Source: Haliclona indistincta
Lineage: Eukaryota > Porifera > Demospongiae > Haplosclerida > Chalinidae
Assembly (NCBI GenBank): GCA_964017065.1
Contig: OZ024791.1
Span: forward strand, 3,171,410 to 3,235,409
DNA: 64,000 nucleotides
Direction of reading: 5' to 3'
A program made the position numbers and the translations under genes. Every line of letters starts with the position of its first letter. The stretch's first letter is position 1. Positions 1 through 64,000 of the stretch are shown piece by piece. The notes beneath the pieces are model-generated. The model saw only the letters and a program-made list of their open reading frames with translations. It searched no databases and was not told the origin of the DNA.

Positions 1-355
1 GTACGATAGAATGAACGACGGCCCTATGAAGTTTTCTGTATTACTCGCAATATCTGAATCACTAAAGTTATAGCGAGCCGCCAATAATAATATTAATTCA
101 CTACAATAATTATTGTCCATAGAAAACATATGGTATGAACATAATCACAAGAACTAAATGCTACAAGTGTTAGTTGAAAGATCTGATTGGTTTGAGGATC
201 AAAATATCAGCTGACTGAAATGAATACACACTTATGACGGCATTTACATGTACGAGCGGTTTATGGTGGAAAACGCATGAAATTAGGCCTGTTTACACTG
301 TTCGATGAAAAGAGTATCAAAACGATCCACTTTTCAAAATGGGTTCCAAAGTAAA
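1..355. other. No gene recognised
   Basis: AT-rich sequence with stops in all frames. I see no domain, repeat or splice-site pair that I can support. Confidence 0.5.
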
Positions 356-808
356 AAGAAAATAAAAAAGATTTCTAACGAAATCAAAAGGATGTAGGGA
401 TGAATGAAATCTGCTACTGGTCCACAATGTAAACCAACAAGGAACTAGCATAGAATGATAACACAATTGACTTGTTAAACCATAGATCCCTACATCAGTG
501 GCTGCTGTATGTGGCAGACTATAGCTAATTCAGCTAGTTGCCGTTGACTGACACCGAAGTGCCTGAATTCAACTTGACTGTGACAAAATTAATATTGATC
601 TTATGTACAGCCACTGATGGCATATGGATAGGTTGATGAAGCATATTGTCTCTATATTAGAGATAAAAGAATATGATCTATGGACTGTTAGCAAGTCAAT
701 TGTGTTATCATTCCATGCTAGTTCCTTGTTGGTTTACATTGTGGACCAGTAGCAGATTTCGTTCATCTCTACATTCTTTTGATTTCGTTAGAAATCTTTT
801 ATTTTCTT
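356..808. repeat. Large imperfect inverted repeat (foldback)
   Basis: The left arm (356-503) and right arm (608-808) are reverse complements over most of their length, for example GATTTCTAACGAAATCAAAA at 370 against its complement near 780. The right arm has about 55 extra bases (617-672) absent from the left. The loop is 504-607. This could be a foldback or MITE-like element or a local inverted duplication. No target-site duplication was found. Confidence 0.75.
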
Positions 809-964
809 GTTTGTGTCCTTTTTTGAGTTTCAAATTTTTGGTGCAGTTCGAATTTGGCAAGATCATGTATTTCTTTGTTTACACCATTAGCTGTTGTTGA
901 TAATTTCTTTATGTGACCTTTTCAACTTGTAGCTCAAAATTTATTATTCCTAATACTGAAACTA

Positions 965-1453
965 CAGTACGTATCGGTTATAGCGTGGGTCTTTGATTTT
1001 CGGTGATTCTATCGTTATAACCAGTATATCGTTATGCTCGATACTAATTAATATTCATTTATTATTAATAATTACGTAACTTACGCGCGTGCGGGAACTG
1101 CAGCTATTTGAACTAGCTCTGATACTGCAGCTCAGCAGATAGCTATGGCGGAAAGTTCTACCAAGCGCCTAAGAATAATCATGGCTCAGGCTCAGGCTGC
1201 ATACACGCACGCGCGTACTGCAATAATCGAAACGCCTACATGGTCGTGGTCGGAAATCGCTATAAGCGATCATTTTATACAGTTTTGTACGTTTTGCCTC
1301 GTGTCTTCCTATCGTTATAACAGGTTTATTGCTATAGCCGAGATCGCTATACCCGATACAATTTGTATGGTGAGGTAACGTTTTGCATTCGTGATTTCAT
1401 CGCTATAACAGATAAATCGTTACTCGCGGTCACGCTATAACCGATACGTACTG
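965..1453. mobile_element. Tc1/mariner- or pogo-like MITE
   Basis: Perfect 23-bp terminal inverted repeats start CAGTACGTATCGGTTA (965-987) and mirror at 1431-1453. TA dinucleotides flank both ends (963-964 and 1454-1455). CAGT termini plus a TA duplication are typical of the Tc1/mariner/pogo superfamily. The interior has scattered short copies of the same CGTTATAAC motif and no transposase, so this 489-bp copy is non-autonomous. Confidence 0.8.
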
Positions 1454-1480
1454 TACCTCATGCATTCTACAAGAATACAA

Positions 1481-1526
1481 AGCATTCGAGCCCCACCCAC
1501 TCTAGCATTCGAGCCCCACCCACTCT
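1481..1526. repeat. 23-bp direct duplication
   Basis: Two identical tandem copies of a 23-bp unit starting AGCATTCGAGCCCCACC (1481-1503 and 1504-1526). Confidence 0.85.
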
Positions 1527-2407
1527 AGTTTAAAAAATCTGTACGGCTGTGATACTATCTGGCGAGCAGCAGAACGATGATACTACACGAGCTTACTCTG
1601 TGAGTTGTTCTTCGAAGACTCTAGATGCCAATATGCGCTCTCCATACGGCGACACGCTACTTCTAGAGTGGTTGGTCACGTGCATATTGCGTAATCACAT
1701 TATGGCGTCTAACACTTAGCTCACAACTGTTCGTGATCGTGGACTCGTCAAATTTATATGGGTGTTTCGCTAAAAACTAAGTTCAAAAGGCACCTGCCAG
1801 AAGAATTTCACGACTGTTCGTGGGTGTTTTGGTCTCGGCACTGCACGTGTAAAGGCGCTAGGCGAGTTGAAGAAAGAAAGAAAGAAACAAAGTTGAAGAA
1901 ATAAAGAAAGAAAGAAAGAAGCAGCCACCAATTGACATATAAGCTTGTGGAGATCATCAAATATTATTGAAAATGGCAGCCCAAATGTACATTGTTTCTA
2001 CTCCTGACCTTGGTCGCTGCATATGTGCGGCATGACATAAAGGAAGTCAGGTAGAGAGGCGCACTGTTGGGTACATACAATGGCATCGGGACGCATCTTT
2101 GGATGAAATACTGCTGAGACTTAGGGAAGTCATGCGTGAGCGCTCCCTACTCGGCTACCGTAGGTGGTAGTTGAACCTCTGGCATACAGAGTGTCTCAAG
2201 CTACCTACCACAGAGCATGCTCTAGTGGGGAGGTACAGGAGGCTGACGGGCCTGGAGAAAAGTATAAATGTGTGAAGGATGATGGCAAGAGATCAAGATT
2301 CAAAGAAAACCTCCAAAAACCAGAGGCAACCTGCTGCGAACAGCCCAGACAGCGACGTAGCCAGGGAGGGCGGCCGGAAAAGTGATGAGCCAAGTTGAAT
2401 AGAGGTG
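1527..2407. repeat. Unannotated stretch with GAAA microsatellite
   Basis: Positions 1870-1920 are an interrupted GAAA/AAAG simple repeat. The rest (1527-1869 and 1921-2407) has no recognisable gene. The 2040-2407 part is GC-richer and may be a 5' portion of the decayed non-LTR element that resumes after 3549; that link is inferred from position only. Confidence 0.4.
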
Positions 2408-3549
2408 CCCGGGTGGAATGAACCGCGAGATTTCACACTGCAGTCGCGATCTCGTTACATGTCCCGTGAACTCATACAGATCACGTCAGATGTCGTCCTC
2501 GCGGGTTCTTACATTGTAGCACTATGCTAGGCGAGATCTCGAGCGATGATGCGTGCCTTGAGTTGCCACCAAAAGTGCTAAATGGCTGTTCTATTTGCGT
2601 CGAGTGCGTTGTGTACGTACGCGTGTATCGAGGGCGCCTACTCTCCCTCTGAAAGCTCTAGCTGCGTTCTGTACAGCAATCAAGGCTGGCTGTTACTATC
2701 CTGGAGGCGAATTAAGCAAGAAAGGCGAGCAATCGGACTTGTCGAGCTCGATCTCCACAGTAATCTCGCTCGATCTCGTGAGATACTGGTGATCGCACGC
2801 GCCGCGAGTTGAGTGATCACGTGAGATACCGCAAGAGCACGCGCGCGATCACCCGGGAAATGGCAAGATCTCACTGGTTATCTCCTTTCCGAGATTGTTA
2901 CGGTGGCTTAAAGTACCAGATAACAAACTACCAACAATGGAAAACTTGACTTGAACATCCAACCATCTCCAAGAAGGACCAAGACTACTGGGTTCATGCT
3001 CGAAGTTAGGACTTACTGTGTGATGACCCACTGCAGTAGATACAACAGAGATTCTAGTCACGGTTTAGTATTATAATATTGTTACATCATCAATTTAATA
3101 ATAAAGACAAAGCTGTGTATAGGTATAGTTGTCTAGCTTGCCGCCTGCTGTTAGTCTGCGTCGCGACTGCAACCTGGATGGAGAAAGACTAAGTCATAGC
3201 ATAATAACAACAGCGCATCTAGTAATGTACCAGTATAACAGCAGCAGTCAGTAGCAACAACCACGGAAGAACACAGCGGGAACAAAGGTAGCTGAGATAG
3301 TTGATGTGTAGGTAGATCTCGGACAGCAGGCAGTGTTCGTACAGCGCTATATCATCCAAGCAAGTTAGTTTTCGCAGTAACAGTGCTAATTCTCCTGCCG
3401 TCGTGGTCCCGCGGTTTCTATCGCCGAGTAACAACGAGATTCTAACAATATACCGCTGATAATCGACGAGTTTCATCGTTAATAACTCGCGTCATGCCAC
3501 CGTGATCACGCAACATTATTGTGAAATCTCGCGGTTCGTTCCACCCGGG
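2408..3549. mobile_element. 1.14-kb TIR element, superfamily unknown
   Basis: Inverted 29-bp termini begin CCCGGGTGGAATGAACC at 2408-2436 and mirror at 3521-3549 with one mismatch. The interior holds several CTCGTGAGAT-like short inverted motifs and no protein I recognise. The CCCGGG end is itself palindromic, so the exact boundary and any target-site duplication cannot be fixed. It lies just upstream of the decayed reverse-transcriptase gene. Non-autonomous. Confidence 0.65.
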
Positions 3550-3850
3550 TGGAAATAAGGAAGGAGTCTATGAGACAGGAGTTTGCCCTAGAACTCAGTA
3601 AGGTCAAGAGCCGGAGAGTAGGTGACTTCTCTAAGAGAGAGCGTCCGAGCCTTAAAGGGATTAAGGGAGACCAGATGACCTCAGGGCAGTTGATGGGTTG
3701 AATGCTGATGAGTGTCAAATGAGGAAGACACCAGGCTCTGGCCTGGCTTGTCAAATGAGAAAGACACCAGGCTCTGAACTGCCTGGTCTATACAGGTGCA
3801 GTGATGGTGACCAGCTGAGCGAAAAAGTTACCTAGGCAAGGGAAGACAAA
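3550..3850. repeat. Degenerate stretch with 36-bp-class direct duplication
   Basis: Around 3713-3790 the motif CAAATGAGRAAGACACCAGG is repeated in tandem. The remainder is probably 5' non-LTR element sequence, but no frame can be read across it. Confidence 0.4.
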
Positions 3851-5330
3851 TTGGGAGTTGAAGAGAGTCACCGAATCTGGCAACTGAGAAAGGATGTGGG
3901 CAGGGCAAGGGTGGACCTAGTTAAACGCAAGTTTGGTGGGAAGTTGTCCCCAAGACAGAACCGAAACTGCTGTGTTGTGGCGAAACTGTGTGGCTTGAAC
4001 TCAACAAAGAGGTTGAGGAGGATACAGGTCCGACAAGCCAGGGCACGGAGGCGGAGGAAGATCCTGAATTCTAGGTATAGGAAGAGACGAACTAGACTCT
4101 TTGGGGTAAATCGAAACAAGGAAAGCCCAAATCCTGCCCTACCAAGGAATGGTATATGTGCGTACTGGTGGAAGGCCCTCCCACATGCAGCACACTTTGG
4201 ATACACATCTAAAGAATGGTCGGAAGAAAAAAGATCCCAGAATGGCTAGTGAAGGGGAGGACAGTCCTCATCCCAAAGGAAGGAAGTATGGGCAAGGCTG
4301 ATTAGTACAGACCCATCACTGTATTCAACACTGTGTACAAACTGCTCCTGACAAGGATGTTGCAAACACACGTGACCGATAGGGAAATCCTCCCAGTTGA
4401 GCAGAAAGCCCTGCAAAAGAAACGCAGGGATGCCTTGATGGATACCTCGATGTGTTAATGACAGACGCCATGATCACCGAGGAGGCAAAGTAGCGGTGGG
4501 AAGACCTCTCAGTGGCATGGATCGACTACCAGAAGGCCTATAACCATACTTACACGGTTGGCTACATGTGGTGCTGAGAGCTATCAAAGCGTCCAAAAAC
4601 GAGACGGAGTCGGAGTTTAGTACAGGAGTGGAGAAGGTGATCAGACTAAACCTGCACCTGAAAAGAAGGCTGTTCCAAGGGGACTCCCTTTCGCCTCTGT
4701 TTTTTCTCTGTGTATCCTGCCACTATCGCATGCATTGAGAGGACTGGGTCGAGGCTTCAGGGGCTATACGCTCTGAGAGCCAATAACTCACTTGCTGTTC
4801 ATGGACGACCTCAAAGTTATGCACGCTTGCAATCAACCTAGATGAGTTGAATGTGGTGGTGGAGTTGGTGGATGAAGTATCAGAGGCTATGGGCATGATT
4901 CTGGGGCTGAGAAAGTGTGCAATAGCACACATGAGCAAGGGAACCTGCCGGGAGGGTGAAAGTATGACTGGGGCGGATAGTCAAAGCCCTGTACGAGTAT
5001 GACGTCTACAGGTACCTAGGGATTAAGCAGCTCTTTGATCCCCAGCACAAGCTGGTGAAAGAAGAGCTGACAGGGGAATACCAGAGGACGCTTGTCATGA
5101 TTGAACTGAGCTCAAAGCGCTAAGTAGATGCGACTAACACCTGGGCAGTGGCTCACTTATGATATTTCTTCCCTAGCATGAAGTGGTTCAGTTCCAACCT
5201 GAGTTGGTTGGATGCGCAGACAAGGTCAACTCTCCAAAGTTCCGTTGCCATCAATTCCATCCCTCCACGGAAAGGTTGTACCTCCCAAGAAGTGAAGGAG
5301 GCAGAGGACTCCAAAGGCGTGACACAGGAA
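3851..5330 (+). pseudogene. Non-LTR retrotransposon reverse transcriptase, decayed
   Basis: Reading across frames gives the ordered blocks of a non-LTR RT: a basic linker (QARARRRRKI and RYRKRR, 4030-4090), VLIPKEGS followed by YRPIT (about 4262-4320), AWIDYQKAY (4512-4541, motif A), LFQGDSLSPLFF (4669-4710, motif B), LLFMDDLK (4794-4820, catalytic box with FMDD), YRYLGI (about 5010), and the C-terminal LYLPRSEGGRG block (5272-5308). The FMDD box and the LYLPR..GGRGL tail recall the R2/R4-like elements of invertebrates, from memory. Several frameshifts and stops break it, so it cannot be expressed as one protein. No poly(A) tail or 3' end was identified. Confidence 0.8.
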
Positions 5331-5755
5331 GATCCAATTCGTTACTTTATAAAATGCGGTATGCGTTTGTAGTTGTACCAAAAAAGCAATCAAAGGCAAG
5401 CTTATTAGTTGTCTGTTTTTGGTGATCAAGTCTAGCAATGCTTGTATGTGGTTGAAATAAACACAAGAAATTATTACCCATGTGTAGTATGCACCTGGAA
5501 TATGTGTTTGTGTCTGTCTGCATATGTACTCATGTATATGTGTTGTCAAAAACACTCCTGTTTGTTTCTTACCACTCGAAAATCTCTATGAAAACACCCT
5601 CTGGAGCTTCTTAGCTGGATTTATACTCTCACTGAATTTATAGTCCTATGAAGACGTTTTCTGTGCTGGCAAGCCTTGCTTGAGTGGCTAATCGATGGCT
5701 TTCTAAAACTACGTGTCCTTGTAAGAGCACTTTATGATATTGTGGGTGTGTCACT
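5331..5755. other. No gene recognised
   Basis: Mixed sequence with a short TGTGT/TATGTG-rich patch near 5500-5545. Nothing supportable. Confidence 0.4.
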
Positions 5756-5971
5756 AGCCTCGTCCCCAGGCCGAATTTTTCGCAACGCAGAAACGCAACG
5801 GAACGAAACGGCGAAAAATTGGGCCTGGTACACACTGCAAGGGTAATAGTGCGCTTGTGCGACAGTGCGCGTATGTAATAATATTATTCATACGTTAATA
5901 AACGCTGAATACCATTAACAACCGCATGGTACAATAAATAAAACAGCTGAATCAACAGTGTGGCAGTCGTT

Positions 5972-6406
5972 ATGGCTTCATCTGCTTTATGCAGAATCTG
6001 CAGTAGATCTGTAATTTCTAAACACAGTGTGGCACTGTTTTCAAGATCAGGCGTTGCGGAAAGACTGAGCAGAATGATCAACAGTCCAGTTGTGGCAATC
6101 AGTGGACACTCGGAGTATATCTGTAGACCATGCAACAGAAAGTTTCTTGCCGCTGAAGCATTCATAGTGCTAGCTAAATCCAGTAATGAGAAACAACAAC
6201 TACCATCAATCACCAGCGGTCATCTATCAGCAGTCGTCACAGGTACCACCACTCCGAGGAAGAGGGCAAAAGACACTAGTGGAGCTGGTGCTTCTCCTCA
6301 CACACAGGTGTGTAGACCAGCACCCAAGCGGCAGACAGTGGCAGGCTATGGAAGAAGGCTAAATTTTTGTATAGAGGATGATGGTATGGTTATTAAATTT
6401 TCTTGA
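5972..6406 (+). pseudogene. Zinc-finger N-terminus of a DUF6589-like transposon protein
   Basis: A 144-residue open frame beginning at the ATG at 5972. It has two Cys pairs, CRIC near residue 7 and CRPC near residue 50, spaced like a treble-clef or ZAD-type zinc domain, followed by a basic, proline-rich stretch (KRAKD, PAPKRQ). Proteins with this head, followed by the block seen at 6719-7016, are common as multicopy families in sponges and cnidarians and are annotated with DUF6589, as I recall. No catalytic part is present here, so it is a fragment or an early exon. It lies inside the 5756-7694 inverted repeats. Confidence 0.45.
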
Positions 6407-6718
6407 TGAGAAAAGGTGAACATGTCTTAGCTTCAGACCTAGAAGTACAGTCATTGAGAGATAGCGACACTTCATCTTCTCTATCATCAGTTCAGGAGTC
6501 TAATGGTAAAGAGATTCATAGTTTACAGTTGAAGTAGTCATGATTATGATTTCTATGTATACAGCAGCTCATGACACAGGCAACATTTGCAACGAACAGT
6601 CAGTAACGGTAAAAAGCTCAACAATTATTAATAACAAACCGCATAATTATTGAAATTACAGATATCAGTTTACTCACATAGTAAATATGCACGAGTTGAA
6701 GTTCCCTTGAGTTACAGT

Positions 6719-7016
6719 TTTCAAAAGCGAGGTAGGGCATTGGCTGGCGGAAACATCCACACTATCTGTAGAGCTATCTTCAACCATGCTATGCTCAGAG
6801 ATGAGGTTTTGATGAGAGTTTGTTGATTGTTGATGACGAATGTGCCTCCCTGTGTCGAAAGAAAGCCAAGCCTGTATCCCTGTTTAGGTCAATGACACTC
6901 GATGAAGCTGATAATTTTGCGTGGAGCCAGGCAATGGATGAGCTCGACACAAAGGCGCACACACTGCTCAGTATTCTCAACACAGCTGTCACTCACTCCT
7001 CCAGGCTCCAGGTGTA
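6719..7016 (+). pseudogene. Second DUF6589-like fragment
   Basis: After an acceptor-like TTGAGTTACAG, one frame reads RGRALAGGNIHTICRAIFNH. A second frame then continues with DDECASLCRKKAKPVSLFRS and WSQAMDELDTKAHTLLSIL, ending at a stop at 7014-7016. The ECxxLC...W.....L pattern matches the N-terminal region of DUF6589-like proteins, from memory. A stop and a frame change near 6825 break continuity. The segment 6407-6718 between the two fragments contains no recognised domain and could be an intron. Confidence 0.4.
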
Positions 7017-7024
7017 ACAAAAAC

Positions 7025-7459
7025 AAGACTGGCGATGCACAATAGCTTCAGGAGCAGTGTATAGTAATGAAAAATGACCCATAGTCACATCATTCTTACT
7101 AGCAAGCAGCTGTTTGTCCACATCTGTACTTATAACAGTCACAATTAATAGTTCAGGCTGGCAAACTACATACCTTCGTTTCACCTCAATATTCCTGCTG
7201 AAACACCTCGCTGTAAAAGGCCTGTTACCTGGTCGACCATCAACGACACTAGCGGTGAAATAACCAGCGCTCAGCTCCATAAGAAGTACGATTTAGCTTA
7301 TAGTCGAAGAGAAACGGCACTGACTAGTTGGTAGCACAGAGACTTGCCGTATCCGGTGGGGAACCAAGCAGATACGTCCTGACCATGGTACAGATGGTAA
7401 ACAGCTTCTTCCTGCTTCGGCTTTAGCGTGACATTCTCTTCCCAAGCAGGAGAGAGCAT
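7025..7459 (-). pseudogene. RecQ-like DNA helicase, N-terminal fragment, frameshifted
   Basis: On the minus strand from an ATG at 7459, the frame reads LKPKQEEAVYHLYHGQDV and then WFPTGYGKSLCYQ. These are a RecQ-type Q-motif and a Walker A (GYGKS). After one frameshift PFLFDYKL follows. After another come ISPLVSLMVDQV (motif Ia), then KQLLASKNDV and FSLLYTAPEAIV, the block before motif II. So helicase domain 1 is colinear but broken by at least two frameshifts, and domain 2 is absent. RecQ-like genes are multicopy in several invertebrates. Here the gene lies within inverted terminal repeats opposite a transposon-type zinc-finger protein, suggesting mobile-element ancestry (inference). Confidence 0.7.
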
Positions 7460-7813
7460 ACGCGATACCAGTAGGAAACTCGATCGACACCATTTTCTGA
7501 TGATAGCACGGAAAGCGATTCGCTAAACGGACTTGTATAACGGATTAATATAGCGAGAATATCCAAGCGATTACGGATTCCCTAGATTCTGGGGAATGGT
7601 CTGAGCACGCGCACTATTACCCCTGCAGTGTGTACCAGGCCCAATTTTTCGCCGTTCCGTTGCGTTGCGAAAAATTCGGCCTGGGGACGAGGCTTGTGTG
7701 TCACCCAACCTCCTATCCACATCGACGTCCTGGCCTGCACTCAGTCTCACATGTACCGTACGTCAAAGTCATGGTTAAACTTCTTTTGGGCCTGTGATCG
7801 TAGGGTATCAGTC

Positions 7814-8155
7814 CAGTGGCGTAGGAATAAATGGTGCACCAGTGCTGGAGCATCACCTTGAATTTACCCAGTTAATAATTTCACTACTAAGTAACACGCC
7901 CAGTCTTCGTGAATATCATTAATTAAACAAGCTTGTTGTTACAGGCCCATCAATAATTATTATTTTTTTGCATATTTTTCAAGGCCACGCAGCCGCCTCA
8001 GCAAGACCAACCAAGATCAAGACTGCAAATTCGCGGCACAACGTACTGTAATTGCATAATCATGAATAATTAATTAGCAAAATTTTTGGGCTCACTTCGC
8101 GCACCCACTTATGTTAACTAGTGCATCACTTTCGAAATATCTTCCTATGCCACTG
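7814..8155. mobile_element. Possible hAT-like MITE
   Basis: CAGTGGCGTAGGAA at 7814 is mirrored by TTCCTATGCCACTG ending at 8155 (one mismatch in 14). CAGTGGCGTA-type ends are usual for hAT elements. The flanking 8-mers do not match, so there is no target-site duplication, and the call rests on the short termini alone. Confidence 0.4.
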
Positions 8156-8188
8156 CCGTCTTTCTTGAGGCCTTCTGTGATGTGTCTG

Positions 8189-8444
8189 TGTAGTAACTTG
8201 CAGTTTGGCCAAAGATATTTTTATGATAGACACAATAGATCACAGCAACAAGAGGAATGATGAGTTAGTTCAAGAAGCACAGATTTATATACACATGAGA
8301 TAGAATGAAAGAATGACCAAATATAGACAAAACACATGAGAGTGACAATGAGTAAGAGAGACAGATGAAGTACACAAACCAAATAAGGGCAACACGACTA
8401 AAGTGACAATTACACACATTTAAAGTCAGGGTCCAGATACTACA
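8189..8444 (-). repeat. 3' LTR
   Basis: 256 bp, starting TGTAG and ending CTACA. Identical to the copy at 12424-12679 except T against C near its end (GATACTACA versus GACACTACA). Confidence 0.95.
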
Positions 8445-8457
8445 TTCCTCCATCCTT
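8445..8457 (-). other. Polypurine tract
   Basis: Reads AAGGATGGAGGAA on the coding strand, immediately upstream of the 3' LTR; the expected plus-strand primer site. Confidence 0.75.
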
Positions 8458-8815
8458 AGCTTGATACTAGATCACCGTAGCGAGAGGGTGGTCGGCTTAC
8501 TCTTGTAGACCGTCGTGGAGGTTCCTTGTCAGTCGCTGTTTCTGGGACTGTTGGTTCCTCAGGTAGAGAGTTTGTAGGGGTCGGATCATGTGGACAAGGT
8601 ATGTCGAGAGTTTCAGAAACTTCTCTTTCAACTTGTGGTGGTGTTTCAATGTGAGCAGAGGTACGAGGTTGGATATGGTCAATATGTCTCCTGACAGATC
8701 TCTGGTCATCCAACATCACATCATAGTGTACATTGCCATTTCTCGCCACAATGGTTCCTGGAATCCAAGGAGACTTTGAACCTGCTTTCCTCACATACAC
8801 TTTATCCTGTGGCAC
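8456..8815 (-). CDS. Integrase C-terminal tail, frameshifted off pol
   Basis: 119 codons reading PQDKVYVRKAG, then SPWIPGTIV and a tail ending SRPPSRYGDLVSS. The VxVR and W.PGTI motifs are the usual C-terminal domain of Ty3/Gypsy integrases. The main pol frame terminates at 8791 just where this frame begins, in the text AREDR against the expected continuation. A single-base change near 8818 therefore probably separated it from pol. The downstream end runs up to the polypurine tract. Confidence 0.75.
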   Translation of the reverse strand: MPQDKVYVRKAGSKSPWIPGTIVARNGNVHYDVMLDDQRSVRRHIDHIQPRTSAHIETPPQVEREVSETLDIPCPHDPTPTNSLPEEPTVPETATDKEPPRRSTRVSRPPSRYGDLVSS

Positions 8816-11800
8816 AAACGATCTTCTCTTGCCTTGTTATCATGATGTAGCTTCTGGGATAATTGTTTGTTCTCAACTTTAGCACGGTTGTTTGGTCTCA
8901 TCAAGTCTAGGATTGTTCTCAGAGGTCGACCCATTAGCAGTTCTGCTGGAGTTGTTCCTGTCGTGGCATGAGGCGTAGTCCTGTAGTGCAGTAGAAAACG
9001 AGCCAACTTTGTTTTCAAATCTCCAGACTGGCTTTTCCTCATTGCCTTCTTAAAGATCTGTACAGCTCTCTCTGCCAGCCCATTTGTCGAGGGGTGGTAA
9101 GGTGTAGTGGTGAGATGTCGAATTCCATTTCGCTTTGTGAATGTTTCAAAATCTGAACTAGTAAATGCAGTTCCATTATCCGAAACAATAATTTCTGGAA
9201 TTCCATGAGTAGAAAACACCTGTCTCAGTACTGCAACTGTTTGAAGCGTGTCGGCGGATGATACTGGAGCCACTTCTAACCATTTGGAATACGAGTCGAT
9301 GATTATCAGAAACATCTTGCCCATGAACGGCCCTGCATGATCGATATGAATTCTGGTCCATGGTTTACTCGGCCATTCCCATGGGTGTAGAGGTGCGACT
9401 GGAGGTGATTTCTGATGTAGAGAGCACAGTTGACACGATTTCACCATTTTCTCAATGTCTGAGTCTATCCCTGGCCACCAAACCACACTCCTTGCTAATT
9501 GCTTCATTTTGGTGATTCCTGGATGTCCATCATGGAGTACTTGAAGTGTCTTGTCTATACCAGCTTTGGGAATAATGACTCTGTCTCCCCACAAAACACA
9601 AGAGTCTTGAATGCTCAGTTCATGTCTCCTGGCTTGGTACGGTTTCATGTTCTCATCGTCAGTTTCCTCCCATCCAACTTTTACCAATCGTCTGACTTTA
9701 GAAAGTACTGGATCGCGGTCAGTCCAACGCCGAATCTGATTGGAATCTACCGGTGTACTGTGAAGTGTTTCCATTAGCAGCACTGTGTCTCCGGGAGGAC
9801 TTGTTTCTTCTACCGTTGTGGGCAGGGGTAGGCGGCTTAAAACATCAGCATTCCCATGTTTCTGTCCGGGTCGAAATTCAATTGTGTAGTCATGTGCACT
9901 AAGGATCAGTGCCCATCTTTTGATCCGGGCTGATGCCAGCACAGGTACAGGTTTGTTCTCTCCCAACAGATACTCCAGAGGTTTGTGGTCAGACATGATG
10001 GTGAAGTGTCGGCCTTGTAGATACTGTTGAAATCTTTTCACTCCAAAAATAATAGAGAGAGCTTCTTTGTCTAGCTGAGCGTATTTTTTTTCTGCTGCCG
10101 AGAGTGTTCTGCTAGCAAATGCAATTGGTTTTTCATCTCCATTGTCTAGTTGGTGTGAAATTACAGCTCCTACTCCATAAGGGGAAGCATCGCAAGACAA
10201 GACTAGAGGTTTCTGAGGGTCATAGTGTGTAAGGACCTGTGTTGATGTAAGCTGCTTCTTTGCTTCAGTGAATGCCAGCTCTTGCTCTTTACCCCAGGAC
10301 CATTTTCTTCCTTGCTGAAGTAGCTGATTTAGTGGTGCCAATATTGTGGACAGGTTGGATACGAATCTCCTGTAGTAATTGACAGCACCAAGAAATGATC
10401 TCAGTTGTTGAGTGTTGGTTGGTGAGGGTGCTTCCAGTAGTGCACGAACTTTTTCTTGAGATGGCTTGATTCCCTCTGCTGAGATGACATGGCCTAGATA
10501 TTGGATGCTAGGTAACATGAAGACAGACTTGGCACGGTTGAGTTGAAGTCCTGCACGTTCCAATCGAGTTAGAACACTGTCCAAATTCTGCAAATGTTCT
10601 TGTTGCGTCTTGCCTGTGACAACGATGTCATCAATGTAGGATGCGACTCCATTTAGTCCACCCAAGACACTGTCCATGAACCTTTGGAAAATCGATGGTG
10701 CCGAGGAGATACCGAACGGGAGACGGGTGTATTGGAACAAGCCCTTGTTGGTGTTGATGGTCGTAAATTTTCTGGACTCTTCGTTCAGTGGAATCTGTTG
10801 GAAAGCACTTGACAAATCCAATTTAGAAAACATTTTTCCTCCTTCTAACTGGGAGAAAAGATCATCGATTCGAGGCAAAGGATACTTGTCGAGCTTTGAT
10901 GCAGCATTCACTGTTGTCTTATAGTCTCCACAGATGCGAATAGAGCCATTGGCTTTCACCACAGGAACAATTGGTGCAGCCCATTCTGAGAACTCTACTG
11001 GTTCTATTATCCCTTCTCTTTGTAGTCGATCAAGGTCATCATTGACTTTTTCTCTCAAGCTGTATACCACCGGTCTTGCCTTGTAGAATTTTGGCTGTGC
11101 CTTTGGATCAACGTGAATCTGTGCAGAATAGCTTTTCACTAGCCCAAGTCCTTCCTTGAAGACTTCTGGGTGTTTTTGCAAGACATCTTCGAGTGCGCTG
11201 TTGTCTTTCTCAATTTTGTGCAGCAATTCGGTCCAGTTGAGACGAATCTTCAGCAACCAGTTTTTCCCGAATAGGCTAGGACCGTTGCCAGCGACCACAA
11301 GCAGAGGCAGTTGTGCTTTCTGAGCTTCGTAATCGACATCGACTGTGATGGATCCTAGAACTTTGAGCATCTCTCCCGAATAGGTTCTTAGCTTGACCTT
11401 CGTTTTATTCAGCTTGGGACGGTTCTCTTTCCATAGTTGTTCGTAGGTGACTTCGCTGATGAGCGACACCGAGGCTCCTGTGTCCACTTCCATCGTCAAA
11501 TCTAGCTGGTTTACTTGCACGACAACTGACATCGGTTCCATGGCTGATCTTGACGTGGTGTTGAATACGGCAAAAATTTCCTCATCCGACTTTTCAATGC
11601 TTTGATCCTGCTCTCCCGATACTTTATGAGCCTTCTTTGCATTCGACTTTGAGCGGCAAGCTCTCGCGATGTGTCCCTTCTTCTTGCACAAGTGACATTC
11701 CACCTCTCGGAAGCGACAGTTGGTCTGATGATGGTTACCGCCGCAGCGGTAGCATGATGATTGGCCAGAGCTCGCCCCCTCAGTGTTAGGTTGTCGTCTG

Positions 11801-11823
11801 ACTCCTTTCCTGTTGTCCCGCAT
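8791..11823 (-). CDS. pol: Pol polyprotein: protease, RT, RNase H, integrase
   Basis: 1010 codons from the first ATG at 11823. Residues 24-56 hold two zinc knuckles (CYRC..., then CHLCKKKGHIARAC). DTGAS at 114-118 is the aspartic protease site. RT spans about 250-430, with LDLSSAFQQI and the catalytic YIDD at 396-399. RNase H spans about 540-615 (Asp545 in CDASPYG, Asp612 in SDHKPL). The integrase zinc HHCC lies at about 764-800, and its catalytic triad is Asp828 (HIDHAG), Asp882 (SDNGTAF) and Glu918 (LAERA). The order RT-RH-IN is that of Ty3/Gypsy. Catalytic residues are intact, but the C-terminus is cut by a frameshift. The zinc knuckles, usually in Gag, lie in this frame, consistent with a frame break upstream. 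Confidence 0.93.
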   Translation of the reverse strand: MRDNRKGVRRQPNTEGASSGQSSCYRCGGNHHQTNCRFREVECHLCKKKGHIARACRSKSNAKKAHKVSGEQDQSIEKSDEEIFAVFNTTSRSAMEPMSVVVQVNQLDLTMEVDTGASVSLISEVTYEQLWKENRPKLNKTKVKLRTYSGEMLKVLGSITVDVDYEAQKAQLPLLVVAGNGPSLFGKNWLLKIRLNWTELLHKIEKDNSALEDVLQKHPEVFKEGLGLVKSYSAQIHVDPKAQPKFYKARPVVYSLREKVNDDLDRLQREGIIEPVEFSEWAAPIVPVVKANGSIRICGDYKTTVNAASKLDKYPLPRIDDLFSQLEGGKMFSKLDLSSAFQQIPLNEESRKFTTINTNKGLFQYTRLPFGISSAPSIFQRFMDSVLGGLNGVASYIDDIVVTGKTQQEHLQNLDSVLTRLERAGLQLNRAKSVFMLPSIQYLGHVISAEGIKPSQEKVRALLEAPSPTNTQQLRSFLGAVNYYRRFVSNLSTILAPLNQLLQQGRKWSWGKEQELAFTEAKKQLTSTQVLTHYDPQKPLVLSCDASPYGVGAVISHQLDNGDEKPIAFASRTLSAAEKKYAQLDKEALSIIFGVKRFQQYLQGRHFTIMSDHKPLEYLLGENKPVPVLASARIKRWALILSAHDYTIEFRPGQKHGNADVLSRLPLPTTVEETSPPGDTVLLMETLHSTPVDSNQIRRWTDRDPVLSKVRRLVKVGWEETDDENMKPYQARRHELSIQDSCVLWGDRVIIPKAGIDKTLQVLHDGHPGITKMKQLARSVVWWPGIDSDIEKMVKSCQLCSLHQKSPPVAPLHPWEWPSKPWTRIHIDHAGPFMGKMFLIIIDSYSKWLEVAPVSSADTLQTVAVLRQVFSTHGIPEIIVSDNGTAFTSSDFETFTKRNGIRHLTTTPYHPSTNGLAERAVQIFKKAMRKSQSGDLKTKLARFLLHYRTTPHATTGTTPAELLMGRPLRTILDLMRPNNRAKVENKQLSQKLHHDNKAREDRLCHRIKCM

Positions 11824-12400
11824 GAACAGCAGTGGTTCGCCTCCTGGTGAGGTGTTTGGTGTTTGACTGGCTTGGAGATCTTGCGAGTTGCGAGTTGCGA
11901 GTTGCTGCCTCTGCGGCTATTGCTAGCTCCCTGGCTTTCTCGAACTTGAGATCTGGTTCGGCAAGTAGACGCTGTTGCAACCGCTTGTCCCTCACTCCGC
12001 ACACAATGCGATCTCGTAGCATATCCTCCAAGTTGGTTCCATATTTGCAGTGTTCAGAAATTCTCCTTAGGTTAGCTATGAATTCTGAGATAGTCTCTCC
12101 TTCTCTCTGGTTTGTCATGTTGAAATTAAACCTTTGGACGATGAAGGACGGTGGAGGCTGGTGGTGATCTTGCACCAATTTAACGATTTCAGTGAAACTC
12201 TTTGATTTTGGCTTCTCTGGAGCAAGTAGATCTCTGATCTTCTGGTATGTTGAGGCACCGCATACGCTTAGAAGAATAGCTCTCTGTTTTTCAGGTGACT
12301 CTACATCATTGGCTAGGAAGTATTCCTCTAGTCTCTCTGTGTAGGAAGTCCATGTTTCTTTCTCAGGATTGAACTCCCCAATAGATCCATGAGTAGCCAT
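11786..12400 (-). CDS. gag: Gag capsid protein
   Basis: 204 residues from the first ATG after the 5' LTR (12400). It has the Ty3/Gypsy capsid pattern W.SY.ERLEEYF near residue 20, then IRDLLAPEKP, the F..R.Q..GE.ISEF.A.LR block (FNMTNQREGETISEFIANLR in part) and DRIVCGVRD. It stops before any zinc knuckle; those lie in the pol frame, which is +1 relative to this one and overlaps by 38 nt. A 7-bp direct repeat (TTGCGAG, three full copies at 11881-11901) sits in the coding region just upstream. One extra 7-bp unit would produce exactly this +1 shift. A programmed frameshift is the alternative. Confidence 0.88.
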   Translation of the reverse strand: MATHGSIGEFNPEKETWTSYTERLEEYFLANDVESPEKQRAILLSVCGASTYQKIRDLLAPEKPKSKSFTEIVKLVQDHHQPPPSFIVQRFNFNMTNQREGETISEFIANLRRISEHCKYGTNLEDMLRDRIVCGVRDKRLQQRLLAEPDLKFEKARELAIAAEAATRNSQLARSPSQSNTKHLTRRRTTAVHAGQQERSQTTT

Positions 12401-12409
12401 CAGTGTTTT

Positions 12410-12423
12410 ATTCTCGTCGCCAA
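12410..12423 (-). other. Primer-binding-like site
   Basis: Immediately inside the 5' LTR the coding strand reads TTGGCGACGAGAAT. TGG at this position is the usual start of a tRNA primer site; the tRNA was not identified. Confidence 0.55.
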
Positions 12424-12679
12424 TGTAGTAACTTGCAGTTTGGCCAAAGATATTTTTATGATAGACACAATAGATCACAGCAACAAGAGGAATGATGAGT
12501 TAGTTCAAGAAGCACAGATTTATATACACATGAGATAGAATGAAAGAATGACCAAATATAGACAAAACACATGAGAGTGACAATGAGTAAGAGAGACAGA
12601 TGAAGTACACAAACCAAATAAGGGCAACACGACTAAAGTGACAATTACACACATTTAAAGTCAGGGTCCAGACACTACA
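12424..12679 (-). repeat. 5' LTR
   Basis: 256 bp, TGTAG...CTACA, the partner of 8189-8444 with one substitution. Confidence 0.95.
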
Positions 12680-12900
12680 GTCTGTTAGTCTGTTAGTGCA
12701 TGTATTCGAAATTTAACACAAGCCCAATACAGTAAGCACAGAGAAACAGTGTATGTCACTTGATAGGGACGTGAGCCGTAAGAGAAGGCATCAATTTGGA
12801 GCTGTCCATGGACTACCTGTTGCAGTAATGCTGGAGTAATCGTGTGCTAACTATGTAGAACTTAGCTCAGTGCACGGGTATGTGTTCATTAGAACTCTAG

Positions 12901-13302
12901 TTATGATAATTGACCTTTGAAAATGCCAAGAAAATCGACCAAAGTAACCAGACCCACTTTAACGTTAGCAAGAGGGTGTGGTCTGGGGACAGGACTAATT
13001 TCACACTGTTCAGCGACCATTGCTCTACCTTGCTTGAGGGCATCCAGCACGGCCTTGATGTTTTCTGCCGATGGTACGGTGCTAGAGCCCCCCGGCCTGC
13101 AACTCTGTCTCCGCCTCACGCATGGTTTCATCGATCTAGTCATTAATCTTCGACTGCTCCTCATGTGATTTTTTCTTGAAGACATACTTGGGCTCCAGGC
13201 CGCCGCTGTAGCCACCCTGTCTTGGCCGTCTAACAGCTCCTTCTTGAATGTGTCCAGTCGATCATCGAGCCGCTTTATTATCTTCTCCAACTCCTCCGTC
13301 AT
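12901..13302 (-). pseudogene. Fragment of a retroelement-type accessory protein (DIRS-like ORF1?)
   Basis: Starts MTEELEKIIKRLDDRLDTF, a charged coiled-coil-like stretch. A neighbouring frame then reads PKYVFKKKSHEEQSKIND, and the first frame later reads ENIKAVLDALKQGRAMVAEQ. The combination 'YxFKKKxxxEQ ... L..G..x...RQ' resembles the head protein encoded upstream of DIRS/Ngaro-type retroelements in invertebrates, as I remember it. Stops and frame changes interrupt it, and no RT or tyrosine recombinase is adjacent. An alternative is an unrelated host coiled-coil pseudogene. Confidence 0.35.
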
Positions 13303-14711
13303 GATGGACTGAACAGTAGAATTAAGTACGTGTATGAGAAAATGATTTTGAAGTCTATTGAGTGGCGAAAATGCACAACCCTAGAATGACTACATTAACC
13401 GTCCCCCACTTTAAATACCCTACTACTGATGACATCATGCTATGTCATGAACTGTCGGGAGCATATTTTCCATCTAATTACTAGTAAAACGACATAAAAT
13501 ATATTTACAGTGATTGGACAGGATTTGTGCGTATTGCAACCAGAGTTTGTGCGCCACAGCTGCATTTCTATACATTATTAACCGAATGATGCTCAAGAAC
13601 GATGGCAATGCTGTTTTGATCACGTTTGTGCTTTCTTGGGTGAATAGTTTTGCCAATCAATTCTCTATCTTCATCTCTCTGTACTGCAAAAACTAGAAGA
13701 GACAAGGGTTGGGTAAGGTAGCTTAAACGAAAGCTCTTGGGCAGTAGTATCCATTTCGCAGCATAACTTACCGTCCAAATTCTCCTCTAAAGATGTAGCA
13801 GACCACGAAAGTCGCAATGTATTTTGGTTTTGCCTATGTGCAGCAATGTCAGCATTACGTCAGAATAAATTAGCTTGTCGTACCCCCTGACCTTAAGGTA
13901 GCGGGTACAATAAAAGTTTATTCATAAGAAAATACGGGAATATGCAGCAAATTATTATACGATTTTTGCTAGTTAATTAGGAATTAGAATAATTAGATAA
14001 CATTGTGGTTTTCAACTTTTGGTAGTAAAAAAGTACGCGGATTATTATACACACTTTTATTATGGTGCATGATGTTCGCAATTTTTTGTTAATCCACATC
14101 TGATAGCTTCAAGATGTGCAGTGCAGCCTGGTGTCATTCGTGGTACTATGCATGGGTTTGAATCATGATCACTTTTAGCTCGTGTTATGGCCGCCAGAGT
14201 GGTGCGTGGGCGTACACGATCGCTCAGTTGACGGCCTTAGAAGCTGAGGAACGGCTAATCCATGCATAGTACAATGACCAGGTATAGAACAAAGCTCTGT
14301 AGCGAATAATAGCTAGATAGAATGTTGTCTGTAAAACTGAGCCGTCACAAACCACCACGTTTTTTAAATAATGAGCTACTAGCGTCAATTCTTATTCGTA
14401 GCGCTGCATATTTTACATACAGTAAGTATACAATAGTACAAATGTGTAGGTTTCTTCTGACCTGTACTGAAAGTAAAGAGATATTAGCAAAAAGTCATTC
14501 GCTAATGATGTTCATGCACACCCGCCACCTTAAGACCACAAATTTTGGTCCCATGGGTGGTCTTATTAAGCAGGTTTCACTGTATCTATAATGGTACTGT
14601 AGCTCAAGTGCATGGTGCATTTTAGACACCGCCAAAACTTAATTTTGATGTGTAATGTCTCATTTAATTTTTCATTGTGCTGGTGTTAGTTATGATGTAT
14701 GTATTCTGCAG
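13303..14711. other. No gene recognised; possible solo transposon end
   Basis: AT-rich, with only short accidental open frames. At about 14525-14585 the sequence ends ...GCAGGTTTCACTG followed by TA, which resembles a right-hand end of a Tc1/pogo-type element. No matching left end was found. A short inverted pair (GTACTATGCATGG near 14144, CCATGCATAGTAC near 14260) is also present. Confidence 0.35.
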
Positions 14712-14906
14712 GAGGAAACTTCACTAATCAACGAACACACATTAAACCAACAGGACAGTGGAGGATCATCTCCCAAAAGTCAAAAAGAACAAAATGAACC
14801 ACAAGATTCTGCTCCTCACAATAATATGCTAGAGTCAGATGATAGAGACAGTATCAATCAAATTGAATCAACTGTGGTTTCATCTTCACATCAGGACCTG
14901 GATTAG
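14712..14906 (+). CDS. Possible terminal exon, unknown polar protein
   Basis: After an acceptor-like TGTATTCTGCAG, an open stretch of 64 codons begins EETSLINEHTLNQQDSGG and runs to a TAG at 14904-14906. It is rich in Ser, Gln, Asp and Glu with no hydrophobic core, like a disordered tail. No upstream exon could be linked. It may be the 3' exon of a host gene or chance. Confidence 0.25.
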   Translation, partial: EETSLINEHTLNQQDSGGSSPKSQKEQNEPQDSAPHNNMLESDDRDSINQIESTVVSSSHQDLD

Positions 14907-14964
14907 TTCAATATATTGAAAATGTTCACAGCTTCGTTTGCTAAAGGAGATACACCATGACTGT

Positions 14965-14995
14965 TTGTATACTTGTATACTTGTATACTTGCATG
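14965..14995. repeat. Short TATACTTG tandem repeat
   Basis: About three copies of TGTATACT in a row. Confidence 0.7.
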
Positions 14996-15181
14996 GCATT
15001 ATGTGTGAAAATAACAATTATGAATTTTTATTGATTAATAATATTTTTGCATGGTAGCCCTCATCTTGTGGTGCTAGCCATTTTGAGAGAGGCTAAGTAG
15101 CGCTTTTCCGTTAGCACTAGCGGGCTTTGCGAAAATGAGGCGGAGCATGTGACTTGTTCAAATAATTATGGAACCACTATT

Positions 15182-15274
15182 TAATTTTTTTATTTGAGTT
15201 TTTTACCATTATTTTATTATTATTATATTTTTATGTATGTGGTTCCTTGTGTATTATTGAAAAATATATATTAT
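15182..15274. repeat. Left part of an AT-rich dyad unit, split by insertion
   Basis: Matches the B module of the array beyond 27613 (TTTTTTACCATTATTTTA, then ATGTATGTGGTTCCTTG). Its missing right arm (AACAAAATAATGGTAAAAA) is found at about 27620, on the other side of the 12.3-kb nested insertion. This shows the array originally continued across. Confidence 0.7.
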
Positions 15275-15599
15275 GCCACGCGGTAGTCGTGGCATATTTA
15301 GGGTTGGGCGGAAAACAAGATGGCGGCTAAACGCAATAATTCACGTATATCTTGGCTGTTGACAATATCAGGGGTATTTTAACTACCTATAGGGGCTATC
15401 CTAAGAGGTAAGCGCTTACAATGAGTCTACTAATAAAGACTATAAGGCCAGTTGCTATGGGCATGACAAGATGGCGTCTCGCCTGGAAGCCACAGGAAAA
15501 ATTATCGTAAACCCATTAATGGGTTATACGGTGGGTTTGGCCAATTTCCCATTCTTCATTTAAAACCATCATGGGAATTCTGAGTCAACACGTCAATGG

Positions 15600-16105
15600 G
15601 TATGCAATCCCATCATGGTAGTGAGTGGATTACCATGATGGGAATGTGGATTACCATCATGGGTTTAGCAATCACATTATCAATAGCCCGAAACCCGTTC
15701 ATGGGTTTAATGTATTACCATGATGGGAATGTGGATTACCATCATGGGTTTAGCAATCAGTCAAAATCACATTATGAATAGCCTGAAACCCGTTCATGGG
15801 TTTAATGTATTACCATGATGGGAATGTGGATTACCATCATGGGTTTAGCAATCAGTCAAAATCACATTATGAATAGCCCGAAACCCGTTCATGGGTTTAA
15901 TGTATTACCATGATGGGAATGTGGATTACCATCATGAGTTTAGCAATCAGTCAAAATCACATTATGAATAGCCCGAAACCCGTTCATGGGTTTAATGTAT
16001 TACCATGATGGGAATGTGGATTACCATCATGGGTTTAGCAATCAGTGAAAATCACATTATCAATAACCCGAAACCCGTTCATGGGTTTAATGTATTACCA
16101 TGATG
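15600..16105. repeat. 95-bp tandem array (left subterminal)
   Basis: About five units with period 95 bp. The motif CCCGTTCATGGG recurs at 15694, 15789, 15884, 15979 and 16074. Each unit also contains ACCATGATGGGAATG and ACCATCATGGG, so it is dense in short dyads. The array breaks at about 16105, where the inverted X copy begins. Confidence 0.9.
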
Positions 16106-17272
16106 TATTACCAAGAGTTTGAAATGAAAAGAATTGTAACAATAGCAGTGTAATGCTACCTCCCTATTAAATTAACCACAACTATCGAAAGCAGTTAATT
16201 TAGGGAGGTAGCATTACACTGCTATTGTTACAATCCGTTTCATTTCAAATCTTGTTTCCATACTTTTTCGATAAATATACCAACCCTAAATCTCTTCCAT
16301 TTTGGTTAAAGTGTTTTTATTACTTGTTTCTTTTCTTTTTTTATTAATGACTTAGTTGGCACTTATGCTAATACAGTGTATAAAGAGAACTAAGTGTCGG
16401 GCAGCTCCGCAATGCACTCAATCGACTCCGGCTCAGTCTGCACTGCATGCAACACGTACCATGCAACATTAGCTAAGCTTTAGCTAGCATTCTTACAAGC
16501 CTGAACAGACAAATCCGGTGTAACAGTGACGATTTGCTCGTTGTCTGCTGTGAACACAGCTAGTGGCAGCAGCACCACGTTCCAAGCCATGATGCAATTT
16601 GTACTAAGGTGCGCTTGTATTAGAATAATTACATACACGGGCGTGCGCGAGTAGGCGTAACCTAGTAACGGAGTTCAAAAGAATGATGGAATGGAGTCTG
16701 ATTATGGACCAAAAATCGCTGTTTTCTTGAAAATACTCGCTTCTGCTGGTGTTTTAGGCTTAAATAGATATCAGGTGCACTGCTCCCAACGACTAGTGTA
16801 GTTTCTGTGTAGGTTTTGTCTTGAATAGCTCACTAGCCACGGCGCTAGGCTCTCTGAAGAAGAATAAGAAGAAGAAGAAGAAAGAAGATGAACAAACGGG
16901 TGACCACGTGAACTCTGGTTTACCACCTTAGACTTGGTCTCTTTTGCTTCTGAAGGTCTCTTTGTAATCGCACAAATCGTGCAAAGAGCTTCAGAACGTT
17001 AGATTAGCTTGAAACGCCCGTACGGCGAAGATATGGCAGTGCCGTAGTCGTGCCTCCAGGCGAGACGCCATCTTTTCATGCCCATAGCACCTGGCCTTAT
17101 AGTCTTTCTTAGTAGACTCATTGTAAGCGCTTACCTCTTAGGATAGCCCCTAGGTAGTTAAAATACCCCTGATATCGTCAACAGCCAAGATATACGTGAA
17201 TTATTGCGTTTAGCCTAAGTGTAGCCGCCATCTTGAATTCCGCCCAACCCTAAATATGCCATGACTACCGCC
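16106..17272. mobile_element. Inverted inner copy of element X
   Basis: This is the reverse complement of the outer X copy. 16106-16670 pairs with 27009-27440, 16650-17045 pairs with 21443-21808, and 17050-17272 pairs with 15280-15490. It ends AAATATGCCATGACTACCGCC. Its left end stops inside the terminal palindrome, so it is slightly truncated. It contains a short GAAGAA microsatellite (16858-16890). An 11-nt segment around 17035-17050 is present here but absent at the T insertion point of the outer copy. Confidence 0.75.
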
Positions 17273-17574
17273 AAAAAATTTCATGAAGTCACCATTTCCT
17301 GTAACTGGTGGACGTAAACAAGTGCAGGTCACACCCCTTATCTGACTGCTTCATGACCTAAGTGTTTCTATTGGTTCTCTCTAGTGTTAGTCTTATGAAT
17401 CACCACAACAGGCTTCAGAATGCTTCATGGCTTCTACTTATTGAAGTGACAGCGAGAAGACTACTGTGAAATATTCTAGCTACTTTAATCGCTCTACAAT
17501 CAAGGAAAAGGTATGCTTGCTCTCAATACATGTATATAAAACAATGTGTATTTCATAATATTATTATTATGTAG
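17273..17574 (+). other. 5' region of the SAM-like gene
   Basis: No frame. A donor-like ATCAAGGAAAAG/GTATGC at about 17512 and an acceptor TTATGTAG just before the ATG at 17575 suggest a non-coding first exon ending near 17511. No TATA box was seen. Confidence 0.35.
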
Positions 17575-19297
17575 ATGGAATACGAAAAGTGGGCAGTAGA
17601 GCAGGTCCGTGTAAAGATAGAGCTTGAATTCAGGGAAGATGTGGCAAAGAAGTTTGTTGGTAAGCCACATAGCTAGCCATACTATCTGAAATAGGTAAGC
17701 AAAGTACAGACCGCTAAGTAGCGTATGTATGCGTAAGTAGAATGTGGAATGTGTAAGTAAACTAAATGTAATTCAACCTACTTAAGTCCATACCCACTAA
17801 TACACCGCTAAGTTAAGCTTAAGTGAAGTAAACAAAGCGCTTGATGACAAGCGCATACACGAGTGTGTCAAAATGGGCAGCGAGTGAATTTGACCATGGG
17901 TTAATTTTATATAAATTATTGTCTATTATTACACAGAGGAGGAAGTTGACGGCGAGACGGCGGGGATGCTAGCCACATCTGGCATCCCAGCTGACTTGCA
18001 AAGGTGTGGCCTCACCAAACTGAAGAGTTGCCTAAAATTTAGGCAACTATTTGGTAAGGTGCAGGTCACTCCTTGCAATGATGCCGGGGGATCAGGTGTG
18101 GCTAGCTCCATCCCAGCAGCCAGTTCAGCAGTGGATAGGAAACTATCCACTGCTGAAATGGCCCAGATACTGCCTGAGGAGAAGAGTACCTACCTAATAA
18201 AGTAAGAGTATGTTTACTGGTGGTATAATTATTATAATCATGATATTGATTATACACTCTTAGAAGAAAGAAGATAAACAAAGCAGTCAAGGCAAAATGG
18301 CCTGGCAACAAGTTGCCCATATTCAAAGGTTCAGGACAGAACGCTAAAGAGGAGAACAGGAAACTGGAGCACCTGGTAGCGGAGCTGGTACCAGGCTGTA
18401 ACTACAGTCCAGCTTCGCTGCCAGGTGTGACCTTCGGTCCCAAAGGTATCCAAAAGCACATACTCGATTGCTTGAACGAAAGGAGGAGGAGGGTCCATAA
18501 AGGCCATGATTACGAGATGGTAATACTTAAAGTGCGAGTAGTATGAGATTTATGACAGTTCACTGTTTTCTTTTAGCCTATTGCTAAGAAGATGAGGACA
18601 GAAGAAGAAGAGGTACAAGTGGCAGATCCAGAAAGTACAACAGAAGATGTGGAAGAAGAGGTAGTGCAAGTATGAAATTTACGACAGTTCACTGTTTTAT
18701 TTTAGCCAATTAATAAGACGATGAGGACCGGAGAAGAAGAGGTAGCAGATGTGGAAGAAGTGGTAGCAGAAAAAGAAGACGAAGAGGTAGAGAAAGAAGA
18801 GGAGAGTCCTAGTCAAGGTAGCTATATAGACTTGATGCACATTACTTTGTAGATATGAAGCTGAGCACAATAAAGCTATTTACATGTATAGTGTGGTGCA
18901 GTGAACTATTATGTATGACAATCTTTTTTTTTAAAGCAATACTATGTATCAAAAAAAAAGGAATTTCGAAGGTTTGCATTAAAATTATTTATGTATCGAA
19001 TAGATATTAACACTGTTTCTTATTTCCCTTATTATAGAGATGTCAACTAAGTCTGCAATTACTGTGATAATGACTGCATTCATGGCGCATCGCTTCAAGG
19101 ACATCACAAGGGGCCAGCTCTTGTCGGCACTTAACTCTCTGAAAAAAAATTCAGGTGAGTTTAGAAGTGCCGACAAGGCCAAGCTGGTCCTACCTCTTGC
19201 GGTAGCCTTGATCGATGGCAAGGTTGTGAAGGTGGCCCCTTGGGCAAAACTAGATAACTTAACTATGGTAGATTGTAGTAAAATAGGTACTCTATAG
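17575..19297 (+). CDS. Spliced gene with SAM-like N-terminus, cargo of element T
   Basis: Six exons can be read with consistent phases: 17575-17659, 17937-18201, 18264-18519, 18577-18660, 18706-18817 and 19038-19297 (stop TAG). All have GT..AG borders, giving about 353 residues with no internal stop. Residues 6-70 read W.VEQV...F.EDVAKKF..EEVDGE and then GLTKLKSCLKFRQLF, a plausible SAM domain (helices around EVDGE and GL..LK). The middle contains KWPGNKLPIFKG and LPGVTFGPKGIQKHILD. Exons 4-5 are a very acidic Glu-rich tail arising from a local duplication. The last exon is a basic and hydrophobic segment (MAHRFKDITRGQLLSAL). Its function is unknown and SAM assignment is by pattern only. The reading frame is intact, unlike most genes here. 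Confidence 0.6.
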
Positions 19298-19483
19298 ATT
19301 TGTTGTTTGTATTTGCTGTACCATTACGTTTGTTGTTTCATTGTGTTTGTTGTATCATTGTGTTTGTTGTATCATTGTGTTTGTTGTATCATTGTGTTTG
19401 TTGTATCTTGATCATTGTGTTTTAAAAATAATAACAAGATAATTAAAGTCTTTAGATCCAATACCATAATATTTTATAGTGGG
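19298..19483. repeat. 17-bp tandem repeat downstream of the gene
   Basis: TTTGTTGTATCATTGTG is repeated about four times at 19326-19415, followed by AT-rich sequence to the start of the 99-bp array. Confidence 0.8.
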
Positions 19484-21245
19484 ATTCCCGTTAATGGGAT
19501 CTGAAGGAAATCAGAATGGGTTAACAATACCATAGTGTGATTTGACTATTTACCATTCTCGCTACAACGGGATAGAGGATTCCCGTTCATGGGATCTGAA
19601 GGAAATCAGAATGGGTTAAGCAACAATACCATAGTGTGATTTGACTATTTACCATTCTCGCTACAACGGGATAGAGGATTCCCGTTCATGGGATCTGAAG
19701 GAAATCAGAATGGGTTAAGCAACAATACCATAGTGTGATTTGACTATTTACCATTCTCGCTACAACGGGATAGAGGATTCCCGTTCATGGGATCTGAAGG
19801 AAATCAGAATGGGTTAAGCAACAATACCATAGTGTGATTTGACTATTTACCATTCTCGCTACAACGGGATAGAGGATTCCCGTTCATGGGATCTGAAGGA
19901 AATCAGAATGGGTTAAGCAACAATACCATAGTGTGATTTGACTATTTACCATTCTCGCTACAATGGGATAGAGGATTCCCGTTCATGGGATCTGAAGGAA
20001 ATCAGAATGGGTTAAGCAACAATACCATAGTGTGATTTGACTATTTACCATTCTCGCTACAACGGGATAGAGGATTCCCGTTCATGGGATCTGAAGGAAA
20101 TCAGAATGGGTTAAGCAACAATACCATAGTGTGATTTGACTATTTACCATTCTCGCTACAACGGGATAGAGGATTCCCGTTCATGGGATCTGAAGGAAAT
20201 CAGAATGGGTTAAGCAACAATACCATAGTGTGATTTGACTATTTACCATTCTCGCTACAACGGGATAGAGGATTCCCGTTCATGGGATCTGAAGGAAATC
20301 AGAATGGGTTAAGCAACAATACCATAGTGTGATTTGACTATTTACCATTCTCGCTACAACGGGATAGAGGATTCCCGTTCATGGGATCTGAAGGAAATCA
20401 GAATGGGTTAAGCAACAATACCATAGTGTGATTTGACTATTTACCATTCTCGCTACAACGGGATAGAGGATTCCCGTTCATGGGATCTGAAGGAAATCAG
20501 AATGGGTTAAGCAACAATACCATAGTGTGATTTGACTATTTACCATTCTCGCTACAACGGGATAGAGGATTCCCGTTCATGGGATCTGAAGGAAATCAGA
20601 ATGGGTTAAGCAACAATACCATAGTGTGATTTGACTATTTACCATTCTCGCTACAATGGGATAGAGGATTCCCGTTCATGGGATCTGAAGGAAATCAGAA
20701 TGGGTTAAGCAACAATACCATAGTGTGATTTGACTATTTACCATTCTCGCTACAATGGGATAGAGGATTCCCGTTCATGGGATCTGAAGGAAATCAGAAT
20801 GGGTTAAGCAACAATACCATAGTGTGATTTGACTATTTACCATTCTCGCTACAATGGGATAGAGGATTCCCGTTCATGGGATCTGAAGGAAATCAGAATG
20901 GGTTAAGCAACAATACCATAGTGTGATTTGACTATTTACCATTCTCGCTACAATGGGATAGAGGATTCCCGTTCATGGGATCTGAAGGAAATCAGAATGG
21001 GTTAAGCAACAATACCATAGTGTGATTTGACTATTTACCATTCTCGCTACAATGGGATAGAGGATTCCCGTTCATGGGATCTGAAGGAAATCAGAATGGG
21101 TTAAGCAACAATACCATAGTGTGATTTGACTATTTACCATTCTCGCTACAATGGGATAGAGGATTCCCGTTCATGGGATCTGAAGGAAATCAGAATGGGT
21201 TAAGCAACAATACCATAGTGTGATTTTAGTATTTACCATTCTCGC
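19484..21245. repeat. 99-bp tandem array, highly homogeneous
   Basis: GATTCCCGTTCATGGGATC recurs every 99 bp from 19578 to 21162 (17 regular units plus a variant first unit at 19484). Units are almost identical. The visible variable site is CTACAACGGG versus CTACAATGGG, with the T form in one unit near 19961 and in a run of units from about 20655 to the end. This indicates recent block amplification. It forms the right subterminal region of element T. Confidence 0.95.
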
Positions 21246-21442
21246 TACAATGGGATCGGCAATCCTTAACAATATTTAACATCATGGGTTTTGTAAAACC
21301 CATGATGGAAATCTCCAATGGGATAGACAATAAACCCATTAATGGGTAATGTAACACTTTCACATTAATGGGATTAAACAATGGGATTTGGTGACATCCC
21401 ATTGTATTTCCCATTAATGGGAAATGCTTATAATTTCCTGTG
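21246..21442. repeat. Right end of element T with dyad repeats
   Basis: CCCATTAATGGG and close variants occur several times (about 21322, 21366, 21409) together with AACCCATGATGG. These match the dyads at the left end of T (15508), and the end is TAATTTCCTGTG. Confidence 0.7.
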
Positions 21443-21891
21443 AGCACTGCCATATCTTCGCCGTACGGGCGTTTCAAGCTAATCTAACGTTCTGAAGCTC
21501 TTTGTGCGATTACAAAGAGACCTTCAGAAGCAAATGAAACCAGGTCTAAGGTGGTAAACCAGAGTTCACGTGGTCACCCGTTTGTTCATCTTCTTTCTTA
21601 TTCTTCTTCAGAGAGCCTAGCGCCGTGGTTAGTGAGCTATTCGAGACAAAACTTGCCTACACAGAAACGACACTAGTCGTTGGGAGCAGTGCACCTGATA
21701 TCTATTTAAGCCTAAAACACTAACAGAAGCGAGTATTTTCAAGAAAACAGCGATTTTTGGTCCATAATCAGACTCCATTCCATCATTCTTTTGAACTCCG
21801 TTACTAGGTTAAGCCTAGTTCACAATGCGTCGCAGAGCTAAGCGACGCGGCACCGCGTACGCGTCGCTCAGCTTTGCGACGTATTGTGAAC

Positions 21892-22667
21892 GGGTGTCTC
21901 TAAAATCCGGACCGACGGACCCGAACTGTCTAAAATACTGACTTCGCTTGGGTGCGCAACGTAAGGCCAATAATGTATACGAGGAAAGATAGGCCAATAA
22001 TGTATTATACGAGGAAAGATGTATAGTATAAGAGCAACATTATAATAATAATACCGTAATAGTAGTACATACTGAAGTTATAATACTGTAGGAAAACACC
22101 AAGTGAGCGCTAATAACAACTGGGTTGCCAGCAGAGGTCGACCTGTCCTCTTTAAATGGTGGAGTTCTTGGCAATTGTCCATCTTTTGTCAAAGAGACAT
22201 CATAATGAACTCCTCCTACATTACATATTTCAGTTTTTCCAGATTCTCTGGTAAATCTTTTAGCAGAGTAAATTGAACTCTGAACAGTGTGAAAATGTGT
22301 GCATATCACTAACGTACACTGGAACTTCACTGGCTGTAGCATCATGCTTACGCAGCCAGAATTTAACGGCATTATTTGCATGGTTCCAATGGAGAAATAT
22401 GCGGATATTAGCCTTTGGTCTAACAGCCTTTGGTCTAACAGGACACTTTGCACAACTCTTGCCCCTCAGGATTCAATAGTAGGTCTAAAACTGTGGAATT
22501 TGGTAGGTCTTCATGTGGCTGTAACACCAGGCAAGGCGCTGCTTCTCTCGCTGCTTCCATTGCTACTCCAAGGTCAGCGTTGTATGTCCGGACTAGCGGT
22601 CCGGATTTTAGAAGTTGTCGCAAGTCCGGTCCGTCGGTCCGGTCCGGTCCGGATTTTAGAGACACCC
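21892..22667. mobile_element. Mutator-like (MULE) element with 9-bp duplication
   Basis: Ends GGGTGTCTCTAAAATCCGG (21892) and its inverse ending at 22667, flanked by ATTGTGAAC at 21883-21891 and 22668-22676. A 9-bp target duplication is characteristic of Mutator-like elements. The right end has an expanded GGTCC run. No transposase is recognisable; a 137-codon minus-strand frame (22040-22453) has no known domain. It is inserted in the subterminal part of the Harbinger. Confidence 0.8.
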
Positions 22668-22807
22668 ATTGTGAACTTGGAACGCGTGCTTAACGCGTGC
22701 CGTTTTGACGCGTCGCAAGGATAGAGACGAGTTCTATTTCATGCGGCGCGACGCGTAATTAAACAGGAGATAACAATAGGGTTAGCCCCCTGCGGCTGAT
22801 TATTATT

Positions 22808-23387
22808 GAGTCTCGTTAAGCGGAGACTTCCTAATTAATAGGGCTAGGGTTCTCCTCAGCACTCGCGTTGTGCGCACGCGTACAGAATTACTATAAAGGC
22901 TTGTTTGTAGCACCAACCGGTCAGTTGGTTCGGTGGCACAGCGGTTTAGTATGGTGGCTTGTGATGCAGACGGTCAGAGTTCGTTTCTCGCAGAATGCAT
23001 GTTTTTTGTGTTTTTTTATTTATTTATAAAAGTTAAGTTTTACTCCATCCTTAGTTGAGGCCTGTTTATGACGACTCTCCCGACGATCCTTAGGCTTACT
23101 AAGGGCCGAAGGCCCGGTTTAGGACGACCCTCCCGACGATCCTTAGTTAGGAAGACTCTCCCGACGATCCTTAGTTAGGAAGACCCTCCCGACGATCCTT
23201 AGTTAGTTAGGAAGACCCTCCCTACTTTGCGCAGTTAGGAGAAGGTTTTTAGGGTTTTGGGTTTAGCTGTATGTTAAACTTAGTGCTACAAACAAGCCTT
23301 TATAGCAATTAGTATCGATGATGACTCGCATAACGCGAGTGCTGAGGAGAACCCTATTAATTAGGAAGTCTCCGCTTAACGAGACTC
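22808..23387. mobile_element. Second TIR insertion, possible MULE MITE
   Basis: Inverted ends GAGTCTCGTTAAGCGGAG (22808) and the mirror ending at 23387. The arms extend about 110 bp with small indels. ATTATTATT flanks both sides (22799-22807 and 23388-23396), which fits a 9-bp duplication but is low-complexity. It ends 20 bp before the ATG of the MADF gene. It contains a tRNA-like segment and a roughly 30-bp tandem repeat (CGACGATCCTTAGTTAGG, 23090-23225). Confidence 0.7.
22927..22993 (+). repeat. tRNA-like (SINE-type) segment
   Basis: TGGCACAGCGG (about 22934) matches a Pol III A box and AGAGTTCGTTTCTC (about 22977) resembles a B box, with spacing of about 40 nt. There is no clean acceptor stem and no CCA context, so this is likely a SINE or decayed tRNA copy inside the MITE rather than a functional tRNA. 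Confidence 0.4.
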
Positions 23388-23407
23388 ATTATTATTATGG
23401 CGGGAAA

Positions 23408-25268
23408 ATGAACTTCGAAGAAGCACTAATAGAGCAAGTTCGTTTGTTTCCCTGCTTGTGGCAAACAACAAGCAAGAGCTACAAGGATTTGAGAGTAAGA
23501 GAGAACGCTTGGAAGGAAGTAGCAGACCAGGTATACGTTGCTGTTAGCTTTATATTTTTATAGTGATGCATGCAGCGGCTTCAGAAGTTGCCATGTCATG
23601 CACAGTATACACATTATTTTATTTATTCTACTAGTAGCAAGAGTTTATAATGAACAGAGAGTATCGCACTCCAATTGGTCCATCACGGAGACTCTCGGGA
23701 AAGTAACGTGACCAGCACGCGAGCAAATGACGTCCGCAAATAATTAATTTTATAACGTGACGTAACAATGCATACTCTAATGCGGCTGGCATGCGTGGGC
23801 ACGCTGAAGCAAGCTACGTATATTAAAGTCTGATGGAAGAGCTATTTGAAGAGTGCATTGGCGCTGAAATCTGATGTCCTTTCGTTACTGTGTATCCCAC
23901 CCGAAAATTAAGCCAATCGCCATATTCTTTGTCTCCAGCAGTACTTAAAGCGTTAATGAAGCTGTCCACTGGTAAACTAGCTGGTCGTTTTGCCTGCGGA
24001 GTTCCATGAAACTCGTGATCGCTTGCTGCTGCTCGCTTCATCGTCGTTGCTAAGGCTTGCACATGCAGGTCGCTGGGCGTGCCTAGCCTGCATGCATTAC
24101 GTAGGCAAAATCGACAAGTATTGAACAACGTCAGAACACGTAATAGCGCTCGCGTGCTGGTCACGTTACTTTCCCGAGAGTCTCCGTGATGGACCAATTG
24201 GAGTGCGATACTCTCTGTTCATTATAAACTCTTGCTAGTAGCTATTCACCACAATTCACCACAATTGCATTCTTCAAGTGATAGTTTGTTTAGTTAAGTA
24301 TACTTGTACAATGTCTAACCACAATAACAACATGCATGGTTTACATGTACAAGCACCATGTGTAGGTACAGGTTGCTAGGTCATTTCACAGCCCCCTCAC
24401 AAAGGCTAAAATTAATATCCTCAGCTGTTTAATTATTATAGAGCTGTTATCCTTAGCTGTTTAATAAGTATAGTGCATGACTACAATTATACTGGTATTG
24501 TTCCGCTGCATACTAATGATGCTATACTATATATGATGCACAGACGAAGCGTACAACAGAACTGTGCTCCACAAGGTGGAAATCCTTGCAATATAAATTT
24601 GTGAAAGAGCTGCGTAAGGTGAAGGCAAGGAAATCTGGAGATAAAGGGCCTCCATATGTTTCTCCATGGAAGCTCTATAGGGCACTGACTTTCCTGACAG
24701 ACTCTGTGAAACACAGGCAGTAAGTAGTAAAAGACTTCACAAAAACATGCATTGCATGCTGTTAAAATTCTTTAGGTCTGACAGCAACCTTGAATTGCAG
24801 CTCGTCGCTGAACCCAAGGTTGCTGAATGCACTCAAAGCCTGGAAAAAACAGCTACAACAAGTGACGGTAGTGACCCAGCAGCTTCGACTATAAGTGGTA
24901 GCACTGAAGGTAGTGCCCCGAGTGCACAAGGTGCTGATGACGTAAGTGCTGCTAAGCCAACCACCACTAAGCCACCTTCTAAGCGCCAGCTCGAAACACC
25001 CGGCAAGCAGAGCTCTAAGAAGCAGAAAAACGAAGATCTGATAGATGGCTTACTGATACAGACATTAGGTCAAATAAATACTGAAACAAAAGATGACGAA
25101 GACAACCTTTTTGGACGGCAGGTGTCGGCTACTCTTCGTCGACTTAGCAGACACCAAAAAGCCATAGCAAAGCTGCAAATTCAAAGTGTCCTACTCAATG
25201 TTGAGTTTCCTGGTCCAGCTACATGTACTGATAACCAGGCATATTATCCATACAACAGTGAAGTATAA
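23408..25268 (+). CDS. MADF-BESS (Myb/SANT-like) protein of Harbinger
   Basis: Three exons, 23408-23530, 24544-24719 and 24776-25268, join in frame to 263 residues. Exon 1 and exon 2 give the MADF domain (residues 1-100): ALIEQVRLFPCLW, RENAWKEVADQ, then RWKSLQYKFVKELRK and PWKLYRALTFL. A Ser/Thr/Pro-rich linker with a basic PSKRQLETPGKQSSKKQK follows. A BESS-type motif near the C-terminus (LFGRQVSATLRRLSRHQKA) closes it. Harbinger transposons encode such a DNA-binding partner, which brings the nuclease to the nucleus and to the ends. All splice sites are GT..AG. Intron 1 holds a 599-bp insertion. The frame is intact, so this gene may still be functional. Confidence 0.85.
23632..24240. mobile_element. 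599-bp TIR element inside the MADF intron
   Basis: The element is 23637-24235. Ends GCAAGAGTTTATAATGAAC and the mirror; the inverted arms are about 85 bp and nearly identical. TAGTA flanks both sides (23632-23636 and 24236-24240). A 124-codon minus-strand frame (23823-24197) contains KRAAASDHEFHGTPQAKRP and DKEYGDWLNFRVGYTV, unknown to me, possibly the head of a captured or ancestral gene. Superfamily not assigned. Confidence 0.75.
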
Positions 25269-25349
25269 TCTAATTAAATCTCAGAGACAGTAGATTTTTA
25301 GTGCATGAGACAGTATATTATTCTTGCATAAGTTGCTATTGTATATGGA

Positions 25350-26882
25350 GTGTGTCAATATATCAATCATATGAGGTGCGTTGAATGCGATCATATTGCC
25401 AGTTCACTTCACCAGCACTGCTGCAAAAATAGCTGGCAAAGCTATCCCTAACTTCAGCAGCAGATCTTGAACATCTATGATAGATAATTTTAACTTGAAT
25501 GGCATGGTGAGGTTTTTATTTTACCTGTTATGGGACGTCGGAATATGCGCCACCTACATGCATCAATACAGTCAGTATTATAATAAGACATAATACTTAG
25601 TACAGCACCTTGAGGCAAGAATTCCAAATGCATTTTCAGATATTCTTCTAGCACGGCTTAATCGGTAGTTGAAAGCCGACTTCTCTTTTTCAAGAAACTT
25701 TCCTGGATACGGCTTCAGCAGGTTGGTACGTAGTGGAAAACCGTCATCTGCCACCACTACATACGGAAGCTTTGGTTCCGTTGTGCCTAAAATTAAGACA
25801 ATTTAAATTAAATTTAATAATCATTATTATTTTTAATGTTACATCCTCAATTATGTAGTCATACTATCATTATCATTCAATTTGATTTTTACCAGGCAAA
25901 GAACGATCATCAGGAATATCAAGTACATTATCCTTTGATGTCAGCGCCTGTCCAAATGAACAATTGGCAAAAACTCCACTGTCATTCTGTCTACCAGCAT
26001 CTCCTGTGCATTTCAAATTATAGTATTGGCTTAAATTATTAATGCTGCTAGCTCATGATACTCACCAACATCCACATACGAAAATCTGTACAATGCATCG
26101 ACCACAGCCATAAGTACTACAGAATGTGTCCCCTTGTAGTTATAGTAGTAGGAACCACCGTTAGAAGGGGCTTGAATGATGACATGCTTGCCATCAATGG
26201 CGCCTTGGATCCAGAGAGAGAGAGAGAGATAATAGCAACGTGCATGCATGAATTGTAGCTACCTATGCAATTTGGGAAATTCCACAGGGCCTCAAACTGT
26301 TGGCTGATACCCAGCCAGTCCTCCTTTCTTGATGGTGCCTTCACATAATCAGGCTGTAGCACTGCCCACAATGCAATGCATGTCTCCTGGACTATGCCAC
26401 ACACGGTTGATTTTCCGATGCGGAAATTGAATGACAGAGATACCTGTACAACACAGCAGTGGTACTGAATAATAACTATTAATAAATTAAACAACCTGTG
26501 AGTCTCCAGTAGCAAGGAACCTCAAAGTTAGAGCCAACCTCTCTGCAGTAGTGATAGCTGCCCTTTCCCTGCTGAAGTACGACCTCTTCTTTAGCAGTGG
26601 ACCTACCTGCAATAATTATAACAACAATGCATTATTATTTGTTTGTATTTACCTTGCTCAACAAGCTGTCAAATCTCTCCCTGGTCATGCGCATGTACCT
26701 GAAATGCAATTCTGTGTCGCCAAGGTGCATTTCTTGTATAAGGTTTAATAATCGCCTTGCTGGCGTCTCTTGAGAAATATTTCTCTTATCCAGATGCTTT
26801 TCGGACGCTTTCTGCGATTCTTTTTGCGACGTACATATAGTGCTAGGAGAAGCACACGTGTTCTCTCTTTGCTCGAGGCCAT
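25350..26882 (-). pseudogene. Harbinger DDE nuclease (transposase)
   Basis: Minus strand, ATG at 26882. Exons: 26882-26653, 26606-26496, 26443-26263, 26203-26066, 26003-25893, 25786-25609 and about 25552-25524, then a C-terminal piece ending near 25367. The signature blocks are in order: [57 protein letters not shown] (first Asp), DAGRQNDSGVF, LPYVVVADDGFPL (second Asp) and RISENAFGILASR (Glu), then IFRRPIT and a tail VRDSFASYF...VNWQ. One frameshift near 26757 splits the N-terminus. A stretch normally between RRPI and the tail is missing. So the catalytic triad is present but the gene is inactive as it stands. It converges with the MADF gene. Confidence 0.88.
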
Positions 26883-27332
26883 GTGAAGCGACGCAATGTA
26901 GACAGAGCAACGCGTTTATTGTGAACCAATCACCGCGCTATACGCAATCGCGGAACGTCACCAACCGCAACGCGTCGTTTAGCTTTGCGACGCATTGTGA
27001 ACTAGGCTTTACGCCTACTCGCGCACGCCCGTGTATGTAATTATTCTGATACAAGTGCACCTTAGTACAAATTGCTTAGAACGCGAGTGCTGCTGGCACT
27101 AGCAGCGTTCACAGCAGACAACGAGCAAATCGTCACTGTTACACCGGATTTGTCTGTTCAGGCTTGTAAGAATGCTAGCTTAAGCTTAGCTAATGTTGCA
27201 TCATGGTACGTGTTGCATGCAGTGCAGAGTCGATTGAGTGCATTGCGGGGCATGCCCGGCACTTAGTTCTCTTTATACACTGTATTAGCATAAGTGCCAA
27301 CTAAGTCATTAATAAAAAAAGAAAAGAAACAA

Positions 27333-27612
27333 GTAATAAAAACACTTTAACCAAAATGGAAGAGATTTAGGGTTGGTATATTTATCGAAAAAGTATGGAA
27401 ACAAGATTTGAAATGAAACGGATTGTAACAATAGCAGTGTAATGCTACCTCCCTAAATTAACTGCTTTCGATAGTTGTGGTTAATTTAATAGGGAGGTAG
27501 CATTACACTGCCATTGTTACAATCCGTTTCATTTAAAATCTTGTTTCCATACTTTTTCGATAAATATACAAACCCTAAATCTCTTCCATTTTGATTAAAA
27601 TGTTTTTATTAC
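27333..27612. repeat. 280-bp palindrome at the end of X
   Basis: Arms of about 120 bp are near-perfect inverted copies: GAAGAGATTTAGGGTTGG at 27358 with its complement near 27570, and GCAGTGTAATGCTACCTCCC at 27437 with its complement near 27500. They flank a 36-nt asymmetric loop with CGATAGTTG. The inner X copy (from 16106) has only the half next to the loop plus the loop in opposite orientation. Confidence 0.85.
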
Positions 27613-29897
27613 ATGTAATAATAACAAAATAATGGTAAAAAAATTAAATAAATAAAAACCATTTCTCCAATGACGCCTGGGAACAATGTTTGTTTATTTT
27701 GTGTTCACCTTAGTGTAAATCTTGCTTAAGTTTGTCTTTTGGTTTTTTGTTTTTTTTCCTTTGGTTTATTTTTTTCTCTCTTTTATTTCCCTACATCTTA
27801 AAATAATAAAATTATTTTATTATTATTATATTTCTTTTCAATAATACACAAGGAACTATAATACATAAAAAATGTAATATTAAAATAATGGTAAAAAAAT
27901 TAAATAAAAAAATGAAATAAAAAACATTGTTCCCATGACGCCAGGGAACAATGTTCTTTATTTTATTTTTTTACTTAATTCTTTTTAAAATTATTTAATT
28001 ATTATTATATATTTTTTCAATAATACACAAGGAACCACAAACATAAAAAATATATTAATAGCAAAATGATGGTAAAAAAAATTAAATAAAAAAATTAAAT
28101 AATAAACATTGTTCCCATGACGCCTGGGAACAAAGTTTTTTATTTAATATTTATGTTCAATTTTTTAACATTATTTTATTATTATTGTTTTTTTTGTGTA
28201 TGTGGTTCCTTGTGTATTATTGAAAAAATACAAAATAATAAAATAATGGTAAACCCAATTAAATAAAAAAAATTAAATAAAAAACATTGTTCCGACGACG
28301 CCTGGGAACAATGTTTTTCATTAATTATTTTTAATCATTATTTCATTATTATTATATATTTTTTTTCGATAACACACAAGGAAAAACATACATAAAAAAT
28401 ATAATAATAAAAATTAATAATGATAAAAAAAATTAATAAAAAACATTGTTCCCAGGCGTCATGGGAACACTGTTTTTTATTTAATTTTTTTCTATTAATT
28501 TTTTTTACCATTATTTTATTATTTTTATACATTTTTTTAAATAGTACACAAGGAACCACATACATAAAAAATATAATAATAATAAAATTAAAAAAAAAAT
28601 TAAATTAAAGACAATGTTCCCATTACGTCTGGGAACAATGTTTTTTATCTAATTTTTTTTACCATTATTTTATTATTTTTATATTTTCTATGTATGTGGT
28701 TCCTTGTGTGTTTTTGAAAAAATATATAATAATGATAAAAATAATAATGGTAACATAAATTAAAAAAAAAAATTCAATAAATAACGTTGTTCCCATGACG
28801 CCTGGGAACAATGTTTTTTACTTAGTTTTTTTATTTAATTTTTTTACCATTATTTTATTATTATTATATTTTTTATGAATGTGGTTCCTTGTGTACAATT
28901 GAAAAAAATATAATAATAATAAAATAATGGTAAAAAAAAATTAATATAAAAAAATTAAATTAAAAACAATGTTTATTATTCAATTTTTTTACCATTATTT
29001 TATTATTTTCTTTTTCAGTAGTACACAAGGAACCACATACATAAACAATATAATAATAATAAAATAATGGTAAAAAAATTAATATAAAAAAATTAAATTA
29101 AAAACAATGTTCCCATGACGCCTGGGAACAATGTTTTTTATTTTATTTTTTTTAACATTATTTTATTATTGTTATATTGTTCATGTATGTGGTTCCTTGT
29201 GTACCACTGAAAAAAAAAATAATAAAATAATGGTAAAAAAAATTAAATAAACATTGTTCCCAGGCGTCATGGGAACATTGTTTTTAATTTAATATTTTTA
29301 TTTTTATTTTTTTACCATTATTTTATTATTATTATATATTTTTTCAATAGTACACAAGGAACCACATACATAAAAAATATAATAATAATAAAATAATGGT
29401 AAAAAAATTAAATAAAAAACATTGTTCACATTCATCATGGGAACAATGTTTTTTATTTAATAGTTTTATTTAATTTTATTTAACATTATTTTTTTATTAC
29501 AATATTTTTTATGTATGTGGTTTTTTGTGTATTATTGAAAAAATATATAATAATAATAAAATAATGGTAAAAAGATTAAACCATTATTTAATTATTATTA
29601 TATTTTTTATGTAGGTGGTTCCTTGTGTACTATTGAAATAAAAATATAATAATAATAAAATAATTGTAAAAAAAATTAAATTAAAGAAAATTTTCCCATT
29701 ACACATGGGAACAATGTTTTTTATTTAATTTTTTTTACCGTTATTTTATTATTAATATATTTCTTATGTATGTGGTTCCTTGTGTGTTATTGAAAAGATA
29801 TATAATAATGATAAAGTAATGGTAAAATAAATTAAAAAAAAATTCAATAAAAAATCATTGTTCCCATTACGCCAGGAAACAATGTTTTTTATTTATT
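27613..29897. repeat. AT-rich dyad array, block 1
   Basis: Alternates two palindromic modules at 145-182 bp spacing. Module A is CATTGTTCCCA + 7-nt core TGACGCC + TGGGAACAATG. Module B has arms TTTTACCATTATTTTATTAT and the complement, with core ATGTATGTGGTTCCTTGTGT. A modules start near 27925, 28107, 28285, 28442, 28611, 28783, 29103, 29249 and 29418. Cores occur in both orientations. No gene. Confidence 0.9.
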
Positions 29898-32028
29898 TGT
29901 GACCAGATTTTGGAAAACCGGGAATATCGCACAGATATTCGTTTTGAGTTACAAGCGACTTTAGGTAGAAAATGATCGCCGACGCGATCTCGGTTTTTTG
30001 CGCTAGCTATAAAGCACTATCCTTTAGCTACAGTTTGGTACTAGCGCCAATCTTCTGAGCGCTATGGTTGCAAAGTTACGAGCGTTTGTTTGTAGGTAAC
30101 TGAATTCAGCCATAATACGTGATACGGAGCTAATAATTGCGTTGCTATGGCAATTATTTGACGCGCGCGTACACTGCTGCACAAAGAAGGACGAGTTGCC
30201 TCCACGTTCAACGCTCTAGCTCAAGATAGCTTCGATGGAGCAACTGCAGCTAGCCTCTGATGACTGCTTGCTGCAGTTGCTGATGACTGCTTTAGTGATT
30301 TGTCTGAATAATTTGTCTGGTATGTGATGAATAACAGTATTAGCACATGAATAATGTCGTGCTATCACAGCTGCTATGATTTAGAAAGTGATTATAATGG
30401 CTCTTCACAAGATAGGGCTTCAATGTAATACCAAGAGCATACACACACTGCTACTGCTAGCTATGCAGCTCCTCCTGGTGCCTACAAATCTTGCTGTTGT
30501 ACCAAGATCACTGCCATCTAGTCGAGGGAACAGAGGGTATATCGTGCAGTTTGCTAGGTACTCAGATTGGTACTACGGCGAAGGCGGCAAGTGTGAGCTT
30601 GGTCCTAAGAAGACTTCATGGTCCTAGTTTCCACAGTACTACAGAGAGATGAGAGGATATTGTTATGAGCTGAACAGAGAAGAGTAAGATGTACTACTAA
30701 TGGGAAAGATCTACATAATCTTCATAGAAAACCGTACTTACAAACTCAACAGTTCACTCAAGCAAGCAATAGGTAAGTTGTGATAATGTGTGTGTGTGTG
30801 TGTGAATTAAGATTGTTGTGATAGTTGCGTGTGTGTGTGTGTGTGATAGTGTGTGGTGCCTACCTTTGATATTATTTTCTATTACTTGCTACAGGTTGAA
30901 GTCACATTGTAGACATGAGAGAAAGACAGCTACAAGCGATTGGTCACACAGAAATTGATGTGTTCTAATTATTGCTCATCAAGAAATGATTTCCCATAAT
31001 TCTTGCTCACTTTAAAGGCGTATCCGCACTACAAAGCGGTTTCAATTCGCATTGGCTCTGATTTAGATCAAACTGATTCAAGCCACATCGAGCACGTCCG
31101 CACTAGAACAAGATCAAGCAGAATCGAGCCAGTTGCTGGCGTCGATCACGTCATGTGACGTAAGCGACAGTTTGCTGAAAGCTAAAGAAACTAGCCTAGT
31201 CACGTACCAGCGCAAGCCTGATGTGTCCTACGCCTTGTTTTACTTCCAGCGCACACTAGGCGGTCTTAGTCAGCGCTCAAGTTAGCTGTCTTCACAAAGC
31301 ACGCCACGTGATTGAGGCCACACCCAGACTCAATTCAGTTACGATCGACTTGAAACCACATATGAAAGTGGATTGGGACAAATACGCATTGAATCTGGAT
31401 CTAATCCGGTTCGAGAATTTACGGATAGTGCGGACGAAGCCAAACCGCATTGAATGCGGTTTCAATGCGCATTAGAACGCCAGTGCGGAGACGCCTTAAG
31501 ATCATGATTAGTCAAATACAAAGTAGAAGGATTGAAAATAATGCTGTGTTAAAGAAATGTAACATTATAGTCGATAGAATACACTTATCAGACAGATTGT
31601 ACTTACCAGCATGGCTCAATCACATCAGTTTAGTTATCCAAGCCTTCTCCATAGCTAAAACCAGGTAAGAACAATTTCTCAACACTCGTGAAAGGCTGCT
31701 CAACACTCAGAAGAGACGTCACAGGCCTTGATAGCAAGAGAAAGAGAAGCCAGCTAGTTCAACCGGGAAATCATTAGCGCCATGTGCTCGTGCACGGAAG
31801 AATGCGGACACGCCCACGCGTAAATGATTTACAAGTTTACACGCGATTATCTTGAAAAAATGTTTTGCTAAAACAGCGCGCGTTTTAGTTTATATCTTAG
31901 CGACGGAATGCACGATCTCGGCGCTTCAAACGTTACTATGACCAGCGAAGACAGGGCTATTGCCAGGTACCAATAACTCCATTTTCGAAATCTGCGCGAT
32001 ATTCCCAGTTCTCCAAAATCGGGTCACA
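29898..32028. mobile_element. TGTGACC-family element 1 (non-autonomous)
   Basis: Starts TGTGACCAGATTTTGG and ends CCAAAATCGGGTCACA, an inverted pair of about 40 bp. The interior is nearly identical to 48336-49962 except for a 481-bp MITE at 31016. It keeps relics of the first exons and of the Cys block (GGKCELGPKKTSW) of the gene in 42421-46263 but lacks the rest. A 79-codon frame at 30388-30627 is such a relic. (TG)n microsatellite at 30788-30845. Confidence 0.85.
31013..31499. mobile_element. Harbinger-like MITE with TAA duplication
   Basis: The element is 31016-31496. Ends AGGCGTATCCGCACT and AGTGCGGAGACGCCT, flanked by TAA (31013-31015 and 31497-31499). The paralogous element at about 49431-49440 has the uninterrupted site CTTTAAGATC, proving insertion and giving the duplication. 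Internal repeats of GCGGTTTCAATKCGCATT. Non-coding. Confidence 0.88.
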
Positions 32029-32607
32029 TTTTTTCCAATAATACACAAGGAACCACATACATAAAAAATATTGTAATAAAAGATAATGGTAAAAAAAAAT
32101 TAATTAAAAAAGTTAAATAAAAAACATTGTTCCAATGACGCCTGGGAACAATGCTTTTTAATTAAATTTTTTTACCATTATTTTATTAGTATTATATTTT
32201 TTATGTAGGTGGTTCCTTGTGTACTATTGAAATAAAAATATAATAATAATAAAATAATGGTAAAAAAAAAAAAATTTAATTAAAGACAATGTTCCCATTA
32301 CACTTGGAAACCATGGTTTTTATTTAATTGTTTTTTACCATTATTTTATTATTATCATATTTTTTATGTATGTGGTTCCTTGTGTGTTATTGAAAAAATA
32401 TATAATAATGATAAAATAATGGTAAAATAAATTAAAAAAAAATTCAATATAAAATATTGTCCCCATGACGCCTCGGAAAACTGTTTTTTATTTTTTTTTA
32501 ATTAATTTTTTTACCATTATTTTATTATTATTATATTTTTTATGCATGTGGTTCCTTGTGTACTATAGAAAAAAATATATAATAATAATAAAATAATGGT
32601 AAAAAAA
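32029..32607. repeat. AT-rich dyad array, block 2
   Basis: Continues the A/B modules; cores GTTCCAATGACGCCTGGG and ATGTAGGTGGTTCCTTG among others. Confidence 0.88.
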
Positions 32608-33254
32608 TTAACACTTTGCACGCGAGAAGCCAATAAAATGGCTCAAATTAATTATTGACCCCTCCTCGTGTAGCGCGAGAAGCCATTATAATGGCACAGC
32701 TGCGCATCTTCCCAGATCGCAACTTTATTCAACGTTGTTTTCCTTTCTGTATTATAATAACAGTTGCTAAGCATAAGGTCTTCAACATGAGTTAGCTTGA
32801 TTGCAAAAGCAGCGCCTGGGGAATGAACAAGACAAGATAGTAACAGCTGCATGTTGAACACCAGGCGCTGTCAAGCTTCACACAACCAACGCTAGAGTAG
32901 CAGCTGTTAGTTACTGTGTCTGGGATGGCTTGTGGTGTTTACTCTTGTAATATCTAACATGTTTAGCCTGTAAACATAACAAAACCATCACTAAAGCTGT
33001 GACTGTAACACGAACACATAGCTCACCTAGTGATCGCGAACAGGGCTCTGCAAGTAAGATAACAGCCCTTAGCTAGGCTTCAACAAGGTGCCCAATGGTT
33101 GTTACGATCCGTTGGTAGCAGTTTCCAACTAATACACAAGCTACACAAAACAGCCCTTGACAACCTCTCCAACAAAAAACGCCACTTTGACCAACAAAAA
33201 TTTCGTGTTGTGGGTGGAGTCACATACATAATTAATTCGCGTGCAAAGTGTTAA
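32608..33254. mobile_element. piggyBac-like element, copy 1
   Basis: The element is 32612-33250. TTAA flanks both sides, with TIRs CACTTTGCACGCGA (14 bp). TTAA targets and CxCTTTGC ends are piggyBac-like. 639 bp with no transposase. A minus-strand frame (32652-32861, 69 codons) containing FAIKLTHVEDL and TRRGQ is also present in copy 2. Confidence 0.78.
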
Positions 33255-34470
33255 CATAAAAAAATTAAATTAAAACAATGTTCCCATGACGCCTGGGAAC
33301 AATGTTTATTATTTAATTTTTTTACCATTATTTTATTATTATTTGTTTTTCAGTAGTACTCAAGGAACCACATACATAAACAATATAATAATAATAAAAT
33401 AATGATAAAAAAATTAAATAAAAAACATTGTTCCCAGGCATCTTGGGAACATTTTTTTTAATTTAATATTTTTATTGTAATTTTATTTACCATAATTTTA
33501 TTACTATTATATATTTTTTCAATAGTACAAAAGGAACCACATACATAAAAAATATAATAATAATAAAATAATGGTAAAAAAAAATTAAATAAAAAACATT
33601 GTTCGCATTCATCATGGGAAAAATGTTTTTTATTTTTATTTAATTCTTTTTAACATTGTTCTTTTATTACAATATTTTTTATGTATGTGGTTCCTTGTGT
33701 ATTATTGAAAAAATATATAAAAATAATAAAATAATGGTAAAAAAATTATATAAAAAAAATTAAACATTTTTCCCATGACGCCTAGGAACAATGTTTTTTA
33801 TTTAGTTTTTTATTTAATTTTTTTTACAATTATTTTATTATTATTATATATTTTATGTATGTGGTTCCTAGTGTATTAATGAAAAAAAAATAATAGTAAT
33901 AAATAAGGGTAAAAAAAAATTAAATAAAAAAATTAAATAAAAACCATTGTTCCCATGCCATAATCAATGCAAAGTGTGCGTTTCCGGGCACCCTGAAGCC
34001 ACAAATGTGCAAAAAATCTACGCCGCGCAGAGTGCCTTTCGCTCCCTACCTACGGGATTTAAACCTATGACGATCTTTGGTTACAGTAATGTTTTAGTTG
34101 AATAAGCGCGAGAAACAATTTTGGGTTTTTAGTTGAAAATTCCCATTCTACAATTTGGCTATAAGGGGTTAAAGGGTTATGGGCGTCATGAGAACGTTTA
34201 CTTTTCTAATTTTTTTTACCATTCTTTTATTATTATCACTTTTTTTTTCAATAAGACACAAAGAACCACATACATAATAAATATTATAATAAAATAATGG
34301 AAAAAGAAATTAAATAAAAAAATTAAATAAAAATCATTGTTCCCATGACGCCTGAGAACAATGTTTATTTAATTTTTTTTTACCATTATTTTATTGATAG
34401 TATTTTTTTTTCAATGATACACAAAAAACCGCATTTAATTATAAAAAATATAATAATAATGGTAAAAAGA
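33255..34470. repeat. AT-rich dyad array, block 3, with family-Q insertion
   Basis: A/B modules continue. At about 33950-34196 a 250-bp segment (CCATAATCAATGCAAAGTGT ... AAAGGGTTATGG) replaces the core of an A module. The same segment recurs at 38123-38433 (inverted), 41470-41670 and 47912-48117. Confidence 0.8.
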
Positions 34471-35115
34471 TTAACACTTTGCACGCGAATTAATTATTCA
34501 TGTGGCTCCACCCACAACGCGAAATTTGTGTTGGTCAAAATGGCGTTTTTTGTTGGAGGGGTTGTCAAGGGCTGTTTTGTGTAGCTTGGCGCTTGTTTAT
34601 TAGTTGGAAACTGCTACCAACGGGTCGTGGCAACCATTGGGCACCTTGTTGAAGCCTAGCTAACGGCTGTTTTCTGAATTGCAGAGCCCTGTTCGCGATC
34701 ACTAGGTGAGCAATGTGTTTGTGTTACAGACACAGCTTTAGCGATGGTTTTGTTGTGCTTACAGGCTAAACATGTTAGGTATTACAAGAGTAAACACTAC
34801 AAGCCATCCCAGACATAGTAACTAACAGCTGCTACTCTAGCGTTGGTTGTGTGAAGCTTGACAGCGCCTGGTGTTCAACATGCTATCTCGTCTGATTCAT
34901 TCTCCAAGCGCTACTTTTGCCATCAAGCTAACTCATGTTGAAGACCTTATTGTTAGCAACTATTATTATAATACAGAAAGTAAACCAACGTTCAATAAAG
35001 TTGTAATCTGGGAAGATGCGCAGCTGTGGCAATATAATGGCTACTCGCGCTACACGAGGCGGGGTCAATAATTAATTTGAGCCATTTTATTGGCTTCTCG
35101 CGTGCAAAGTGTTAA
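34471..35115. mobile_element. piggyBac-like element, copy 2 (inverted to copy 1)
   Basis: The element is 34475-35111, same TTAA flanks and TIRs as copy 1, opposite orientation. It retains the homologous frame on the plus strand (34871-35071, 66 codons, FAIKLTHVEDL ... YTRRGQ). Both copies sit just outside a ATGGTAAAAA arm end. Confidence 0.78.
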
Positions 35116-36607
35116 ACAAAAAACATTGTTCCCATTCCATAATCAATGCAAAGTGTGCGCATCAACGCATTAGTGTGCGAACAATGCTTTTTAATTAATT
35201 TTTTTTATTTAATGTTTTTACAATTATTTATTATTATTAAATTTTTTATGTATGTGGTTCCTAATGTATTATTGAAAAAATATATAATAATAATAAAATA
35301 ATGGTAAAAAAATTAAATAAAAAATTAATTTAAAAACAATGTTCCCATGATGCTGGGAACAATGTTTTTTATTTAATTTTATTTACCATTATTTTATTTT
35401 ATTTTTTTTTTCAGTAGTACACAAGGAAGCACATACATAAAAATAGAATTATAATAAAATAATGGTAAAAAAAATTAATCATTGTTCCCAGGAACAAAAA
35501 CGTTGTTCCCAGTAAAATCATTGTTCCCAGAACAATGTTTTTTATTTAATTTTTTTATTTAATTTTTTTTACCATTATTTTATTATTATTCTATTTTTTA
35601 TGTACGTGGTTCCGTGTGTACTATTCAAAAAAATATATTATAATAATAAAATAATGGTAAAAAAAATTAAAATAAAAAAATTAAATTAAGTACAATGTTC
35701 CCATGATGCCTGGGATTAATGTTTTTTATTTAATTTTATTTACCATTATTTTATTATTATTTATTTTTTTCAGTAGTACACAAGGAAGCACATACATAAA
35801 TAATAGAATTATAATAAAATAATGGTAAAAAAAAAAAATAAAAACCATTGTTCCCAGGCGTCATGGGAACATTGTACTTAATTTAATTTTTTTATTTTAA
35901 TTTTTTTTACCATTATTTTATTATAATTATTTTTTTTTTCAATAGTACACAAGGAACCTCATACATAAAAAATAGAATAATAACAAAAATAATGGAAAAA
36001 AAAATTAAATAAAAAAATTAAATAAAAAACGGTGTTCCCAGGCATCATGGGAACATTGTTCTTAATTTAATTTTTTTATTTTAATTTTTTTACCATTATT
36101 TTATTATTATTGTATACTTTTTCAATAGTACGCAAGGAACCACATACATAAAAAATAGAATAATAATAAAATAATGGTAAGAAAAATTAAATAAAAAATT
36201 GAATAAAAAGCATTGTTCCCAGGCATCATGGGAACATTGTTATTTTATTTAATTTTTTATTTAATTTTTTTTACAATTATTTTATTATTATTATATATTT
36301 TTTTCAGTAGTACGCAAGGAACCGCATACATAAAAAATAGAATAATAATAAAATTATATAAAAAAAATTAAATGAAAAAATTTAATAAAAAACGTTGTTC
36401 CCAGGCGTCAGGAAAACAATGTTTTTTAATTAATTTTTTTGCAATTATTTATTATCATTATATTTTTTATATATGTGGTTCCTAATGTATTATTGAAAAA
36501 ATATATAATAATAATGAAATAATAATAAAAAAATTAAATAAAAAATTTAATTAAGAACAATGTTACCATGACGCCTGGGAACGATGTTTTTTATTTAATT
36601 TTTTCAT
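35116..36607. repeat. AT-rich dyad array, block 4
   Basis: A/B modules with many reversed A cores (CCCAGGCRTCATGGG). At about 35130 a long-core A variant (CATAATCAATGCAAAGTGTG ... AGTGTGCGAACAATG) is present, also seen near 41070. Confidence 0.88.
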
Positions 36608-37642
36608 TTAAGGTGGGACCGGCCCCAAAAATCACCTCTTGTATTTCTTTCATTTTAGACTATATTGTTGAGTTTGTTAATAATAATGAGATCCTCAAGT
36701 AGAATTTAGGAAAACTGAATGGTTGCTGAGATATTTATGTGCAAAGATTGGTGTATTATTACACAAAGGAATGCAATTAATTAATATGAATGTATGATTT
36801 GACCACACAAATCACTTGTGCACACAATTCAAGGCTTCTGGCGACTTCTGTGAGCTAAAGCTAGCCTTGGGTTAGGCTTCTGCATCATAAGAGCTGGTTT
36901 AGAAGGATATGAAACATACTGTTTATCTATTCATTGTACTGTAATTGCATTCCAGACGGTGGGAGGAGCTAGCTGTGCAACCACAGCTGTGGTTTGTTAT
37001 CATAGCTGCTACAGGACTTGTAAAGTCCATGGCGCCGTCCAATGTACGATCTTGTACGTGGGGGAATGGCTATCAGCAGTGATCGTCTCCCAGCAAACAG
37101 CGCGCTTTCTAGCCTCTTTAAAGACCCGCGAAACGAAGACAACCGCGCACACTGTTTCTTAGCTGCTCCATAAGTCTCGAGTGTAACACTCATGGCGTCT
37201 CAGACTTGGCCAACACGAAGTCGATAAGTAAAGCTAAGTTTTCAGCCGAAGCCGCAGCTGTAACTGTATTGCTGGCTGAACCAGCTGTCGTTCTATAAAC
37301 TTTTGTTTTAGTGCGCTAAAATCCCAACGCAACTGTTTTACATTGCGGCTTCTGCTAGATCTCAAGCTCTTTTTGATCTGAATCGATGGCGAACTATAAA
37401 GAGAGGTGCCTGACTTTCTAGCAAGAAAAAAAGAGAAAATTAAAAAAAACAGTTGATCATTGCTAAGTGCTGTAGTGCCTCTTCTGCTGATCTGAATAAT
37501 TCTAAAATCAACTATTTCAGTGATCAATGCTTGAACAAAAGACTGAATTAATCTGATCTTAGTGCTTTCTTTAACTTTAAAGTTACAAAGAATTTTGTGA
37601 AAAATAAATATTTTCACACCTTTGGGGCCGGTCCCACCTTAA
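36608..37642. mobile_element. TTAA-flanked TIR element, 1.03 kb
   Basis: The element is 36612-37638. Perfect 18-bp ends GGTGGGACCGGCCCCAAA, TTAA on both sides (palindromic, so TA or TTAA duplication cannot be told apart). piggyBac or Kolobok type is possible. A 127-codon minus-strand frame (37234-37617) has no recognised domain. Confidence 0.75.
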
Positions 37643-39413
37643 TTTTTTACCATTATTTTATTATTATTCTATTTTATATGTATGTGGTTCCTTTGCATAC
37701 TACTGACAAAAATATATAATAATAATAAAATAATGGTAAAAAAATTTGAATAAAAAAATTAAATAAAAAACATTGTTCCCAGGCGTCATGAGAACATTGT
37801 TTTTAGTTTATTTTTTAATATAATTTTTTTTACCATTATTTTATTATTATTATATTTCTTTTCAATAATACATCAGGAACCACATACATAAAAAATATAA
37901 TAGTAATAAAATAAGGGTAAAAAAATTAAATAAAAAACATTGTTCCCAGGCGTCATGGGAACAATGTTATTTATTTAATTTTTTCATTTAATTTTTTTTA
38001 CCTTTATTTCATTATAATATTTTTTATGTATGTGGTTCCTTGTGTCTTATTGAAAAAAAGTGATAATAATGAAAGAATGGTAAAAAATAAAATAAAAAAT
38101 TAGAAAAAAAAACCTTGTCATGACGCCCATAACCCTTTAACACCTAATGACGCCGTTTTGCGTCATAATTGGAACCACCCACATTGGACATCATAAATAT
38201 TGTGTAGTGTGCCTCAGAAAGCTCAAATATAGCCAAATTGTAGAATGGGAATTTTCCCCCAAAAAACCAAAATTGTTTCTCGCGCTTATTCAACTAAAAC
38301 ATCACTGTAACCGAAGATGAACATAGGTTTGCATCGCGTAGATAGAGAGCGAAAGGCACTCGGATCGGCGACGATTTTTTTTCACATTTGTGGCTTCAGG
38401 ATGCCCGGAAACGCACACTTTGCATTGATTATGGTATGGGAACAATGGTTTTTATTTAATTTTTTTATTTAATATTTTTACTATTATTTTATTATTATTA
38501 TATATTTTTTCAACAATGCACTAGGAACCACATACATAAAAAATATAATAATAAAATAATTGTAAAAAAAATAATATAAAAAAACTAAATAAAAAAGATT
38601 GTTCCTAAGCGTAATGGAATAAATGTTTTTTATTTGATTATGTTTATTTAATTTTTTTTACAATTATTTTATTATTATTATATATTTTTTCAATAATACA
38701 CTAGGAACCACATACATAAAAAATATTGTAATAAAAAATGATGCTAAAAAAAATTAAATAAAGCAGTTTTATTAAAAACATTGTTACCATGACGCCTGGG
38801 AACAACGATTTTTATTTGATTTTTTTACCCTTATTTTATTATTATTATTTATTTTTTAAATAATACACAAGGAACTACATTCATAAAAAATATTGTAACA
38901 AAAAAATAATGGTAAAAAAATTAAATAAAGCAATTAAATATAAAACATTGTTCCCATGACGCCAGGGAACAATGTTTTTTATTTAATTTTTTTACCCTTA
39001 TTTTATTACTATTATATTTTTTATGTATGTGGTACCTTATGTAGTATTGAAAAAATATATAATAATAATAATTAATAATGGTAAAAAAAATTAAATTAAA
39101 AAATTTAATTAAAAACAATGTTCTCATGACGCCTGGGAACAATGTTTTTTATTTAATTTTTTTATTTAATTTTTTTTACCATTATTTTACTATTATAATA
39201 TGTTTTTTTCAATAGTACGCAAGGAACCACATACATAAAAAATAGAATAATAATAAAATAATGGTAAAAAAAATTAAATAAAAAAATTAAATGAAAATCA
39301 TTGTTCCCATGACGCCTGGGAACAATGTTTATTTAATTTTTTTACCATTATTTTATTTTTTTTTCAGTAGTACACAAGGAAGCACATACATAAAAAATAT
39401 AATAATAATAAAA
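37643..39413. repeat. AT-rich dyad array, block 5
   Basis: A/B modules; includes an inverted family-Q segment at about 38123-38433, longer than the others, with a CGCCGTTTTGCGTCA stretch. Confidence 0.85.
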
Positions 39414-41035
39414 TGTGACCCGATTTTGGAAAACCCGGAATGTCGCGCAAATTTCGAAAATTGAGTTATTGGTACCTGGCAATAGCCCTGTCTTCGCCGG
39501 TCGTAGTAACGTTTGAATCGCTGAGATCGTGCATTCCGTCGCTAAGATATAAACTAAAACGCGCGCTGTTTTAGCAAAACATTGTTTCAAGATAATCGCG
39601 TGTAAACTTGTAAATAATTTACGCGTGGGCGTGTCCGCATTCTTCCGTGCACGAGCACATGGCGCTAATGGTTTCCCGGTTGAACTAGCTCACTTCTCTT
39701 TCTCTTGCTAACAAGGCCTGTTACGTCTCTTCTGAGTGTTGAGAAGCCTTTCTTGAGTGTTGAGAAGTTGTTCTTACCTGGTTTTAGCTATGGAGAAGGC
39801 CTGGATTACTAAACTGATGTGTGTGAGCCATGCTGGTAAGTACAATCTGTCTGATAAGTGTATTCTATCGACTATAATGTTAGATTTCTTTAACACAGCA
39901 TTGTTTTTAAGCCTTCTACTTTGTATTTGACTAATTATGATCCTAAAGTGAGCAAGAATTATGGGAAATCATATGATGAGCAGTAATTAGAACAGTTCCA
40001 TTGCTGTGTGACCAATCGCTTGATGCTGTCTCTCTCTCATGTTTATCAACCTGTAACAAAGAATAGGAAATGATATCAAAGCTAGGTACCACACACTATC
40101 ACACACACACACACACTATCACACAGACACACACACATTATCACACAGAAACACACAACTATCACAACAATCTTCACACACACATACGTTTCACAACTTA
40201 CCTATTGCTTGCTTGAGTGAGATTGAGTACTGATGCTCTTGTTAGTATGGTTTTCTATGAAGATCTTTCCCATTAGTAGTTCTTTCTCTTCTCTGTTCAT
40301 CTCATGACAATATCCTCTCATCTCTCTATAGTACTCTGGAAACTAGGACCATGAAGTCTTCTTAGGACCAAGCTCACACTTGCTGCCTTCTCTGTATAGT
40401 ACCGGCCGGAGCAAACGGCATGATAATTATACCCTCTGTTCCCTCACTAGATCTGGGTACAGCAGCAAGATTGGTTGTCACCAGAAGGAGCTGGATAGCT
40501 AGCAGTAGCAGTGTGTGTATTACATTGAAGCCTTATCTTGTCAAGAGCCACTATAATCGCTTTCTAAACATAGCAGTTGTGAAAGCAATACATTATTCAT
40601 GTGCTAATACTGTTATTCATCACATACCAGACGAATTCTTCAGACAAATCACGAGAGCAGTCATCAGAGACGCCCCGGAGGCTATCTGCAGTTGCTTCAT
40701 CGAAGCTATCTTGAGCTAGGGCGTTGAACGTGGAGGCAACTCGTCCTTCTTTGTGCAGCAGTGTTCGCGCGCGTCAAATAGTTGCTATAGCAACGCAATT
40801 ATTAGCTCCGTATCACGCATTATGGCTGAATTCAGCTACCTACAAACAAACGTTCGTAACTTTGCAACCATAGCGCTCAGAAGATTGGCGCTAGTAACAA
40901 ACTGTAGCTAAAGGATAGCGCTTTATAGCTAGCGCAAAAAACCGAGATCGCGTATGCGATCATACTCTACCTAGAGTTGCTTATAACTCAAAACGAATAT
41001 CTGCGCGACATTCCGGGTTTTCCAAAATCGGGTCA
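39414..41035. mobile_element. TGTGACC-family element 2 (non-autonomous, inverted)
   Basis: Starts TGTGACCCGATTTTGG and ends CCAAAATCGGGTCA. It is reverse-oriented relative to the copies at 29898, 42421 and 48336. It lacks the transposase exons. An (AC)n microsatellite at about 40088-40150 corresponds to the (TG)n of the other copies. Its left junction is in the B-module arm, after AATAATAAAA. Confidence 0.85.
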
Positions 41036-42420
41036 TAAATAATGGTAAAAAAATTATACAAAAAACATTGTTCCCATACCATAATCAATGCAAAGTGTGC
41101 GCATCAACACACAAGTGTGCGAACAATGTTTTTTATTTAATTTTTTTATTTAATTTTTTTACAATTATTTATTATTATTAAATTTTTTTATGTATGTGGT
41201 TCCAAATGTATTATTGAAAAAATATATAATAATTATATAATGGTAAAAAAAATTAATTAAAAAATTAAATTAAAAACAATGTTCCCATGATGCCTGGGAA
41301 CGATGCTTTTATTTAATTTTTTTTAAATTTTTTTATTTTAATTTTTTTTACCATTATTTTATAATTGTTATATATTTTTTTCAATAGTACACAAGGAACC
41401 ACAAACATTAAAAATATAATAATAATAAAACAAGGGTAAAAAAATTAAATCAAAAAATTAAATAAAAACCATTGTTCACATACCCTAATCTATGCAAAGT
41501 GTGCGTTTCCGGGCACAGTGAAGCCACAAATGTGCAAAAAAATCGCCGCGGCGCCGAGTGCCTTTCGCTCCCTACCTACGGGATGCAAACCTATGTCACT
41601 CTTCGGTTACAGTAATGAATAAGCGTGAGAAACAATTTTGGTTTTTTTAGGGAAAATTCCCATTCTACACTTTTATGTATGTGGTTCCTTGTGTGTTATT
41701 GAAAACAAAATTTTTTTTATTTTAATTTTTTTTACCATTATTTTATTATTATTATGTTTTTTTCAATATTACACAAGAAACCACACACATAAAAAATATA
41801 ATAATAATAAAAATTAATAATGGTAAAAAAAATTAAATAAAAAAAATTGTTCCCAGGCTTCATGGGAACATTGTTTTTAATTTAATTTTTTTATTTTAAT
41901 TTTTCTTTCCATTATTTTATTATTATTATGTGTTTTTCAATAGTACACTAGGAACCACATATATAAAAATATAATCATAAAATAATGGTAAGAAAATGAA
42001 ATAAAAAACATTGTTCCCAGGCGTCATGGGAACATTGTTTTGAATTTAATTTTTTTATTTTAATTTTTTTTACCATTATTTTATTATTATTATATATTTT
42101 TTTCAATTATACACAAGGAACCACATACATAAAAAATATAATAATAATAAAATAATGGTATACAATATATATGAAAAACATTGTTCCCAGGCATCATGGG
42201 AACATTGATTTTAATTTAATTTTTTATTTTAATTTTTTTTACCATTATTTTATTATTATTATATATTTTTTTCAATAGTACACAAGGAACCACATATATA
42301 AAAAATATAATAATAATAAAATAATGGTAAAAAAAATTAAATAAAAAACATTGTTCCCAGGCATCATGGGAACATTGATTTTAATTTAATTTTTTATTTT
42401 AATTTTTTTTACCATTATTT
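41036..42420. repeat. AT-rich dyad array, block 6
   Basis: A/B modules. The last three A modules (42010, 42180, 42350) are nearly identical and spaced about 170 bp, a local recent amplification. A family-Q segment lies at about 41470-41670. Confidence 0.88.
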
Positions 42421-42638
42421 CGTGCATACGATTTCGTTTTTTTTGCGCTAGCTATAAAGCGCTATCCTTTAGCTACAGTATGGTGCTAGCGCCAATCTTC
42501 TGAGCGCTATGGCTGCAAAGTTACGAGCGTTTGTTTGTAGGTAACTGGATGTAGCCATTATACGTGATACGGAGCTAATAATTTCGTTGCTATGGCGATT
42601 AATTTGACGCGCGCGAACACGGCTGCACGAAGAACACT

Positions 42639-45278
42639 ATGGCAGGTCGAGTAGCCACCGCGCTGAACGCTCTAGCTCGAGATAGCTTTGACGAATCAAC
42701 TGCAGTTAGCCTCCAAGGCTTCATTGATGACTACTTCGGTGATCCAACTGAAGATTTCTCTGGTATGCAATGAATAACAGTATTAGCACATGAATAATGT
42801 TGAACTATCACAACAAAGACGATGATTTAGATTGGGAAGGTGATTATGACAGCTCTTTACAAGGTAAGGCTTCACTGTATTACACACACTAATACTGCTA
42901 GCTCTGCAGCTGCTTCTAGCGACAGTGATCTTGTTGCTGAACCAAGATGTGGTGAGGAACTTCCACTTGATGAATCTGTTGTCACTGTGCCTTGTCGCTC
43001 CAATACACCATCTCCTGAATTTGAGAGTAAGTTTATGAACATAAATTGTATGATAATTATTTGCTATTGTTTTACAGGTGAAGATGAAGCTGATGTAACT
43101 GACAACGACAATGCTCAAGGTACGTAGAGTACAATTCAGTAAAACATTCACAAACTAACTTACTGTTATGCAGAGGACGAACAGGTGCCGACATCGTCAG
43201 TGCATCAGTTTCTCGAGACAGTCACTCCTCAGTTCAGAAACATAGATACTAAGGAAGATGAACAGACATCTTGGTACAGTAGAGAAGGCTGCAAGTGTGA
43301 GCTTGGTCCCAAGAAAACTCCGTGTTGCCAGCAATTCCAAGCAGAGTGCTATCGTGAGATGCGAGGGTATTGTCTCGAGCTGAGGAGGGAGGAAAAGGAC
43401 ATACTGATAATGGGACAAATTAAAGCAATGACTAACAGTAGTGATCACGTCAGCACAGAGAACCGGCATAAAGATGCAGAGAGACAGAGAACAAGAGGAA
43501 ATTTCTTCCATGAAGCGAAACGCGTGTGTCTTCGCACTTTCCTCTTTTTACACGCCACTGGAAAGCATCAGTACGCCAACATGAAGAGCAGCTGCAGTGA
43601 GAATGGCATTGCACCCAGGGTGCATGGCAACACTAGAAGGCTTCCAGTGCATGCACTGACCTTTGATGATGTGTCCCGTGTAGTCTCCTTCATCAGGAAC
43701 TATGCTGAAGACCATGCCGTTCTGTTACCAGGACGTATCCCTGGGTACAAGCGTTCAGATCTGCAGTTGCTCCCATGTAGTACGACCAAATCTCGAGTGT
43801 GGAAGCTGTACACTAATGCCTGTGAGCTGTCTCACAGTCGTGAGGTAGCGTACACTTCCTTCTGTCGCATCTGGAGGACTCTTCTGCCCATGATTGTGCC
43901 TGCTAAGCCACGTACAGATCTGTGTGCAGAGTGTCATGCAAAGGCAGGGCTGCTAATGAGGAGCAGCAATCTCACTGAAGGAGAGAAGACAGAGGTAAAC
44001 GAACAAAAATTTAACGTACAATTAACATGCCAATGTTTACCTAACTATGCAGGCGCTGAAGGAGTACGAAGACCATCTCAGAATAGCTACCAGTGAGAGG
44101 GATGTTTACAGGGAAGCCTGCAAAGAGTAACGTCGCTGCAAAGAGCTGGGTCCACCACCATCCATGGCTCACTACAGCTTTGACTTTGCTCAGCAGTTCC
44201 ACTATCCAAGCGACCCCTTCCAGCCAGGTCCTGTATACTTCCTTACACCAAGGAAGTGTGCTCTATTTGGAATCTGCTGCGAGGCTATCCCTGAGCAAGT
44301 GAGTTTATTAAAGATGACAAAACACTCGACCAATACTTTGATAGGTCAACTACCTCATTGACGAGTCGGTAGCTGCAGGAAAAGGTGCCAACACTGTCAT
44401 CAGCTTGCTGCATCACTACCTAGAACACCATGGGCTTCAAGAGCGTGATGCCCATGCACTTCAATGCCGACAACTGCACAGGGCAGAATAAGAACAATGC
44501 TGTGATGCAGGTTAGGAAGTGATGCACAAGAGCAAGCACATGTATTGCATACAGCTTGCCTAACTGTTTGAGTAAGTATAATTATTGATTATTTTACCTT
44601 ATGCAGTACATGATGTGGAGAGTACTCACTGGTCGCCATGACAAGATCACCATCTCATTCCTTCTTGCCGGACACACGAAGTTCTCGCCAGACTGGTGTT
44701 TCGGTCTTGCGAAGCAGAAGCTGCGGCGAAGTATCATTGGCAGCCTGAATGATCTGGCGAACTCTATCACCAGCTCTGCTGCTCCCAACATCGCTGAGCT
44801 CGTCGGACTGGAAGATGGAACGGTGCTTGTGCCAATGTATGACTGGGTAGAGTTTCTAGGGCTCCACTTCCGCAAGATTCCCCAGATCAAGAAGCAGCAC
44901 CACTTCATCTTCACCACCACCAGTCGAGGGAAGGTTACCCTAAAGGAGTTCAATGACAGCGAGGAAGTGAAGTTTAAAATGCTCAAGGATGACTGGTCAC
45001 CTTCTGCTACTGATCTTCCTCCTGTTGTTACTCCTTCAGGGCTGTCTGCAGAGCGACAGTGGTATCTTTTTGATAGTATCAGAGAGTACTGCCCGGAGAC
45101 CTGTCGAGATGATGTGTGTCCACTGCCATCTGTTCCTCGTATGAGACATTCTGCTCCACCCAGTCCTGCAATGTCATTAACAGACATGGAACCACCATTG
45201 CTACCACCACAGTCTAAGAGAGCCCGCACATGCAGTGTGTGCGGAGAGGTTGGTCACAATGCTCGCCGTCACAAGTGA
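42639..45278 (+). pseudogene. DUF7869-like putative transposase, eight exons, two lesions
   Basis: Exons 42639-42762, 42819-42863, 42910-43026, 43078-43119, 43174-43994, 44053-44298, 44345-44510 and 44607-45278, all with GT..AG introns, encode about 743 residues. The head is acidic (DDDLDWEGDYDSS). Exon 5 has a Cys block (GCKCELGPKKTPCC) and CAECHAKAG. Exons 6-8 carry the conserved core: HYSFDFAQQFHYPSDP, VNYLIDESVAAGKGANTVIS, NADNCTGQNKNNAV and GHTKFSPDWCFGLAKQ. The C-terminus is a zinc knuckle CSVCGEVGHNARRH. Multicopy invertebrate proteins with this core are labelled DUF7869, from memory. The spaced Asp residues in SFDFAQQ and ADNCTGQ suggest an RNase-H-fold nuclease (inference). Lesions: an in-frame TAA at 44128-44130, and exon 7 is 166 nt where 165 is needed, a one-base insertion near 44450. 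Confidence 0.75.
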
Positions 45279-45357
45279 GGTGTGACGAGATCCCTTGCCG
45301 TCACAAGTGAAGTGTGACGAGATCCCTCGCCGTCACAAGTGTTGTGTGATGAGACCC
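45264..45357. repeat. Tandem triplication across the stop codon
   Basis: GCCGTCACAAGTGAGGTGTG and its unit of about 32 bp are repeated three times, beginning with the last codons of the transposase gene and running into the 3' region. Confidence 0.85.
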
Positions 45358-46263
45358 TTCTATTTCTTTTCTTTCGATAGGTTTTTCTAAAAACCAACTT
45401 TTAATTTCTTATTCCAACGGCTTTTTTTGGAGCCTAGCTTTGAACCTCTCTCACCCTCTTTCTCCCCCTTTCTACTTATTAACTACTCATTCCTCGGTTC
45501 AAAGTTAAACATACAAAAGGCTCCCTTTGGTAATCATTATACAAACCTGGATTCTTATCTCTCTCAAGCAAGCAACAAGATAAGTTTAGTGGTGATGTGT
45601 GTGTTGTACCTTTGTCTTATTCCTTGTTGCAGATTGAATTCAAGTTATACACACGAGAGGAAGACGCTGAATAGAAACTGTTCTAATTATTGCTCATCAA
45701 CAAGTGATTTTTATATAGCACTTACACAATTCGACATCATGTCTAGTCAAATACGTTGTTGAAGGCTTGACCAACAATGCTGTGTTACAGAATTTAACCG
45801 TAAGGTCGATAGAATACACCTATCAAACAGATGGTACTCACCAGCACTGCTCACATGCATCAGTTTAGCTATCCAGGCCTTCTCCAAAGCTAAAACCAGG
45901 TAAGAACAGCTTCTCAACGCAAAAGAAAGGCTCCTCAACACTCAGAAGAGACGTAACAAGCCTTCATAGCAAGAGAAAGAGAAGCGAGCGGGTTCAACCG
46001 GGAAATCATTAGCGCCATGTGCTCGTGCACGGAAGTACGCGGACACGCCCACGCGTAAATTATTTACATGTTTACACGCTATTATCTTGTAACAATGTTT
46101 TCCCAAAACAGCGCGCGTTTTAGTTTATATCTTAGCGACGGAATGCACGATCTCGGCGCTTCAAACGTTACCATGACCAGCGAAGACAGGGCTATTGCCA
46201 GGTACCAATAACTCCATTTTCGAAATGTGCGCGATATTCCCGGTTTTCCAAAATCGGGTCACA
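45358..46263. other. 3' region of element 3
   Basis: No gene. Homologous to the right parts of the copies at 29898, 39414 (inverted) and 48336, including the AGAAGAGACGTAACA and GCGCCATGTGCTCGTGCACG blocks and the right TIR. Confidence 0.7.
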
Positions 46264-46844
46264 TTTTATTATTATTATACATTTTTTTCAATAGTACGCA
46301 AGGAACCACATACATAAAAAATATAATAATACTAAAATAATGGTAAAAAAAATTAAAATATAAATTAAATTAAAATCAATTTTCCCATGATGCCTGGGAA
46401 CAATGTTTTTTATTTAATTTTTTTACCATTATTTAATTATTATTATATTTTTAATGTATGTGGTTCCTTGTGTACTATTGAAAAAAATATATAATAATAA
46501 TAAAATAATGGTAAAAAAAATTTAATAAAAAACATTTGTTCCCAGGCATCATGGGAAAATTGATTTTAATTTAATTTTTTAGTTTAATTTTTTTACCATT
46601 ATTTTATTATTATTATATTTTTTATGTATGTGTTTCCTTGTGTACTATTGAAAAAAATATATAATAATAATGAAATAATGGTAAAAAAAATTAAAATAAA
46701 AAAATTAAATTAAAAACAATGTTCCCATGACGCCCGGGAACAATGTTTATTTAATTTTTTTACCATTATTTTATCATTATAATATTTTTTTTGTATGTGG
46801 TTTTTTGTGTACTATTGAAAAAAAATTAATATATAATAATAAAA
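46264..46844. repeat. AT-rich dyad array, block 7
   Basis: A/B modules as elsewhere, both core orientations. Confidence 0.85.
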
Positions 46845-47527
46845 TGTGACCTGCTTTGGAAAAAGGGACCATATCCCGCATTTTATCAAAATTGAGATAA
46901 CACCATTGCTAAATTGCGCATTCAATGCTGATTTCAATGGTACTTTCGGTTTAGCTATGCGTTGTTCTGTTGCCAAGATATAAAGCGCAACAGAGAAAGT
47001 ATTATCAAAGCAATGTTCAGAGAAAATTGCGTTTCAATGCAACATACAATGCTGAACGTGCAATTCCGTATACTGCACGCAACTCCGTGTATTCAACACG
47101 CCCACACACGAGCAGTGAGCGCTCGTTTTCACACTACTAGCTCGTTTTCACTGCTGTTTTCGCTCTCAGTGTTTAGACTAAACGTAGTCCAACTCCTATG
47201 GAAAGTTATTCGACTCAGCTGTGCGTTATAGTGGCGTACAGCTAGCTCGCCGTTCGTCGTCGCCATAGCAACGCATAGCGTCATCATTGCCACGCCTCCG
47301 TTTATTCAGTACGATGCCGGCTCTAGTGGCTGAAAGTAAACGCTCGCTCTGGAGAAACGAAGGCGCGTATGAGCCTCGCTATTGCGCCAAACAATGGGCA
47401 AAGGATCCAAGTTTATGAAACTAAACAAATCTAAACTTGACTAAGGTACCGGTTAGCAGCACATTTTCGCTCGTTTCTCAAAACATTAAATTGCGGGATA
47501 TGGTCCCTTTTGGCATAGACGGTCACA
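46845..47527. mobile_element. Second family with TGTGACC ends, 683 bp
   Basis: Starts TGTGACCTGCTTTGG with AAAGGGACCATATCCCGCA following, and ends with the inverted TGCGGGATATGGTCCCTTTT ... GGTCACA. The first seven bases match the TGTGACCCG family but the rest of the TIR and the interior do not. No gene. Its left junction is at AATAATAAAA in the B arm, the same position as element 2. Confidence 0.75.
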
Positions 47528-48335
47528 AATAACGGTAAAAAAAATTTAATAAAAACATTGTTCTCGGGAGTCATGGGAACATTGTTTTTATTTAATAATT
47601 TACTTTAAGTTTTTTTACCATTATTTTATTATCATTATATACTTTTTTCAATAGTACACAATGAACCACATACATAAAAAATATAATAATAATAAAATAA
47701 TGGTAAAAAAAATTAAATAAAAACATTGTTCCCAGGCATCATGGGAACATTGATTCTAATTTAATTATTTATTTTAATTTTTTTTACCATTATTTTATTA
47801 TTATATATTTTTTTCAATAGTACACAATGAACCACATACATAAAAAAGATAATTATAATAAAATAAGGGCAAAAAAAATTAAATAAAACAAATTAAATAA
47901 AAACCTTTGTTCCCATACCATAATCAATGGAAAGTGTGCGTTTCCGGGCACACTGAAGCCACAAATGTGCAAAAAAATCGCTGCGGCGCCGAGTGCCTTT
48001 CGCTCCCTACCTACGGCGATGCAAACCTATGTCAATCTTTGGTTACAGTAATGTTTTAGTTGAATAAGCGCGAGAAACAATTTTGTTTTTTTTTGGGGAA
48101 AATTACCATTCTACACTTTTAAGTATGTGGTTCCTTGTGTGTTATTGAAAAAATATATAATAATAATAAAATGATGATAAAATAAATTGAAAAAAAATTA
48201 AAATAAAATTCATTGTTCCCATGACGCCTAGAAACAATGTCTTTTATTTGGTTTTTTTGTTTAATTTTTTTTACCATTATTTTATTATTATTGTATTTTT
48301 TATGTATGTGGTTCCTTGTGTACTATTGAAGAATA
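47528..48335. repeat. AT-rich dyad array, block 8
   Basis: A/B modules plus a family-Q segment at about 47912-48117. Confidence 0.85.
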
Positions 48336-49962
48336 TGTGACCCGATTTTGGAAAACCGGGAATATCGCGCAGATATTCGTTTTGAGTTACAAGCGACTTT
48401 AGGTAGAAAATGATCGCCGACGCGATCTCGGTTTTTTGCGCTAGCTATAAAGCGCTATCCTTTAGCTACAGTTTGGTACTAGCGCCAATCTTCTGAGCGC
48501 TATGGTTGCAAAGTTACGAGCGTTTGTTTGTAGGTAACTGAATTCAGCCATAATACGTGATACGGAGCTAATAATTGCGTTGCTATGGCAATTATTTGAC
48601 GCGTGCGTACACTGCTGCACAAAGAAGGACGAGTTGCCTCCACGTTCAACGCTCTAGCTCAAGATAGCTTCGATGGAGCAACTGCAGCTAGCCTCCAGGG
48701 CTTCTCTGATGACTGCTTTAGTGATTTGTCGGAATAATTTGTCTGGTATGTGATGAATAACAGTATTAGCACATGAATAATGTCGTGCTATCACAGCTGC
48801 TATGATTTAGAAAGTGATTATAATGGCTCTTCACAAGATAGGGCTTCAATGTAATACCAAGAGCATACACACACTGCTACTGCTAGCTATGCAGCTCCTC
48901 CTGGTGCCTACAAATCTTGCTGTTGTACCAAGATCACTGCCATCTAGTCGAGGGAACAGAGGGTATATCGTGCAGTTTGCTAGGTACTCGGATTGGTACT
49001 ACGGCGAAGGCGGCAAGTGTGAGCTTGGTCCTAAGAAGACTTCATGGTCCTAGTTTCCAGAGTACTACAGAGAGATGAGAGGATATTGTTATGAGCTGAA
49101 CAGAGAAGAGTAAGAAGTACTACTAATGGGAAAGATCTACATAATCTTCATAGAAAACCGTACTTACAAACTCAACAGTTCACTCAAGCAAGCAATAGGT
49201 AAGTTGTGATAATGTGTGTGTGTGTGTGAAGATTGTTGTGATAGTTGCATGTGTGTGTGTGTGATAGTGTGTGGTGCCTACCTTTGATATTATTTTCTAT
49301 TACTTGCTACAGGTTGAAGTCACATTGTAGACATGAGAGAAAGACAGCATCAAGCGATTGGTCACACAGAAATTGAAGTGTTGTAATTATTGCTCATCAA
49401 GAAATGATTTCCCATAATTCTTGCTCACTTTAAGATCATGATTAGTCAAATACAAAGTAGAAGGATTGAAAACAATGCTGGGTTAAAGAAATGTAACATT
49501 ATAGTCGCTAGAGTACTCTTATCAGACAGATTGTACTTACCAGCATGGCTCAATCACATCAGTTTAGTTATCCAAGCCTTCTCCATAGCTAAAACCAGGT
49601 AAGAACAATTTCTCAACACTCGTGAAAGGCTGCTCAACACTCAGAAGAGACGTAACAGGCCTTGATAGCAAGAGAAAGAGAAGCCAGCTAGTTCAACCGG
49701 GAAATCATTAGCGCCATGTGCTCGTGCACGGAAGAATGCGGACACGCCCATGCGTAAATTATTTACAAGTTTACACGCGATTATCTTGAAACAATGTTTT
49801 GCTAAAACAGCGCGCGTTTTAGTTTATATCTTAGCGACGGAATGCACGATCTCGGCGCTTCAAACGTTACTATGACCAGCGAAGACAGGGCTATTGCCAG
49901 GTACCAATAACTCTATTTTCGAAATCTGCGCGATATTCCCGGTTTTCCAAAATCGGGTCACA
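48336..49962. mobile_element. TGTGACC-family element 4 (non-autonomous)
   Basis: TGTGACCCGATTTTGG ... CCAAAATCGGGTCACA, 1627 bp, flanked by TA on both sides. Nearly identical to element 1 apart from the MITE in the latter and a small indel near 48700; the 79-codon relic frame (48814-49053) is the same in both. Confidence 0.88.
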
Positions 49963-50195
49963 TATATATAATAATAATAAAATAATGGTAAAAAAATTAA
50001 AATAAATAATTAAATTAAAATCAATGTTCCCATGATGCCTGGGAACAATGTTTAATATTTAATTTTTTTTACCATTATACTATTACTATTATATTTTTTA
50101 TGTATGTGGTTCATTGTGTACTATTGAAAAAAATATATAATAATAACAAAATAATGGTAAAAAAAATTAAAATAAATAATTAAATTAAAAACAAA
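49963..50195. repeat. AT-rich dyad array, last block
   Basis: One A module (about 50025-50050) and one B module, then an abrupt change at about 50196 to the 43-bp satellite. Confidence 0.85.
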
Positions 50196-53100
50196 ACACT
50201 TTGGGATTCTGTGAATTCGCGGTGGGACCCCAATGGTGCACCCTTGGGGTATTGTGAAATCGCGGTGGGACCCCAATGGTGCACCCTTGGGTTTTTTTGA
50301 ATTCGCGGTGCGACCACAATGGTAAACTCTTGGGGTTTTGTGAATTCGCGGTGGGACCCCAATGGTGCACCCTTGGGGTGTTGAGAATTCGCGGTGGGTC
50401 CCCAATGGTGCACCCTTGGGGTTTTGTGAATTCGCGGTGGGACCCCAATGGTGCACCCTTGGGGTATTGTGAAATCGCGGTGGGACCCCAATGGTGCACC
50501 CTTGGGGTTTTGTGAATTCGCGGTGGAACCCAAAGGGTGCTTCCTTGGGATACCCTTGGGGTTCTGTGATTTCGCGGTGGGACACCAATGGTGCACAATT
50601 GGGGTTTTTTGAATTCGCTGTGGGACCCCAATGGTGCACCCTTGGGGTTTTGTGAATTCGCAGTGGGACCCCTATGGTGCACCTGTAGGGGATTTGTGAA
50701 TTAGCGGTGGGACCCCAATGGTGCACCCTTGGGGTTTTGTGAATTCGCGGTGGGACCCCAATGGTGCACCCTTGGGGTTTTGTGAATTCGCGGTGGGACC
50801 CCAATGGTGCACCCTTGGGGTTTTGTGAATTCGCGTGGACCCAAATGGTGCACTTTTGGGGTTTTGTGAATTCGCGGTGATACCCCAATGGTGCACCTTT
50901 GGGGTTTTGTTAATTCGCGGTGGGACCCCAATGGTGCACCCTTGGGGTTTTGTCAATTCGCGGTGGAACCCAAATGGTGCACCCTTGGGATACCCTTGGG
51001 GTTCTGTGAATTCGCGGTGGGACCCCAATGGTGCACCCTTGGGGTTTTGTGAATTCGCTGTGGCACCCCAATGGTGCACCCTTGGGGCTTTGTGAATTCG
51101 CGGTGGGAACCCAATGGTGCACCCTTGGGGTGTTGTGAATTCGTGGTGGGACCCCAATGGTGCACACTTGGGGTGTTGTGAATTCGCGGTGGGACCCCAA
51201 TGGTGCACCCTTGGGGTTTTGTGAATTCGCGTGGGACCCAAATGTTGCACTTTTGGGCTTTTGTGAATTCGCGGTGAGACCCCAATGGAGAACCCTTGGG
51301 GTTTAGTGAAATCGCGGTGGGACCCCAATGGTGCACCCTTGGGGTATTGTGAAATCGCGGTGGGTCCCCAATGGTGCACCCTTGGGGTTTTGTGAATTCG
51401 CGGTGGAACCCAAAGGGTGCTCCCTTGGGATACCCTTGGGGTTCTGTGAATTCGCGGTGGGACCCCAATGGTGCACCATTGGGGTTTTTTGAATTCGCTG
51501 TTGGACCCCAATGGTGCACCCTTGGGGATTTGTGAATTCGCGGTGGGACCCCAATGGTGCACCCTTGGGGTTTTGTGAATTCGCGGTGGGACCCCAATTG
51601 TGCACCCTTGGGGTTTTGTGAATTCGCGGTGGGACCCCAATGGTGCACCCTTGGGGTTTTGTGTATCGCGTGGGACCCAAATGGTGCACTCTTGGGGTTT
51701 TGTGAATTCGTGGTGAGACCCCAATGGTGCACCCTTGGGGTGTTGTGCATTCGCGGTGGGACTCCAATGGTGCACCATTGGGGTTTTGTGAATTCGCGGT
51801 GGAACCCAAAGGGTGCTCCCTTGGGATACACTTGGGGTTCTGTGAATTCGCGGTGGGACCCAAATGGTGCACCATTGTGGTTTTTTGAATTCGCTGTTGG
51901 ACCCCATTGGTGCACCCTTGGGGATTTGTGAATTCGCGGTGGGACCCCAATGTTGCACCCTTGGGGTCTTTTGAATTCGCGGTGGGACCCCAATGGTGCA
52001 CCCTTGGGGTTTTGTGAATTCGCTGTGGGACCCCAATGGTGCACCCTTGGGGCTTTGTGAATTCGCCGTGGGACCCCAATGGTGCACCCTTGGGGTGTTG
52101 TGAATGCCTGGTGGGACCCCAAAGGTGCACCCTTGGGGTGTTGTGCATTCGCGGTGGGACCCCAATGGTGCACCCTTGGGTTTTTTTGAATTCGCGGTGG
52201 AACCCCAATGGTGCACCCTTGGGGTTTTGTGAATTTGCGGTGGGACCCCAATGGTGCACCCTTGGGGTTTTGTGAATTCGCGGTGGAACCCAAATGGTGC
52301 ACCCTTGGGATACCCTTGGGGTTCTGTGAATTCGCGGTGGGACCCCAATGGTGCACCCTTGGGGTTTTGTGAATTCGCGGTGGGACCCCAATGGTGCACC
52401 CTTGGGGTTTTGTGAATTCGCTGTGGAACCCAAATGGTGCACAATTGGATACCCTTGAGGTTCTGTGAATTCGCGGTGGGACCCAATGGTGCACCCTTGG
52501 GGTGTTGTGAATTCGCGTTGGGACCCCAATGGTGCACCCTTGGGGTGTTGTGCATTCGCGGTGGGACCCCAATGGTGCACCTTTGGGTTTTTTTGAATTC
52601 GCGGTGTGACCACAATGGTAAACTCTTGGGGTTATGTCTATTCGCCGTGGGACGCCAATGGTGCACCCTTGGGGTGTTGTGAATTCGCGGTGGGACCCCA
52701 ATGGTGCACCCTTGGGGTTTTGTGAATTCGCGGTTGGACCCCTATGGTGCACCATTGGGGTTTTTTGAATTCGCTGTTGGACCCCAATGGTGCACCCTTG
52801 GGGATTTGTGAATTCGCGGTGGGACCCAAATGGTGCACCCTTGGGGTTTTGCGAATTCGCGGTGGGACCCCAATGGTGCACCCTTGGGGTGTCGTGAATT
52901 CGCGGTAGGACCCTAATGGTGCACCCTTGGGGTGTTGTGCATTCGCGGTGGGACCCCAATGGTGCACCCTTGGGTTTTTTGAATTCGCTGTGTGACCACA
53001 ATGGTGAACTCTTGGGGTTTTGTGAATTCGCGGTGTGACCTCAATGGTGCACCCTTGGGGTGTTGTGAATTCGCGGTGGGACCCCAATGGTGCACCCTTG

Positions 53101-56100
53101 GGGTTTTGTGAATTCGCGGTAAGACCCCAATGGTGCACCCTTGGGGTATTGTGAAATCGCGGTGGGACCCCAATGGTGCACCCTTGGGATTTTGTGAATT
53201 CGCGGTGGAACCCAAAGGGTGCTCTCTTGGGACACCCTTGGGGTTCTGTGAATTGTCGGTGGGACCCCAATGGTGCACCATTGGGAGTTTTTTGAATTCG
53301 CTGTTGGACCCCAATGGTGCACCCTTGGGGATTTGTGAATTCGCGGTGGGACCCCAATGGTGCACCCTTGGGGTTTTGTGAATTCGCGGTGGGAACCCAA
53401 TGGTGCACCTTTGGGGTTTTGTGAATTCGCGGTGGGACCCCAATCGTGCACCATTGGGGTTTTGTGTATCGCGTGGGACCCAAATGGTGCACTCTTGGGG
53501 TTTTGTGAATTCGCGTTGAGACCCTAATGGAGCACCCTTGGGCATCTGTGAATTCGCGGTGGGACCCCAATGGTGCACCCTTGGGGTGTTGTGCATTCGT
53601 GGAGGGACCCCAAAGGTGCACCCTTGGGGTTTTGTGAATTCGCGGTGGAACCCAAATGGTGCACCCTTGGGATACCCTTGGGGTTCTGTGAATTCGCGGT
53701 GGGACCCCAATGGTGCACCCTTGGGGTGTTGTGCATTCGTGGAGGGACCCCAAAGGTGCACCCTTGGGGTTTTGTGAATTCGCGGTGGAACCCAAATGGT
53801 GCACCCTTGGGATACCCTTGGGGTTGCGTGAATTCGCGGTGGGACCCCAATGGTGCACCCTTGGGGTTTTGTGAATTCGCGTTGGGACCCCAATGGTGCA
53901 CCCTTGGGGTTTTGTGAATTCGCTGTGGAACCCAAATGGTGCACAATTGGGATACCCTTGAGGTTCTGTGAATTAGCGGTGGGACCCCAATGGTGCACCC
54001 TTGGGGTGTTGTGAATTCGCGGTAGGACCCCAATGGTGCACCCTTGGGGTGTTGTGCATTCGCTGTGGGACACCAACGGTGCACCCTTGGGTTTTTTTGA
54101 ATTCGCGGTGTGACCACAATGGTAAACTCTTGGGGTTTTGTGAATTCGCGTTGGGACCCCAATGGTGCACCCTTTGGGTTTTGTGAATTCGCTGTGGAAC
54201 CCAAATGGTGCACAATTGGGATACCCTTGAGGTTCTGTGAATTCGCGGTGGGGCCCCAACGGTGCACCCTTGGGGTGTTGTGAATTCGCGGTTGGACCCC
54301 AATGGTGCACCCTTGGGGTGTTGTGCATTCGCGGTGGGACACCAACGGTGCACCCTTGGGTTTTTTTGAATTCGCGGTGTGACCACAATGGTAAACTCTT
54401 GGGGTTTTGTGAATTCGCGGTGGGACCCCAATGGTGCACCCTTGGGGTTTTGTGAATTCGCGTTGGGACCCCATTGGTGCACCCTTGGGGTTTTGTGAAT
54501 TCGCTGTGGAACCCAAATGGTGCACAATTGGGATACCCTTGAGGTTCTGTGAATTCGCGGTGGGACCCCAATGGTGCACCCTTGGGGTGTTGTGAATTCG
54601 CGGTAGGACCCCAATGGTGCACCCTTGGGGTGTTGTGCATTCGCGGTGGGACACCAACGGTGCACCCTTGGGTTTTTTTGAATTCTCGGTGTGACCACAA
54701 TGGTGCACCCTTGGGGTGTTGTGAATTCGCGGTGGAACCCCAATGGTGCACCCTTGGGGTTTTGTGAATTCGCTGTGGGACCCCAATGGTGCATTCTTGG
54801 GGCTTTGTGAATTCGCCGTGGGACCCCAATGGTGCACCCTTGGGGTGTTGCTAATGCCTGGTGGGACCCCAATGGTGCTCCCTTGGGGTGTTGTGCATTC
54901 GCGGTGGGACCCCAATGGTGCACCCTTGGGTTTTTTTGAATTCGCGGTGGAACCCCAATGGTGCACCCTTGGGGTTTTGTGAATTTCTGGTGGGACCCCA
55001 ATGGTGCACCCTTGGGGTTTTGTGAATTCGCGGTGGAACCCAAATGGTGCACCCTTGGGATACCCTTGGGGTTCTGTGAATTCGCGGTGGGACCCCAATG
55101 GTGCACCCTTGGGGTTTTGTGAATTCGCGGTGGGACGCCAATGGTGCACCCTTGGGGTTTTGTGAATTCGCTGTGGAACTTAAATGGTGCACAATTGGGA
55201 TACCCTTGAGGTTCTGTGAATTCGAGGTGGGACCCCAATGGTGCACCCTTGGGGTGTTGTGAATTCGCGGTGGGACCCCAATGGTGCACCCTTGGGGTGT
55301 TGTGCATTCGCGTTGGGACCCCAATGGTGCACCTTTGGGTTTTTTTGAATTCGCGGTGTGACCACAATGGTAAACTCTTGGGGTTAAGTGAATTCGCCGT
55401 GGGACGCCAATGGTGCACCCTTGGGGTGTTGTGAATTCGCGGTGGGACCCCAATGGTGCACCCTTGGGGTTTTGTGAATTCGCGGTGGGACCCCAATGGT
55501 GCACCCTTGGGGTATTGTGAAATCGCGGTGGGACCTCAATGGTGCACCCTTGGGGTTTTGTGAATTCGTGGTGGAACCCAAAGGGTGCTCCCTTGGGATA
55601 CACTTGGGGTTCTGTGAATTCGCGGTGGGACCCCAATGGTGCACCATTGGGTTTTTTGAATTCGCTGTTGGACCCCAATGGTGCACCCTTGGGGATTTGT
55701 GAATTCGCGGTGGGACCCCAATGGTGCACCCTTGGGGTTTTGTGTATCGCGTGGGACCCAAATGGTGCACTCTTGGGGTTTTGTGAATTCGCGGTGAGAC
55801 CCCAATGGTGCACCCTTGGGGTGTTGTGCATTCGCGGTGGGACCCCAATGGTTCACCCTTGGGGTTTTGTGAAATCGCGGTGGGACCCGAATGGTGCACC
55901 CTTGGGGTTTTGTGAATTTGCCGTGGGACCCCAATGGTGCACCCTTGGGGTGTTGTGAATGCGTGGTGGGACCCCAATGTTGCACCTTTGGGGTGTTGTG
56001 CATTCGCGGTGGGACCCCAATGGTGCACCCCTGGGTTTTTTTGAATTCGCGGTGGAACCCCAATGGTGCACCCTTGGGGTTTTGTGTATCGCGTGGGACC

Positions 56101-57949
56101 CAAATGGTGCACTCTTGGGGTTTTGTGAATTCGCGGTGAGACCCCAATGGTGCACCCTTGGGGTGTTGTGCATTCGCGGTGGGACCCCAATGGTGCACCC
56201 TTGGGGTTTTGTGAAATCGCGGTGGGACCCCAATGGTGCACCCTTGGGGTTTTGTGAATTCGCCGTGGGACCCCAATGGTGCACCCTTGGGGTGTTGTGA
56301 ATGCGTGGTGGGACCCCAATGTTGCACCTTTGGGGTGTTGTGCATTCGCTGTGGGACCCCAATGGTGCACCCTTGGGTTTTTTTGAATTCGGGGTGGAAC
56401 CCCAATGGTGCACCCTTTGGGTTTTGTGAATTCGCGGTGGGACCCCAATGGTGCACCCTTGGGGTTTTGTGAATTCGCGGTGGAACCCAAATGGAGCACC
56501 CTTGGGATACCCTTGGGGTTCTGCGAATTCGCGGTGGGACCCCAATGGTGCACCCTTTGGGTTTTATGAATTCGCGGTGGGACCCCAATGGTGCACCCTT
56601 GGGGTTTTGTGAATTCGCTGTGGAACCCAAATGGTGCACAATTGGGATACCCTTTAGGTTCTGTGAATTTGCGGTGGGACCCCAATGGTGCACCCTTGGG
56701 GTGTTGTGAATTCGCGGTGGGACCCCAATGGTGCACCCTTGGGGTGTTGTGCATTCGCGGTGGGGCCCCAATGGTGTACCTTTGGGTTTTTTTGAATTCG
56801 CGGTGTGACCACAATGGTAAACTCTTGTGGTTATGTGAATTCGCCGTGGGACGCCAATGGTGCACCCTTGGGGTGTTGTGAATTCGCGGTGGGACCCCAA
56901 TGGTGCACCCTTGGGGTTTTGTGAATTCGCGGTGGGACCCCAATGGTGCACCCTTGGGGTTTTGTGAAATCGCGGTTGGACTCCAATGGTGCACCCTTGG
57001 GGTTTTGTGAATTAGCGGTGGGACCCCAATGGTGCACCCATGGGGTTTTGTGAAATCGCGGTGGGACCACAATGGTGCACCCTTGGGGTTTTGTGAATTC
57101 GCGGTGGAACCCAAAGGGGGCTGCCTTGGGATACCCTTGTGGTTCTGTGAATTCGCGGTGGGACCCCAATGGTGAACCATTGGGGTTTTTTGAATTCGCT
57201 GTTTGACCCCAATGGTGCACCCTTGGGGATTTGTGAATTCGCAGTGGGACCCCAATGGTGCACCCTTTGGGTTTTGTGAATTCGCGGTGGGACCCCAATG
57301 GTGCACCCTTGGGGTTTGGTGAATTCGCGGTGGGACCCCAATGGTGCACCTTTGGGGTTTTGTGAATTCGCGGTGGGACCCCAATGGTGCACCATTGGGG
57401 TATTGTGTATTGCGTGGGATCCAAATGGTGCACTCTTGGGGTTTTGTGAATTCGCGGTGAGACCCTAATGGAGCACCCTTGGGGTTCTGTGAATTCGCGG
57501 TGGGACCCCAATGGTGCACCCTTGGGGTTTTGTGAATTCGCTGAGGGACCCCAATGGTGCACCCTTGGGGCTTTGTGAATTCGCGGAGGGACCCCAATGG
57601 TGCACCCTTGGGGTGTTGTGAATTCGTGGTGGGACACCAATGGTGCACACTTGGGGTGTTGTGCATTCGCGGAGGGACCCCAATGGTGCACCCTTGGGGT
57701 TTTGTGAATTCGCGGTGGAACCCAAATGGTGCACCCTTGGGATACCCTTGGGGTTCTGTGAATTCGCGGTGGGACCCAAATGGTGCACCCTTGGGGTTTT
57801 GTGAATTCGCGGTGGAACCCAAATTGTGCACCCTTGGGATACCCTTGGGGTTCTGTGAATTCGCGGTGGGACCCAAATGGTGCACCCTTGGGGTTTTGTG
57901 AATTCGCGGTGGAACCCAAATTGTGCACCCTTGGGATACCCTTGGGGTT

Positions 57950-59020
57950 CTGTGAATTCGCGGTGGGACCCCAATGGTGCACCCTTGGGGTTTTGTGAAT
58001 TCGCGGTGGGACCCCAATGGTGCACCCTTGGGGTTTTGTGAATTCGCTGTGGAACCCAAATGGTGCACAATTGGGATACCCTTGAGGTTCTGTGAATTCC
58101 CGGAGGGACCCCAATGGTGCACCCTTGGGGTGTTGTGAATTCGCGGTAGGACCCCAATGGTGCACCCTTGGGGTGTTGTGCATTCGCGGTGGGACACCAA
58201 CGGTGCACCCTTGGGTTTTTTGAATTCGCTATGTGACCACAATGGTAAACTCTTGGGGTTTTGTGAATTCGCGGAGGGACCCCAATGGTGCACCCTTGGG
58301 GTTTTGTGAATTCGCGGTGGAACCCAAATGGTGCACCCTTGGGATACCCTTGGGGTTCTGTGAATTCGCGGTGGGACCCCAATGGTGCACCCTTGGGGTT
58401 TTGTGAATTCGCGGTGGAACCCAAATGGTGCACCCTTGGGGTTCTGTGAATTCGCGGTGGGACCCCAATGGTGCACCCTTGGGGTTTTGTGAATTCGCGG
58501 TGGGACCCCAATGGTGCACCCTTGGGGTTTTGTGAATTCGCTGTGGAACCCAAATGGTGCACAATTGGGATACCCTTGAGGTTCTGTGAATTCCCGGAGG
58601 GACCCCAATGGTGCACCCTTGGGGTGTTGTGAATTCGCGGTAGGACCCCAATGGTGCACCCTTGGGGTGTTGTGCATTCGCGGTGGGACACCAACGGTGC
58701 ACCCTTGGGTTTTTTGAATTCGCTATGTGACCACAATGGTAAACTCTTGGGGTTTTGTGAATTCGCGGAGGGACCCCAATGGTGCACCCTTGGGGTTTTG
58801 TGAATTCGCGGTGGAACCCAAATGGTGCACCCTTGGGATACCCTTGGGGTTCTGTGAATTCGCGGTGGGACCCCAATGGTGCACCCTTGGGGTTTTGTGA
58901 ATTCGCGGTGGAACCCAAATGGTGCACCCTTGGGGTTCTGTGAATTCGCGGTGGGACCCCAATGGTGCACCCTTGGGGTTTTGTGAATTCGCGGTGGGAC
59001 CCCAATGGTGCACCCTTGGG
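57950..59020. repeat. 494-bp higher-order duplication within the satellite
   Basis: 57950-58525 and 58444-59020 are essentially the same monomer series shifted by 494 bp, including the variant GACCACAATGGTAAACTC at 58237 and 58731. Confidence 0.85.
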
Positions 59021-59033
59021 GTGTTGTGAATTC

Positions 59034-62000
59034 GCGGTGGAACCCCAATGGTGCACCCTTGGGGTTTTGTGAATTCGCCGTGGGACCCCAATGGTGCACC
59101 CTTGGGGTATTGTGAAATCGCGGTGGGAACTCAATGGTGCACCCTTGGGGTTTTGTGAATTCGCGGTGGAACCCAAAGGGTGCTCCCTTGGGATACCCTT
59201 GTGGTTCTGTGAATTCGCGGTGGGACCCCAATGGTGCACCATTGGGGTTTTTTGAATTCGCTGTTGGACCCCAATGGTGCACCCTTGGGGATTTGTGAAT
59301 TCGCGGTGGGACCCCAATGGTGCACCCTTGGGGTTTTGTGAATTCGCGGTGGGACCCCAATGGTGCACCCTTGGGGTGTTGTGAATTCGCGGTAGGACCC
59401 TAATGGTGCACCCTTGGGGTGTTGTGCATTCGCGGTGGGACCCCAATGGTGCACCCTGGGGTTTTTTGAATTCGCTGTGTGACCACAATGGTGAACTCTT
59501 GGGGTTTTGTGAATTCGCGGTGGGACCTCAATGGTGCACCCTTGGGGTGTTGTGAATTCGCGATGGGACCCCAATGGTGCACCCTTGGGATTTTGTGAAT
59601 TCGCGGTGGGACCCCAATGGTGCACCCTTGGGGTATTGTGAAATCGCGGTGGGACTCCAATGGTGCACCCTCGGGATTTTGTGAATTCGCGGTGGAACCC
59701 AAAGGGTGCTCCCTTGGGACACCCTTGGGGTTCTGTGAATTCGCAGTGGGACCCCAATGGTGCACCATTGGGGTTTTTTGAATTCTCTGTTGGACCCCAA
59801 TGGTGCACCCTTGGGGATTTGTGAATTCGCGGTGGGACCCCAATGGTGCACCCTTGGGGTTTTGTGAATTCGTGGTGGGACCCCAATGGTGCACCGTTGG
59901 GGTTTTGGGAATTCGCGGTGGGACCCCAATGGTGCACCATTGGGGTTTTGTGTATCGCGTGGGACCCAAATGGTGCACTCTTGGGGTTCTGTGAATTCGC
60001 GGTGGGACCCCAATGGTGCACCCTTGGGATTTTGTGAATTCGCTGAGGGACCCCAATGGTGCACCCTTGGGGCTTTGTGAATTCGCGGTGGGACCCCAAT
60101 GGTGCACCCTTGGGGTGTTGTGAATTCGTGGTGGGACACCAATGGTGCACACTTGGGGTGTTGGGCATTCGCGGAGGGACCCCAATGGTGCACCCTTGGG
60201 GTTTTGTGAATTCGCGGTGGAACCCAAATGGTGCACCCTTGGGATACCCTTGGGGTTCTGTGAATTCGCGGTGGGACCCCAATGGTGCACCCTTGGGGTT
60301 TTGTGAATTCGCGGTGGAACCCAAATGGTGCACCCTTGGGATACCCTTGGGGTTCTGTGAATTCGCGGTGGGACCCCAATGGTGCACCCTTGGGGTTTTG
60401 TGAATTCGCGGTGGGACCCCAATGGTGCACCCTTGGGGTTTTGTGAATTCGCTGTGGAACCCAAATGGTGCACAATTGGGATACCCTTGAGGTTCTGTGA
60501 ATTCCCGGTGGGACCCCAATGGTGCACCCTTGGGGTGTTGTGAATTCGCGGTAGGACCCCAATGGTGCACCCTTGGGGTGTTGTGCATTCGCGGTGGGAC
60601 ACCAACGGTGCACCCTTGGGTTTTTTTGAATTCGCTATGTGACCACAATGGTAAACTCTTGGGGTTTTGTGAATTCGCGGAGGGAACCCAATGGTGCACC
60701 CTTGGGGTGTTGTGAATTCGCGGTGGAACCCCAATGGTGCACCCTTGGGGTTTTGTGAATTCGCCGTGGGACCCCAATGGTGCACCCTTGGGGTATTGTA
60801 AATCGCGGTGGGAACTCAATGGTGCACCCTTGGGGTTTTGTGAATTCGCGGTGGAACCCAAAGGGTGCTCCCTTGGGATACCCTTGTGGTTCTGTGAATT
60901 CGCGGTGGGACCCCAATGGTGCACCATTGGGGTTTTTTGAATTCGCTGTTGGACCCCAATGGTGCACCCTTGGGGATTTGTGAATTCGCGGTGGGACCCC
61001 AATGGTGCACCCTTGGGGATTTGTGAATTCGCGGTGGGACCCCAATGGTGCACCCTTGGGGATTTGTGAATTCGCTGTGGGACCCCAATGGTGCACCCTT
61101 GGGGTGTTGTGCATTCGCGGTGGGACCCCAATGGTGCACCCTGAGGTTTTTTGAATTCGCTGTGTGACCACAATGGTGAACTCCTTGGGTTTTGTGAATT
61201 CGCGGTGGGACCTCAATGGTGCACCCTTGGGGTGTTGTGAATTCGCGGTGGGACCCCAATTGTGCACCCTTGGGATTTTGTGAATTCGCGGTGGGACCCC
61301 AATGGTGCACCCTTGGGGTATTGTGAAATCGCGGTGGGACTCCAATGGTGGACCCTCGGGATTTTGTGAATTCGCGGTGGAACCCAAAGGGTGCTCCCTT
61401 GGGACACCCTTGGGGTTCTGTGAATTCGCAGTGGGACCCCAATGGTGCACCATTGGGGTTTTTTGAATTCTCTGTTGGACCCCAATGGTGCACCCTTGGG
61501 GATTTGTGAATTCGCGGTGGGACCCCAATGGTGCACCCTTGGGGTTTTGTGAATTCGTGGTGGGACCCCAATGGTGCACCGTTGGGGTTTTGTGAATTCG
61601 CGGTGGGACCCCAATGGTGCACCATTGGGGTTTTGTGTATCGCGTGGGACCCAAATGGTGCACTCTTGGGGTTTTGTGAATTCGCGGTGAGACCCTAATG
61701 GAGCACCCTTGGGGTTCTGTGAATTCGCGGTGGGACCCCAATGGTGCACCCTTGGGATTTTGTGAATTCGCTGAGGGACCCCAATGGTGCACCCTTGGGG
61801 CTTTGTGAATTCGCGGTGGGACCCCAATGGTGCACCCTTGGGGTGTTGTGAATTCGTGGTGGGACACCAATGGTGCACACTTGGGGTGTTGTGCATTCGC
61901 GGAGGGACCCCAATGGTGCACCCTTGGGGTTTTGTGAATTCGCGGTGGAACCCAAATGGTGCACCCTTGGGATACCCTTGGGGTTCTGTGAATTCGCGGT

Positions 62001-64000
62001 GGGACCCCAATGGTGCACCCTTGGGGTTTTGTGAATTCGCGGTGGAACCCAAATGGTGCACCCTTGGGGTTCTCTGAATTCGCGGTGGGACCCCAATGGT
62101 GCACCCTTGGGGTTTTGTGAATTCGCGGTGGGACCCCAATGGTGCACCCTTGGGGTGTTGTGAATTCGCGGTGGAACCCCAATGGTGCACCCTTGGGGTT
62201 TTGTGAATTCGCCGTGGGACCCCAATGGTGCACCCTTGGGGTATTGTGAAATCGCGGTGGGAACTCAATGGTGCACCCTTGGGGTTTTGTGAATTCGCGG
62301 TGGAACCCAAAGGGTGCTCCCTTGGGATACCCTTGTGGTTCTGTGAATTCGCGGTGGGACCCCAATGGTGCACCATTGGGGTTTTTTGAATTCGCTGTTG
62401 GACCCCAATGGTGCACCCTTGGGGATTTGTGAATTCGCGGTGGGACCCCAATGGTGCACCCTTGGGGTTTTGTGAATTCGCGGTGGGACCCCAATGGTGC
62501 ACCCTTGGGGTGTTGTGAATTCGCGGTAGGACCCTAATGGTGCACCCTTGGGGTGTTGTGCATTCGCGGTGGGACCCCAATGGTGCACCCTGGGGTTTTT
62601 TGAATTCGCTGTGTGACCACAATGGTGAACTCTTGGGGTTTTGTGAATTCGCGGTGGGACCTCAATGGTGCACCCTTGGGGTGTTGTGAATTCGCGATGG
62701 GACCCCAATGGTGCACCCTTGGGATTTTGTGAATTCGCGGTGGGACCCCAATGGTGCACCCTTGGGGTATTGTGAAATCGCGGTGGGACCCCAATGGTGC
62801 ACCCTCGGGATTTTGTGAATTCGCGGTGGAACTCAAAGGGTGCTCCCTTGGGACACCCTTGGGGTTCCGTGAATTCGCGGTGGGACCCCAATGGTGCACC
62901 ATTGGGGTTTTTTGAATTCTCTATTGGACCCCAACGGTGCACCCTTGGGGATTTGTGAATTCGCGGTGGGACCCCAATGGTGCACCCTTGGGGTTTTGTG
63001 AATTCGCGGTGGGACCCCAATGGTGCACCTTTGGGGTTTTGTGAATTCGCGGTGGGACCCCAATGGTGCACCATTGGGGTTTTGTGTATCGCGTGGGACC
63101 CAAATGGTGCACTCTTGGGGTTTTGTGAATTCGCGGTGAGACCCTAATGGAGCACCCTTGGGGTTCTGTGAATTCGCGGTGGGACCCCAATGGTGCACCC
63201 TTGGGCTTTTGTGAATTCACTGAGGGACCCAATTGGTGCACCCTAGGGGCTTTGTGAATTCGTGGTGGGACCCCAATGGTGCACCCTTGGGGTGTTGTGA
63301 ATTCGTGGTGGGACACCAATGGTGCACACTTGGGGTGTTGTGCATTCGCGGAGGGACCCCAATGGTGCACCCTTGGGGTTTTGTGAATTCGCGGTGGAAC
63401 CCAAATGGTGCACCCTTGGGATACCCTTGGGGTTCTGTGAATTCGCGGTGGGCCCCCAATGGTGCACCCTTGGGGTTTTGTGAATTCGCGGAGGAACACA
63501 AATGGTGCACCCTTGGGATACCCTGTGGGTTCTGTGAATTCGCGGTGGGACCCCAATGGTGCACCCTTGGGGTTTTGTGAATTCGCGGTGGGACCCCAAT
63601 GGTGCACACTTGGGGTTTTGTGAATTCGCTGTGGAACCCAAATGGTGCACAATTGGGATACCCTTGAGGTTCTGTGATTTCGCGGTGGGACCCCAATGGT
63701 GCACCGTTGGGGTGTTGTGAATTCGCGGTAGGACCCCAATGGTGCACCCTAGGGGTGTTGTGCATTCGCGGTGGGACACCAACGGTGCACCCTTGGGTTT
63801 TTTTGAATTCGCTCTGTGACCACAATGGTAAAGTCTTGGGGTTTTGTGAATTCGCGGAGGGAACCCAATGGAGCACCCTTGGGGTGTTGTGAATTCGCGG
63901 TGGAACCCCAATGGTGCACCCTTGGGGTTTTGTGAATTCGCCGTGGGACCCTAATGGTGCACCCTTGGGGTATTGTGAAATCGCGGTGGGAACTCAATGG
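59034..64000. repeat. 1.45-1.73-kb higher-order repeat within the satellite
   Basis: The marker GGGAACTCAATGG occurs at 59125, 60810, 62259 and 63988 (steps 1685, 1449, 1729 bp). Each is followed by the same run of variant monomers (AAAGGGTGCTCCCTTGGG, then CACCATTGGGGTTTTTTG, then CTGTTGGACC). Step differences are near whole monomers or monomer groups, implying unequal exchange. Confidence 0.85.

Follow-up and report, generated by a model that had tools for sequence, protein, structure and literature searches.

A DUF7869 protein as the most likely transposase of terminal inverted repeat transposons in the sponge Haliclona indistincta

Introduction

Does a spliced sponge gene encoding a DUF7869 protein, located among shorter DNA elements with similar inverted ends, encode the transposase of these elements? 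This question is raised by a stretch of 64,000 nucleotides of Haliclona indistincta DNA (contig OZ024791.1, positions 3,171,410 to 3,235,409 of the forward strand), hereafter called the window. A sequence-only reading had proposed that it holds a little-described transposon family, with four copies sharing inverted ends and one of them carrying an eight-exon gene for an RNase-H-type transposase. The literature searched, with Repbase outside the search, contained nothing naming the DUF7869 domain or its motifs, in line with the family being little described. The description shown for the domain in Pfam (PF25273) is likewise given without a function, and to it we add here the ends, a target duplication and a predicted fold.

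Results

The coding copy in the window and its intact relative

The coding copy was delimited to positions 42421–46263 of the window (plus strand) by alignment to an intact copy, designated L069. As this alignment begins only at nucleotide 80 of L069, the left ∼79 bp of the coding copy are absent and its left terminal inverted repeat (TIR) is gone, whereas the right TIR of 39 bp (46225–46263, minus strand) was recognized both by a TIR pattern match and by the alignment. On the plus strand the gene comprises exon 1 (42639–42762, start codon at 42639), exon 2 (42819–42863), exons 3 (42910–43026) and 4 (43078–43119), both weakly conserved with respect to L069, and exon 5 (43174–43994), which encodes an N-terminal part with cysteines, all five in a layout equal to that of the intact copy. 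These are followed by exon 6 (44053–44298), carrying a first Asp in SFDFAQQ (codon 44182–44184), exon 7 (44345–44510), carrying a second Asp in ADNCTGQNKNN (codon 44469–44471), and exon 8 (44607–45278), carrying a third Asp in GHTKFSPDW (codon 44691–44693) as well as the match to PF25273 (44.8 bits for the frame of this exon; cut-off 26). A C-terminal CCHH knuckle is located in exon 8 (45231–45275, plus strand), so that the proposed zinc-knuckle tail is present, its exact form being C-x2-C-x4-H-x4-H in the window copy and L069 and C-x2-C-x4-H-x4-C in the relatives P0001 and P0005. The gene is nevertheless broken, by an in-frame TAA in exon 6 (44128–44130) and by four additional nucleotides relative to L069 in exon 7, which disrupt the frame. 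The window copy had been put forward as direct evidence that the protein family is transposon-encoded; with one end absent and the gene broken, it is insufficient for this on its own.

L069 (C1:17307089-17310981; 3,893 bp) lies in the same 144-Mb genome, shows 84% DNA identity to the coding copy, and has a TIR at both ends and a TA duplication. The eight-exon layout recurs in it, with eight predicted exons, all seven introns of the GT-AG type and a predicted open frame of 733 amino acids. Its protein matched PF25273 with 64.9 bits (9.6e-18; cut-off 26), and the L069/window protein is a member of this family.

Non-autonomous copies

When TGTGACCCGATTTTGG was searched in the window at up to three mismatches, seven matches were obtained, as compared with a mean of 0.91 and a maximum of 4 in 100 shuffles. 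One of them is the coding copy's right end, and the others are the paired ends of three non-autonomous copies, namely 29898–32028 (group N1, plus strand, 2,131 bp, TT duplication), 39414–41037 (group N2, minus strand, 1,624 bp, AA duplication) and 48336–49962 (group N1, plus strand, 1,627 bp, TA duplication), the first of which contains an extra ∼480 bp (31016–31495) with respect to the third. The inverted ends ascribed to four copies are thus paired in the three shorter ones, and the coding copy has the right one only. A fifth TGTGACC element had been overlooked in that tally, a short element of 683 bp at 46845–47527 (no strand assigned) with the related ends TGTGACCTGCTTTGGAAAAAGGGACC / TGTGACCGTCTATGCCAAAAGGGACC and an AA duplication. 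Its inner TIR letters differ from those of the other window copies, and its ends match the pattern taken from the DUF7869 element C1:4369820-4373392 with 2 and 0 mismatches.

Two further features of the window were recorded. Long overlapping open frames at 50124–63993 (minus strand), consisting of a short tandem peptide repeat (e.g. NSQNPKGAPLGSHREFTKPQGCTIGVPPRIHKTPRVHHWGPTA) in more than one frame, probably represent tandemly repeated DNA rather than a gene. A 1,041-aa open frame at 8794–12499 (minus strand), which contains the zinc-knuckle-like stretch CYRCGGNHHQTNCRFR and has another frame next to it upstream, looks by eye like an LTR retrotransposon.

A genome-wide search for further copies with the TIR TGTGACCCGATTTTGGAAAACC, again at up to three mismatches, yielded 106 matches and none with the reversed control. 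Twenty bounded places were extracted from the genome, including the diverged relative L070 with a variant end; L081 and L083 represent the same site on opposite strands. Seventeen non-autonomous copies, 14 from the rest of the genome and three from the window, were compared and fell into two groups of eight and an outlier, L086, with within-group identities of 97.5–99.3% and 95.4–99.7%. The short copies retain nucleotide 1 to ∼541–576 of the coding element (exons 1 and 2), a piece of exon 5 and a 3' part approximating the last 490–600 nucleotides (in two pieces in L079). Since their pieces of at least 100 nt are only ∼72–94% identical to the intact copy, the short copies derive from a relative and not from the intact copy itself. 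All 17 copies contain an exon-1-like protein stretch, which is interrupted by a stop in seven of them, and the start motif of exon 1 (17 letters, up to three substitutions) occurred in none of the 17. The view of the short copies as internally deleted versions therefore holds as far as the retained DNA of exons 1 and 2 is concerned, but the source was a relative and the start motif was not kept.

Several other short elements were noted. A TIR pair 10.4 kb apart (C6:9337848-9348265), with transposon sequence adjoining both ends, probably represents a short copy that has received a large nested insertion. L081 (C4:1447746-1447812) and L083 (C5:3534496-3534562) are 67-bp elements made up almost purely of TIR, with equal flanks in opposite orientation, and probably reflect a single insertion inside a duplicated segment. 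MITE families of ∼240–260 bp possess the ends TGTGACCGGATCTGGGAAAATG or TGTGACCTAATTTGCGAAAAGGGGTA (e.g. C1:16913887-16914133, C7:2158510-2158750 and C3:9150453-9150711), the latter matching exactly the left end found in the DUF7869 element C1:12556229.

Target sites

A 2-bp direct repeat was present at 29 of 30 distinct bounded sites (TA 18, AA 6, TT 5). In mismatched left-right pairs, used as a control, agreement was 0.43 (binomial P 4e-10). The target conformed to A-WW-T at 26 sites; as the TIR starts with T and ends with A, such sites also permit a 4-bp reading. This reading fits 25 of the 30 sites, an exact 4-bp flank repeat being present in three, and L081, L086, L098 and, by a single base, L092 fit 2 bp but not 4 bp. 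The site of L079 fits neither, and an exact 3-bp flank repeat was found at none of the 30 sites. At 11 of 30 sites (first site set), which are located in repeats, the flanks joined minus one copy of the duplication matched uninterrupted DNA over the junction, with small gaps or none; the cleanest of these matches was that of L075 (118 nt, 99.2%, no gap).

The A+T-rich palindromic units ACCATTATTTTATTATTATTATAT, AACATTGTTCCCA and AAGGAACCACATA are dense on both strands of the window, mostly at 27600–50100. Transposons have inserted repeatedly into these units, and comparable ones adjoin several of the copies located on other contigs.

Association of ends with other DUF7869 genes of the genome

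The DUF7869 HMM gave 39 matches in the 144-Mb genome, and a protein search gave 87 pieces, which were merged into 50 gene clusters. For the count of ends we used 269 TIR places, taken from among the matches listed for four patterns, so that ends may be undercounted. All four patterns were derived from ends of the DUF7869 group itself. A correctly oriented end was present within 2 kb of at least 15 of the 50 clusters, as opposed to 0.20 on average and 3 at most upon random placement (1000 trials). Both ends were counted in at least six clusters, and a wrongly oriented neighbour was seen at one. After omission of the six pattern-linked loci, at least nine of 44 clusters retained an end (one of them both; null mean 0.15, maximum 2). 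Among the 16 clusters spanning at least 1 kb, at least 11 had an end and at least six had both. None of the four patterns was found, among the matches listed, at 35 of the 50 clusters (including five of the 16 spanning at least 1 kb), so that the association between ends and gene is strong but was seen in a part of the relatives.

Individual loci were also read. A seventh cluster with both ends was recognized from L100 and L101 (C9:2722433-2725680; TIR 97% over 32 nt, TT duplication). The DUF7869 elements C1:12556229-12559722 and C1:4369820-4373392 have such termini as well. The diverged loci L070, L089 and L090, read from end to end, have TGTGACC ends, a TA duplication and a DUF7869 gene in between, and their proteins are 29–60% identical to that of L069 in matched pieces. 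At L091 an end is located 499 bp beyond the gene, and a pattern requiring ATTT after TGTGACC misses it. It had been held that intact relatives without such termini would speak against the proposal; L069, these three diverged loci, the C9 locus and the two C1 loci do have them, in contrast to the 35 clusters with no listed end.

A tree of the C-terminal catalytic part, built on 71 sequences, joined L069/window and L070 in one clade. L089 and L090, near copies of each other, were placed elsewhere, in a larger, supported clade where they group with L091, P0036 and P0034 (Dysidea avara). Given this distance between L069/L070 and L089/L090, TGTGACC-type ends occur, in this genome at least, on both sides of a deep division within the family.

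These data bear on two explanations in which the protein is not the transposase. According to one, a host gene merely happens to neighbour unrelated MITEs that inserted into a region rich in repeats, as could be suggested by a window full of A+T-rich palindromic repeats and by a coding copy without one of its ends. This explanation was rejected, and we assign it an almost negligible probability, on the basis of the random-placement count and of the short copies, which contain pieces of the DUF7869 gene itself. The same excess of oriented ends, seen in diverged clusters, supports a transposon-encoded protein family. According to the other, DUF7869 is a host-derived passenger gene moved between its ends by another transposase. 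The transposase activity of DUF7869 is a predicted one, and gene pieces are retained in the short copies, both of which would be compatible with a passenger. Against it, the gene recurs between ends in lineages as diverged as those above, the remaining L069 reading frames of at least 80 aa coincide with its exons, on a different frame or strand, and the predicted fold, with its invariant acidic residues, is of a nuclease type (see below). We consider a passenger improbable and regard the DUF7869 protein itself as the most likely transposase.

Predicted fold and conserved residues

The DUF7869 core was predicted to be RNase-H-like, the nearest structures being retroviral integrases and Mos1 (best VIA-align matches); Mos1 also heads the match list of a second predicted model. 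Foldseek matches of the predicted core further include Argonaute, NurA and terminase nucleases. A nuclease-type prediction thus came out of the structural comparison for which a non-nuclease fold had been named as the adverse outcome. Three conserved Asp residues occupy the predicted DDE positions, D335 in strand 326–336, D414 at the end of strand 406–414 and D456 in helix 454–467 (P0001 numbering), and D125, D204 and D246 are placed likewise in the second model. The proposal of an RNase-H-type transposase is supported by the models and alignments in both respects. An invariant Glu (E380 in P0001) directly precedes helix A, and a near-invariant His (H450) lies ahead of the third Asp, an arrangement which we take to recall the four-residue sites of RNase H or Argonaute; the active site is possibly D-E-D-D. 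By eye, and in two sequences only, the tetrapeptides TKRH and PVGH were noticed in P0001 and TGRH and LAGH in L069.

As described in PMC5718144, the DDE/D class has an RNase-H core in which D residues sit at or close to β1 and β4 and an E/D residue at or close to a helix further downstream, and the predicted DUF7869 models show this core. The class features of TIRs, a target duplication of fixed length and non-autonomous derivatives were all found for the DUF7869 element, which by its predicted features can be filed as a DDE/D transposon.

Relation to named transposon families

A Pfam scan of 63 DUF7869 members at E up to 1 matched 24 families, among which neither Tc1/mariner nor integrase models occurred. 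The only transposase-named model was PF07592 (ISAzo13; a Zator relative), matched by five of the 63 members, with a best E of 9.4e-5 at 22 bits (P0084; curated cut-off 26.9). Apart from P0001, scans of 30 of the other 62 members one by one brought up P0031, P0084 and P0105. The alignments of these four of the five, all under the cut-off, fall within profile positions 178–270 and in P0001 span D414 and D456, the second and third Asp. This weak local likeness gives a hint of a remote relationship with the ISAzo13/Zator branch. A PF07592 profile search of the genome itself gave no match, and its controls gave none either.

In the comparison with Tc1/mariner elements (Mos1, Sleeping Beauty), the duplication of the DUF7869 elements was TA at 18 of 30 sites and AA or TT at 11 of 30, and the intact copy differs in having eight exons, a cysteine-containing N-terminal part and a C-terminal knuckle. 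Sola, compared by description, has a DDD transposase, to our knowledge unrelated to others, and duplicates 4 bp; of the DUF7869 sites, 25 are readable as 4 bp, and those separating the two readings show 2 bp. For Zator a 3-bp duplication is given in PMC10045372, as opposed to 2 bp in the DUF7869 element. For the group of retroviral integrases, IS3-IS481-Ginger and TnsB, the same paper lists 4 bp (Ginger1), 4–5 bp (Ginger2) and 3–6 bp (LTR elements), each longer than the 2 bp seen here, and 2–15 bp for IS481.

Other searches were rejected as sources of a relationship. A sequence search of solved structures gave one match (E 0.45) and an NCBIfam scan of four proteins gave two (E 0.07–0.08), all taken as chance. 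A pattern match was obtained in ten viral contig stretches, none of which encodes a relative; the TIR pattern gave two single matches in viral contigs, and Foldseek against a viral structure library gave no match under 1e-3.

DUF7869 could be a transposase of a superfamily that has been named already, be it Zator/ISAzo13, Sola, Tc1/mariner or a further Repbase entry, and that is missing a name in Pfam alone; this would refine our reading and is no alternative to it. The PF07592 match, the place of Mos1 at the head of the second model's list, the prevalence of TA and the sites readable as 4 bp speak for such a placement. The PF07592 alignments examined, however, all remained under the cut-off, exact 3-bp repeats were absent from the 30 sites, the four sites named above fit 2 bp but not 4 bp, and the literature searched mentions neither domain nor motifs. 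We regard such a placement as possible but on the whole doubtful. For DUF7869 as a superfamily of its own among eukaryotic DNA transposons, which would be absent from superfamily lists so far and whose ends are described from one genome, we judge the chances to be about even.

Distribution

Names of relatives were taken from the best 120 of 303, 947 and 576 rows, the highest-ranked named relative being a sponge protein (41% over 99%). Among the matches listed were the sponges Halichondria panicea and Dysidea avara, the corals Oculina, Montipora, Acropora and Stylophora, and further Gigantopelta, Patella, Littorina, Babylonia, Capitella, Lamellibrachia, Priapulus, Diadema, Strongylocentrotus, Antedon, Amphiura, Salvelinus, Misgurnus, Solea and Pholidichthys. 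The protein thus occurs in sponges, corals, molluscs, annelids, echinoderms and fish. Public annotation calls these proteins 'uncharacterized' or 'DUF7869'. Up to 262 members in one 90% cluster, among the matches listed and with counts that may pool several assemblies, hint that DUF7869 is abundant in some animals.

Discussion

The window very probably holds a TIR transposon in several non-autonomous copies and in one autonomous copy that is broken and truncated at its 5' end, and the DUF7869 protein of this transposon is most likely the transposase. Within one genome, ends, duplications and near-identical dispersed copies were observed, as was a DUF7869 gene between the ends in several diverged lineages; models and alignments point to an RNase-H-like fold with conserved acidic residues. 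A DDD cut-and-paste transposase is the best reading of these data. Such an enzyme would recognize the TGTGACC ends, its cysteine-containing N-terminal part and C-terminal knuckle presumably binding DNA or the TIR, and would cut the element out and join it elsewhere, with the DDD core responsible for cleavage and strand transfer. Insertion would usually take place at A-WW-T and lead to a 2-bp duplication, mostly TA, and the short copies may have been moved in trans.

DUF7869 thereby gains a likely function as a marker of transposons, and such genes could be masked or annotated properly. The end motif and the target site of these elements can now be searched for, and the protein represents a testable transposase candidate, the sole sequence link seen to a named transposase family being a weak one to ISAzo13/Zator.
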